Assembly (NCBI GenBank): GCA_030867875.1
Contig: JAOWCC010000064.1
Span: 39,144,802 to 39,208,801 of the forward strand
From: Actinernus sp. WN-2022
Lineage: Eukaryota > Cnidaria > Anthozoa > Actiniaria > Actinernidae
Length of the DNA: 64,000 nucleotides
Direction: 5' to 3'
Notes under the pieces: generated by a model
What the model was told of the DNA's origin: nothing
The model's database searches: none
The model's input: only the letters and a program-made list of their open reading frames with translations
Shown: one piece after another, positions 1 to 64,000 of the stretch
How positions within the stretch are numbered: the stretch's first letter is position 1
Layout of the letters: the number at the start of each line of letters is the position of its first letter
Program-made: the position numbers and the translations under genes

Positions 1-652
1 AATTCCCCGCGCAGCCAAACCAATGCTAAGTCATTGTCTTTCATTTCACTCTTTATCTTATCCCTGGATCTCTTGAATGCACTAAAGCATGATAGGTGGT
101 ACTTGCCTTCGGCCGCTATTAGATCCGACACGCCCGCTAATCGAACGCGTAGTTTATAGTTAAACTTAGCAATCTCGATAATTTGTTCACTCATCTTAAA
201 TGTCATAACTGACGATAAGCGCTCCTTCGTGTGAACCTGACAGAAAGCGCATTTGTCCCAGTCGACCTGTTCTGTTTGGCTGCGCGTCTTACTACGCGGA
301 CTTGAGATCAGTTCAGCAGTCGCATCACTTTTGTCAAACTTTAGCTGTAAGCGCTGAATTTTATCCTTGCTTGTAAACAGAGATAGCACTTGGCATGCCA
401 AACAATTGAAACCTCAGTATTACCTATGATTTCTTCCAGCCGACTGATTGTTTCCCTGTTCTCAACATCTCTACACTTGGTCCGCAAATTCATGGCCTCG
501 CGAACTACGGTTCTGCTATAGTCATAAGCCGCTCTCAAATTATCATTTCTATGACGCCGCTGGCAGAAAATACACGCCTTTAAATCGACTTCTGAAGGTC
601 TTTTTAACGCTAAAACGGGATCCATCGTTGCAGCTCGAACGTGAACGACCAA
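1..652 (-). pseudogene. Decayed zinc-binding repeat-associated protein fragment, runs off left edge
   Basis: The minus strand codes, over two frames, for a protein with paired C-x2-C and WH/YH-x2-C clusters: ACIFCQ then WHAKCY, and after a frameshift near 377, CAFCQ then KYHLSCF. This duplicated 'FCQ ... H-x2-C(Y/F)' pattern is typical of uncharacterised multicopy proteins in cnidarian genomes, many of them repeat-associated (family knowledge, not searched). The first segment (652-341) ends at a stop where the FTSK-like continuation lies one frame over. The second frame stays open to base 1, so the 3' end is outside the window. The role is unknown. The frameshift and lack of a clear start argue for a dead copy. 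Confidence 0.5.
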
Positions 653-1588
653 GCAAACAAGAAAACTGATAGAAGAGATTTCCCACGCCGACTAACACTG
701 GCGAGACAATGATGCCAGAAAAATCCTCACCTTAAAAATAGAAGCAGATGTACGGCAAAAAAATCAAAATAACAAAGTTTGTTACTCGCGTAATAACCAA
801 ATTCAATCGAGATTCAATTTTAAAGTTTCAATTTAAAAAACTTAATGAACTTAAAAGTTTCCTAAATCAGACGATGGAAATTTATTATCGCAAATTTATT
901 TCATGTCTTCATATTTTCCTTTTAAAAGGTGTAATATATTATATCAAGATAGCAATAAAGCTTTTCAAATATCTTTTACAAATTAGACAAGCGCGACTAG
1001 AAATTTCATTTCATTGAATCAAAACAGCCAGGGCGCCGCCAACATTCTTTCATATTTTTGTAAATATGAAATGTAACGCCCCCTAATATTGTAAAACGTT
1101 TAAAAATAGTTTCAAACTCAAATTGTAAATAAGTATTTTGCTCTGCTACTTGTTAAAAGTTTACTTGAATTTTATAAGACTAAAATTGCCACCTTCACTA
1201 GACACAAAAACAGCACTGAGGGAAATACGACTTTATGCTTGCATTTCCGGTTATAAGGGTTTGGTCTTTACATATATATTTTTTATTGAATTGGTAAATT
1301 CGTGCTCTACACAAATCTTATTCTTTTCTTCCGTTTTGAGCTTTTTTTTGCAATTCACAACAACATAATGACGTTTTGCGGTTTGGAAATAAAAACGTAC
1401 AAGAAAGACAATGTCACTTTAACTGTCAATCATTATGACGTCATTTTCCCGCTAAAAACGGAAAATCAGCGTTGGCGACCACGAAATTCGGATTCAGCGT
1501 CAAAAATCACACAAGAAGACACCTGTCGCCAACTTTTACTAAAAAATGCCTCATGCACTCTAAATATTGGACTTCTTGAATTTTTCGC
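653..1588. other. No gene recognised
   Basis: AT-rich sequence with only short chance frames. No repeat, RNA gene or conserved coding pattern was seen. Confidence 0.4.
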
Positions 1589-2256
1589 CTAGTCTATCAT
1601 ACGAAAGTGCACATCATAGTCGTACACTGCATTCCATTGAAACTTTCTGTTCGCCTTCTGAATAATATCCCGGTATCGTGCAAGCTCTTTGTACTTATGC
1701 GGGAATGCCCTCGTACAAGGTCCAGGCTTCAAGCCAGTGATCAAAGGACTCTATTGTAACCTTTGATTTAGCTTCTCCAGACCCGGCCTCGCCACGATTG
1801 TCGGGATTGAACCGTGGGATAAGGGTAGCCAAGTCCACGTAATCCCCCGATTTTACTGCCTTTACCACATTACCTGAAATCACTGGGTCCTGTTGTTTTG
1901 TAGCGCTCTCGTGTTCTTGATTCGGGGATCCGTCCTCTTTTTTCTCTATCATGTCTCGTAGGTTTTTCTGTTCGAGCTGTAGTGACCCAACTTAACTTGA
2001 CAGCACACGTACTGCTTGGAGTGGCTCTGTTGTCGCTTGAGTTGATGATATTTTGTCCATTGAAGGCTTAGCTAGCTTGGATTACGTTTTCGCTAGCCTC
2101 CGTGTCACTGTGGTCTGATCTGATGCCTTCGCAATGCTTGCTCATCGCACCAAAGCCATGGTCAGACTTTGGTATATGACACCCTGGGCAGGAAGCCATG
2201 CGTTTCTTCTGCTTTTTAGACGACATGGTAGCATAAAGACGAATTGAGCAACACAA
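1589..2256 (-). pseudogene. Retroelement-type protein remnant (gag/DIRS-like)
   Basis: Three minus-strand pieces in different frames read in order as one degraded protein. At 2256-2068 there is a basic N-terminus with a cysteine/histidine cluster (CPGCHIPKSDHG, then SKHC). At 1952-1695 there is a spacer ending FDHWLEAWTLYEG. At about 1715-1589 a shifted frame continues with FPHKYKELARYRD and NAVYDYDVHFR. The 'FDHWLEAW.LY ... YDYDVHFR' combination resembles the first protein of multicopy cnidarian retroelements; this is recognition from memory and was not searched. An in-frame stop lies between the first two pieces and a frameshift between the last two, so this is a dead fragment. Confidence 0.5.
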
Positions 2257-4389
2257 TTAAACCAGTAGGTACAAGAGTCGAAGGTACATGGTTTTTTTCC
2301 CGTTATGTTGCGATTAACGCATTCTCAACGAAAATCAGTTTTACTCATTCCGATGAAAACTGTATGAATTGCCCTGTTTTTCGGAAGCGTAATTTGTTTC
2401 TCTAATTTTTGGCCATTATTGGCGGTGCAAAAACAAAACCATCACAAAAATAGCGTTTCTGGAGGACATGTTTTTAATATACGCAAAAATTAATACATTT
2501 CTGCGGAATAGATGTTTTCTCAAAATACCCTACAAGAACAAATCTGATGAAAGGGTCGTTGAAAAAAGGATCATTTGCCTACAAAACCGGTTTAGACAGA
2601 GATAGCTTCAAGGCCCTGCTTCAAATTTCAAAACTGTTGCAGTTGGTTGGTAATTAGACTAATTATTAAAACCAATCAGCTATGTTTTAGCTCTACAAAG
2701 GCCCTGAACCTCACATACCAGTTAATTTTTAAACTTACTAGCAGCTCTTTGGCAATTTAGTTTTGTTTAACATGCAGTGCAAACGAGAACTGAGACTCGA
2801 TTCGCAGACGATCGAAAGTGTACCCGAAATCTGGCCAAGCCGATCTATAAATTTGTGAGAATAACACTTAAAATTAGGATATAAGAATTATACATTAGTT
2901 GGACATTGTCTACCTTTTCAATGTACTCAGCTTTTCTTCAGTCTTGTGGCTGCATCAAACGCATGGGAATGTCTGCTCACACTCAGATGCGTCGTTCTGA
3001 TCAGTTAGTTTGGATGCATATTGTTCAAGTGAAATTTATTGGCTGTTTTAGTACGCTTGGGTTCGGCTCACGTCTACTGATTCAACAACAATCGTATCTC
3101 CGGGCCAATATCTCTCTCTCGTCAGGAATTCTCGGTGCTACATGCCTTGGTTTACACAGAATTGTTCGAAGTAGAAACATCTGAAGGATTAAGGTGATGG
3201 GCTGATACAATCCTCTTGATGTGACGCGGCATAAGATATATTCTCAACTGGTACATCACGCAGTCGGCGTTTTTCATTGATCGTGAGTCACACTGAGCAT
3301 TAGTTCCCGGACAACTTCTCGATGTTCTTGTTCTCTGGCCATCTCATAACTATCGGTTTCGATCGCCATGCAGGAACCGCCAGGATAGATCGAGATATAG
3401 GTTTCTTACTTCAATATAATTTGAACGGTTCATTTGAACTGAAAGCTTGCCGATGACGCTAGCGGTTAGATAATACCTACATGTGAAAACACCATACACT
3501 GAAATTGAATATCCCGGTCCCTGTGAAGTCTCAGCTTTAACCAATCGGATCAAGGACTGGTGTTATTTCAGGCGCGCAAAAATTTGAATACTGCCAAAAA
3601 CCGAATAATAAATAAGTGTCACTTCAATTTTAGTTACACGTCGCCATGTGCTTTTATACGCACACAAGCCTTGTTCACTTCACTGACATTGCCGGCGTCT
3701 GGGTTGCTTTTCATTCAGTTATGTATATCTCAAAAAGCGAAGCAAAGTCACGATGTATTCTGAGGACAAATTTTGTAAGATCAATACGGACGCTATGGTT
3801 ATGAAAAAAACAGACAATCGAGGAATCAAGATATGAGACGACTTCAAAATGTTTCTGTGTTCTAAATGCAGAAGTTGCAGCCTTCCTTGTAAACCGCAAT
3901 TTACGGAGTTTATCTGTACAGAAATTGTAGTGATGTGTTAACGAAAGCCTTCGCTTTGAATCATAAGTTAAAAATTATACTAGCTTAAAGACTCAAACTC
4001 GAAAGGTTGTGCTACCGGCTGTGATAATTTTCGTGCTTTATTCGTATCGCTAGAAATAGATATATGACTTAGTTTACTCAGACTCTTGTGTAGACTAGTT
4101 GACATGTATCTACCGTTCATCGTCATCCTCTCACTCTTAAATGCCTAACGTTTAAAATGTATAAACGTATCCAATATATTCTCTTTACAGAAAAGTGTTG
4201 CAGCAGATGAGAACAGAGGCTGATATGTGAAAAGTTCGTACGCAGAATGTTTCTTCGTTGCCAAAAGGATCCTGTTGACAACACACGATTATAAGTAACT
4301 CGCTTAAGTGTTTATTCCTCCCGCAATACATCATCTATCTGTTCCCGTTTAATATTTATACGATATCGGGATCGATTGAATGTTGGATG
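2257..4389. other. No gene recognised
   Basis: About 2.1 kb without splice-framed conserved coding sequence, RNA gene or clear repeat. The open frames present are short and lack domain character. Confidence 0.4.
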
Positions 4390-4770
4390 TTTCCAGCAAA
4401 TTTGGTCACTTGTCGGCGATATTTTGAGAAAGCAGTGCGGAATCGAGGTTTACTTGTCCGCCAGATTTGATCATTTTTGTAATATTTTGAGAATGCTTGT
4501 ATTCCGCAGTGCGGAATCAGGGTTTACTTGTCCGCCAGATTTGGTCATTTTTGTGATATTGTGAGAATGGTTGCATTCCGCTGTGCGGAATCGGGGATTA
4601 TTTTTGTCCGCCAAATTTGGTCATCTGCAATATTTTGAGTAAACCTTCTTTCCGCAGTGCGGAATCGGGGTTCAGATTTGGCCATCAGATTTCTTCATCT
4701 GTGCGATATTTTGAGAAACCCTTGAGTCCACAGTGCGGAATCCAGAGTTCGAATTATCCGCCAGAACTTT
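4390..4770. repeat. Diverged tandem repeat, 74-75 bp period, five copies
   Basis: The box GTGCGGAATC recurs at about 4435, 4509, 4583, 4658 and 4733 (spacings 74, 74, 75, 75). Each is followed by a TTGTCCGCCAGATTTGGTCA-like segment and an ATATTTTGAGAA segment. The copies are diverged, so the array is old. Isolated 'GTCCGCCA' boxes continue to about 5000 and suggest a more decayed tail. Confidence 0.8.
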
Positions 4771-5236
4771 GTATTTAGTGTCCCAGTTTTCTGTATTTGT
4801 TTGTGTTCCGCTTATTTCAGTCTTAAACAACACTTAATTTTTGCATGAAAATGCCTTTCCGTTAGAAAATGGATTTGTTATGTTGTTAAAAATATCAGTT
4901 GTTAAAAATGTCCAGTCCGCCAAAATAATGTTAATAGAGTATCTACTGTGGTAACGTCAAAATACTAGTTATTTGGTGATATAAAAACCGGTAGTCCGCC
5001 AACAATGTCTATTTTTGTATGCTTTGGGCGAAACACGTCTTGGTTATATACGAAAACTGCATTATTAGCGGACGCATTCCTCTTAATATCGCGTTTTCAT
5101 TGATTTTTTGCGGAATTTCACAAAATGATAAAAACTGATTTTAGTTGAGAATGCGTTGTTGGTGTTTGTACTGAAATTAAGAAAGTCAATTAAAGACTAT
5201 TAATTGTCGCTCTATGTTTCGTGAACTAAACCCCTG

Positions 5237-5640
5237 TCATGTTATGTGAAGAATAGTTGGCTCGGGAATCCCGGGCACCCTACCTCCCGAGACAACTTTA
5301 CCGAGCGTTTGTTGCGGAAAGTAGAAGTGACCTCTAACTTTCGCCACAAATTTTGGGGTAACGCTCGTATTACCACTGGTGCTGTAATTCAGTTGTCGCG
5401 CAACAATTCTCTTGCAAGTTAAATCAACAATTAGTACACGCCACAAGCCAATCACAATGCCGGATTCATTCATGCTTACCGCAAGTTGCAACAAAGAAAT
5501 GTGTTGCGCGACAAGTTGCTCAAGTGAGTGGTAATCATGCAACATCGCGCTTTAACTCGCAATACTATGGACATTGTTGCGAGATAAGTTGCAAGAAATT
5601 GTTGCCCGTCTTACTTCACGTTTAGCACCACAAACAGCTA
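5237..5640. repeat. Probable MITE-like repeat with internal inverted boxes
   Basis: Contains inverted boxes GTTGTCGCGCAACA (about 5391) and TGTTGCGCGACAAG (about 5502) and several AGTTGCAA/TTGCGAGATAAGTTGC motifs. A weakly similar stretch occurs near 53285-53350. No clean terminal inverted repeat or target duplication was found, so the limits are approximate. It abuts the 3' side of a dead Ig exon. Confidence 0.4.
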
Positions 5641-5656
5641 GCGGACGAAACGTTAC

Positions 5657-5920
5657 CTGCATGAAAAACCACCTCTCCTTGCCATGATGTCTTGCCGGCA
5701 ATATTTGTTGCTTCACATCTATAAGTACCTCCATCCTTTGCAGTAACTTGTGATACGGTATATTGACTACTGTTTGTTCCTTGACTCTCTATTGCTCCAT
5801 CTTTTGTTCAAACCACAGTTGGGGCTGGTTTTGCAGATGCTTTACAGTCCAGCGACAGGGAGTCGCCTATGTTGAGAGCAACGCTAGTCGAAGATGGTGT
5901 CTTAGTGAATGTGGATGCAA
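5657..5920 (-). pseudogene. Dead immunoglobulin-domain exon (Trp to stop)
   Basis: Read on the minus strand between an acceptor (CTTTCAG, just above 5920) and a donor (GTAACG, just below 5657), this 264-nt exon is open in phase 1-1, the normal phase for Ig exons. It has the Ig pattern SLSLDCKASAKPAP ... DGGTYRCEATNIAG, with both cysteines. The conserved tryptophan that should follow TVV is a TGA stop at 5808-5810, one base from TGG. It belongs with the exon at 8354-8720 on the same strand as remains of a receptor related to the two intact genes further right. The nonsense codon makes a functional product very unlikely unless this exon is skipped. Confidence 0.8.
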
Positions 5921-7265
5921 CTGAAAGATGCCAAACACTCTAAACATGGTTTAACTGATAAACAATACTACACTATTTTTAATAATCTCCAGGGAGAAAC
6001 AGTGCAGCCATTACTGGTATAGACGTCTATCTTAGTTGCACTTTTCTTAATGGCTATTACCCCTTCACTAGAGGCTGTAAGGCTTTGTGCAGAATATAAG
6101 TATACGTAGATACGATTAGGTGAAATAGAAAAAAATAACAAGAAACAATTGGATGAAAACAGGATGGAATTGCGCAGAGGCAACAATAGCCTGTTGGCTT
6201 TCGTGTCAACCTCAGTTTATCTAGTGAAAAACGTTACAGTACATACCTAAACAAAAAGACAAACCTATTTAACATAAATTATCTAGATTGTTGAACTAAC
6301 ATGCTATAAATGAGGCAGAAAAACTTTGTAAGAAATAATGATATGATGAGTATGAATTTTAGAAATGATAATGTAGATTTAACTAAAATACAACTTTTAA
6401 AAACGAGACATGTATTACATGTATGTTTCAAAAAGCATTGCTTGCGCCATTTTCCCGCGTGCTCTCCCTTAATTGGTAAAGATGGGACGGCTTGTAGCCT
6501 AGAATACGCTAGAAAAACATTGAGTTAACCGTTCTTGGAGAAAAGAAAGGAAATGATACACTTAGTTGCAACAACTGCGGATCTTAATTAGTATGTAGAG
6601 CATATTACAAGGTGGTATATAGATATGAAGGTTATTCTTTAGAGTAAAAAAATCACAAGTGAGTGTAACGAACGAGTGAAATATTGTGTACCCGAGAGGA
6701 TAAACTTTTTTTCTTTATTTATTATATGGAGGATAGTATTTTACTGAGAAATAAACCACTCGTAGAACTCATACGAAACTACATCCGGGTATCAAGTGGC
6801 GTATTTTCGATATCATCACTAGTGAAAATATTGATGACGTCACGTTTGCCGCCTTTTGAACTACAAAGATGGCGACAGTTTTTGTGAAAATCACAGAGGA
6901 AGATCTGTAAACAGCTTAAATGAGCTGCATGACAATGAATATTCCGAACACAAACAGCGAAATACGATCTAAAACTCTCTATATAAATATTTTCTCGACT
7001 GCAACGAATAGACAAGAAAACCCGATGAAAAACCCCAGAACAGCTTAGAAAGATCACGAAGAAGTTTGTACTGACAGTAAATAAAATGAATAGATAAGAG
7101 TTCTTAGAGCAGTTTAATGGTTAACACCAAGCAAATGTGAAAAATGACTAACAAACTGTGTATAGACAATCATAATAACACGCACGACATAATATGCAAA
7201 ACAAATTCAATATGTATATGTAGAGATAACAAGGAAAATATTACATATCATTTCAATGAAGCATT
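5921..7265. other. Intron or intergenic DNA of the dead receptor locus
   Basis: AT-rich, no domain-bearing exon seen between the two dead Ig exons other than repeats. Confidence 0.4.
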
Positions 7266-7618
7266 GGCGTCTTTTGACCAAGTAACACCATTGCATAGCA
7301 TCTTTTGTCCAAGTAATACCATGGCATAGCATCTTTTCAGTGTCCAAGTAACACCATGGCATAGCATCTTTTGTCCAAGTAACACCATGGCATAGCATCT
7401 TTTGTCCAAGTAACACCATGGCATAGCATCTTTTGTCCAAGTAACCCCGTGGCATAGCATCTTTTGTCCAAGTAACACCACGGCATAGCATCTTTTGAAC
7501 AAGTAACACAATGACATATCATCTTTTGTCCAAGTAACACCATGACATAGCATCTTTTGTCCAAGTAACACCATGACATAGCATCTTTTGTCCAAGTAGC
7601 ACCATGGCATAGCATCCT
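7266..7618. repeat. 31-bp minisatellite, about 11 copies
   Basis: A unit built from CATAGCATCTTTTGTCC and AAGTAACACCATGG is repeated about 11 times with few substitutions; one copy carries a small insertion. Because 31 is not a multiple of 3 the repeat reads open in all three minus frames. This is low-complexity translation and not evidence of a gene. Confidence 0.9.
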
Positions 7619-7699
7619 TGTCTAATGTTTTAACCTCGGCTACAAGTACAAACTTTTTTGTGATCTTCCGAAGCTCTTCTGATGGCTTTTCTTCGGAAT

Positions 7700-8086
7700 C
7701 ACTTAAAGTGCAAGTAGCGCCATAAAACAACATACATTAACCCTATTTGCCCCAAATTCTTAATATACCTCAGTTGTCTAAATAGTTTTTTTCGAGAATC
7801 TGAAGCAACAATTTAACTAAAATAAACGTTAGCTGAATTGCGGGATTGATTCATCTTGTGATGTCACAATTGAAGGTTACGGGATTTTATTGTCAGTAGT
7901 AGTTTCTCTTGGGAGGGAGTTGATTCATCTTATGACGTCACAGGATCCACGACAAGTAACCAAAAATTGGGGATTAAATGTCAGAAATTTTACAAAATTT
8001 GCAAGATTAATACCTTATTGGGAGAAACAAACACAATAGTACAATATAAGTTTTATTTTTTTGACATGATACTTGCACTTTAAGTG
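7700..8086. mobile_element. MITE with CACTTAAAGTGCAAGTA terminal inverted repeats, copy 1
   Basis: It starts CACTTAAAGTGCAAGTA and ends with the reverse complement TACTTGCACTTTAAGTG, allowing one mismatch. A second copy with the same interior ('GGGATTGATTCATCTTGTGATGTC', quoted here as GGGATTGATTCATC plus TTGTGATGTC) lies at 40570-41275. There is no coding capacity. It sits 3' of the Ig exon at 8354-8720 on the receptor strand. Confidence 0.8.
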
Positions 8087-8188
8087 TCTTTTTGAGAAAC
8101 TTTTAACAGGTGCCCGGACACAGTGCTTGGACACCAAGTATGAACGCGGCCTATGTTTCTCATAGAGTTAAAGAAACACGGTGTTCAG

Positions 8189-8320
8189 CCAATCAGAGCG
8201 CGCTAACTATCGAATCTATTTGATGAACTATTATAGATCATGGCTATTGACCAATCAGAGCGCGCGAATATTGAATCTATTTTATGAACTATAATTGACG
8301 AATCAGAGAGCGCGCATTTC
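8189..8320. repeat. Short tandem repeat with CCAATCAGAGCGCGC boxes
   Basis: Three diverged copies (starting about 8189, 8251 and 8300) of AATCAGAGCGCGC followed by GAATCTATTTGATGAACTAT-like sequence. The period is roughly 50-62 bp. Confidence 0.7.
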
Positions 8321-8353
8321 GTCATGTTTCTTGTACAATACTCTATAGCTTAC

Positions 8354-8720
8354 CAGCTGACAGGACAGTCGCCAAACTGATGAGAAACTTATTTTTATCA
8401 AAAGATAAAAGTTTAGAAACATAAGTCACTGCATCAGCCTTAGTAAACCCTGAGATAACCAATGTGTTGTTCTGCAGGGACACTCTTCCTTCATCTTGCA
8501 TGACAATTGTCTTATCCGCACCACTAAAATGAAACGTATGTACTCTCCCATCTCGAATGTTTTTTGTAGATAAAATACTTTCCAGTAACACCAAATGCAA
8601 TAGAATACAATTTAGGACATCTTCTGTCTGAGCAATGGTGATTCCATTGAAGTCTCAACTCGTTCACAATAACTCCATATGTATGACTGTTTGGCACTTG
8701 GGTAAAGCTGAATGAACATT
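8354..8720 (-). pseudogene. Dead V-type immunoglobulin exon (1-nt frameshift)
   Basis: The minus-strand segment between acceptor TTTAG (above 8720) and donor GTAAGC (below 8354) is 367 nt, one more than the 366 expected for a phase 1-1 exon. The first half reads CSFSFTQVPNSH ... LRLQWNHHC. The second half, in another frame, reads GRVSLQNNTLVISGFTKADAVTYVSKL. Together they give the V-set order Cys, Trp, 'L-x-I ... DA-x-TY'. The switch falls at a six-base T run (8560-8565). The second core cysteine is Ser (YVS for YxC), a further sign of decay. With the exon at 5657-5920 it represents a pseudogene of the receptor family. Confidence 0.75.
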
Positions 8721-8929
8721 CTAAACGAAGCAAAACAGTTCTTAAAGCAAAACTGAAAAGAAGACTTTTTAAGAAACTAACTACAGATTAATACATCTAT
8801 ATATAGAGTAACTGAAACCTTTAAAGCGCCTCTAACGCATATTTTTATCATCCATTTCGATTCTACATCAAGTGAATAGTTGACTAGTAGAATATGTTTG
8901 GATTTGAGTGTTGCGTAGACGGATTATAG

Positions 8930-9246
8930 TTCCCTGCTAGCAGAGGTCTCTCTCTGTCTTGGTAAATGGAAGGCGAGGGAGAGACCTCTGCCGACATCCG
9001 ACGCTTTCTCTGTCGCGCATGCGTGAAGTTTCCTTGGCAACAAGTGACGCGATCTCACGTGTACTTATGAGCGCACGAAACAACTGTAACAAACAACTGA
9101 CGCGTACAGCTATTTCCGGTAAAACGTGTTTTCGAAACTGGTTTGACTCGTCCATGAATGTGGACGGCAAGTGTCGGATGTCGGCAGAGGTCTCTCCCTC
9201 GCCTTCCATTTTACCAAGAGGGAGAGAGACCTCTGCTAGCAGGGAA
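8930..9246. mobile_element. MITE with long TIRs and 9-bp target duplication
   Basis: A 317-bp element with about 75-bp inverted repeats beginning TTCCCTGCTAGCAGAGG and ending with its complement. It is flanked on both sides by GGATTATAG (8921-8929 and 9247-9255). A 9-bp duplication fits Mutator-like elements. The open frames inside are palindrome artefacts. Confidence 0.9.
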
Positions 9247-9840
9247 GGATTATAGAGGTTTATATCACCAATATGCTAATGCTTATGACGTCTAGATAAA
9301 TGACATTTTATAAACATCCATGTTATAGTATTTTGAAGCTTATATCAGTGATTTTACCAAATATTTTAACTAAATCAGAAAATAGTTTCATTCACAAGGA
9401 GAAAGAAATGACAGAACATACCCTGGTTGACGTCATCATTAACATATTCGAAATATAAACCACGAGACACTCAAATCAAGACATATCTTACTACTCAACA
9501 TTCACTTGATGTAGAATCGATATGGATGATAAAAAACAGTGTTAGAGGCACTTTACCCCGGATACCTCAAAACGAAAAAGATAGGAAAATATGTAACAAT
9601 TAACGAGTCAAAGTCCGCGGGAATATTTACAGACAATGTCTGGAAAACTGAAAACATGATTGCACGCTTCCCAGCACAGCTACATCCCTCAAATTTTGAT
9701 CAGTTAATCTTTTACCTGGTATCTTAAGTTTGCAGACAGTGAATATTTCAGACATTCGATTTCACGGAAATTATTTGCCATCGCATTCCCATACAAACAC
9801 TCTATTTCGCTCCATGTTTGCACCCCTTTCAAAATGTCGG

Positions 9841-10107
9841 AATACTCCAGTTTCCTATTCGAAAATTACCGCTGAATGCAATGACTACAGACGCATGTAC
9901 TCAGGCTTAGCCTTATTGTGAAGTTAAACATTCATAAATACCAGCGAGAAGGTGGGCTATTTACAACTCTGCGTATTGTTGTAGTTTCGCATTTTGCACC
10001 TCGCTGGTATTTAAGAATGTTTAACTTCAGAATGAGGCTAAGTCTGAGTACATGCGTCTGTAGTCATTGCATTCAGCGGTAATTTTCGAATAAGAAACTG
10101 GACTATT
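9841..10107. mobile_element. Foldback MITE, family F, copy 1
   Basis: Nearly full-length palindrome with ends AATACTCCAGTTTC and GAAACTGGACTATT. Internal boxes TTACCGCTGAATGCAATGA and TACCAGCGAGAAGGTG occur in both orientations. The same family is at 47382-47648 and 61199-61471. Confidence 0.9.
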
Positions 10108-12372
10108 AATCCCGAACTGGTCTATTTCTTTGTCTTCAGTATAGATGGTCCATTTCGCATTCGAGGCTATTTTTCAGCAATAGCCGTTAACACAAGAAGA
10201 AAACTACGAACAACGGATCGAATAACGTACTAGGTCGGCGGGAATTTTTTACAGATAGTTTCATGAGTACACAATGTCTGTCAAACTATGATGGTGAATG
10301 ATTGGCTAAGAGATCGCTAATTGTTGGAGGGGCGGGGCTTCAGATTCGCGCAAACTAGATTTTTCAATTTCTCTTTTCTTCGTTCCGATTTTCATCCAAA
10401 TTAGAGTTTTTTAAAAGCTCAAACTCAAGAGTAATTTGTTCGATTTGTGTGAAATTTTTCACAAAATGTCAATTAATATCTCATCTACAAAACTGTGTCG
10501 TTTCCTCTAGGCGCTACACAATTTACACTGGAAACGCACCCTGAAGGTATCCGGTAACCTTAATTAATACATTTTCCTTGTTCATTTTAGTGTATCGTGC
10601 CACTACGACGAAAATTTATCATTTCGATTTGCGACTTTTTCAGTGTCAATAAGTCAATTAGTGTTAAAAATATCCGAAATAGTAAAACATATTCCCAAAT
10701 GGGCAATTATGAGTTAAATACACTTTTTAGTTTAGAAAACTAAAAAAATACTTTGTTGACGATATCAGTAGTGTTGTCTTCGGGCAAAATAAGAGGAGAA
10801 ATTAAAACAAGATTGATTAACTGCCCTTAGCGGCAGGCAAGTACAACAACTAAGTACGCGGATATTTGCAATGGACGCTTTCAAACATTACATATAGTCA
10901 CCGTCCTAACTCCAACATGTCCAGTTATGAAGAGGTAAACGATACATGCCTGGTTTTCACACGCATAAATACACGGAATGCATTGATCATTGTGAGCAGA
11001 ACAAGTACCACTATAAATGATAAATATGGCACTACGTCTGCGTTTGTTGCTCAGTTGTACTTATCTCACAAGTGACAACCAGGCTTGACGCTGCGCTGGT
11101 CAATTTTGAGAAAAAATAACGAAATTGATTAAGGGGCATGATACAAATTGTACAGGTTATTACGAGAGGAAGGGTGGTGCGGAAAAGACCAGATTCTCTG
11201 TCTTCAGCGTGCTTGCTTATGATGTCACTCTAGCAAATGCTGGAATTTGAGGTCAGATCAAAAATCCACTGCTTGTTCGCGGGTGTTGATATAATCGTCA
11301 GAACGAGTATTAAACACGATGTATAGCCGCAAGCAACTCAATCAAATTATCGGGAAATTGGGCTTCCTGTGGCAACAATAGACGGGATAGGGACCAGTCC
11401 TCCCCATTCCTCTCCCCAGTTATTCCGCTTCTTTTCTTCCAAAGGCTTCCCGGTTGAGTTGCCTGCGTAGGAGGTTACGCGCTGTACACTATGGATGTTT
11501 AGATGGCTTTGCAGCTGAGTTTTTTTATGTTAACCGATTGCATTGTTTGAGAAAAATCGGAGAATATTTTTTTTTATCCTCCAACAAGCCAACCAAAACA
11601 AATTGTGGTTACAGAATCTCGAAGCAACTACCGTGTCACTTATAAATGTTGTACGTATTCATTTTCAAAGTACGCCGAACAACCCTACTCATCCTTAATC
11701 GAATAATGTCTTGCACTCCTAAACCGAAACCCTCCAATGATGTACCATTTTAAAATAATAAATCGCGAAAGAACAGGAGCACTCAACGGCCAGGAATGCA
11801 CAAAGGTGTTAATTTGTCTTTGTTTTAACTTGATATCTCAATGGTTAAACAGAAATAAACCTCCTAAAAATAGGAAAGAACTTCACAATATTTTTTTTAA
11901 AGAAAATGATTGAAGGGGACAATCTGTAACTATGTAAAAAGAGAGAAATAACTGCTATTTGGGGAACATTGAAATATTTTATATCTCAGCTTTTGTTCAG
12001 TTTAGTGTCTTTCTATTGGCTGAATTTGTTTTGGAATCAAAAACATACACACGAGCGATTTCATGCATTTTTTTTTTTTTTTAGTATATAATTGAACCAT
12101 TTTCTATTTGGGATTAATGAAATCATATTCATGGCCTTGGAACAATAGATCATGCTCCGATTATTACATGAATCATTACTTAATGGTGATCGGCCATCTC
12201 AGCTCAATGCTTCTCGCAGCCTCGTGTTTATCTGTGAAATGGCGCCAATGTACTAATGATCTGAAGCCCAGAATAGATTTGAACTCGCTTGTGCCAAACA
12301 AAAATGTAAGCTGTCAAACGCAGTGCTACCTTACAGGTCAAAACACGGGTAAGCCAATTATTTCTATGTACC
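10108..12372. other. No gene recognised; left flank of the hybrid array
   Basis: AT-rich DNA with a long T run near 12069-12082. No splice-framed domain, RNA gene or clear repeat. It ends in the TA dinucleotide used as target by the array. Confidence 0.4.
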
Positions 12373-12374
12373 TA

Positions 12375-12547
12375 CAATTGCGGACATGAGTTGTTGGGAC
12401 ACTCCAGAAAAAAACGCATTTTTCAGCCGTGCGGTCTTTTTCCTCCTCCTCTCCTCCCTCAATGTTGGGACTCAACAGGCCCAATCGTTCTTCACAACAT
12501 TGGGGAAGGAAGAGGCGAAAGTGTCTCAACACTCGTGTCCGCAATTG
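12375..12547. repeat. J module 1 (double-ended terminal module)
   Basis: 173 bp with about 29-bp imperfect inverted ends (CAATTGCGGACATGAG outward left, CTCGTGTCCGCAATTG right) and an inner imperfect inverted repeat around CAATGTTG/CAACATTG. TA precedes it (target duplication) and TA follows it. It contains both transposon ends, so alone it resembles a MITE. Confidence 0.9.
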
Positions 12548-12909
12548 TATTTAATTGGAATGAGTGGTATGCTGAGTAAGCACATTTTCTGAAATAACGG
12601 GGTTGAAGCCGTTGCGTTCGGTTAAAAACGATAAAATAAATCTTTCGATGAGATATAACATGTTTTTTATGAAGCTGTAATGAATAGGTCCAGTTATACA
12701 AAAAATAAAATAAATCAAGTTTTACCTGCGATACAAGGCTCAGGGGAATTGATATTGAAAAATAAATAACAAGCTTTTAAGAAGAGCGGGAAATTTTAAA
12801 CTTCCACATAATATGTCGCGACACGGGTTGTACATTTCATTTGAGCCGTCTGAGACCCAACACTCCTTCGAATGTTCAAGCATTGATCGCTTATTAGACT
12901 GTGTATATA

Positions 12910-14303
12910 ATGGAGGAAGAAATAGGTGATTTGAATGGCGAAGCTCGAGTAGTTGGTAGGGAGGCGGACGAGGTTGATGTTGAACGCCGACGAGATGACG
13001 CCACATTAACGCGAAGAGAGGTGAGGTCCGTTTATCTCATCACCTACAGCCACGCTAATCTTGACTTGGTTCCGACGCGGGAAGATTTTTCAAGAATAGT
13101 CTTAGACAGTTTTGAGAACTCTGACAGAGCTTCACGCTCTCGTGTAATTCAGTGGGTTTGTAGTCAAGAACAGCATACCAATGGGGGAGTTCACTACCAC
13201 ATGGCAGTGAATCGAAGTTAAATTGTCGGCGTCGTTGGCTGAAAGTAAGAAAGCACCTTGACCAGAACCATAACGTTAAGGTTAATTTTAGCAGTCGTCA
13301 CGTCAATTATTACTCAGCCTGGCATTACACTACTAAGGAAGACTCCAGTTATGTCCAATCCGAGAATCATACCGATCTTGCTAATGCAGAGGAGCCCGCC
13401 ACAGCCCAAGCAAGTACCGCTCGCTCTCGTACTGGGAGAAAGCGCAGCCGTAAAACCCGCTTAACAGTATTTGATGTCTCCCAAATAGCCGTGGAAAAGG
13501 GTATAAAAACTCGATTGCAGCTTGTAGCCCTTGCTAGCCGACAAAAAAAGGAAGGGAAAACCGATTTGGCTGAATTCATTGCAAACAGTGGAAGCAAAGC
13601 AGTCGCTGAAGCACTTAGCGTAGGATGGGAAATGGAGGAGGCCGAATCGCAACTAGAAAGAAGTAGATTGACCAGAATTGAAATCTTATACAAGCACCAA
13701 GGCGGAGAATGTGTTCAAGGATGTGATGGGCGATGGCTTACGATGGCTGAAGATGTTCTAAGTCGCAACGGAATTGCTAAGACTGACTTCGCTGAAGCCA
13801 TCCGTACGGTTCTGCAAAAAGGGCGAGGAAAATATCGCAACATTTTCATTAAGGGCCCTGCTAATTGCGGAAAAACATTCATTTTGAATCCATTGAACAA
13901 GGTGTACACAACCTTTACCAACCCTGCGACTACGACCTTTGCCTGGGTGGGAGCAGAATCGGCGGAAGCCGTATTCTTAAATGATTTTCGCTGGTCGAGA
14001 CAAATCATACCCTGGCATGATTTCCTCCTCCTTTTGGAAGGACAAGTAGTCCATTTGCCAGCACCAAAGACTCATTACATGCGTGACATTGCCTTCACGA
14101 AGGACACACCCATTTTTTGTACCGGCAAAGAAGAGCTGTCCCTCGTTCGCGGCGGTGTTTTGGACGAGACGGAAACAGAGATGATGCGCGTTCGCTGGAG
14201 AGTGTTTTCCTTTCACTCTCAAATACCTGAGGGGGAGCAGCTTGCAGTACCATCCTGCTCTCGGTGCTTTGCCGAACTTGTCTTCTGCCAAGCCGTAGCG
14301 TGA
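12910..14303 (+). pseudogene. CRESS-type replication initiator Rep (HUH + SF3 helicase), frameshifted, unit 1
   Basis: The first frame starts at ATG 12910 and runs 103 codons to TAA at 13219-13221. It holds HUH motif I (LITYSHA, residues 43-49) and motif II (GGVHYHMAV, His95 and His97). The reading continues in the next frame down (-1) without a stop to TGA at 14301-14303. That frame holds the catalytic-tyrosine motif III (YYSAWHYTTKED, Tyr codon 13326-13328), then an SF3 helicase with Walker A GPANCGKT (13854-13877), Walker B VFLNDFRW (13971-13994), motif C PIFCTGKEE (14109-14135) and arginine-finger-like MMRVRW. HUH plus SF3 is the plan of rolling-circle initiators of CRESS-DNA viruses and parvoviruses. 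The break lies between motifs II and III and is shared by all four copies. It is either an inactivating indel or a site of -1 frameshifting. An apparent start at GTG 13491 is not credible because it would drop motif III. Confidence 0.85.
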
Positions 14304-14321
14304 TATATAGTTGGTGTGAGA

Positions 14322-14718
14322 TGACAACGGTTCACCACACGGTTCACCAATCTATTCGATAATGCTGACCAAAGTCACGGGAAATTCTCTCTTAAACCAA
14401 TTTACATCGCTAACAGATCCGGTATATTTTGCATTTCTGTATTATTAATGCCTCTAGCGATCATTTTCGCGTACTGTGACGCGTTTCACATGGTGAACCG
14501 TAGTTTGAAAGAAAAGTTAAGTAGTTTTTTTTATTGCAACGGTTCACCATGCGAATCGTGTTGCAGTGCGCGACTATTTTCGCTAGAGTCATTAATAATA
14601 CAGAAATGTAAAATATACCGGATCTGTTAGCGATGTAAATTGGTTTAAGAGAGAATTTCCCATGACTTTGGTCAGCATTATCGAATAGATTGGTGAACCG
14701 TGTGGAGAACCGTTGTCA
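14322..14718. repeat. Large palindrome with six iteron-like boxes, unit 1 (candidate Rep origin)
   Basis: A 397-bp imperfect inverted repeat with arms of about 180 bp and a loop of about 37 nt at 14502-14538. CGGTTCACC occurs at 14328-14336, 14340-14348 and 14540-14548. Its complement GGTGAACCG occurs at 14492-14500 and 14692-14700, and a one-mismatch form at 14704-14712. The boxes are symmetric: two at each foot, one each side of the loop. It begins 18 bp after the Rep stop. Rep proteins bind such iterons next to their origin, so an origin is a reasonable inference; a nested foldback MITE is the alternative, though no target duplication is visible. Confidence 0.8.
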
Positions 14719-15105
14719 CGTGACAGAAGGCCTAAATTCAACCTTACTGGGGGAGATAGATGTAACCTGTTCTTTTAGTAAACCATTTTTTCTCTCCTTC
14801 CAAGCCTTAATTAAGTCAGGGTAAGTCTCTGCTGGGAACAGTTTGACAGGATTTCTTTACAGTAATCGTTTGTTTAAGTTCACATTAATTTCAAAATGAA
14901 TCAGTGAATTAAAGAGACAGACTTTATTCATAACAACTTATACGTACAAGATTTGATGTAAGATTTCAATTATGTCTCATTTTAAATACAATCGTCACTG
15001 AACTAGCGAGTCATTATCGATTTTTGAAGAACATAAAGCACTATTGTGATGTTTTTTCTTCCGTGACATTAACAAAACTGCCGATTTGACAACCGTATTG
15101 CACAT
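14719..15105. other. Non-coding spacer between palindrome and transposase, unit 1
   Basis: About 390 bp without coding signal. TTTATT near 14930 reads AATAAA on the minus strand, about 175 bp past the transposase stop, and could be its polyadenylation signal. The same spacer is present in each unit. Confidence 0.4.
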
Positions 15106-16191
15106 TTAGTATTTTATACGGCCCCCTTTTTTCTCGATGACTTGTGAAATCCTTTTACTCATCGAGGCTATTAAATTGTCGATTGTTTGAATAGGTACGG
15201 CACGAATAGTGTTGATAACCCGGCATTGGAATTCTTTATACGATTCCTTCGTTATTTTTTGTAATATTGCATTTCTCTTCAAATTCTTACCAACAATATG
15301 GAAGAGATTTTCAATGGGATTAAGATCAGGGCTTCGCGGAGGTATTTTCATCAATGTGGAATTGATACGCGCCATGACTGCCCTGGCCAGGGCTGAATTT
15401 TGTGAGGGATCTCCATCTTGAAGCCATAATCGGCTATCTCCCTTGTTCGCAGCTCGAAACATTTTTGGAAAATGTTCCTCGATGAAGGAAGCAAAGTAGG
15501 CGCCACACATGCGTTCATACGGTTCGCACGCAATCACACCTCTGTTGTACGATATAGCGACGATAAGTTTTACCAGTTTGCCACCTGTCCCCGTTTTACT
15601 TCCTTTCGCTACACAGCCAATCTTCAGGCCTTCGTTTTTCTTTCTCCAAATGCGTGCTCTTGGGGCTCTAGCCTGGTCTAAAGGATTACTCTTGTATGCG
15701 AAACTAGTACCATCCAGGTAAAACGCCATATCTCTTGTCCAAATTTTTGAGCTGTAATTTTTTTGCATAGTCTTTGCAAATTTTACCCTATTCCGCAGAT
15801 CATTCTTTGTCATCAGGCCTTTCTTCCTGGATTGAAGATAAAAGTAGCCCTGGCGATTTAAGAAACGACGCACGGTTCTGTTGGAAACGTTTTCATGACT
15901 AATCCCTGCTTCATGCATATGTCTGTTACATGAAAAGTTTCCTTCTGTCTCTCTCAGTGTTTGTAAAGCTCTCTTTAATCTTCTTTGCTGGCGTTCACTT
16001 AACTTTACTCCTCTATTCGTCGGTGTTTTGGGAGATTTCTTCTTCGGCAAAACCTCATTTCGTATTCTACTCACACTTGCTCGCGATATGTTGCACATTT
16101 TCGCTACTTTACGAATGGACAGCCCTTGAACACGGCATAAATAATACACGCGACCCCGTGTCACACTGCCGATAGCAGACTTGAAAACCAT
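15106..16191 (-). CDS. Tc1-like DD34E transposase, unit 1
   Basis: An intact 361-residue frame, the usual size for Tc1-family transposases. Residues about 11-46 form a first helix-turn-helix (GLSIRKVAKMCNISRASVSR) and about 64-115 a second, the paired-type DNA-binding region of Tc1 proteins. The catalytic domain has Asp160 (FYLDGTSF), Asp259 (LQDGDPSQNS) and Glu294 (SPDLNPIEN), with 34 residues between the last two, i.e. DD34E. The family cuts at terminal inverted repeats and inserts at TA, which fits the TA duplication around the array. It is convergent to Rep, separated from it by the palindrome and spacer. With all catalytic residues present it may be active. Units 2 and 4 carry intact copies; unit 3 is broken. 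Confidence 0.93.
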   Translation of the reverse strand: MVFKSAIGSVTRGRVYYLCRVQGLSIRKVAKMCNISRASVSRIRNEVLPKKKSPKTPTNRGVKLSERQQRRLKRALQTLRETEGNFSCNRHMHEAGISHENVSNRTVRRFLNRQGYFYLQSRKKGLMTKNDLRNRVKFAKTMQKNYSSKIWTRDMAFYLDGTSFAYKSNPLDQARAPRARIWRKKNEGLKIGCVAKGSKTGTGGKLVKLIVAISYNRGVIACEPYERMCGAYFASFIEEHFPKMFRAANKGDSRLWLQDGDPSQNSALARAVMARINSTLMKIPPRSPDLNPIENLFHIVGKNLKRNAILQKITKESYKEFQCRVINTIRAVPIQTIDNLIASMSKRISQVIEKKGGRIKY

Positions 16192-16433
16192 TATTTGTCC
16201 CCAGTGTCGAGTAAGTTTTTTTTCTCAATACAAAATGTATATTTCTAAAATAATACAGTCTTTTAGCTACGTATAGGATATTTATACGACTGTAAAACTG
16301 CAAATAGGGAGGTTTCGCAGGGGTCATTCACTAGTACGTAGCGTTTACGTGAACTGTTATCGCTGATATTCACGTCATGACTGCTAACATTAATAGCTTG
16401 TCAATCAACACCCGCACCAGTTGATAGCATAGA
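16192..16433. other. Spacer upstream of transposase, before J module 2
   Basis: Short AT-rich stretch that must contain the transposase promoter. It ends GCATAGA directly before J, so the inner J boundary has GA and not TA on its left side. Confidence 0.4.
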
Positions 16434-16606
16434 CAATTGCGGACATGAGTTGTTGGGACACTCCAGAAAAAAACGCATTTTTCAGCCGTGCGGTCTTTTT
16501 CCTCCTCCTCTCCTCCCTCAATGTTGGGACTCAACAGGCCCAATCGTTCTTCACAACATTGGGGAAGGAAGAGGCGAAAGTGTCTCAACACTCGTGTCCG
16601 CAATTG
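16434..16606. repeat. J module 2
   Basis: Same 173-bp double-ended module as J1, here inside the array with GA to its left and TA to its right. Confidence 0.9.
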
Positions 16607-16968
16607 TATTTAATTGGAATGAGTGGTATGCTGAGTAAGCACATTTTCTGAAATAACGGGGTTGAAGCCGTTGCGTTCGGTTAAAAACGATAAAATAAAT
16701 CTTTCGATGAGATATAACATGTTTTTTATGAAGCTGTAATGAATAGGTCCAGTTATACAAAAAATAAAATAAATCAAGTTTTACCTGCGATACAAGGCTC
16801 AGGGGAATTGATATTGAAAAATAAATAACAAGCTTTTAAGAAGAGCGGGAAATTTTAAACTTCCACATAATATGTCGCGACACGGGTTGTACATTTCATT
16901 TGAGCCGTCTGAGACCCAACACTCCTTCGAATGTTCAAGCATTGATCGCTTATTAGACTGTGTATATA

Positions 16969-18362
16969 ATGGAGGAAGAAATAGGTGATTTGAATGGCGA
17001 AGTTCGAGTAGTTGGTAGGGAGGCGGACGAGGTTGATGTTGAACGCCGACGAGATGACGCCACATTAACGCGAAGAGAGGTGAGGTCCGTTTATCTCATC
17101 ACCTACAGCCACGCTAATCTTGACTTGGTTCCGACGCGGGAAGATTTTTCAAGAATAGTCTTAGACAGTTTTGAGAACTCTGACAGAGCTTCACGCTCTC
17201 GTGTAATTCAGTGGGTTTGTAGTCAAGAACAGCATACCAATGGGGGAGTTCACTACCACATGGCAGTGAATCGAAGTTAAATTGTCGGCGTCGTTGGCTG
17301 AAAGTAAGAAAGCACCTTGACCAGAACCATAACGTTAAGGTTAATTTTAGCAGTCGTCACGTCAATTATTACTCAGCCTGGCATTACACTACTAAGGAAG
17401 ACTCCAGTTATGTCCAATCCGAGAATCATACCGATCTTGCTAATGCAGAGGAGCCCGCCACAGCCCAAGCAAGTACCGCTCGCTCTCGTACTGGGAGAAA
17501 GCGCAGCCGTAAAACCCGCTTAACAGTATTTGATGTCTCCCAAATAGCCGTGGAAAAGGGTATAAAAACTCGATTGCAGCTTGTAGCCCTTGCTAGCCGA
17601 CAAAAAAAGGAAGGGAAAACCGATTTGGCTGAATTCATTGCAAACAGTGGAAGCAAAGCAGTCGCTGAAGCACTTAGCGTAGGATGGGAAATGGAGGAGG
17701 CCGAATCGCAACTAGAAAGAAGTAGATTGACCAGAATTGAAATCTTATACAAGCACCAAGGCGGAGAATGTGTTCAAGGATGTGATGGGCGATGGCTTAC
17801 GATGGCTGAAGATGTTCTAAGTCGCAACGGAATTGCTAAGACTGACTTCGCTGAAGCCATCCGTACGGTTCTGCAAAAAGGGCGAGGAAAATATCGCAAC
17901 ATTTTCATTAAGGGCCCTGCTAATTGCGGAAAAACATTCATTTTGAATCCATTGAACAAGGTGTACACAACCTTTACCAACCCTGCGACTACGACCTTTG
18001 CCTGGGTGGGAGCAGAATCGGCGGAAGCCGTATTCTTAAATGATTTTCGCTGGTCGAGACAAATCATACCCTGGCATGATTTCCTCCTCCTTTTGGAAGG
18101 ACAAGTAGTCCATTTGCCAGCACCAAAGACTCATTACATGCGTGACATTGCCTTCACGAAGGACACACCCATTTTTTGTACCGGCAAAGAAGAGCTGTCC
18201 CTCGTTCGCGGCGGTGTTTTGGACGAGACGGAAACAGAGATGATGCGCGTTCGCTGGAGAGTGTTTTCCTTTCACTCTCAAATACCTGAGGGGGAGCAGC
18301 TTGCAGTACCATCCTGCTCTCGGTGCTTTGCCGAACTTGTCTTCTGCCAAGCCGTAGCGTGA
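16969..18362 (+). pseudogene. CRESS-type Rep (HUH + SF3), frameshifted, unit 2
   Basis: Same two-frame structure as unit 1, with the frame break at the same base (first-frame stop at 17278-17280). It differs from unit 1 by Val for Ala at residue 12 (GEVRVV), shared with unit 3. HUH, Tyr motif, Walker A and B are all unchanged. Confidence 0.85.
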
Positions 18363-18380
18363 TATATAGTTGGTGTGAGA

Positions 18381-18777
18381 TGACAACGGTTCACCACACG
18401 GTTCACCAATCTATTCGATAATGCTGACCAAAGTCACGGGAAATTCTCTCTTAAACCAATTTACATCGCTAACAGATCCGGTATATTTTGCATTTCTGTA
18501 TTATTAATGCCTCTAGCGATCATTTTCGCGTACTGTGACGCGTTTCACATGGTGAACCGTAGTTTGAAAGAAAAGTTAAGTAGTTTTTTTTATTGCAACG
18601 GTTCACCATGCGAATCGTGTTGCAGTGCGCGACTATTTTCGCTAGAGTCATTAATAATACAGAAATGTAAAATATACCGGATCTGTTAGCGATGTAAATT
18701 GGTTTAAGAGAGAATTTCCCATGACTTTGGTCAGCATTATCGAATAGATTGGTGAACCGTGTGGAGAACCGTTGTCA
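18381..18777. repeat. Iteron-bearing palindrome, unit 2
   Basis: Copy of the 397-bp palindrome of unit 1, with all six CGGTTCACC-type boxes kept. Confidence 0.8.
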
Positions 18778-19164
18778 CGTGACAGAAGGCCTAAATTCAA
18801 CCTTACTGGGGGAGATAGATGTAACCTGTTCTTTTAGTAAACCATTTTTTCTCTCCTTCCAAGCCTTAATTAAGTCAGGGTAAGTCTCTGCTGGGAACAG
18901 TTTGACAGGATTTCTTTACAGTAATCGTTTGTTTAAGTTCACATTAATTTCAAAATGAATCAGTGAATTAAAGAGACAGACTTTATTCATAACAACTTAT
19001 ACGTACAAGATTTGATGTAAGATTTCAATTATGTCTCATTTTAAATACAATCGTCACTGAACTAGCGAGTCATTATCGATTTTTGAAGAACATAAAGCAC
19101 TATTGTGATGTTTTTTCTTCCGTGACATTAACAAAACTGCCGATTTGACAACCGTATTGCACAT

Positions 19165-20250
19165 TTAGTATTTTATACGGCCCCCTTTTTTCTCGATGAC
19201 TTGTGAAATCCTTTTACTCATCGAGGCTATTAAATTGTCGATTGTTTGAATAGGTACGGCACGAATAGTGTTGATAACCCGGCATTGGAATTCTTTATAC
19301 GATTCCTTCGTTATTTTTTGTAATATTGCATTTCTCTTCAAATTCTTACCAACAATATGGAAGAGATTTTCAATGGGATTAAGATCAGGGCTTCGCGGAG
19401 GTATTTTCATCAATGTGGAATTGATACGCGCCATGACTGCCCTGGCCAGGGCTGAATTTTGTGAGGGATCTCCATCTTGAAGCCATAATCGGCTATCTCC
19501 CTTGTTCGCAGCTCGAAACATTTTTGGAAAATGTTCCTCGATGAAGGAAGCAAAGTAGGCGCCACACATGCGTTCATACGGTTCGCACGCAATCACACCT
19601 CTGTTGTACGATATAGCGACGATAAGTTTTACCAGTTTGCCACCTGTCCCCGTTTTACTTCCTTTCGCTACACAGCCAATCTTCAGGCCTTCGTTTTTCT
19701 TTCTCCAAATGCGTGCTCTTGGGGCTCTAGCCTGGTCTAAAGGATTACTCTTGTATGCGAAACTAGTACCATCCAGGTAAAACGCCATATCTCTTGTCCA
19801 AATTTTTGAGCTGTAATTTTTTTGCATAGTCTTTGCAAATTTTACCCTATTCCGCAGATCATTCTTTGTCATCAGGCCTTTCTTCCTGGATTGAAGATAA
19901 AAGTAGCCCTGGCGATTTAAGAAACGACGCACGGTTCTGTTGGAAACGTTTTCATGACTAATCCCTGCTTCATGCATATGTCTGTTACATGAAAAGTTTC
20001 CTTCTGTCTCTCTCAGTGTTTGTAAAGCTCTCTTTAATCTTCTTTGCTGGCGTTCACTTAACTTTACTCCTCTATTCGTCGGTGTTTTGGGAGATTTCTT
20101 CTTCGGCAAAACCTCATTTCGTATTCTACTCACACTTGCTCGCGATATGTTGCACATTTTCGCTACTTTACGAATGGACAGCCCTTGAACACGGCATAAA
20201 TAATACACGCGACCCCGTGTCACACTGCCGATAGCAGACTTGAAAACCAT
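19165..20250 (-). CDS. Tc1-like DD34E transposase, unit 2
   Basis: Intact 361-residue copy, the same protein as unit 1, with the DD34E triad and both helix-turn-helix regions. Confidence 0.93.
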   Translation of the reverse strand: MVFKSAIGSVTRGRVYYLCRVQGLSIRKVAKMCNISRASVSRIRNEVLPKKKSPKTPTNRGVKLSERQQRRLKRALQTLRETEGNFSCNRHMHEAGISHENVSNRTVRRFLNRQGYFYLQSRKKGLMTKNDLRNRVKFAKTMQKNYSSKIWTRDMAFYLDGTSFAYKSNPLDQARAPRARIWRKKNEGLKIGCVAKGSKTGTGGKLVKLIVAISYNRGVIACEPYERMCGAYFASFIEEHFPKMFRAANKGDSRLWLQDGDPSQNSALARAVMARINSTLMKIPPRSPDLNPIENLFHIVGKNLKRNAILQKITKESYKEFQCRVINTIRAVPIQTIDNLIASMSKRISQVIEKKGGRIKY

Positions 20251-20492
20251 TATTTGTCCCCAGTGTCGAGTAAGTTTTTTTTCTCAATACAAAATGTATA
20301 TTTCTAAAATAATACAGTCTTTTAGCTACGTATAGGATATTTATACGACTGTAAAACTGCAAATAGGGAGGTTTCGCAGGGGTCATTCACTAGTACGTAG
20401 CGTTTACGTGAACTGTTATCGCTGATATTCACGTCATGACTGCTAACATTAATAGCTTGTCAATCAACACCCGCACCAGTTGATAGCATAGA

Positions 20493-20665
20493 CAATTGCG
20501 GACATGAGTTGTTGGGACACTCCAGAAAAAAACGCATTTTTCAGCCGTGCGGTCTTTTTCCTCCTCCTCTCCTCCCTCAATGTTGGGACTCAACAGGCCC
20601 AATCGTTCTTCACAACATTGGGGAAGGAAGAGGCGAAAGTGTCTCAACACTCGTGTCCGCAATTG
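20493..20665. repeat. J module 3
   Basis: Internal copy of the 173-bp double-ended module, 4059 bp after J2. Confidence 0.9.
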
Positions 20666-21027
20666 TATTTAATTGGAATGAGTGGTATGCTGAGTAAGCA
20701 CATTTTCTGAAATAACGGGGTTGAAGCCGTTGCGTTCGGTTAAAAACGATAAAATAAATCTTTCGATGAGATATAACATGTTTTTTATGAAGCTGTAATG
20801 AATAGGTCCAGTTATACAAAAAATAAAATAAATCAAGTTTTACCTGCGATACAAGGCTCAGGGGAATTGATATTGAAAAATAAATAACAAGCTTTTAAGA
20901 AGAGCGGGAAATTTTAAACTTCCACATAATATGTCGCGACACGGGTTGTACATTTCATTTGAGCCGTCTGAGACCCAACACTCCTTCGAATGTTCAAGCA
21001 TTGATCGCTTATTAGACTGTGTATATA

Positions 21028-22421
21028 ATGGAGGAAGAAATAGGTGATTTGAATGGCGAAGTTCGAGTAGTTGGTAGGGAGGCGGACGAGGTTGATGTTG
21101 AACGCCGACGAGATGACGCCACATTAACGCGAAGAGAGGTGAGGTCCGTTTATCTCATCACCTACAGCCACGCTAATCTTGACTTGGTTCCGACGCGGGA
21201 AGATTTTTCAAGAATAGTCTTAGACAGTTTTGAGAACTCTGACAGAGCTTCACGCTCTCGTGTAATTCAGTGGGTTTGTAGTCAAGAACAGCATACCAAT
21301 GGGGGAGTTCACTACCACATGGCAGTGAATCGAAGTTAAATTGTCGGCGTCGTTGGCTGAAAGTAAGAAAGCACCTTGACCAGAACCATAACGTTAAGGT
21401 TAATTTTAGCAGTCGTCACGTCAATTATTACTCAGCCTGGCATTACACTACTAAGGAAGACTCCAGTTATGTCCAATCCGAGAATCATACCGATCTTGCT
21501 AATGCAGAGGAGCCCGCCACAGCCCAAGCAAGTACCGCTCGCTCTCGTACTGGGAGAAAGCGCAGCCGTAAAACCCGCTTAACAGTATTTGATGTCTCCC
21601 AAATAGCCGTGGAAAAGGGTATAAAAACTCGATTGCAGCTTGTAGCCCTTGCTAGCCGACAAAAAAAGGAAGGGAAAACCGATTTGGCTGAATTCATTGC
21701 AAACAGTGGAAGCAAAGCAGTCGCTGAAGCACTTAGCGTAGGATGGGAAATGGAGGAGGCCGAATCGCAACTAGAAAGAAGTAGATTGACCAGAATTGAA
21801 ATCTTATACAAGCACCAAGGCGGAGAATGTGTTCAAGGATGTGATGGGCGATGGCTTACGATGGCTGAAGATGTTCTAAGTCGCAACGGAATTGCTAAGA
21901 CTGACTTCGCTGAAGCCATCCGTACGGTTCTGCAAAAAGGGCGAGGAAAATATCGCAACATTTTCATTAAGGGCCCTGCTAATTGCGGAAAAACATTCAT
22001 TTTGAATCCATTGAACAAGGTGTACACAACCTTTACCAACCCTGCGACTACGACCTTTGCCTGGGTGGGAGCAGAATCGGCGGAAGCCGTATTCTTAAAT
22101 GATTTTCGCTGGTCGAGACAAATCATACCCTGGCATGATTTCCTCCTCCTTTTGGAAGGACAAGTAGTCCATTTGCCAGCACCAAAGACTCATTACATGC
22201 GTGACATTGCCTTCACGAAGGACACACCCATTTTTTGTACCGGCAAAGAAGAGCTGTCCCTCGTTCGCGGCGGTGTTTTGGACGAGACGGAAACAGAGAT
22301 GATGCGCGTTCGCTGGAGAGTGTTTTCCTTTCACTCTCAAATACCTGAGGGGGAGCAGCTTGCAGTACCATCCTGCTCTCGGTGCTTTGCCGAACTTGTC
22401 TTCTGCCAAGCCGTAGCGTGA
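21028..22421 (+). pseudogene. CRESS-type Rep (HUH + SF3), frameshifted, unit 3
   Basis: Same structure and same frame break as units 1 and 2; Val at residue 12 as in unit 2. Confidence 0.85.
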
Positions 22422-22439
22422 TATATAGTTGGTGTGAGA

Positions 22440-22836
22440 TGACAACGGTTCACCACACGGTTCACCAATCTATTCGATAATGCTGACCAAAGTCACGGGA
22501 AATTCTCTCTTAAACCAATTTACATCGCTAACAGATCCGGTATATTTTGCATTTCTGTATTATTAATGCCTCTAGCGATCATTTTCGCGTACTGTGACGC
22601 GTTTCACATGGTGAACCGTAGTTTGAAAGAAAAGTTAAGTAGTTTTTTTTATTGCAACGGTTCACCATGCGAATCGTGTTGCAGTGCGCGACTATTTTCG
22701 CTAGAGTCATTAATAATACAGAAATGTAAAATATACCGGATCTGTTAGCGATGTAAATTGGTTTAAGAGAGAATTTCCCATGACTTTGGTCAGCATTATC
22801 GAATAGATTGGTGAACCGTGTGGAGAACCGTTGTCA
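22440..22836. repeat. Iteron-bearing palindrome, unit 3
   Basis: Copy of the 397-bp palindrome with six iteron-like boxes. Confidence 0.8.
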
Positions 22837-23223
22837 CGTGACAGAAGGCCTAAATTCAACCTTACTGGGGGAGATAGATGTAACCTGTTCTTTTAGTAAA
22901 CCATTTTTTCTCTCCTTCCAAGCCTTAATTAAGTCAGGGTAAGTCTCTGCTGGGAACAGTTTGACAGGATTTCTTTACAGTAATCGTTTGTTTAAGTTCA
23001 CATTAATTTCAAAATGAATCAGTGAATTAAAGAGACAGACTTTATTCATAACAACTTATACGTACAAGATTTGATGTAAGATTTCAATTATGTCTCATTT
23101 TAAATACAATCGTCACTGAACTAGCGAGTCATTATCGATTTTTGAAGAACATAAAGCACTATTGTGATGTTTTTTCTTCCGTGACATTAACAAAACTGCC
23201 GATTTGACAACCGTATTGCACAT

Positions 23224-24313
23224 TTAGTATTTTATACGGCCCCCTTTTTTCTCGATGACTTGTGAAATCCTTTTACTCATCGAGGCTATTAAATTGTCGA
23301 TTGTTTGAATAGGTACGGCACGAATAGTGTTGATAACCCGGCATTGGAATTCTTTATACGATTCCTTCGTTATTTTTTGTAATATTGCATTTCTCTTCAA
23401 ATTCTTACCAACAATATGGAAGAGATTTTCAATGGGATTAAGATCAGGGCTTCGCGGAGGTATTTTCATCAATGTGGAATTGATACGCGCCATGACTGCC
23501 CTGGCCAGGGCTGAATTTTGTGAGGGATCTCCATCTTGAAGCCATAATCGGCTATCTCGCTTGTTCGCAGCTCGAAACATTTTTGGAAAATGTTCCTCGA
23601 TGAAGGAAGCAAAGTAGGCGCCACACATGCGTTCATACGGTTCGCACGCAATCACACCTCTGTTGTACGATATAGCGACGATAAGTTTTACCAGTTTGCC
23701 ACCTGTCCCCGTTTTACTTCCTTTCGCTACACAGCCAATCTTCAGGCCTTCGTTTTTCTTTCTCCAAATGCGTGCTCTTGGGGCTCTAGCCTGGTCTAAA
23801 GGATTACTCTTGTATGCGAAACTAGTACCATCCAGGTAAAACGCCATATCTCTTGACTGTCCAAATTTTTGAGCTGTAATTTTTTTGCATAGTCTTTGCA
23901 AATTTTACCCTATTCCGCAGATCATTCTTTGTCATCAGGCCTTTCTTCCTGGATTGAAGATAAAAGTAGCCCTGGCGATTTAAGAAACGACGTACGGTTC
24001 TGTTGGAAACGTTTTCATGACTAATCCCTGCTTCATGCATATGTCTGTTACATGAAAAGTTTCCTTCTGTCTCTCTCAGTGTTTGTAAAGCTCTCTTTAA
24101 TCTTCTTTGCTGGCGTTCACTTAACTTTACTCCTCTATTCGTCGGTGTTTTGGGAGATTTCTTCTTCGGCAAAACCTCATTTCGTATTCTACTCACACTT
24201 GCTCGCGATATGTTGCACATTTTCGCTACTTTACGAATGGACAGCCCTTGAACACGGCATAAATAATACACGCGACCCCGTGTCACACTGCCGATAGCAG
24301 ACTTGAAAACCAT
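23224..24313 (-). pseudogene. Tc1-like transposase broken by a 4-bp insertion, unit 3
   Basis: Identical in plan to the intact copies, but four extra bases (ACTG, 23856-23859) sit at codon 152, just before the first catalytic Asp. The N-terminal frame (24313-23822) keeps both DNA-binding regions and then ends in 11 foreign residues. The catalytic part continues in another frame (23901-23224). It also has Arg for Gly at residue 251 and one silent change. The insertion explains the unit length of 4063 bp. The N-terminal piece could still bind ends without cutting, which is speculation. Confidence 0.92.
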
Positions 24314-24555
24314 TATTTGTCCCCAGTGTCGAGTAAGTTTTTTTTCTCAATACAAAATGTATATTTCTAAAATAATACAGTCTTTTAGCTACGTATAGGA
24401 TATTTATACGACTGTAAAACTGCAAATAGGGAGGTTTCGCAGGGGTCATTCACTAGTACGTAGCGTTTACGTGAACTGTTATCGCTGATATTCACGTCAT
24501 GACTGCTAACATTAATAGCTTGTCAATCAACACCCGCACCAGTTGATAGCATAGA

Positions 24556-24728
24556 CAATTGCGGACATGAGTTGTTGGGACACTCCAGAAAAAAACGCAT
24601 TTTTCAGCCGTGCGGTCTTTTTCCTCCTCCTCTCCTCCCTCAATGTTGGGACTCAACAGGCCCAATCGTTCTTCACAACATTGGGGAAGGAAGAGGCGAA
24701 AGTGTCTCAACACTCGTGTCCGCAATTG
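24556..24728. repeat. J module 4
   Basis: Internal copy of the 173-bp module; offset from J3 is 4063 bp because of the 4-bp insertion in unit 3. Confidence 0.9.
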
Positions 24729-25090
24729 TATTTAATTGGAATGAGTGGTATGCTGAGTAAGCACATTTTCTGAAATAACGGGGTTGAAGCCGTTGCGTTC
24801 GGTTAAAAACGATAAAATAAATCTTTCGATGAGATATAACATGTTTTTTATGAAGCTGTAATGAATAGGTCCAGTTATACAAAAAATAAAATAAATCAAG
24901 TTTTACCTGCGATACAAGGCTCAGGGGAATTGATATTGAAAAATAAATAACAAGCTTTTAAGAAGAGCGGGAAATTTTAAACTTCCACATAATATGTCGC
25001 GACACGGGTTGTACATTTCATTTGAGCCGTCTGAGACCCAACACTCCTTCGAATGTTCAAGCATTGATCGCTTATTAGACTGTGTATATA

Positions 25091-26484
25091 ATGGAGGAAG
25101 AAATAGGTGATTTGAATGGCGAAGCTCGAGTAGTTGGTAGGGAGGCGGACGAGGTTGATGTTGAACGCCGACGAGATGACGCCACATTAACGCGAAGAGA
25201 GGTGAGGTCCGTTTATCTCATCACCTACAGCCACGCTAATCTTGACTTGGTTCCGACGCGGGAAGATTTTTCAAGAATAGTCTTAGACAGTTTTGAGAAC
25301 TCTGACAGAGCTTCACGCTCTCGTGTAATTCAGTGGGTTTGTAGTCAAGAACAGCATACCAATGGGGGAGTTCACTACCACATGGCAGTGAATCGAAGTT
25401 AAATTGTCGGCGTCGTTGGCTGAAAGTAAGAAAGCACCTTGACCAGAACCATAACGTTAAGGTTAATTTTAGCAGTCGTCACGTCAATTATTACTCAGCC
25501 TGGCATTACACTACTAAGGAAGACTCCAGTTATGTCCAATCCGAGAATCATACCGATCTTGCTAATGCAGAGGAGCCCGCCACAGCCCAAGCAAGTACCG
25601 CTCGCTCTCGTACTGGGAGAAAGCGCAGCCGTAAAACCCGCTTAACAGTATTTGATGTCTCCCAAATAGCCGTGGAAAAGGGTATAAAAACTCGATTGCA
25701 GCTTGTAGCCCTTGCTAGCCGACAAAAAAAGGAAGGGAAAACCGATTTGGCTGAATTCATTGCAAACAGTGGAAGCAAAGCAGTCGCTGAAGCACTTAGC
25801 GTAGGATGGGAAATGGAGGAGGCCGAATCGCAACTAGAAAGAAGTAGATTGACCAGAATTGAAATCTTATACAAGCACCAAGGCGGAGAATGTGTTCAAG
25901 GATGTGATGGGCGATGGCTTACGATGGCTGAAGATGTTCTAAGTCGCAACGGAATTGCTAAGACTGACTTCGCTGAAGCCATCCGTACGGTTCTGCAAAA
26001 AGGGCGAGGAAAATATCGCAACATTTTCATTAAGGGCCCTGCTAATTGCGGAAAAACATTCATTTTGAATCCATTGAACAAGGTGTACACAACCTTTACC
26101 AACCCTGCGACTACGACCTTTGCCTGGGTGGGAGCAGAATCGGCGGAAGCCGTATTCTTAAATGATTTTCGCTGGTCGAGACAAATCATACCCTGGCATG
26201 ATTTCCTCCTCCTTTTGGAAGGACAAGTAGTCCATTTGCCAGCACCAAAGACTCATTACATGCGTGACATTGCCTTCACGAAGGACACACCCATTTTTTG
26301 TACCGGCAAAGAAGAGCTGTCCCTCGTTCGCGGCGGTGGTTTGGACGAGACGGAAACAGAGATGATGCGCGTTCGCTGGAGAGTGTTTTCCTTTCACTCT
26401 CAAATACCTGAGGGGGAGCAGCTTGCAGTACCATCCTGCTCTCGGTGCTTTGCCGAACTTGTCTTCTGCCAAGCCGTAGCGTGA
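25091..26484 (+). pseudogene. CRESS-type Rep (HUH + SF3), frameshifted, unit 4
   Basis: Same frame break as the other units. Residue 12 is Ala as in unit 1. A unique T-to-G change gives Gly for Val in the RGGVLD segment after motif C. Active-site motifs are unchanged. Confidence 0.85.
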
Positions 26485-26502
26485 TATATAGTTGGTGTGA
26501 GA

Positions 26503-26899
26503 TGACAACGGTTCACCACACGGTTCACCAATCTATTCGATAATGCTGACCAAAGTCACGGGAAATTCTCTCTTAAACCAATTTACATCGCTAACAGATC
26601 CGGTATATTTTGCATTTCTGTATTATTAATGCCTCTAGCGATCATTTTCGCGTACTGTGACGCGTTTCACATGGTGAACCGTAGTTTGAAAGAAAAGTTA
26701 AGTAGTTTTTTTTATTGCAACGGTTCACCATGCGAATCGTGTTGCAGTGCGCGACTATTTTCGCTAGAGTCATTAATAATACAGAAATGTAAAATATACC
26801 GGATCTGTTAGCGATGTAAATTGGTTTAAGAGAGAATTTCCCATGACTTTGGTCAGCATTATCGAATAGATTGGTGAACCGTGTGGAGAACCGTTGTCA
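26503..26899. repeat. Iteron-bearing palindrome, unit 4
   Basis: Copy of the 397-bp palindrome with six iteron-like boxes. Confidence 0.8.
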
Positions 26900-27286
26900 C
26901 GTGACAGAAGGCCTAAATTCAACCTTACTGGGGGAGATAGATGTAACCTGTTCTTTTAGTAAACCATTTTTTCTCTCCTTCCAAGCCTTAATTAAGTCAG
27001 GGTAAGTCTCTGCTGGGAACAGTTTGACAGGATTTCTTTACAGTAATCGTTTGTTTAAGTTCACATTAATTTCAAAATGAATCAGTGAATTAAAGAGACA
27101 GACTTTATTCATAACAACTTATACGTACAAGATTTGATGTAAGATTTCAATTATGTCTCATTTTAAATACAATCGTCACTGAACTAGCGAGTCATTATCG
27201 ATTTTTGAAGAACATAAAGCACTATTGTGATGTTTTTTCTTCCGTGACATTAACAAAACTGCCGATTTGACAACCGTATTGCACAT

Positions 27287-28372
27287 TTAGTATTTTATAC
27301 GGCCCCCTTTTTTCTCGATGACTTGTGAAATCCTTTTACTCATCGAGGCTATTAAATTGTCGATTGTTTGAATAGGTACGGCACGAATAGTGTTGATAAC
27401 CCGGCATTGGAATTCTTTATACGATTCCTTCGTTATTTTTTGTAATATTGCATTTCTCTTCAAATTCTTACCAACAATATGGAAGAGATTTTCAATGGGA
27501 TTAAGATCAGGGCTTCGCGGAGGTATTTTCATCAATGTGGAATTGATACGCGCCATGACTGCCCTGGCCAGGGCTGAATTTTGTGAGGGATCTCCATCTT
27601 GAAGCCATAATCGGCTATCTCCCTTGTTCGCAGCTCGAAACATTTTTGGAAAATGTTCCTCGATGAAGGAAGCAAAGTAGGCGCCACACATGCGTTCATA
27701 CGGTTCGCACGCAATCACACCTCTGTTGTACGATATAGCGACGATAAGTTTTACCAGTTTGCCACCTGTCCCCGTTTTACTTCCTTTCGCTACACAGCCA
27801 ATCTTCAGGCCTTCGTTTTTCTTTCTCCAAATGCGTGCTCTTGGGGCTCTAGCCTGGTCTAAAGGATTACTCTTGTATGCGAAACTAGTACCATCCAGGT
27901 AAAACGCCATATCTCTTGTCCAAATTTTTGAGCTGTAATTTTTTTGCATAGTCTTTGCAAATTTTACCCTATTCCGCAGATCATTCTTTGTCATCAGGCC
28001 TTTCTTCCTGGATTGAAGATAAAAGTAGCCCTGGCGATTTAAGAAACGACGCACGGTTCTGTTGGAAACGTTTTCATGACTAATCCCTGCTTCATGCATA
28101 TGTCTGTTACATGAAAAGTTTCCTTCTGTCTCTCTCAGTGTTTGTAAAGCTCTCTTTAATCTTCTTTGCTGGCGTTCACTTAACTTTACTCCTCTATTCG
28201 TCGGTGTTTTGGGAGATTTCTTCTTCGGCAAAACCTCATTTCGTATTCTACTCACACTTGCTCGCGATATGTTGCACATTTTCGCTACTTTACGAATGGA
28301 CAGCCCTTGAACACGGCATAAATAATACACGCGACCCCGTGTCACACTGCCGATAGCAGACTTGAAAACCAT
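27287..28372 (-). CDS. Tc1-like DD34E transposase, unit 4
   Basis: Intact 361-residue copy, same sequence as unit 1, with the DD34E triad. Confidence 0.93.
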   Translation of the reverse strand: MVFKSAIGSVTRGRVYYLCRVQGLSIRKVAKMCNISRASVSRIRNEVLPKKKSPKTPTNRGVKLSERQQRRLKRALQTLRETEGNFSCNRHMHEAGISHENVSNRTVRRFLNRQGYFYLQSRKKGLMTKNDLRNRVKFAKTMQKNYSSKIWTRDMAFYLDGTSFAYKSNPLDQARAPRARIWRKKNEGLKIGCVAKGSKTGTGGKLVKLIVAISYNRGVIACEPYERMCGAYFASFIEEHFPKMFRAANKGDSRLWLQDGDPSQNSALARAVMARINSTLMKIPPRSPDLNPIENLFHIVGKNLKRNAILQKITKESYKEFQCRVINTIRAVPIQTIDNLIASMSKRISQVIEKKGGRIKY

Positions 28373-28614
28373 TATTTGTCCCCAGTGTCGAGTAAGTTTT
28401 TTTTCTCAATACAAAATGTATATTTCTAAAATAATACAGTCTTTTAGCTACGTATAGGATATTTATACGACTGTAAAACTGCAAATAGGGAGGTTTCGCA
28501 GGGGTCATTCACTAGTACGTAGCGTTTACGTGAACTGTTATCGCTGATATTCACGTCATGACTGCTAACATTAATAGCTTGTCAATCAACACCCGCACCA
28601 GTTGATAGCATAGA

Positions 28615-28787
28615 CAATTGCGGACATGAGTTGTTGGGACACTCCAGAAAAAAACGCATTTTTCAGCCGTGCGGTCTTTTTCCTCCTCCTCTCCTCCCTC
28701 AATGTTGGGACTCAACAGGCCCAATCGTTCTTCACAACATTGGGGAAGGAAGAGGCGAAAGTGTCTCAACACTCGTGTCCGCAATTG
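28615..28787. repeat. J module 5 (right end of array)
   Basis: Final J. Its right end TGTCCGCAATTG is followed by TA and then unrelated DNA (GCACAACCC), which marks the right limit of the array and the second half of the TA duplication. Confidence 0.9.
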
Positions 28788-29152
28788 TAGCACAACCCAA
28801 GCGCAGTACAGAACAGGCTTGAGCCAGCCTCTCCCAGCCATCTCTAAGTATCGGAAATCGTGAAAAAATATTGAATTGGGCTACCTGTGAGTCCGGGAGA
28901 GTACATGGTTTCGCGGTTTAAACCGTCAAATAAACCCATAACTTGAAAAGAAAGCCCCAGGAAGTGAAGACCAAGACACGCTATTAAGCTGTTGGCTCTA
29001 CAATTTATTACATCGTTAAAAAAATACTATATTGAATACTTCACACCAAGATAGAGTCCATGACGACGGGCGTTCGTGTTTTACGGAAACTCTGACTCGA
29101 GGAAATTCGCCAAAGAAACAAATGAATCACCCAATAATTACACGTGTAATAT

Positions 29153-29449
29153 AAAACTCCTGTCAAACGGTCTAAACATTTGTCTCGCCATTTGTTGAGT
29201 CATGTTGAGAGATGTCGAGACCATGCTGTGTCAAACGGCCTCAACAACCTCTCAACGAATGCTCAACAAGTGCCCGCTCGTCCACGAGAGTGTCAAACGT
29301 CCGCTTCAACATTTCGATAACAAAAGAAATGTAACAAAGTTTAAACGAAATCAAACTCTTCTCAACATCTCTCAACATTGTTAAGAGGGGTGTCAAACGG
29401 CCTCAACATCGGCTCTCAACAAATGTTAACACCGTTTGACATGAGCTTT
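29153..29449. mobile_element. MITE with TGTCAAACGG ends
   Basis: Starts AAACTCCTGTCAAACGG and ends CCGTTTGACATGAGCTTT. The inside repeats GTCAAACGGCCTCAACA and GTTGAGAGATG in both orientations. No target duplication was recognised. Confidence 0.65.
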
Positions 29450-30383
29450 AGCCATTCAGATGCTTACACTGATTGGGTTAGATTACGCCGTGTTTAAAGT
29501 CGACTCAAAATCTATAAATCAGAATCAAAACTCGCGGTAAAACACCAACGCCAGTGAATAAACTACACCATACTACTCCCCTTGACCTAAACTGCTCGTG
29601 AAGGACAGCACAAAAGCCATGGATTAAAAATGAATTAAAGTCTGTTTAAGAAACAACCTCATGGATAATTTTCCTTCACGCATTGAAGCCAACAAGCTAT
29701 TTTCATCCTAAATATGTTCTCATTTTCATTCCTTACAAATTACTTCTTGATAAAAAGGTCCCTATATGAGGTATATTTAAATGTTTATTAAAATACTGGA
29801 AGCCTTCTATAATCATGTCTTCCTTCTACAAAAATATACATCAAATACACTACAAATTCTAAAAATACTTCTGCAATTTTAAAATCAGTCTGCACATCAG
29901 ATAAAGTATTTTTCAATTGTCTCCGTTCTACAAAAATAGAGGATAATGAGTACAATGATACAACTTTAAAAATGCTACCTCAAGCTTATCGGATTAAAGG
30001 GGCTATGTCATGGTACTGCGCATGTACCGAGTAATCGCTCGGTTGATGGATGTTAATTGGTTACAAACAGTTACACTTCCATCCCTCAATGCTTGATTGA
30101 AAGGATTTTCAATATTTTCCCTGGAGACTGTTTATGTACACTGTTTGTTAGTCAGTTTTGCATATTTGCTTTGATTTTAAGCATCCCACATGGCCGAGAG
30201 GTTCGTTGGTTCATATCAAAATCAGTGGAAATAGCTCTTTCCAGCCCGGAACGCGAATGTAAATGTATATTACGCAATCGTGACACAGTCCCTTTATTGT
30301 AAAATGGACTGCTCAATAAGTGTGGAAAAGCAGCCCGTGTAATGCAGACTATTGTTTTATAGGTGACGAAAGAGTGGTTCTAT
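29450..30383. other. No gene recognised
   Basis: AT-rich intergenic DNA; no domain, RNA gene or clear repeat. Confidence 0.4.
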
Positions 30384-30843
30384 TTAAGTAATGGTCCGCG
30401 CAAGAGGTAGGCATATGTTATGCATGGTAGGAAAAAAGGTGCTAATTGTGGTATTGTTTGAATCTTCCACCTCATCGGCTTAGACATTAAAATATATCTA
30501 AAATTGAAGAAGAACAAATTTTTTTCTCATTTTGTAAACAGATTTGAATTGCATCTAGTAAAAACTCTCATAACTTTCAATATGACGAACTTTCAATATG
30601 GGGAACATTTTTGAATTGAACGTTTTCTTGGTTATTGTTTTGCACTCTTCTGATTGGACAAAATGTTTTCACACAAAAGAACGCTACCTTTAAAATGCAT
30701 TTTTAGTGGATATAATTTCAGAAATTTATGATTTAAGGGTTGATGAGTTGTCAGTATGAAAAACAGAACATACTAAAGTGGGGAAAGCAAATTGCATCTG
30801 AACAATAGAATTGTGCCTACCTCTTGCGCGGACTGTTACTTAA
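30384..30843. mobile_element. MITE with TTAA target duplication
   Basis: Inverted ends GTAATGGTCCGCGCAAGAGG and its near-complement at the right, flanked by TTAA at 30384-30387 and 30840-30843. A TTAA target points to the Kolobok or piggyBac superfamilies. No coding capacity. Confidence 0.85.
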
Positions 30844-31358
30844 TATTTTGAAGTTTTAAATTTATCTTAAAGGCCTAGACCGTAAACATAACAAGGCAAA
30901 TCACTCTCTTTTGCGCTCGGCCTGAACGGAACTCTGTGCTCATTCAATTTTTCGAAAACTTGAAAAACAATAATAGGCGAATACAAGAAACTGTAAACAC
31001 CAAATTTCGGGGGTCTTTTTATGCCCCATTCTCACAGGCGCCGCCGTTGTGGTTTCATAAGGTCCCTATAACTGGCATGCACCGGATAGCGATTACACTC
31101 TACTGAATTATAACATTTTATTATAAACAGAAAGACTTCGCTATTATAAATTTAAAATAAGCTCGTATCCATTCGGATCCTTCTGGCTAAGCAATTCCTA
31201 GGTTGGACGCATGTGCCTGTGAATCAATAATGATCCTTAGGTTGAAAGCTCACTTGAGAGGTTATGGGCTTTGCCATCCCGAACCCGAAAGAGAAAAAGC
31301 CTGGGAAAACTCACGGTGCCACAAAAAACAATAATTCGGCTGCGTTGCCAGCGTGGTC

Positions 31359-31430
31359 GTCCTGATGGTGTAGTGGTTAACACATCGGACTAGTATACCG
31401 AGGCCGTGGGTTCGAATCCCACTCAGGGCA
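31359..31430 (+). tRNA. tRNA-Thr (anticodon AGT), candidate
   Basis: 72 nt fold as a cloverleaf. The acceptor stem GTCCTGA/TCAGGGC pairs fully with one G-U type pair. D stem GTGT/ACAC, T arm GTGGG-TTCGAAT-CCCAC, discriminator A. The anticodon loop CTAGTAT gives AGT (Thr). The anticodon stem has an A31-A39 mismatch, a reason for caution. A TTTTT run directly after (31432-31436) fits RNA polymerase III termination. No CCA is encoded, as usual in animals. Confidence 0.75.
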
Positions 31431-31436
31431 TATTTT

Positions 31437-33117
31437 TCTCTTTCACCTTTATTATGATTGTTAATATTAGGGATGGGTTTCTTCTCTCTATATACTTAAT
31501 ATATATATATTCAACTTTGCGCAATGGTAGTTTTTAAAAACACGAAGTTCCGGTATAAAAGGGCTAGCTCCTCCTCTTTTCACGCCGTTCAAACTCGAAA
31601 TTTAAATCACGGAGCAGTGAAGAAACAAGCGATCAGGCCTCTACTCATTTAGAAGGCTACATTTCTAAGGTTTAAAATTAAAGCCAAAAAACTGAACAGA
31701 GGGAAGACAGTTGTTCATTAATAACGATCAATGGTACTTTATGACGACCAATGGTACTTTATAACTGTTAACGAACTCTGTAGTCCTTACTTTGAAAGTT
31801 TCACATTTATGTTTGATTTGAATTTCGCGCGATAAGCAATCAGTAGGGAGCACTCAAGCGGAGCGTTCACTCCACGAAGGTTGAGTGACAACTGAAGGTG
31901 TCAGTGTCCTGGCCATGACCCTTACTACTTCGTGTTGAAGATAATTGCAAAAATAAAATTGTTGGTTGCACAATTTGCTCAGTAATACTAATTGACATCA
32001 ACACTAGTTTTTACAGGAACTAGTCACCCATCGTATAATTGTCAAATTTGTCTTGTTAATTTCCTAACAAATCGTTAAATTGCCGATACTACAGTTTTAT
32101 CTGAAAACCGGCACAAGTTTCAGCGGTGCTAAATCAAACGTGAGAAACAGCGAGATTCAGAGTTTGTAGCGAAATTAATCTGTTTGTGTCAGAGGACGTT
32201 TTATCAATAATGCATCACTTCATTGTGGTAAGGCGTTTGCCGGGTAAAGCCGACCACTGAATCTAGTGTTTTATCAGGTTTAAAACTCGAGGGCGCAGTC
32301 CAAGAGTTTTAGACCTGATAAAACATGCTATTTCGAGACACAATTGTGACATAAACAAGTTTTGTGTGAGTAGTATTAAACATGCACGCTCCTGATGCCC
32401 TGGGTTCCAGAGACGCGAAGAAATAAAAGACGAGAGAAAAGCGAAGGAAAAGAAGAGCCCCTGGTGTTATCGCTGAGAATCTCACTTCCATGCGAACATT
32501 GAACCTCGTCCCTGATTGGATAATCTACTCATTACCAGGCGCACCCGCGAGTGCTGGAAATAACGGTAATTTTCATTGGCTTACGAATAGTCCAGCAAAA
32601 CCAGAGGCTCTTCGTTTTCTTCTCTCCTCTTGTTACTCTCTCCTCTTCGCCTTTCATTCCTTCGAGCATCTGGCACCCAGGGTAAACACTTGACTACGTT
32701 ATTTTCTAAAAACGCTATTTGTTACAAAATAGTTTTATCAAGCTAGTCGATGGGCTGTCCGCGTGCTGTTACAGCAAATCATCTCTAAAAATAGAAAATG
32801 CTAATCAAGCTCACACGTTATCTAAAACTCTACAGAAAGCATAAAAACGCACACTGTAACGTTAATCAAAACCATTGCTAGTTGCTTTTTCCATGTTCCC
32901 AGGCTTTGTATCAAATCAGAACAGATTCTCAACTGAAAAATATATAATCCTCCTTCCAAATATCCACTTTGTTTACCGGTGGTGGTGATAACATATTATT
33001 TTTGCTGAGCTATGATACCACTTTCTGTCGTTAAAATCATTGAAAAATCACGCGGTTCAAAACCTGCGTTTTGTTTAACGAGCACGTGGTAGAATAGTAA
33101 TACATTTCAGTTAACCC
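31437..33117. other. No gene recognised; one small hairpin
   Basis: Intergenic DNA. The only structure seen is an inverted repeat at 32267-32325 (TGTTTTATCAGGTTTAAAAC against GTTTTAGACCTGATAAAACA). Confidence 0.4.
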
Positions 33118-33449
33118 AATAGGCCCTTTGCAGCTAACAAATCACGTGGTTGTACTGTATAACAAAAAATATCTGGCTTCATTTGTTCAAAGGCCTTGTA
33201 CGAGATCGGTATTGTTATTAGTAAAACCTGTTTGTAAATGCATTTTCCACCTCCAATTGATTGTCGATCTTTTAAAAACTGCGATTTTGAAGATAGCTTG
33301 CTCTCCAGTATTCATGGAACGCCTTTCCCATGGGGATCACAAGCTCAATTCATTCGTTAATAACGTATTATATCAGCACGTGACTGTATTATACCAGCAC
33401 GTGACTGTATTATATCAGCACGTCACTGTAATCCTGCAAAGGGCATATT
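33118..33449. mobile_element. MITE with AATAGGCCCTTTGCAG ends, copy 1
   Basis: Starts AATAGGCCCTTTGCAG and ends CTGCAAAGGGCATATT. The interior is shared with a second copy at 53490-54800. A 20-21 bp unit (TATATCAGCACGTGACTGTA) is tandemly repeated three times near its right end (33366-33430) but occurs once in the other copy. Confidence 0.75.
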
Positions 33450-34303
33450 GTTATCCTCGTTGTTGTCCCATTACATATCATGTGATTATTCCCTTGAGCA
33501 TTTTATTTATTTATGTTTATTATTTGTTAACGCATGAGAAAACACAATGTTATGGAAATACTTTTTAAAAACGAAGAATCAAATTCCCAAGACATGTAAT
33601 GGCAAACATCGAGGAAAACGAATTGAGTCTATTAATTGAGTCGATTAAAAGGTTACACTGAATAATAAAGATTTAGCTACCCCTGCGGATATCTAACCGA
33701 GATCATCCGGCATTATAATTATGATTTACTATATAAAAATACCTAGCAAATCTAAACTAACTACGCGCTAAATATGAAAAAAACACATATTGCTCTAGCT
33801 TCAAGGGGTTCTACCTACAAAAAAGAAAATATGTCAATATGAGAATGCCACCCTTGTATCATCTGAAAAAACAAACAAGAAATATTGAGGAAATGATATG
33901 CACGTCCTTTCTGTGCACTTGGAAAGGGGATTCAAAATACATTCGTGCCTGTAGGATTGGATAATATCACGAGGATGGCATGTAATTTAAAAACACTAAT
34001 AAAAAACATACTAAGACTTGGCTCGCCTCTTTGTTTAAAGTACGAATAAAAAGATGAAATACAAATGCAGAAAGCAAGACTGAAGAACTCGCAAATAGAA
34101 AAGAAAGGTCACCAAAAAAAGGTAGAAAAGTTCTAAGAAGAGAAGAAATAGATCAAAAAGAAAAAGATAAAATATGGAAGGGGAAATAAGGCATAGAGTT
34201 ATAATTACCAGTGTCTCGTGCGTAAGACTCAGGGCCGTAGCCAGATCGGCGAACATTTAGACGAGGCAAGACTTGTGAGCAAGGGAGTAAAATAAACCGC
34301 CTC

Positions 34304-34500
34304 CCAGTTAGCTCCGTGTTTCGCCGGTCTGTCGTGCGGGAGGTCGCGGGTACAAACCCCGGCCGGACCAACACACAGGATCTTAAAATAACTGAGTAGA
34401 AGGTGCTGCCTTTGTGAAACAATCTTGTTCTCGAACTGCAAATGGTAAGACCTACCGTCTTCTCGGATAAGGAGGAAGCATCGTAGGTCTCACGTAGGCC
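34304..34500 (+). mobile_element. tRNA-derived SINE (type 1)
   Basis: A tRNA-like head with anticodon-like GTC in CTGTCGT and a B-box-like GGGTACAAACCCC. A body follows with AACTGAGTAGAAGGTGCTGC and TCTTCTCGGATAAGGA. The body recurs at 62578-62770. It lies just 3' of the receptor gene on the other strand. Confidence 0.7.
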
Positions 34501-34654
34501 TCAAGTTTATCAGTCTCACCAGACTGTCACGAGTTACCGACGTTAGATAAGGTCGCTTTACCTTTCCTTTAGACCAATTAAACATTTTTTGGGGACATTT
34601 TAGAAGGGTCATTGCCTCGTCTGCCTGTATGCTGGCTACACCCTGAAGTCAGAC

Positions 34655-34855
34655 TTACATTCTGTCCATGTTACCGTAGGCAGCCTCCGCCTTTGGAATG
34701 TTACCATACTGAGGTTCGGGGTTGTACGAGGCCCGGCTGATCTCAGCGTAGTTAGTGTCAGCAGGGTTGGAAGACGGCCTCTGTGACGCTGGGCGATTGC
34801 CGCTAGCTTGAGGGCTAACGTGGTCGAGTTCTGCGTAGACGAGGTCACCTGGTGC
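34655..34855 (-). CDS. Gene B exon 7: ITIM-like C-terminal tail
   Basis: 201 nt from a phase-0 acceptor (CTCTTCAG) to TAA at 34655-34657. Tyr motifs in order: LVYAEL, TNYAEI, PQYGNI, AAYGNM. Same order as the last exon of gene A. Confidence 0.9.
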   Translation of the reverse strand, partial: APGDLVYAELDHVSPQASGNRPASQRPSSNPADTNYAEISRASYNPEPQYGNIPKAEAAYGNMDRM

Positions 34856-37800
34856 CTGAAGAGGTAAAATGCGAGAATGTGCAAAGTAAGTATGAAAAGC
34901 TTTGACGAATGGGTAGAACGTTAAACAAACACTTGATAATTCGGTTTCTTCACATCTTAATACACGAGGACGTTTAGGTACTGGACTACTAAACAGTCCA
35001 TGAAAATGGAAACGTCTGTAAGTCCTCATAACCACACTAACTATTAAAGACATAACGATGTTAACGTTTGCTTATCAGGATGGGCTACGTAGATGTTATC
35101 GAGAGGCTAAATGAAGCACATTCCTGGGAACTCGTCCCGCGTGGACTTTTAGACTCGGGAATGTCGGATACCGATATCTTTCTGTGCGTGCCGGATCATT
35201 ATTCAGTTTGATTGAAAACAAAACACAATTCATATTAAAATTAATAACCCACCGCTCGCTTATTAGCCCGCTTCTTTGACTTGTCCACGACAGCGTACTG
35301 CGGCAGTTCCTCAGCGGTAGATCCCCTGTTAGCAGGCGCGCCACGATCTGGTGCGGCAAACTCATCTTCAAGATTGATTTCTCTTGTACTACAAAGACAG
35401 ACAAGAAACATAAAAAAATATATATTCACACCTTAACGGGCAGCAAGACATTTTTTAAAAGGAAGTCATTTTTCTTGTGCTTTACTGCGACTAACGAAAG
35501 TTTACTTTGCTTCACGGCAGAATCGGGCTCATTTTCTTGTGTGAACTTTGGCTCTGAAAATAAATAGATTCAGCTTCTTTTGCAGCTTTGATTCAATTAT
35601 TAACTACCTTTTTCGCTATTTATAAAACCAAACAGTCGAGAACGCATGTGACAGACAGATAGGCGATAATACTTACTCTTGGCGAGGCTTCGATTTCCGT
35701 GATCCTAGAAAAAAAAAAGCAGTTTTAACAAAAAGTAATTTTCCTTTTAATGTAAACATTTTAAAGACAATCCAATCTGCCCACTTGCATTGAAAATTAT
35801 CTTTCATTTCTTAAGATTCCCATAGCCGGGTAACATCTGATAAGCATTGAATGAAATACCAACGCCCTGCAGATAGGCGCTCATAAAGGGTGCCATTTCC
35901 TGCGTAAGGTACTATTGAACACGCACTAACTCCACAACAAATCGTGGAAGGCTTATATACAGACCATTTAGCTGCGTGTTAACAATGCTTACCGACCATT
36001 GAGCTGTGTTAACAAGGCTCGAGCCCTGCGCGCGCAATGATTCATGGGCTCGGGGGTCTTTAAGACTTGCCCGCGCACTGATTCCCATAATAGATGGACT
36101 AAAAAAGTAATATATCTATTTTAAAAACATTCAGTTGTTGGTCGTAAACATTGTAACGGTTTCTTCTAAGCAAACAATGACAACGTGTTAATCACTAACA
36201 GAAACGCAAACGTTTATTTAAGAATGAAAATACTGGGCCCGGCGGAAGCCTGGTTGTCGACTACAGTGTTTCCTTCAGTCCAGAAATAGCTAACCTTTTG
36301 CACATAATTTCTTGCGACGGCAATATATTACGGCAAGGATGACACCAGCAATGGCAAGTACGCCCGCAATAGCTGCACCGACAATGACACCAGCATTTGT
36401 TCCAGCATTTGTTCCAGCACTTGGGCTGGTAGTGGGCTTGGTGGCTAGAGTTTCTAAAGGAACAAGAAAGGACTTATATATTTTCATGACATGCAACATT
36501 CATTATTATTCTTAAACACTCAAGTTGACGTTTATGATGTAAATCTGGAGAAAAAAACACCAACAACTTGTGCAGTGTAGAAACGCTGCGCTTTCTTTAG
36601 CATGTCTAACTAGAATGGATACTGATCATTTTCTTGCACTATTCTTGCTTTGTCAACAATTCCCAAATATTCAGATAACAAAGACTTGGCGGCCATGTTA
36701 AACTAATAAGAGAACGGCCAACAAAGAACCTTTGCTGACGTATACAAATATATAAGTATAATTGTAGCTCATTTCATGCGTACACGTGCATTCCGAGATC
36801 GAATTGGAATTTAGGTTGAGTTTTGTGGAAACAAGTGAGAGATGCCAACAAACTTGACTCGCATATGACAAAGAGTTCGGGAATCGAACCCAGGCCCCAG
36901 AGGTGAGAGGCGAGCGCTTCAACTGCTCGGCCATCCTTGCTTCTCTTAACGCCAACCTCACGTCAATCAAGATGGAGGCGAATATATCACACCATAAAGA
37001 ATAATATTTTTAAAGTATCGCCATAACTGTTGGCTAGTTTGATTTGAGAGAAATGAGTCCGGTAAACTACCACTGCACATATTGTACTGCCATTTGCCTT
37101 TAGAATTGTTGCCAATGTTAATTATAGGATAACTTAATGGGCTCCTGATTTACGATATTCTGACTACACTCAACGAGACGTTCACATTGAATAGTTTATT
37201 AAGGAGTGACAGGCAGTCATCACGCCATAATTACAGTGCGTCATACACGCCTTACTTATGTACATCATGTACAATACATGTAATGTGCCACTACTGATAC
37301 AAAAAAACACTAAAAAACAACTCTTTAGATGTAGTAAAAAATGTGTGGAAACATATTCCCCGACTAATGCAATGGCACAGACCTCCGGGGACGAGGTAAA
37401 CAGTCATTATAACGATATATCAAATCGAAACGAAAAGTAGCCGAGTACTTATTAACTGACTGACTGACGTAGATTGACTGCACCTTTCCCGCCCCGTGCT
37501 TATATAATACCAGCAATCCCTAGAGGATACCCGAGCCTCTACCTTGTGCCGTCAGAATATCAATTTCTGACCAATTCGTTCCTACGTCTCTCAGCCGTCA
37601 GAAATTACATAGTTTACCGTGGCACGTCCTCTTATTGACCACGTTTTGCATCGTCGCATGGCCGGCGACATTGTTGTGGATACTACGAGGCGCTAGACGA
37701 GACACCACGGTAAACTAGCGTACATTTATGTTTTCTTACCAGAACCAACTAAAAAGAGTAAGGCCAAGAAGACAATGAAAATTGTGGGGAAAGTGATTCT

Positions 37801-40800
37801 AACGCGCAATCAATCTAGCGCGAGCGATCTCCAGTGGTATGTCTTCTTATTTCCAATGGCAATCAGGCCATCAGAAAACCAGAAATTATAAATTGAAAAA
37901 CTCGAGTTTACATAAATTGGTTGATACTGTCAAAGCTATAAAACTATGACACTTGAAATTTACTAGGTAACAGGGGTTACATTACGACTGTAGGTTTACA
38001 TAAAAAGAAGGAAAATATAGAAAAAAATTCAGCGTACAGAGTACGACTCGAACCACCGACCTCATGAATGCCCCCTACTTCTAGTCCTCAGACATGCGCA
38101 CTACACTATAGACCTTATGCAATATTCGGGAATACTGCTGTCTTTATTTACGCTGGTCAGCAATGAGCACTGACCAACACATGAGAAAATCAACCTTGAC
38201 AGATAAAACAGCATGCAAAAATAAGTATGGCGCAAAATCAATGCTACGTATTATTATACACACTATGCATAACTCGCGCGGTCACAACACGAAAAAGAGG
38301 CCGGTAGGTCCTCTGGAATGTTGAAGTTGAAATACTAGCAGGAGGCGTGAAACGTGTTGAACATGATTGTTTAGTTGAAAAATGTTTCTTTATAGTGCAA
38401 CCAGCCAGGCGCATAGCAAATTAACGGCATTGTTTCACTGCACATTCGTTCAGTGCATTTCAACATTCCAGAGAACCTACCGCCCTTGTTGACATGCTAG
38501 TTACCAGAACTTATGCATAGGGTTTATTATTCTGTGAAATTTGAGTGCCATGCTGCAGAGTAATTAGGGTTTCAATTTCACTGAATTAAGAGAACTTTGT
38601 ATGAAATCAGTCAGCCATTGCCTTACCAGCCTCGCTTCCGTATTATTTCAAGGGTTTTAATGCTTATAACTGATATTCCCAACATTTTAAAGTTGAGGCA
38701 CATTTCGTAAAACACATTGGTAAGGGGGCACTTATATAAAATCCAGAATGTTTTAAATTTGGGCGAAGATTAAGACAGCTACACCGACCAACCTCGCTTT
38801 CATGATTCGACCCCAGGACCCATGCCGGGGTATTGCATATGGTCTATATGAACGCTTGTCGAAATGAACCAGAGAAAATAACAATGACAATAACGCAGCA
38901 AAATAACAGACAAACAATACTCCCTAATGATCTATGAATGCAGGTATAATTGTTCGAGAAGCAATTTATTAAACTTGTTCTGCGTGTTTCATCATGGTTC
39001 CTTTGAATATCTAACGGCCTGACACAACCATTGGGGCTGATGAAAGCCAGCACCCGGCTTATCCACAGAACGAATTGGAATTTAGCGTGTTGGTTTGTGT
39101 GGAGGGAGCAAAACCGGAGAACCCGGAGAAAAGCCCTCGGAGCAAGGGCGAGATACCAACAAACTCAACTCACATATGGCGCCGCGTCCGGGAATCGAAC
39201 CTGGGCCACAGAGGTGAGGCAAAGCACTTAACCACTGCGCCACCCCAGCTCCCCATAAAGCTTTCTCGATGTTTGAAACCCTGAAGAAACACTTGAACTC
39301 ATTTGAGAAGTAGTATCACAATATTACTGCTGATAAAAAACCTACCAGTAGTTGTTGGAGGCGTATTTTCTGAAAATGAGAAAATACAGGGAAAAGTTTG
39401 GTGAGCTAAACACAAAGTCAGATGACTCATTCACTATCATAATTACAATGATTCCAGCTTAACCAAGCTACCCAATGCTGCCATGGTCTAAAGAAGCCAA
39501 CAACCGTTCAAGCGAATTTTTGATTGATGATGTAGAAGTTAGTGAGGCATTTGCTCCACCAACTTTTGAGATAAAAGCAAATATCGTTCCATCAAAATGC
39601 CAGAATGGGGCATTTCATAGTTTGCCCCACCAACTTAACGGCCGTCAACCTCTATGCCTCGCCAACAATTTGAGTATACACGTGTACAGACTGACTTAGT
39701 ATGTTTGTCAAAATAAAAAACTCTGAATTTGTAACGAGACCTGAAAAACCATGGGGCTGTTGAAAGTCAGGACCCGGCAAATCCTCAGATCGAATTTGAA
39801 TTTAGCGTGTTGGTTTTTGAGGAGGGAGGAAAACCGGAGGAAAACCAAATCAAACGTCAGATTTGTAGCATCCCACATGGATTATAACACTTACTTTTAA
39901 TTACTATTATGTGGAAATGTTTTGCCTGAACAATATATAGCTATGCCATGCTGACAAGGTTAGAGACAGACATGCTCCACATTATGCATGCTGAATCATA
40001 GGTCACATAGCGTGCTTGCAGGCTCTGGTTTATTTGGGATTCCTGTGGTGGGGGAGAGGAAGGGGAAGGAGGCGTGGTACGAAAGCTTTCTCTTTCTCCC
40101 CCTCCTCTCTCCACTCAGAAACCCCAAATTAACCAGAACCCCAAATCACCAGAGCCTGCAAGCAGGCTATAGCTCACAGCGCATGCTCCAGTCTTTTATT
40201 CATTCCCAAGTGTCAATAGTGTTCTCTGTGTCTTCGTTCAGTCGTCCAGTCCGCTAGAAGCTTTAGAAGTCTGAATGAGCTCTTTTTCTGCAGCTTTAAT
40301 TCCACGAAAAAAAAAACTTATGAGAAAGTTTTCACTTTTTTTGCAAGTCGTCGAAATAGTGTTGAGCTTTTACGAAACACATTCAAAGTTTGTTTAGACT
40401 TTGAGGTTGAAGCCAAGAGCTTAATTCGGCAACTTTCAGTTTAGAACTCTATTTATAATCAAAAGTTTAATCATTTGAAGTGTTCTCTGCGTTGAAAAAG
40501 TGATCGTAAAAAAGTGATCTTCATTGACGCCTGTCTTGGTAACGATACAGTTTCCATGCTACTCTCAGTCACTTAAAGTGCAATTAGCGCCATAAAACAA
40601 CATTAACTCTTTTTGCCCAAAATTCTATTTCTGATATACTTCAGATGCCTAACTTAATAATAATGCCATTTGTATAGCGCATATACATAAATGTTCTATG
40701 CGCTTGACAACTACATGTACATTTTACTAAATAAGTGTAAATATAAATATCTGCGCATAAATTACATTCAGCTGAAAACAAGACTGATTACTGTGTACAG

Positions 40801-43798
40801 ATTATAGGTATGTCAAAAAAGGTAGTGTTTTAGTTTAGCTTTGAATTCATTAACGGATGGACTTTACGTTCCATAATGTAGGTGCAGATACCTGGAAGGC
40901 CCACTGACCATAGGACTTAAGTCTGGCAGTAGGACGGACAAGGCGTAATGTATCGTAATGTATTATGCCTAACTTAGTTTTCTTTGAGAAGCAGGAGCAG
41001 AAATTAAACTAGAATAAACGCTACCCGAATTGCGGGATTGATTCATCTTGTGATGTCACAATGAAAATCTACGGGATTTTATTGCAGTAGTTTTCTCTAG
41101 GGAGGGAGTTGATTCATCTTATGACGTCACGGGGTCCACAAAAAGTAACCAAAATTAGGGATTAAATGCCAGATATGTTACAAAATTTGCAAGATTGCTA
41201 GTACCTTTTTGTGAGAAACAACCACAATAGTACAATATTTTTTATTTATTTTTTGACACGATACTTGCACTTTAACAAATGCTTACTACATGTATATGTA
41301 AATGACTTACCACTTGGATAAAGGAAAATGGTATGTGAATCCACAGCTCCTATTCCATTAGTTGCGTTGCACGTATAGTTACCAAAGTCACTATCCAACC
41401 TTACAGTGACTTTATATAAGCTGGTGTGCTTCATTTCCCTGTAGAGTTCCGTATTGCTGGAGTTGTACCATATGATGGTTGGGGTCGGTACTCCATCAGC
41501 CACGCACTTCAGGGTGGAAGTATAATTGAGCCATCCCTCAACTTTATCTGGTGAAGCATTCTTGTCGATTGTTGGTGGATCTGAAACAAACGAGACGTCA
41601 GTGTACTTTATGAAATTGAAACAATATTGTTTTGAGATAGTTACATCGAGCAGCGACACATAAGCTAAGAAATTTCCGAGACGTGATTGGCTAAGACAGT
41701 GGTCTCTCAGCGTACTAGTGGTATTTCAGCGAACAGCAGTGGTGCTGCAAGTCCAGTTCACAGCAGACGCTAGAAATGTGGCCTCTGACAGCTACGATTA
41801 ACGATTTTAGAATTCACACGAAAACGATGTTTAGACTAATGCATCTGGGTTGATATGAGAAAGTTAAGAGCGATTTTGAAGTCGTCGAGTTATAAACACG
41901 TGCCAAAGATCTGCTCAGCATGCATGTTGCTCTCTCCAGCGGTTTGAAGTCCTCGAAATGGAAAATGTCCCAGAACTAGTTAGGTAAGTCAAGTCTATTG
42001 AAGAGTCGTTTTATTCACCATGTTTATGATCCATTGACAAGAAACCCGTACAAACAGGGCTGCGGGTAGCCGCTAAACTCAAGAACTTGTCAAAAGTGAT
42101 CGAAGACCATTTCTTACTCATCCTTAAGTATTAGTGTACTCGATACCGAAAGGGACGTTTCTTTAGTTTTATTAGCTTTTTTAGCAGTTCATTTTCGATT
42201 ATCAAGCTTTTCTTTGAGAATTCGCTGTTATTAACATTCTGACAAGGACATGCAGCATGACGATTTGTTATTTGAGCTCGCAGAAGTAAAAATTAAAACG
42301 CGCCGGTGCGGAAATCAAAGATAATCTAGATGTCTTTTATATATTAATTGCCTTAGATGTCTTTTGATCGTTGGCACCTTGTGATATTTATTATCTACAC
42401 ATATTACTTCATAATTAAGGCGTTGATGGTCCGCGGCTGCTGTGACTTGAACATTAAAATCAAACTAAACCACTCATAAAGCCGAACATAAAGGCAACGA
42501 AGGTGAGACAAAACTCTTTGACATAGGAGCAAGAACTATAGATTGTTTTACTTGGTTCCTTTTTCTTTCAGGTCGTTCTCCTAGTTTGAAGTTAGTCGCA
42601 CGACAAATGACTGCTTCCTCCGGCTTCCAGTGAGCTTCTGTTTCCAGGTATGTCGCTTGTTCTTGTTGCATCAAAACGTAAGAATCATGGTTTGAAACGA
42701 GTATTCAGTGCAAGTGCATCACAGCGAGACAAACGGCAACAGCATGATGGCGTCCATGAAGAAAAGGATCGTGTGAAACATCAGAAACCAGAAATCACAA
42801 ATTGTATTTTTGCTTTTAAAAAGCACTTTTATTTGCAAGCAGGTTTGGTTTATTTCCTACAAAAAAGCATCTTATAAAATATTTATTCGTTCGCAATAAT
42901 TCTACAAAAGTGAAAGTACATCAAAGTAAACATCCTTCGTCAGCAAATGATAAACATCTTTACAAAACGAACGAAGTTTATTATTAAGATCTGCACTGCA
43001 CTCTGTGAAAGTTCGTAGTTGGTGCTGTTGTCTTGCGTTTAATTAGTAGTTTTTGTTTCCGAAAGAACAACAATATTTTCAGTAGTTGTGTGTGATGTAT
43101 AGGGGGGTTTTCTAAACAGCCCGTACACGAACAGGACATATCGTATGGTGAAATCAAAATTTTGAACAACGTATTCAAGGACAATATAGACCTTTTTGCA
43201 CGAGTTAGTGGAAAAGCTTTCACCCACTACGACTTAAATGACGAGTGCAGACCTCTGAATTTAACAATAGAAATAAGTTACTTTATTTAATTACTTTATT
43301 TAATAACAAAGTTGAATGTAATATAACCACATAGCTGCTCGTCTTATACCTGAACTGGGCAAATATCTCCGATACAAACCAAACATTCTAACTAACTGAA
43401 ATGTTAGGATATGTGACCAACGCCTTCGTTAGAAATTAGTCATTTGACATTCGGCTTTGGACACTTTCTAGGACGAGAATCACATTCATGTGGTAAAAAG
43501 AGACCCATACAATGGGAACACCAGATGATGATGGGATGGGTCAAGAGTCAATGAAAAAACTTATGCAGTTAACAGAATGCCAAAATAAATAAGGTAACAA
43601 ACACGTGGCGAGCCACGCCCATGCAAGTCGACTTCTCAATGTACTATGACTGTCGTGCTTTAAAAATAAGAAATTAGTCTTAAGTACTGTAGCTACGCTA
43701 TTACCATTGAGATACCAATAACACATCGATGAACAAAGAACAAACACGCAAACTGCGCATAGGAAACAACATCGCAGTATAACCCACGCACGCACCAT
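34655..43798 (-). CDS. Single-Ig transmembrane receptor with ITIM-like tail (gene B), seven exons
   Basis: Assembled from splice sites: 43798-43705, 41580-41311, 39369-39346, 36453-36295, 35704-35677, 35388-35253, 34855-34655. The coding length is 912 nt (303 residues plus stop) and every junction phase agrees (1,1,1,1,2,0). The parts are a signal peptide, one I-type Ig domain, a Thr/Pro/Ser stalk, one TM helix (AGVIVGAAIAGVLAIAGVIL), a basic stop-transfer (CRRKK) and a cytoplasmic tail. The tail tyrosines are PQYAVVD, LVYAEL (an ITIM), TNYAEI, PQYGNI and AAYGNM; the last two fit YxN sites for Grb2-type SH2 domains. YAEI-x10-YGNI is loosely ITAM-spaced. The tail matches gene A exon for exon, so they are paralogs. 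Location: plasma membrane. A recognition or immune-signalling role is inferred from the tail; the ligand is unknown. Confidence 0.8.
35253..35388 (-). CDS. Gene B exon 6: cytoplasmic YAVVD exon
   Basis: 136 nt, phase 2 to 0. Acidic start, then ELPQYAVVDKSKKRANKR. It corresponds to the gene A exon with two YAAVD motifs. Confidence 0.85.
35677..35704 (-). CDS. Gene B exon 5: 28-nt microexon
   Basis: 28 nt between TTTTTCTAG and GTAAGT, encoding a basic segment (SRKSKPRQ). It moves the phase from 1 to 2 and is required to join the TM exon to the next one in frame. Gene A has a 28-nt exon at the same place. Confidence 0.8.
36295..36453 (-). CDS. Gene B exon 4: stalk and transmembrane helix
   Basis: 159 nt, phase 1-1. 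A Thr/Pro/Ser/Ala stalk (TKPTTSPSAGTNAGTNAG) runs into a hydrophobic helix ending AVIYCRRKKLCAK. Cytoplasmic Cys next to basic residues could be palmitoylated (inference). Confidence 0.88.
36789..36945 (-). mobile_element. tRNA-derived SINE (type 2) in gene B intron
   Basis: The minus strand has a tRNA-like head (A box GGATGGCCGAGCAG, B box GGTTCGATTCC) and then a body shared with the copies at 39030-39254 and 39752-39846. It resembles a tRNA gene but lacks a closed cloverleaf and continues into the SINE body. Confidence 0.75.
37021..39029. other. Gene B intron sequence, nothing further recognised
   Basis: AT-rich intron between the stalk microexon and the TM exon. No Ig or FN3 exon was found here. 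Confidence 0.4.
39030..39254 (-). mobile_element. tRNA-derived SINE (type 2), near full length
   Basis: Minus strand: head GGTGGCGCAGTGGTTAAG with B box GGTTCGATTCC, then body boxes CTCCGGGTTCTCCGGTTTTG and CTAAATTCCAATTCG. Confidence 0.8.
39346..39369 (-). CDS. Gene B exon 3: 24-nt stalk microexon
   Basis: 24 nt between TTTTCAG and GTAGGT, phase 1-1, encoding NTPPTTT. It extends the Thr-rich stalk encoded at the start of the TM exon. It could be skipped without a frame change. Confidence 0.6.
39752..39846 (-). mobile_element. 5'-truncated type 2 SINE
   Basis: Only the body (TCCGGTTTTCCTCCCTCC and CTAAATTCAAATTCG on the minus strand) is present; the tRNA head is missing. Confidence 0.7.
40012..40167. 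mobile_element. Short MITE with GCTTGCAGGCTCTGG ends
   Basis: About 156 bp with inverted ends GCTTGCAGGCTCTGG and CCAGAGCCTGCAAGC. The interior also pairs partly around GGGGAGAGGA/CCTCTCTCC. Lies in a gene B intron. Confidence 0.75.
40570..41275. mobile_element. MITE with CACTTAAAGTGCAA ends, copy 2, split by a LINE fragment
   Basis: Same family as 7700-8086, interrupted at 40657-40965. Its right end is only 35 bp from the donor side of the gene B Ig exon. Confidence 0.8.
40657..40965 (-). mobile_element. 5'-truncated LINE 3' end with 11-bp target duplication
   Basis: 309 bp flanked by TGCCTAACTTA (40646-40656 and 40966-40976). On the minus strand it codes for the C-terminal reverse-transcriptase-protein signature of CR1/L2-type LINEs: LVRPTARLKSYG, FQVSAPTLWN, then FKAKLKHY after stops. 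It ends in a short ATT-rich tail. A typical truncated, dead-on-arrival insertion, nested in the MITE. Confidence 0.85.
41311..41580 (-). CDS. Gene B exon 2: immunoglobulin domain
   Basis: A 270-nt phase 1-1 exon (acceptor TGTTTCAG, donor GTAAGT). Ig signature: TLKCVADGVPTPTIIWY with Cys and Trp, then FGNYTCNATNGIG with the second Cys. I-set-like. Several N-x-S/T sites suggest glycosylation. Confidence 0.92.
43705..43798 (-). CDS. Gene B exon 1: signal peptide
   Basis: Starts at ATG 43798 (MVRAWVILRCCFLCAVCVFV), with a strongly hydrophobic core rich in Cys, and ends in phase 1 at AATG|GTAATA. This start is chosen because it gives a compact signal peptide and joins in frame to the Ig exon. Longer upstream reading would add charged residues. 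Confidence 0.65.
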
Positions 43799-43799
43799 A

Positions 43800-46700
43800 G
43801 ACACCACGCACACTAACACATTTTCGCCGCGCACAACCCATTCACCACCACGACGCACACGAATACACATTTTATGCAAAATACGCACACTAATGAAGGG
43901 TTGGTCACCTTGACGAATTAATCAATCTCTATTTAGAGATGTATTTTTGTCAAGCCTCAGCTTGTTTCCGTCTAACAGTTCTTCTTCGTACAGCTCCTGC
44001 GGTTTCGTATTTACTTTCAGCTTTGCGTTATTATGATAACGATTAAGTTTAAGTGCGTTCATATAAGCAAAGTGTACAACATATGACTGATCAGAGGAAG
44101 TAGAATTCATTGAAGAAAGGTTCCCGATTTTCTGAGAGTTTTCATGCGAAACGTTAGCGAGAAATTTAGTCGCTTGAAAAAATGCTTCCAAACTGAAAAT
44201 GATCGGCACGTCAAAAGTGCTTTATTGTGAGATTTGCTTTTACGACCACATTACATCATATTTCGTTTCTGTAAAGTATCAAAATGCGACTAATTACTAT
44301 AAATATAAGCTATAAAATATATTGCATTGCTATAAATGCTGTGATCCTCGACAAACATGAACTTTAACGTTATTTTGTGGTTGAATTGTAAGATCTTAAA
44401 CGATCTACCACTCGAACTTTCTTTCCTCACCTAAAAAAATTGCTACCTAAGGCAATAACAAGGATCTAAAAACAAATTCAAAACTGTTATGTGGTTCGAG
44501 TATTTTTGTCGAGGATCGTTAAACTTGAGGGGCTGCTTGCACAAAGAAGTTCATTATTATACGCCGTTATCAACAGTCGGTCGCTGTTTCCTTAGAAAGA
44601 TTTGTACATAAATTATTTCAGTTTGATACACGAGTCAGCAGAGCTTTCGTACCACGCTTTTGTTACGGCAAATACGTTCAAGCAAAGAAAGATGGTTCAA
44701 CGGATTCGAATTCACCTCTCGATGCAATTCACGAAGTATTTCTTTTGAAAACAAATATGTGAATTGGCTCTAACTAGTGTATCATTTATAGTGCAATGGT
44801 AGATGGACGGAGGTAAAATATGAATATTTAAGATTTCTTCATTATAATTATTGCTGATGTTTCGATACTATACGTGGACATTACTTCGACATGAATATTG
44901 CTGATACCCGTTTCATTTCAGATATATCAACCTTAGTAATTCAACCATCGCTGTTGTTTATTTTTGAAAGCTGGGTGCAAACTCCGATTTACGTTGGTTT
45001 TACCGCGTATTAGTTGCACTAAAGGTAACTCGAAACATTTAGTTTTATCGAAGTAGCAACAATCCTCCAGTTGTCTAGCGGCGTTAGAGAGTACACAATG
45101 AACACATTTGATTATTTGAACGAACCGGCTTCAGTCGTTGATGAAATAAAACTTTGAAGTTTCGATAGAGCCGGAAGAAAGAGATATCTAATTTACAATG
45201 CTAACTAAATAGACGCGGAATTACTTCCGCCAATTTATTATGCTTGCTTCGAGATGTGATCAAGCTTTAGATTCATCTTCGACCCTAAGCAATGAAGATT
45301 CATTGAGGTTGGATTCAGTTAGTGAATCTTCCTACATGATACAGCTTTTTAAATACAATACACCGGATTCAATAGGAATCAATACGAAACACTCTAAATT
45401 CATGAAATAGAACTTTCAAGGAAAAGATATCTCATTGCAGGTATAAGTTTGAGGGCTGCCTAACGACGCAACTTCCAAAACGTTCTAAAGCTGTACCGCA
45501 CGGCATACATGATCATGTTCAGTCATATAAAAATCCCACCCCCTGTATCGGTCGACTCGGCGTGTATACAGCTATTTCAATAAAGGTTTCCGGGACAAAC
45601 GGCAAGCGACATTGCCAGACCGCAATGGATTGTGGATGTAGCTGAATGTCTGGTAAATAGACTTTTCCGCTTGGCTCAATGTTGTCCCATTTCAGATCAC
45701 GTGACCATCCCCTTGTGTATTGTTTCATTTATTTCTGGTTAACGCATGAGGAGATACGATGATATGAAATACTTCGCACAAAGAATATTATTCCACAAAG
45801 ATTTGAAATGGGACAAAATTGATCCAAGCGGAAAAGGTCTATTCATTTGTTTTTGGGTCAAAACTTTAAGACGAACAGTAATGGCCTCCTGCGAATCGAT
45901 TACACTGTAGTTTATCCGTTGCGCACAGCTGGGCAGTTTGGCCGGGACCTTTTTTGAAATAGGTGAATATTCTAGGGCTGATTAGAGTACCAAACCTGAA
46001 CTTCGTAACTATAACCACAATACCAACCACAGCTAGTTAGTTGATAGAATGTGAACAAGTGCCCAGAAAAAACCACGACAAAAAAGAAAATATACAAAGC
46101 ATTCCAAGGCTTTCATGACTAAAATTAAGTGTAAAAATGTTTTCGTTGCTATAACACACATGACTTAAAAAGAAAACGGAGACAAGAATTAAGAACTAAC
46201 GAATTCATAAAACAACAACGTATTCGGTCGCTTGGTTTCAGCTATTCTTATTCGAACATGTGAATTAGCTGGGTCCTGACTTTGATCAGCTCCTATAGTT
46301 GTTTCAGGTCCCGTTAAAAGATATAAAAACTTAAGGTGCAGTATCGAATAGCATTGTTTGATAACGCGACAAACTTCTTTATACATGCAGCCCAGTATTA
46401 ATACTACAAAAATACGTGTTTTAATATTTAGAACATTAACATCATATAAAATATATATTCATGCAAAACTATAATAATATGAAAATGTAAAAATATTTAA
46501 AAATTGTTTCTAAATTCTATCAAAATGTATTTGCTTACTACAAATTGGTTGCGTATTTATTCTACAAATACTACGAATAATTATGTCTTGCGACAGTTTT
46601 GTAATAGAAAACATTCGTAAAACAAATCTAAGAAATGAATCAACAGAATGTTGCTTTTCTTAACTTAGTCATTCAGACTGAATACATTTGGCGCATGCGT

Positions 46701-47381
46701 TATCGAATAGCACACTTCGTTAAGTGCGAGGGCAGAAAAATATGACTAAACTGAAGAATTAAAATAAAACACTTTAAAAAAAAAATGTTAGGGAAAACAC
46801 AGATTCGCTTTCGTCGGACAAACGAGCACACAACAAATAATTCTATCTAATCAAATCTCTAGAAAATACGACCCAATCAGATTCTCCATCGTACACATTT
46901 TCCAAGACAGTACCTATACTAGTCAAATATGTCTAAAACTAAAAAGCTCGTGAATGTTACATAACTTATCTCAACGCACAAAAATATAACTTTAAAAAGT
47001 AAACCGTTCTGTATGGTTCCCTTTCATAAGCAAAACAATTACACGGCAAAGTATCAAAATACTCAAATTAATAAAAATTATAAAAATATATCCTGAGATT
47101 TGCACAAAATTATAAGTTTGCAATAAAAGCTACTATGAAATTAATTATTTTCGTTTGTGCGTCTCTATTTCCATGTACACAGATCACAGATCACAGATAA
47201 TCTTTGTTTTCCTAAATAACGGTATTTGCTATGGAAATTTAATCAATATTAATTTCTTCTTGCTATAGATTGTCTATGTGCCGGGATATAAAGAGCGGTC
47301 ATCAAATAGCATGATTAATAAAATAGTCGTCTACTTTTGTGCATATCTGTACTGTGTCACTCAAAGTACTCAAGCAAATGT
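43800..47381. other. Region between the two receptor genes, no gene recognised
   Basis: AT-rich DNA. A 95-codon minus frame at 43922-44209 has no recognised domain. A stretch at 45680-45770 resembles 33455-33560 (GTTAACGCATGAG...GAAATAC), so a diverged repeat is likely. Confidence 0.4.
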
Positions 47382-47648
47382 AATACTCCAGTTTCGTATT
47401 CGAAAATTACCGCTGAATGCAATGACAACAGACGCATATACGCAGGGTTAGCCTCATTCTGAAGTTAAACATTCACTAATAGCAGCGAGGTGGGCTATTC
47501 ACAACACTGTGTATTGTTGTAGTTTCACGCTTTGCACCTTCTCGCTGGTATTTAAGAATGTTTAACTTCAGAATGAGGCTAACCCTGCGTACATGCGTCT
47601 GTAGTCATTGCATTCAGCGGTAATTTTCGAATACGAAACTGGACTATT
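47382..47648. mobile_element. Foldback MITE, family F, copy 2
   Basis: Palindrome with ends AATACTCCAGTTTCG and CGAAACTGGACTATT, same family as 9841-10107. Confidence 0.9.
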
Positions 47649-49096
47649 ACCCTAATACTTGGATGAATATTCCTAAACAAAATCCCTTAACAATGAGTGT
47701 ACAATCTAGCATATAGGGCGTGCTATACGACCTCTACGATGACTAACAAACAAGTACGTCATTGCCAAACATACGTTCATCTTTTGTATCAGCAATTTCG
47801 TAAACGAAAAATGGACCGAGACCAGTATGTAAATTTATTCGAATTAAAAATTCATCACAAAAAATCACATCAAAATTAGTGAATCAATATTAACGAGGTG
47901 GCGAGCCTTCAAAAATCACAATAAGAGAGCTCTGTAAATGGTTTGGGGGTCCCCTCAATCCAAATATTGAACTCTTATTTTTGTGATTTTAAAAAGCTTG
48001 CTATTCAGTTCTTATTTACTCAGTAAACATACTAATTTCAGTTCTATTCAGTTCTTATTTACTCAAACATCTTCAAACTCAGTAAACATACTAATTGCGA
48101 TGTGATCTTTTGTGGTGGAGTTTATACAATTTCTATTTTATTTACACACTCAGTCCCAGGCCTTTATTAGTTTGCCAAATGGCTAATAAAACGTTTGTAA
48201 AAGGACAGCGCTGAATAACGTAATGCGCGGGGACTAAGGACGAGTGCAGCGTTTTCACAAATGGCGGCAATATTAACATTTAGCGAATACCTTCATGTTT
48301 TCTGCGAAGAATAAGAGTTTAATGGCAAGGATAAGCTTCAATTACTCAGACCATTTTCTGAAATAGTGTAGTGTTTTGAATGTTTTGAATAGTGTAGTTT
48401 ACACTGGAATAAAATGTACTACAAGCACGAGAGATTGGATCGCCACAAGATAGTGTTTACGGCAAAATAGCCGCCGATTTACACGTCAACTCGCGCATGC
48501 GCCCTCATTGTCCAGCTCTGTCCTGTAAAAGCATAAGAGTAAGATTCAGATGCTGTAGTCTTAAGAGAAACCCCAAACTATAAATATTGATCAGTTTCTA
48601 CATACTTATGCAAGGTTCCAGATATGCTGTCATCAGGTAGAGCTAAAATACTAAAACTGATAAACAAATTGATAGTGACAGCACATCAAGAAGCCAGTGC
48701 ATAGACACTTATACTTTAGGCCCGCTTCAAACGACGAAATTTTCATGCGATTAAGTACCGCAGAAGAGGGGCGTCTGAATGCTGTCGCACATGTGGCACT
48801 GGAGCGGAGTCGATTCAAACTCTTTACGTGCGTCGAACTTACTGTAGGGATCTTGAAATTTATTTTGTACACGAAAGTTAAAATCTAGGCCAAAACTCCC
48901 AGTTCGCTACGATCGATTCAACGAATTACGTTCGCCGTCTGAATCAGTCAGTCTCTCCAACGTCGAAATTAATGGATAAAAAACGCATAAAAAGTTCACC
49001 ATCTGAAACGGGCTTTAGCTATAAATCACTGACCTCATAAGGCAATAACAAACGTAACACAGCCTGCAAGCAAGGACACCTTTCATCAGCAGGGCA
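47649..49096. other. No gene recognised
   Basis: Intergenic DNA. A short direct repeat of TTCAGTTCTTATTTACTC occurs near 48005 and 48047. Confidence 0.4.
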
Positions 49097-50291
49097 TAGG
49101 TGGAATGGTAGGTAGTAAGGAAATGGAATGGTAGGTAGTACGGAAATGGAGGGTAGTGCAGAAATGGAATGGCAGATAGTGCAGAAATGGAATGGTAGGT
49201 AGTGCAGAAATGGAATGGTAGGTAGTGCAGAAATGGAATGATAGGTAGTACGGAAATGGAATGGTAGGTAGTACAGAAATGGAATGGTAGGTAGTACAGA
49301 AATGGAATGGTAGGTAGTACGGAAATGGAATAGTAGGTAGTACAGAAATGGAATGATAGGTAGTACGGAAATGAATGGTAGGTAGTTCAGAACTAGAATG
49401 GTAGGTAGTACAGAAATGCAATGGTAGGTAGTACGGAAATGGAATAGTAGGTAGTGCAGAAATGGAATGGTAGGTAGTACGGAAATGGAATGGTAGGTAG
49501 TACGGAAATGGAATAGTAGGTAGTGCAGAAATGGAATGGTAGGTAGTGCAGAAATGGAATGGTAGGTAGTACGGAAATGGAATGGTAGGTAGTACGGAAA
49601 TGGAATAGTAGGTAGTGCAGAAATGGAATGGTAGGTAGTTCAGAAATGGAATGGTAGGTAGTACGGAAATGGAATGGTAGGTAGTGCAGAAATGGAATGG
49701 TAGGTAGTGCAGAAATGGAATGGTAGGTAGTTCAGAAATGGAATGGTAGGTAGTACGGAAATGGAATGGTAGGTAGTGCAGAAATGGAATGGTAGGTAGT
49801 ACGGAAATGGAATGGTAGGTAGTACGGAAATGGAATGGTAGGTAGTGCAGAAATGGAATGGTAGGTAGTACGGAAATGGAATAGTAGGTAGTGCAGAAAT
49901 GGAATGGTAGGTAGTGCAGAAATGGAATGGTAGGTAGTACGGAAATGGAATGGTAGGTAGTTCAGAAATGGAATGGTAGGTAGTACGGAAATGGAATGGT
50001 AGGTAGTACGGAAATGGAATGGTAGGTAGTGCAGAAATGGAATGGTAGGTAGTTCAGAAATGGAATGGTAGGTAGTACGGAAATGGAATGGTAGGTAGTG
50101 CAGAAATGGAATGGTAGGTAGTACGGAAATGGAATGGTAGGTAGTGCAGAAATGGAATGGTAGGTAGTGCAGAAATGGAATGGTAGGTAGTACGGAAATG
50201 GAATGGTAGGTAGTTCAGAAATGGAATGGTAGGTAGTGCAGAAATGGAATGGTAGGTAGTACGGAAATGGAATGGTAGGTAGTGCAGAAAT
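49097..50291. repeat. 23-bp minisatellite, about 52 copies
   Basis: The unit GAAATGGAATGGTAGGTAG plus a variable TACG, TGCA or TTCA junction is repeated over 1.2 kb with little divergence. The Tyr/Phe/Pro-rich frames it produces on the minus strand are repeat translations. It lies about 400 bp 3' of the receptor gene A stop codon. Confidence 0.95.
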
Positions 50292-50692
50292 GGATAGAAA
50301 ACGAAACACCGGCAATGAGATTAGGAGTATAGCAATGTTGGAAAAATATGAGATTGAGTTAAAGAGAAAAGTGACAATAAAAAAAGTATCTTCTTGGCAG
50401 CCGGCTATCATTAAAAGTATGTTTGCCATGATGGGTAAGGCCAGACATAAAATACATGTAAGAAGAGAAGATATATTTAAAAAAATAAATGGAGGGAAAT
50501 TAGGAACCTTGAATAAGAAAAAAACGGCAGCATAAAACGTAGAAAATGTGCAAAACATAAAGAAAGCGATAAGGTCTGATGACTATGAAGATAGGTTTGG
50601 TAACCAGTGCACGTTCCACATTCCAATACATCCACCATTCCCCTGTGTCCAACTAACCCCGCTAAAGCGCAAGCGTGTTAAAGATCAACACT

Positions 50693-50896
50693 TTACATGC
50701 TCTGCACATTATTATAGGAGATGTCCTCACGGCGTGGCAGGTTACCATACACAGGTTCTGGTTCTGGCTGCTGCTGGAACTGACTGATATCTGCGTACGC
50801 AGTGTCTTGGTATGGCATTGGCCGATTGGCTGGTTGGAAGTCTGCAGCCTCAGGGGCACTGAAGTCTGCTAGTTCAGCGTAAATGAGTTCGCCAGG
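50693..50896 (-). CDS. Gene A last exon: ITIM-like C-terminal tail
   Basis: 204 nt from a phase-0 acceptor (TATTGCAG) to TAA at 50693-50695. Motifs: LIYAEL, TAYADI, PVYGNL, ISYNNV. YGNL-x7-YNNV has ITAM-like spacing, but V replaces the final L/I. Confidence 0.9.
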   Translation of the reverse strand, partial: PGELIYAELADFSAPEAADFQPANRPMPYQDTAYADISQFQQQPEPEPVYGNLPRREDISYNNVQSM

Positions 50897-53800
50897 CTGC
50901 AATAGGTAGGTAAGCACAGACGTCAAGTGAGGTAAAGATTAGTTGTCAAATCTCTAGTGAGGGCAGTTCCCCATTTTGACTTCAAATACTATTTCATATT
51001 AAATGACCCTTCAAATACTATTTCATATTAAATGACCCTCCAATCAAATATGTGTATTAAGAACAGCTACCTCACACTGGACAGTTTACACGAGCTGTTC
51101 ACGCTATTGTGTTTATTGATTGCAAGATTACTTGTTTGGTATAATAAAACACTTATAGGATTCATACTCGCCCAATGTGGCAAAAACAGGTCCTCGGTGT
51201 TATTTCAACGCAAAGAAAGTGATAAAATAATTTTGAGAGAGGAAAGGAGGGCCTGCAGCCGTCCTTTTACATTTTCATTTCCCGTTCAGATTCTGAACGG
51301 GAAATACTGATTGGTCATTTAGCTGTCATAGCTGTCATGTGCTACGAAATGTTGCACATTTCCTCCTGCGAACTGCACGAGTGATAAATGGCGCCGATAA
51401 GCGATGGTCAGTAGCGATGGTATGTTAAGAGAACAGATCGAGCCATTGAGCGTTCATTCAGAAAAGAATTTAGAATAACAAAAGCAGGACTAGCAATGAA
51501 TAGTCTACATTTGTACTTTCTAGGCGAGATGTTTTGGCGGTAAAAGCCTTATTTTCCAACTGTTTGCCGTGGCAAGTCAAGCCAGACAGGATGTAGCGCT
51601 TCTGTAGTATTTGTCCTATTTACAAAGCATTGTGAAGGACTAGTTAATCGAAGCGAAAGACATGGGACTAAAAGCCATCTCCCTCTACAATGTGGACGTA
51701 GAAAGAAAGAAATTACGGAGATCCCTGAAGTAATTTTGGCTTCTTCTGAGGCTGTTCTAGTTAAATAGTTCAAGTACACGAAGGAAAAACTGAGCGACTT
51801 TATAATTATAGAGGCCGTGGTCGTGGATGAATCCCACACTGTAGAGACTTGGACAGGAACAATAAAGGTAAAAACAATGAACTGTGCAAAGTTTTGAGTA
51901 GATATTTTATATACCGATAAAGTTTAATACGAGCTCACAAAGTTCGATTGACATGTTTTAATAATTATTACGGGGAATAATTCAAATTTCAGTAAGATGG
52001 CGGCAGGCGCTAATTTTCTCATGCGGCTCGCTCCGCTCGCATCGGAACGAACTCGCTTCGCTTGCAAGACGTACATTTTGGGGTCTCTCTCCTTTAAAGC
52101 GCCTGTTCTGTGGGCTAGGAAAATATTTATGCCTCGACTTTACATCTACTTAAATATTTTGCCATACTTTACTCGGATGAATCCAATAGGTGTATGATAT
52201 TGGAATGGAGTTAGAAGAAGTACTGTAATTTACCTGGGAACTTGTTTTCGACGCCGAGTTAGGGTACGTTGTATGGTTCGGGTTAGGATATGTGCTAGAG
52301 ATTGGGTTTGAAGTCTATTGAGCGAGTCTTGTCATTAGGAGCGCATGCTCAGCGTTAAATAAATGCAATAGAGACTTGGTTGCACATGCACAGAAGAAAT
52401 AAAAACCTTTTTCTTCTTGGTCTTGTCAACCGCGGCATACGTTGGCATATCATCCTGTCGTCTGTTCTTCTTCGACATATCGACAGCAGCGTATGTTGCG
52501 ATTCCTCCTTCTGCACCTTCACCCAGATTAGCCATAGCGGCACGATGATCAGCATTGTCATATTGATCTCCACTGTATTCATTCAAGCCTCTGAAACCAC
52601 AATGTTATATCATTACAAATATATCCTAGTTTGTACTAGCCTGCTAGCCGGCTCTCCGTTGTGTTAAAAAAAAGGTAATAATGCGCGAGGTAATAATGGC
52701 ATCAAGAGAAACACAAAATGCGGTAGAAGCGAAAAAGAACACCGGAGAGCCGGCTAGTTAAGTTTGTTCTAAAATGTATGTACATATATATACGTTTATG
52801 TATACATATAAATATGCCTACTGAAAATGTATTTTCGACAACATCCCATGTTTTACTGAAGTGAACTTTGGCGTGATTTTACATGCGGGCACTTACAGCA
52901 TATGTGTATAAATAGTATTACTGTGTATTTGTGCGTTATGGCATGTACGCCTGCTTTTACTCCTCACACACTACTTGCTACATTAACTGTTGTGGACACA
53001 ACACTCAACTCACGTTGGTCTTTAAGGAGGGAGGAAAACAGGAAAACACGGAGAAAACCCTCGAATGCAGACAAGGAATCAACAACAAACTTAACTCACA
53101 TACGGCCCAATATACCTGTACACAAAAATATATAATTAATATCAACCTCTCTAAACATTGACAGAACATACCCATTTCTTCTTGACCTTTGACTGCCACC
53201 TGTTAAACGACAATAAGTACAACTGTGAGACCGTTAAGTTACTACACGCTGTGTCAGATATCTATAACTGAGCAGGAAATAAGGAGCTGTTACACTAGGC
53301 GATGGAAGTTATCTCGCAATGTTGCTGCGACACAAGTTGCATGAGGGGTGTTACACTGTACAACAGTAAAAGAAAAGGTTTTTTTTGCGAACAATGAGAA
53401 AAAATGTAACACATCATTTGAGCAATAATCCGCAATCGATCCGTGGACCGATCTGGCCAATCCATATTTTCCAAGCTGTCTTCATGCAGTAAAAGGGCCT
53501 TTTGCAGGAATGCAATCACGTGGTTGTACTTGGGCTCGGTTTCAGCCGTTGGGGTGTCGTTTCTCCAAAGCCTCCCCCCACTAACGGCTGGGCGCGCGGT
53601 CAACACACCGTATCCATGACGTAATCTGATTAACTTCAATATTATTCATTTATTTGCGTGTAGCGTAGGATCGATTCCGCGTAAACTGGAATTCTTTAAA
53701 CTAAAACTCCAAGTGTGAAATTAATTCGACGTAGGTTAAGGTTTTATTTAATACCTGTTATTATTAGCTCTCATGTTCACAGTCCAAGTTTTCAAGGAAA

Positions 53801-56800
53801 GCCCGGCTGTTGAGAAACCAGGCTACTTTATTTGCGGAACTCTGAGCTAGAGTCGAGTATTCCCGCTTAGTACTTGTGTAGAGTATGTCTTGGAGACATA
53901 AATTGTACAAACTTAGTACATAGGACTTGAAGAATTGTAAAACTCATTTGATGCAGCGATTTTCAAGTAAATTGTGTTGCAGAGTTAAACGCGTAAACAT
54001 GGCCTGCGTCAGACGTGATTTCCTCTCTTCTATATATAAACTCTTTTAATATGGACTCGTCAGTCTTTTCTTCTCCGATAAAGGCAGCACTAATTTTCTT
54101 TGAAGTAAGAATAGCCGGGCTACCTTGGTCTTGCATCGGTAAAGTTAAATGAGAAATGACTGAACATTGCGAGCTTCGCGACCTTTCAGCTGACGGTTTC
54201 CCAAGTGACTTCCAGAGCCAGTGCATTTACTGACAAAGTGTCTGCACCCGAAAACTAACTCTCTTACTGCTTCTTTGTGCGAATCCTTGAATTCTTCAAA
54301 ACCAAACTTTTCCAGAGCAAATTTAAACGCATTTTGGAACAGCAATCGAAAGCCTTTGGTCCGGCTTCCAAAAGTTTACAATGCAAATTATGCAAATCAA
54401 TTTAGCGACAGCAATTTAGTGGAAAGTTTTTGATTGGCTAAAACCCGACAATGTCTCAGCTCGCGCGCCCAGCCGTGAGTGGGGAGAGGATCGCGGTCTC
54501 ACCGAAACCCCCACGACTGGAAACCGAGCCTAGGTTGTACTGGGTTGCAAACAAATCTTAAGTAATATATTTAAAGGCACTTGTTGGCACTTGAGATCGG
54601 TAGTGTTATTAGCAAAAACCTGTTTGTAAATGCTATTTTCCACCTCCAATCGATTGTCGATCTTTCTAAAACAGCATTTTTAAAGATAGCTTGCCACCCA
54701 GCATCCATGGCAACGCCTTTCCCATGGGGATCACGAGCTCAATTCATTCGTTAACGAAGTATTATATCAGCACGTGACTGTTTGCTGCAAAAGGCCTATT
54801 TGAACCCTCACACAACTAGACTTAAAATAAATGTTAGGATTCCATGTCATCTCATTAGAGCAGTTTTCACATGACTGAGTGTTTTGGTTTTGCGTTTACT
54901 AAGCTGTCCTATTGGCTGAGAAAATAAACCAACCAATCAGATTCCGAAGTAAAACTAAACGCAAATTGGTTTTGGTTTTGTTTTGGTTTGTCATTGGCTC
55001 ACAGGAAATCCATTTATGAGTTACTTGTGATTACTTGCTCCTATGATTGGCTGGCTGTGGTAATTTGCGTTTGGTCTTTCGACGCTCATATGAAATTGAT
55101 TTCGCTCTAAATCCACCAAACTAAGATCACTTACTCTAATGCATGCCACTTACTCAGTTTTTGGAATGATAATCAGCAACTGAAGTTCACCTCCCCCCAC
55201 CCCCAAGTAATATTTTGCGATTGACCACACGCCGTCTGGGTCCGGTTGTTCGAAGCCCAATTCAGTTAATCCAGGATTAGGGCAATCTTTAGTTCAATTT
55301 GCTTATTTGTGAACTACATATTCGTGGTTAAAAACTTATTTCTTGAGGATAAAAAACAGGTACTTGTCTACTTGTCTTGTTAGATTTGGAAACAAATACC
55401 TTCTACCGAGAGAACCAAAATTAATCCAGGATTAGCGCAAATCGGGCTTCGAACAACTGGGCCCTGGACATTAGTATAGGTGACGTAGTATAGGTGACGT
55501 AGTATAGGTATGAGCCGCACTTGTACTGTAGAAAGTAAACTACTTTCAATATATCACACCTACAAATGTGTAATGCTGCAGTGATTAATGTCGTAGTGAT
55601 TTATAGAGCGAGTCTCGTGTGAGGCACAACAATACGGCATGTCCGTAGCCTTACTGTAACCGTGCTGTAACCTACTGTACCATAACTCTGTAATTTGATT
55701 GGATCAGCAGGACAAAAACAATGGGAAACCATTTCAACGTCACGGCATGCCATACAATAAACGTACCCCAAGTCATTGCCGTGACATGCCCACTTGTATG
55801 TATATCTTAGCGCAAATTATATATGAATATATATTCAAATGCGCTTCACAACATTATTCTTTTGTGATACAGGCTACCATTGTGGCACAATGTGCTTCCG
55901 TGAAGTTTACAATCAATCAATCAATCAGACTGTTTTATGTATACGCTACTGACTGTTTTAAAGTATTATTATTTGAAGAATGCACATCATGTCAGCTACT
56001 CCCCTTTCTCCCAACAAAAAAGCACTCCACATGGGTGCAAACAATATTTACCTTTGCCCTGTAGCCTCTTTTTCCAAATTAGAACCCCCATCATGGTCAC
56101 ACCAAGCACTACAAGCAAAGCCACCCCAATAGAAATTCCTATAATCGTCATACCAGAGCCTGAATCTTCACCTGTCTGCTTACCCTTAGTAGGTCCTGAA
56201 AAAGGTAAGATTATGACCTGTCACAGAGACGTTATTGATGTGAGCAAACAATAACAACGACCTGACCTTTATTTAAACACAGTGATACATTCCGCGGTGC
56301 TGCTTTTCAAGTAGCCCGTGGGAATGCAGATTAAACTATGATAAGCTAACTAAAGTTAACTAATATCACTGATTATGTGTAATTGTCATTGCAATTATTA
56401 ACACTAAGATAAAATTATAGGATAAATGCTAATGCTAATACAAATAAATATCGATTAAAGTAATAGTACAATGAATGGTTCAATTTATAACATTAGTAAA
56501 GCTATTTAGGGAGTTCTTAAAAGCACCACTGCAACTAAAACTCTTTTGAAGTACTCGCGCTTAGGATATGGAATAGAATAATTGGATTTGTTGTGGATTT
56601 ATCTATTGTATCCACATAAATATAAACATAACATGGCAGTATGCTATTCCTGAATTTCATGCACTCTTTCTAATTGTTGCCAATTACTTTGCAGGAACGT
56701 TCTAATTTATGTTTTTTAACGCAAATAACCACGTGGAAAACGTCTGAACTCAGCTGCACAAGTTCGTTTCACCAAACTAGCCTTACCTCGGGATCACACG

Positions 56801-59800
56801 GAGATCAACTGTTAGGAGTCTAAGATGGGCACTACTCACGTAGTTAACCTAGAGTTAATGAGTGGTTATCACATCATTTATGATCAAATTTCTCTCGTTT
56901 GAAAAAATTGTCTATGTATCTCTTGAATACATACCTTCTGTCGAGGTAGTCTTCACTGTAATAGAGCACGCCCAAACACCACTCTTAACACTCTCTCCAT
57001 ACTCATTTGATGCTGTAACAAGCAACTTGTACATCGTTCCAAGCATGAGATCTTGTACAGTATACCTTAGTGTTGAAGTGTCTGTAATATTATGAACCAT
57101 GATCCAGTTTGAAGACTTGTCATTCTTATAATAAATCGTATATCTCAGGATAGCACCTCCATTATCGTCAGGTGTGTTCCATTCTAACTCAACTGATGTC
57201 TCTTTTGTTTCAGAAAGGTGACATGTAACATTAGGTGCTGTAGGAGGACCTGATAAACACATGGAAAAATATAATAAATATTAATAGCACCTCGGTTGAA
57301 AACAATGTTTGCTCTCAAATGTTCCCTGTAGATGTCTAAATATGTCGCTGAGTTTCTGTCCTGTAAATTGTACACTAGATATCAGTTACAGACCAAGTCT
57401 CCTATCCATAAAATGTTTTTGAGCTTCCCGTGATCTGCCATCTTGGATTTTGTGACGTCACAGTGTTGCCCCTATGGCCTATTGTTACACAACAAAAGAG
57501 CTATTGTTTTCACTAAGCCTGTGCCATTTTTTTTGTTTTTGTCTGTGTTGTTGTTCTCTCCGACGTCCGTAGGAAAAACGAATTGTTCACTCTTTGATTC
57601 ATCCTCGTTTACTTCATATTGTGACTAACTTATTTGACGCCACGTTTTACTTGTTTTCTTCCAAATTTGAATCCAAACGAAAACTATACCAGCTAACAGG
57701 GTTGTCAAGGCCAGGTCCTTACAAATTCCTCATTACACGAGGTGATAATTGAAACACACATGTAAAATCATCGTCTCTTTTCGTGTCTGTTAAGAAACCA
57801 AACGTCCTTGTGGTGAAATCCTTACAATACGTTGGAGTTCGTATAATGAACATGTGTTCTAAGATTTGATGTTTGATGTTTTCTCTGGACAGTTCTTATT
57901 TTACGAATTTCATCATTTTTTTTGTGCTTATTTCGGCATTAAACAGCTAGCAAACAAACAGTCCGGTGTAGCAGCGATTTCGCCTAGTGAATTCCTCGCC
58001 CCCCTCCAGCGATTTCGCCGCCCCCTACCCTCCAACCTTTTAAAAGGATATGAATACATTATTCTTTCTTTCTCATTATTACTGTAATGTATTGGACGTG
58101 GAGAATAGTAATGCAAAAAGCTATCAGTAATGTGTATAAAGGCATGCAATTCAATTTTATTCTAAAATTCACGTTTCTTCGACAAAATTCGTGTTGGTAG
58201 CTACGGTAAACGCTGCAATTTTCATTCGCGCGAGCAGTGCAACAAGAAACCCGACAAGGGATTCTGCAATCCGCCTACAATCTTCGTCAATCTTCTAATG
58301 ATTAGTTGTTAGTATTTCTTGCATGAAGCCAACATGTAGATGATGTAATTATTGTGGATACTTAAAGGTTTTGATAACCCGTAAATTCGCCTACTTTGAA
58401 AAGACTTTGCCGAAGTGTTTAGTACCGACTCGCGTGAAAACGTCCTGAATAAACAAGCTAATGAACTAATTAAGATCTAAAACGGCGGGAAGTTTTAAAA
58501 CGTACCTTAGCTTCTAGCGAGTGGAACTCATATTTGGAAACAACTGCCAAATAGCCTGATGATTTTTACATGCATGAAAACCATAATGAAGTTGACGTAA
58601 TTATCGTGGTATGTAAGTTATTATAACCCGCGTAATGCTCGCGTCGATCCATCTATTTTGAAATAACTTTGCCGAATAAAGGAGTGTTACCGACTCGCGT
58701 GCTTTGTTCTATTTTCAATTGAGCTAACGGCGCTTGTTAATTCGATAATTAGATTAGTTCTAACTAGGAAAACCTTTCTGGATAAACAGCTTGTTAACTT
58801 ATGAGAAGATAAAACGGCGGTAAGTTTTGCAATGTTCTAGCAGTGTAATTAACTCATAGCGAAATCGCTATGAAACCGGTTAAAGTTCGTTAATATTATT
58901 TGAGAAAAAAATGACAAAGCATCACCAATATTAATTATTAAATGCTAAGACAGCTGACATAGTTGTGAGTTGCGGCAGGTGAAACTGCCCGCGTAAAAAT
59001 TGAAGTAGCGCTAGCACATGTCAGATAGTTTCAAGCATCACCTTAAGCGGCCAGCTAAATTGGTGTCTACAAAAACAGTGCAGGAAAATACTTAGAGAGT
59101 GAGGGCGAGGTGATACAGGCAGTATTTTAATAAGTCATTTAACAAACCTTGTTTTTTGGTGGTGATATTCTGTGTGGCTGGATCCCCATAACCAACAACA
59201 TTCCTGGCGTACACCTTCACCACGTACTCAGTGTTCTTGATCAGTCCTGAGATGACAACTGAAGTAGTGTTCTTGATCAGTCCTGAGATGACAACTGAAG
59301 TACCCGTGCGTCCCTCTTGTGTTGTGATGACCTCCACCTTGTAGTCAATAACAGAACTTCCACCATTATCAGCAGGACTGGTCCACCTGACAGTTATAGA
59401 TGATGCTTTGATGTCACTCTCTTTGATTGTGATAGTTGGGGGACCAGGAGGAACTGGATTGGTAGAGAAATGAGGATTAATGATAATATTAACACATTTC
59501 TTCAATGATTTATAGCAAAAGAGCCATTTCAATATTGCATCATTTTTTTCAATTTGTAGATTCTATACTGCTAGTGAGACGAAAATGATAACAGTAAAGT
59601 ACATTTACGTGCAAAAATCTTAAGTGAACAAATATAGAAAGATTACGAAATCAGTTATTAAGCCTTAAACTGCTGCCACAAATTAAACAGAGGAAGCTAT
59701 CTATGCATCAATTACCAAACACAAGAAAGCACACAAAAAAATAATTATATAACTAATAGCATTAGTTTCTACATAGGCTCGTAATACTTAGTTGTAGGCT

Positions 59801-60452
59801 GTCAAAACAAGTTTACATTATGATTTATGTTCATTCCTTTTTTATCGAAATAAACTTCGATGTCACAAAAGGTGAGCATGTCACAGACAGATCAAGCTTA
59901 TTTCATATTGTGATTAGGTATAATGCTAGAGCAGGAAAAGTATTTCTTTTGTTTGGTATATAAAGTTGGAGTCAATGCTGATTAATCCCTCAAATATTAA
60001 CAGAATATTTATAATTGTTTTTGAAGCTGGATAGATATACAGACATATACAGTGTGCATACAAATATAAATGTAGATACACACGCATGTGCACACATACG
60101 CTATTTCATAAGGAATGACATCTGTATAATAAAATTAATAAAATTGTAGAAAGATTCATCAAACAACACTTACACCACTGAGTGACATTAATGAAATGTT
60201 CATCATGTCTAACGCTGTTTTTTGCACGGCATTTATACTGCCCATAATCTCCACTGTTCTGTGCTGTTCGTATTGTAACTTTACTTCCTCCAGTGATAGA
60301 AGTAACACCTGTAGTAATCTGTGTTCCATTAGGTTTATACCACGTGATCTGAGGTGTTGGGTTACCGTCAGCCATACATTGTAGTGTCATGTCATTACCA
60401 TTCCACGAGAACGCTGTAGTGTTGGAGGAACCCACGTCAATCTTTGGCTTGT
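50693..60452 (-). CDS. Ig-FN3-FN3 transmembrane receptor with ITIM-like tail (gene A), 3' part
   Basis: Seven exons: 60452-60174 (Ig), 59453-59148 (FN3), 57249-56935 (FN3), 56195-56052 (TM), 53199-53172 (28-nt microexon), 52590-52407 and 50896-50693. Extracellular exons are phase 1-1 and sum to a multiple of 3; the tail exons close the frame exactly to TAA (487 codons with stop in this part). The 5' part, including further Ig sequence and the signal peptide, lies beyond the right edge. The tail carries TYAAVD twice, LIYAEL (ITIM), TAYADI, PVYGNL and ISYNNV (second ITIM-like). This order is shared with gene B, showing paralogy. It is a plasma-membrane adhesion or recognition receptor expected to signal through SH2 proteins; no ligand can be inferred. 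One FN3 contains a fresh 12-residue duplication. Confidence 0.85.
50897..52406. other. Gene A last intron; small perfect hairpin
   Basis: No further exon seen. At 51277-51305 is a perfect hairpin with 13-bp stem (ATTTCCCGTTCAG) and 3-nt loop. Confidence 0.5.
52407..52590 (-). CDS. Gene A exon: cytoplasmic double-YAAVD exon
   Basis: 184 nt, phase 2 to 0. Contains ATYAAVDMSKKNRR and PTYAAVDKTKKKK. The two tyrosines sit before Lys clusters. Gene B has one such motif. Confidence 0.88.
52644..52757. mobile_element. Short MITE with CTAGCCGGCTCTCCG ends
   Basis: 114 bp with inverted ends CTAGCCGGCTCTCCG and CGGAGAGCCGGCTAG, inside a gene A intron, 54 bp upstream of the YAAVD exon. Confidence 0.8.
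53013..53107 (-). mobile_element. Type 2 SINE fragment
   Basis: Body boxes (minus: TTTCCTCCCTCC, and TGTGAGTTAAGTTTGTTG) as in the SINE at 39030-39254; tRNA head missing. Confidence 0.55.
53172..53199 (-). CDS. Gene A exon: 28-nt microexon
   Basis: 28 nt between TTTAACAG and GTATGT, phase 1 to 2, encoding a basic stretch (GSQRSRRN). Same length, phase and place as the gene B microexon, and needed to keep the frame. Confidence 0.8.
53490..54800. mobile_element. MITE with AGGCCTTTTGCAG ends, copy 2, interrupted
   Basis: The left end (about 53490-53530, AAAGGGCCTTTTGCAGG ... AATCACGTGGTTGTACT) and right part (54534-54800, ending CTGCAAAAGGCCTATT) match the MITE at 33118-33449. They are separated by a nested element at 53531-54533. 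Confidence 0.7.
53531..54533. mobile_element. Nested 1-kb TIR element with 8-bp target duplication, carrying a RecQ-like helicase remnant
   Basis: Flanked by GTTGTACT (53523-53530 and 54534-54541). Imperfect inverted ends TGGGCTCGGTTTC and GAAACCGAGCCTAG. An 8-bp duplication fits hAT-type transposition, but no hAT transposase is present. On the minus strand (54345-53963), two frames resemble a RecQ-type helicase: FGFEEFKDSHKEAVRELVFG (Q-motif region), a degraded Walker A (CTGSGSHL), then MQDQGSPA and KKISAAFIGEE. The helicase piece is clearly decayed and is probably captured or carried coding sequence. Confidence 0.65.
54801..56051. other. Gene A intron sequence, nothing further recognised
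   Basis: AT-rich intron with GGTTTTGGTTTTGTTTTGG-like simple stretches near 54968. No domain exon. Confidence 0.4.
56052..56195 (-). CDS. Gene A exon: transmembrane helix
   Basis: 144 nt, phase 1-1 between TTTTTCAG and GTAAAT. Polar linker (PTKGKQTGEDSGSG), then helix TIIGISIGVALLVVLGVTMM followed by GVLIWKKR. It follows the FN3 exon in frame and supplies the membrane anchor. Confidence 0.88.
56935..57249 (-). CDS. Gene A exon: second FN3 domain
   Basis: 315 nt, phase 1-1, acceptor TTTATCAG, donor GTATGT. Pattern: PPTAPNVTC, VELEWNTPDDNGGAIL, YTIYYK, TMYKLLVTASNEYGES. Confidence 0.93.
57250..59147. other. Gene A intron between FN3 exons
   Basis: No further FN3 or Ig exon seen. Two diverged copies of a segment around AAAACGGCGG(G/T)AAGTTTT occur near 58480 and 58812. 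Confidence 0.4.
59148..59453 (-). CDS. Gene A exon: FN3 domain with 12-residue duplication
   Basis: 306 nt, phase 1-1, acceptor AATCCAG, donor GTTTGT. FN3 pattern: PPGPPTITI, ITVRWTSPADNGGS, YKVEV, TEYVVKVYARNVVGYGDP. The segment TSVVISGLIKNT occurs twice in a row (59231-59266 and 59267-59302, identical 36 bp). Without it the exon is 270 nt. Confidence 0.92.
60174..60452 (-). CDS. Gene A exon: immunoglobulin domain
   Basis: 279 nt, phase 1-1, acceptor CATTTCAG, donor GTAAGT. Ig core: MTLQCMADGNPTPQITWY, then GDYGQYKCRAKNSV. I-set-like. Confidence 0.93.
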
Positions 60453-61198
60453 CTGAAATGAAAGAAACAACTGATATGTAGAAACAAATATATCGAGGTA
60501 CATGCAAGGTGCTGATGCAGCTGTTCCTCGTGAGACCAAACGGGTGAACGAGCATAACGAGGAGACAATGCCATTACTCAACAAATAGAAGATGCACGTG
60601 TTTTTTACGTCCATATATGGGAGTGAATGAACAGCGAGGGGATTCAACAGGATTTTAAAGATTTCTAAACTGCATTACTAAAGTGGCCCTAGCCCCAATT
60701 TTTATTTATTTACTTCTTTATATATCCTTATAATCTTTAGAGTAATTCTGTGAAAAAAGGTGTGTTTTTGCGTGAACCCTTGACTGTCTACGACCTGTTC
60801 AAAAAGGCAAAAAGCGACCCGGCTCTTTTCAAGACCAAGCAGCAGTACATAAATTAGAAGCATAACAACAAACAACAACAAATATTGATTTATTATCATA
60901 GATTAAATTACAAATATTTTGAAAAAGATAGAGATTACAGAAGAGTAAGGTAAAGGGTACCCAGAACAATTATGAAGCTAAACTAGCTGGGTACATAAGA
61001 TACATTATTAACTTCACATACATTATAATTTGGTCAGTTATAAACAATAAAATAAATACATGAATGGCTGACATTCATCTACTAACAATATCTATGGTAA
61101 TTACACACATGATGAGAGAGAGAGAAATGAGAAGGTACCTTAACGTTGCATATTAATTAATTGTATAGGGAGGATATGAACAGCAAGTAGGAAACGAC
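60453..61198. other. Gene A intron sequence, nothing recognised
   Basis: AT-rich, no domain exon. Confidence 0.4.
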
Positions 61199-61471
61199 AA
61201 TAGTCCAGTTTTGTATTCGAAAATTACCGCTGAATGCAATGAGTACAGACGCATGTACGCAGGGGTTAGCCTCATTCTGAAGTTAAACATTCTTACACGC
61301 CAGCGAGAAGGTGCAAAACGCGAAACTACAACAATAAGCAGAGTTGTGAATAGCCCACCTTCTCGCTGGTATTTATGAATGTTTTTTCCTTCAGAATGAG
61401 GCTAACCCTGCGTACATGCGTCTGTACTCATTGCATTCAGCGGTAATTTTAGAATACGAAACTGGACTATT
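61199..61471. mobile_element. Foldback MITE, family F, copy 3
   Basis: Palindrome with ends AATAGTCCAGTTTTG and CGAAACTGGACTATT; the third copy in this window. Confidence 0.9.
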
Positions 61472-62577
61472 AGAGACTAGTACATTGGTCTAGTACATCG
61501 TGAATGACATATGAGGAATCCATAACAATAGAAACTACAACAATTAAGTAGTAGTCCGGCTAAGAACGATAGCACTGAACGGCAAGGAATGTAAGAAGGT
61601 GTTGATTTTCTATTCTTCTCTCTCGTAATTTCATTGGTTGATACTCATAAATTCAATAGAAAACCATCGAAATAATACATTTTTATATGATATTATTTTG
61701 AAGTTTCAATTTATTTTTGATCAAAATGACTATGGTTTAATTTCGAAGAATATCGACCGTGGGGAAAGTTATCAAATTTGCGTTTGAAAGGTCTTTTGTT
61801 TTCTCCCTTTCCGATTGGCTGGATGGTGGTTTCTTTGAGTTTTCACAGTAAAAATAGCCCAAAGCATAGAAACTACTTTATGTTCTGGGTGTAGTTTGGA
61901 CTGCAGATATCTCATACAGCACTTAAGTCATATTCACGCAAAATCGACCGTGAGGATATGCTCATTGCCGCGGCTCTATTGTTTTTACTATAGTTCTTAC
62001 GCGGACCATTACTTAAGTGCTAGTGAACAATGGCTGTTTCAGTGCCTCATCTTACGTCACTCAACCAATACCCCTAACTGCGCGGTCGTGAAATAAAATC
62101 CCCGGGACTTTACTCACGATTTCAAAATCAAGGATTGCACCGATGTCATTTTCTTTTTTATTTGTCCTCAATTTTCATATAGCCTTTGAAAATAAATAAA
62201 ACTATAAAATGGGGTTAGGGGCATTTAACAATTTCTTAATTATTTTATAATAATATAAAACGTGGTCTACGTAAAAAGAAAACAGTTTCAATCAAGCGTG
62301 CAGATCTATTAAGACATAGGAAGTTTCGAGGTAACAAAACAACAACAATACCGACAGTAAAATAATTGCTGCTGCGGTTGTTTACAGTGACGGCCCGAAA
62401 AAAAGTACTTATTGGCATTGAACTGCTAAGTAAGATTTATTACCTAGATTTATAGCTGTGCATTCAGTTATGAACCGCTCATTCTAAGGATGCTTCAGTA
62501 GTTAATAATTATTTTGAAAATAATTTGAAACACATATCTCGTTTTTGATTGGATGAAAGGTTAGCCCCTCCCCTTTT

Positions 62578-62770
62578 CAACACTCAGGGTCTTAAATAAC
62601 TGAGTAGGAGGTGCTGCCTTTATATAATCCAACAGTAAATGGTTAGACCTTCACGTCTTCTTGGATAAGGACATAAAATCGTAGGACTAAGTCAACAGAG
62701 GGCCATGTGAAAGATTACTGAGCTACATGTTAGCAGTAAACGTGTTACCCTCTATAAATAAAGTGCCTTT
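62578..62770 (+). mobile_element. Type 1 SINE fragment
   Basis: Body AACTGAGTAGGAGGTGCTGC and TCTTGGATAAGGACATAAAA as at 34304-34500, without the tRNA-like head. It ends near AATAAAGTGCCTTTAC. Confidence 0.65.
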
Positions 62771-63321
62771 ACTTTTACTTTAATTTATAGTTGTTCATTA
62801 ATGACTGCCAATGGGTTTTCGTCTTTTTACGAACTCTTGTACCCATTACTCTGAAGTTCAACATTTGTGTTTTTTTTTTTTATTTGCACCTAAATGCCGG
62901 GACAAACGGGGAAACCTCGTTGCGGAAACATTTGTGAATTTCAGTGTTGTTTCGGTGAGCAAACGGGAACAACAACATGGCCAAATGAGAAAACAATTTG
63001 GGAAAAACGGAAATTCCGGCAAGGGGAATTTTCTTCTCCTAAATTCTGTCGTTTTTTTTCCTTTGGTTAAATCATATTTGGGTATTAACTATAATTATTC
63101 TTCCTCATGCTGCCTTATTTTACAAACGATTTCTATCTCTCTCTTGATTAAATATTCACAATGTTTTTGATTACCGAGTTTAAGGACCGCAAGAAAAACG
63201 ACCCAGAAATCGCAGGAAGTATTATGCAATTAAACTTACGACATCTTGCACATGCATTAAATATATTAATTATTTTGTCATACGCCAGGACACGAAATTC
63301 CTTGATGCTAATGCTATGTAC

Positions 63322-64000
63322 AGGAGGTCACCATTCCCCATCTCATTACTAGCTGTACACGTGTATAGATTGTGTAGATTCACTAATATAAACATATGTG
63401 GTTCATAAACGTACAGTTTACAGTGACTCGTATCTGTACTGCACCACGCCCCATCTCATTACTAGCTGTACACGTGTATAGATTCAATAATATAAATACA
63501 TGTGGTTCATAAACTTACAGTTTACAGTGACTCGTATCTGTACTGTACCATGCCCTATCTCATTACTAGCTGTACACATGTATAGATTCAATAATAAACA
63601 CATTTGGTTCATAAACTTACAGTTTACAGTGACTCGTATCTGTGTTGCACCATGTCCCATCTCATTACTAGATGTACACGTGTATAGATTCACTAATATA
63701 AATACATTGTACATGTGGTTCATAAACTTACAGTTTACAGTGACTCGTATCTGTACTGTACCATGCCCCATCTCATTACTAGCTGTACACGTGTATATAT
63801 TCACTAATATAAACACATGTGCATGGTTCATAAACTTAGTTTACAGTGACTCGTATCTGTACTGTACCATGCCCTATCTCATTACTAGCTGTACACATGT
63901 ATAGATTCAATAATAAACACATTTGGTTCATAAACTTACAATTTACAGTGACTCGTATCTGTGCTGCACCATGCCCCATCTCATTACTAGCTGTACACGT
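63322..64000 (-). repeat. Tandem repeat of an Ig-exon end with splice donor, 102-111 bp period
   Basis: Six full units (anchor CAGTGACTCG at 63421, 63525, 63627, 63738, 63844, 63946) plus a partial left unit. Each, on the minus strand, codes for the end of an Ig domain (YTCTASNEMGHG, then VQIRVTVN) followed by a GTAAGT donor. The bits between are intron-like. Units 1-3 and 4-6 match as a trimer (about 318 bp). The complete Ig exon of gene A should lie beyond the right edge; whether the extra ends are ever used is unknown. Confidence 0.85.

What the first reader, a model, noticed from the sequence alone, without database searches (positions are those of the whole stretch)
12375..28787. Hybrid of a rolling-circle Rep replicon and a Tc1-like transposon in a four-unit tandem array
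Each unit pairs an HUH-SF3 Rep (motifs LITYSHA, HYH, Y-x2-K type YTTK, GPANCGKT) with a DD34E transposase, in convergent genes around a palindrome. Known fusions such as Teratorn (piggyBac with herpesvirus) show that viral and transposon modules can merge. I know of no described element joining CRESS-type Rep with a Tc1 transposase in this layout, but I cannot search. The arrangement suggests replication as circle or concatemer by Rep and TA-targeted integration by the transposase.
Basis: partly seen in the sequence, partly recalled or inferred. Interest (0 to 1): 0.93.

Follow-up and report, generated by a model that had tools for sequence, protein, structure and literature searches.

The report
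Rep-carrying, self-replicating Tc1 transposon family
A probable animal genome carries a multi-copy family of mobile DNA elements that pair a virus-like replication gene with a Tc1-type transposase gene; they likely copy themselves as small circles and are predicted to be pasted, singly or as tandem arrays, into CTAG sites.

Summary
Window 12375-28787 is four 99.9%-identical head-to-tail units (4059 bp) of Rep (+) and DD34E transposase (-), convergent around palindrome P. Five copies of a second palindrome, R, alternate with them. The outer ends are R tips, TA|CAATTG...CAATTG|TA, in a CTAG target. It is no one-off: in the same 1.39-Gb genome 17 of 32 strong Rep loci have a related transposase within 5 kb (chance about 0.0005 per locus). 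Subfamilies with quite different R and P sequences keep the order R-Rep-P-transposase-R. Of 29 insertion or array ends, 24 are TA|CAAT tips; 9 of 9 two-ended insertions rebuild CTAG. One locus holds an exact circular permutation of one unit. The gene-poor array units read keep P and R (or an R-like palindrome); in five of six subfamilies P carries iterons by at least one test. Rep and transposase distances agree (Mantel r 0.81-0.84). Best reading: a Tc1-type transposon with its own rolling-circle replicon, replicated as circle or concatemer by Rep at P and inserted by the transposase through R. Replication is inferred: no extrachromosomal circle was seen. The window's Rep is frame-broken in all four units. 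Precedent: one truffle transposon with Rep and transposase ORFs (Liu 2011).

The parts
12375..28787 (.). whole inserted array: R-(Rep-P-Tnp-R)x4
12373..12374 (.). left TA of the target (CTAG)
28788..28789 (.). right TA of the target (CTAG)
12374..12549 (.). R copy 1: palindrome with ~30-bp inverted ends; left end is the transposon tip
16433..16608 (.). R copy 2 (inner flank GA|CAAT)
20492..20667 (.). R copy 3
24555..24730 (.). R copy 4
28614..28789 (.). R copy 5; right end is the transposon tip
12901..13221 (+). Rep unit 1, N-terminal HUH part up to motif II; frame changes near 13215
13215..14303 (+). Rep unit 1, motif III and SF3 helicase part (second frame)
16960..18362 (+). Rep unit 2, same frame break
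21019..22421 (+). Rep unit 3, same frame break
25082..26484 (+). Rep unit 4, same frame break
14322..14718 (.). P unit 1: palindrome with CGGTTCACCA iterons, proposed Rep origin
18381..18777 (.). P unit 2
22440..22836 (.). P unit 3
26503..26899 (.). P unit 4
15106..16191 (-). DD34E Tc1-type transposase, unit 1, 361 aa
19165..20250 (-). transposase unit 2
23224..24313 (-). transposase unit 3, broken by a 4-bp insertion (two overlapping frames)
27287..28372 (-). transposase unit 4

Best explanation
The feature is an integrated four-unit array of a two-gene mobile element, flanked by a duplicated TA in a CTAG target, that likely replicates as a circle or concatemer through its HUH-SF3 Rep acting on the iteron palindrome P and is predicted to be inserted by its DD34E transposase acting on tips in the palindrome R. 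Shown by sequence: the gene pair, its order, the n+1 R copies, the TA|CAAT tips, the CTAG target, and the array, single and permuted copies elsewhere in the genome. Inferred: Rep binds the iterons in P and starts rolling-circle replication; head-to-tail multimers result; the transposase cuts at the left tip of one R and the right tip of another R, so that R-body-R or longer arrays are inserted. Units that lost Rep, or both genes, probably use proteins supplied in trans, as the window's own frame-broken Rep units would have to.
Against: No extrachromosomal circle or replication product was observed. No Rep nick site was identified. 15 of 32 Rep loci have no listed transposase nearby; one of these, C790, has a transposase broken in both units read, the other 14 were not examined. 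Iteron tests fail for L036 on both measures; L047 fails on the CGGTT core, L043 on the 9-mer test (13 of 200 shuffles reach it), and L038's top 9-mer is a microsatellite. Five of 29 ends are not tips: the right end of C790 stops mid-unit, one end runs into Ns, C1380:49.62 is rearranged at its left end, and both ends of L037. Tandem arrays could also grow by unequal exchange between R copies. The window's R was not detected in the 1969-bp unit L067, only a weaker palindrome.
Confidence: 0.72

Rival explanations
1. An ordinary Tc1-type transposon that carries a captured Rep gene as passenger. Transposition is plain cut-and-paste, arrays grow by unequal crossing-over between the R direct repeats, and Rep and P play no part in copying.
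For: Transposase, TA target and inverted tips suffice for insertion. Rep is broken in the window's array. Units lacking nearly all of Rep form an array with 42 listed transposase copies (two units read, L009 and L010) and a single insertion, L007.
Against: Rep frames of 440-509 codons without stops are listed at 11 loci, and Rep diverges in step with the transposase. The iteron stretch of P is kept even in the unit that lost both genes. An exact one-unit circular permutation with a single R exists. Equal unit lengths recur as arrays on several contigs.
Confidence: 0.15
2. An endogenised circular Rep virus that picked up a transposase and lost or never showed its capsid here; the copies are viral fossils.
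For: Rep is of the HUH-SF3 kind closest by fold to AAV, papilloma E1 and geminivirus proteins. Buck et al. 2024 describe E1-type cressviruses with capsids and high-copy integrations in sea anemones (PMC11071296, section 12 read).
Against: Every ORF of 80 codons or more in unit 1 overlaps Rep or transposase, and tblastx of the unit's remaining DNA against five other units gave nothing (positive control). No capsid profile search was run. Both genes recur together with the same cis parts in divergent subfamilies.
Confidence: 0.09
3. A chance nested insertion: a Tc1 element landed in a Rep-bearing sequence once and the composite was then duplicated.
For: Would explain the window alone.
Against: Seventeen co-localised loci, in subfamilies whose Rep differ by up to 53% and transposases by up to 61% of residues; three distinctive contig lengths (6287, 24302, 612127) occur in both the Rep and the transposase lists, taken to be the same contigs but not verified.
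Confidence: 0.02
4. Assembly artefact: one unit repeated by the assembler.
For: Units are 99.9% alike.
Against: Unit 3 has private differences and a 4-bp insertion; the array ends in clean TA/CTAG junctions; arrays with other unit lengths lie elsewhere.
Confidence: 0.02

Closest known systems
Geminivirus-like transposon of the truffle Tuber melanosporum (Liu et al. 2011, PMC3198968, section 8 read)
   Same: A Rep-like ORF and transposase ORFs between terminal inverted repeats (37 bp) in a multi-copy eukaryotic element.
   Different: Geminivirus-type Rep, two damaged transposase ORFs whose family the section does not state, no obvious target duplication, interspersed. Here TA/CTAG targets, R and P palindromes, arrays and a permuted copy. 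The sequences were not compared.
Tc1/mariner transposons (Sleeping Beauty as solved example)
   Same: DD34E transposase (best PDB match 5cr4, Sleeping Beauty SB100X, E 6.2e-14), TA duplication, inverted ends.
   Different: Carries Rep and an iteron palindrome; each end is a whole palindrome with two tips; forms n+1 R arrays; CTAG target.
E1-type cressviruses of sea anemones (Buck et al. 2024 preprint, PMC11071296, section 12 read, passages elsewhere)
   Same: HUH-SF3 Rep with E1-like helicase in cnidarian data; high-copy rearranged integrations reported.
   Different: The contigs described there carry capsid genes; no transposase is mentioned in the section read, and the passages found for 'transpos' concern retrotransposon-like host sequence and a reference title.
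DENSOV_HM, Repbase virus-like element of Hydra (named in PMC3198968, section 8)
   Same: Integrated virus-like element with an NS1/E1-like protein in a cnidarian.
   Different: No transposase is mentioned for it in the section read; sequence not compared.
Polinton/Maverick and Teratorn (recalled, not tested)
   Same: Mobile elements joining an integration enzyme to their own replication genes.
   Different: They use a protein-primed polymerase with a retrovirus-like integrase, or a herpesvirus genome with piggyBac; not Rep plus Tc1.

Membership tests
Tc1/mariner superfamily (DD34E) | DD34E catalytic triad in a Tc1-type transposase | tested here: met
   D160, D259, E294 conserved in the 23-row alignment; DDE_3 41.1 bits over cut-off 28.6; Sleeping Beauty best PDB match
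Tc1/mariner superfamily (DD34E) | TA target-site duplication | tested here: met
   24 of 29 ends; 9 of 9 two-ended sites; two empty sites
Tc1/mariner superfamily (DD34E) | terminal inverted repeats | tested here: met
   28-32 bp inverted R ends in four subfamilies, about 60-bp arms in a fifth
Tc1/mariner superfamily (DD34E) | paired N-terminal helix-turn-helix domain | tested here: inconclusive
   HTH_23 26.1 bits over its cut-off 24.6, HTH_Tnp_Tc3_2 29.4 bits just under 31.5
Tc1/mariner superfamily (DD34E) | transposase as the only gene (usual, perhaps not defining; recalled) | tested here: not met
   Rep gene in the same element
HUH-SF3 rolling-circle replicon (CRESS type) | HUH nuclease motifs I-III and SF3 helicase in one Rep | tested here: met
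   22-row alignment A1 of relatives; weak Pfam matches to REP_ORF2-G2P, Parvo_NS1 and PPV_E1_C (16, 13 and 6 of 22 at E<=0.1); fold matches
HUH-SF3 rolling-circle replicon (CRESS type) | origin with iterons between genes | tested here: inconclusive
   Iterons in P in five of six subfamilies by at least one test, none in L036; binding and nick site untested
HUH-SF3 rolling-circle replicon (CRESS type) | circular DNA | tested here: inconclusive
   Exact circular permutation and arrays; no circle observed
Cressdnaviricota or Parvoviridae (virus) | capsid gene | tested here: not met
   Every ORF of 80 codons or more in unit 1 overlaps Rep or transposase; no third conserved ORF against five units (control); no capsid profile search was run
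Helitron | Rep fused to an SF1 (Pif1-like) helicase, no target duplication (recalled) | tested here: not met
   SF3-type helicase by fold and TA duplication
Truffle geminivirus-like transposon | geminivirus-type Rep with two transposase ORFs between 37-bp TIRs | not tested
   Only the paper's section 8 and found passages were read; its sequence was not at hand

The most novel reading that the evidence does not exclude
A new class of self-replicating eukaryotic DNA transposon, a rolling-circle counterpart of Polintons. A Rep/iteron-origin replicon makes circles and concatemers, a Tc1 transposase pastes them into CTAG through palindromes that serve as ends, and gene-less satellites carrying only the two cis palindromes are amplified in trans into satellite-like arrays across the genome.
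Probability: 0.6. Interest if true: 0.93.

Novelty: new variant of a known kind. Interest (0 to 1): 0.88.

Why it matters
Eukaryotic cut-and-paste transposons depend on the host to copy them. This family joins such a transposase to its own replication initiator and candidate origin, which would give it a copy mechanism and explain how long, homogeneous, satellite-like arrays appear at many sites. It links single-stranded-DNA-virus-type replication to transposon integration and to the origin of satellite DNA, and it is testable at once, because genes, ends, target and candidate origin can all be pointed to.

Tried and rejected
Looked for relatives in other collections: IMG/VR with Rep and with transposase alignments, GTDB genomes with Rep, GenBank phages and PLSDB plasmids with Rep P0002: none. 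These collections hold few eukaryotic sequences, so this says little.

Matched contig lengths between the Rep list (119 lengths) and the two transposase lists (146 lengths): 6 exact matches, but the mean at other offsets is 1.7 with a maximum of 7, because many contigs are about 4 kb. Only the lengths 6287, 24302 and 612127 are used as evidence; 3947, 3810 and 4295 may be chance. The latter are part of the 13-pair Mantel test (r 0.836, 0 of 20000), which also holds a near-duplicate pair; the 9-pair and 6-pair tests leave these out.

A conserved nonanucleotide in P: TATTATTAA occurs in W, L046 and the L037/L038/L043 subfamily, but it is AT-rich and was not tested against chance; not claimed.

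Parvovirus-type rolling-hairpin copying was rejected as the array maker: the copies entered for each array lie on one strand.

Empty site of the window's own array: the whole-genome search did not complete.

Host name: not identified. The named Rep relatives among the 120 listed are sea anemones, corals and one sea cucumber, and the window holds Ig and FN3/DSCAM-type exons, hence 'probable animal'. A COX1 search did not complete.

bioRxiv preprints (other than copies in PMC) and Repbase are not held.
Full report
What is in the window. Self-comparison gives four direct units at 12374, 16433, 20492 and 24555 (4059, 4059, 4063, 4059 bp; 99.9% alike) and a fifth 176-bp copy of the unit's start at 28614-28789. 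Each unit holds Rep on the plus strand and a 361-aa transposase on the minus strand. P, an 88% self-complementary stretch of 397 bp, lies between their 3' ends. R, 176 bp with about 30-bp inverted ends, lies between their 5' ends. The four Rep genes share one frame change near 13,215 of unit 1: uninterrupted relatives align in two frames there. Unit 3 also has a 4-bp insertion in the transposase. So the array was amplified from an already Rep-broken unit, or became uniform afterwards.

Not a one-off. The window lies in a 1.39-Gb genome. A transposase search gave 113 scored copies and a Rep search 146 matches; both are lower bounds. I took the 52 Rep rows with E<=1e-60, dropping 94 weaker ones, and all 113 transposase rows, two long arrays being entered as spans (62 entries). 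They form 32 Rep loci and 45 transposase loci. At 17 of 32 Rep loci a transposase lies within 5 kb, against 0.0005 expected per locus; by their strands 16 pairs are convergent and one is permuted. An eighteenth, C790, has a transposase broken in both units read. The other 14 Rep loci were not examined. Conversely 17 of 45 transposase loci have a listed Rep nearby. Rep and transposase distances agree: 13 pairs r 0.836, 0 of 20000 (includes doubtful contig-length pairs and one near-duplicate); 9 safer pairs r 0.81, 8 of 20000; 6 pairs of this genome only r 0.835, 5 of 720. In other genomes, three distinctive contig lengths occur in both protein lists, which I take for shared contigs without having seen their DNA.

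Ends and target. I examined 29 ends of arrays and single insertions. TA|CAAT tips mark 24. The five others are: one end running into Ns, one rearranged left end at C1380:49.62, the right end of C790 stopping mid-unit, and both ends of the permuted copy L037. The base before TA is C (G after it on the right) in 23 of 24 against 598 of 3682 in the rest of the window, P 1.4e-17, and 9 of 9 two-ended insertions rebuild CTAG. L045 and L006/L042 sit in minisatellites whose neighbouring repeats show the empty CTAG site (37 of 37 and 34 of 38 letters). R differs between subfamilies apart from the tip, yet in these 24 ends the element begins at CAAT. Inside arrays and complete copies the R tip is flanked by GA instead of TA on at least one side in the six subfamilies inspected. 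A solo R with TA on both sides also exists (L065).

Circles and arrays. L037 holds exactly one unit opened inside the transposase gene: its two ends match adjacent bases of the L006 unit with one base shared, it has a single R, and its flanks show no TA tip. This is what a monomer circle joined to the chromosome elsewhere than at R would leave. One search lists 15 further arrays with 2 to 31 copies entered (for the largest only its 31 full-length rows of 42) and median spacings from 1633 to 4254 bp; within each, the copies lie on one strand. The same spacings recur on different contigs: 1664-1670 (C1141, C540), 3710 (C685, C1691), 1969-1970 (C888, C540 and in part C1312). The R and P searches scored only 40 candidates each (of 172 and 362), so these are lower bounds. 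Gene-poor units are telling. The 2551-bp unit lacks nearly all of Rep, and the 1664-bp unit (18 copies listed) lacks nearly all of both genes, yet each keeps R and the iteron stretch of P. The 1969-bp unit keeps P, but only a weaker, different palindrome where R would be.

P as likely origin. The sequence between the 3' ends differs between subfamilies, but several have short direct and inverted repeats of the form CGGTTCACCA, CGGTTCTCA, CGGTTCTCCA, CGGTAAACC. The commonest 9-mer exceeds all 200 dinucleotide shuffles in W, L045, L046, L047 and the derivative L066. In L038 it does so through a microsatellite; L043 and L036 fail. The CGGTT core is concentrated in P in W, L043, L038, L045, L046 and L066 but not in L047 or L036 (P values 0.00014 to 0.011, uncorrected). 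Iterons are the usual binding sites of such Reps (recalled knowledge), so P is the best candidate origin; binding and nicking are untested.

Mechanism. Rep would start rolling-circle replication at P of a circle with one R, giving head-to-tail multimers. The transposase would cut the left tip of one R and the right tip of another and join them to CTAG, duplicating TA. A single circle cannot give R-body-R by a cut at R alone, so a multimer, or an earlier R-body-R insertion, is needed (inference). Unequal exchange between R copies could also lengthen arrays; it does not readily explain the permuted copy or equal units at distant loci.

Comparison and verdict. By transposase, TA duplication and inverted tips it belongs with Tc1/mariner; by Rep and iterons it works like a CRESS-type replicon; with no capsid gene seen it is not filed as a virus. 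The one printed precedent found is the truffle transposon of Liu et al. 2011 (PMC3198968, section 8 read). E1-type cressviruses with capsids are reported from sea anemones (PMC11071296, section 12 read). Ten paper searches showed no other joining of Rep and transposase in their listings. I therefore call it a new variant of a thinly known kind, with a novel reading as a class of self-replicating transposon at probability 0.6.

Noticed in passing
window 9841-10107, 47381-47648, 61199-61471: Three copies (about 90% alike) of an unrelated MITE-like palindrome of about 270 bp, each 82-85% self-complementary.
   Followed up: partly
window 49101-50294: A 23-bp satellite of about 52 copies.
   Followed up: no
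window 41246-60573, minus strand: Ig and FN3 (DSCAM-type) exons of a cell-adhesion-like gene.
   Followed up: partly
L046 2669-2749 and 6994-7074: The left R is missing and 81 bp of the right host flank is duplicated in its place, perhaps a repair product after loss of R.
   Followed up: partly
L067; C888:62.20-62.22, C540:11.24-11.27, C1312:78.85-78.89 Mb, C335: Arrays, mostly of about 1969-bp spacing, sharing the window's P (92%); the one unit read (L067) has a different R-like palindrome, suggesting that P and R can be recombined.
   Followed up: partly
G000 C1706:52.498-52.557 Mb: An array of about 1950-bp spacing in which only a Rep fragment (residues 192-266 of the query) was matched, possibly a further derivative.
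   Followed up: no
L037 flanks: CAG on both sides of the permuted copy, a possible 3-bp duplication or chance.
   Followed up: no
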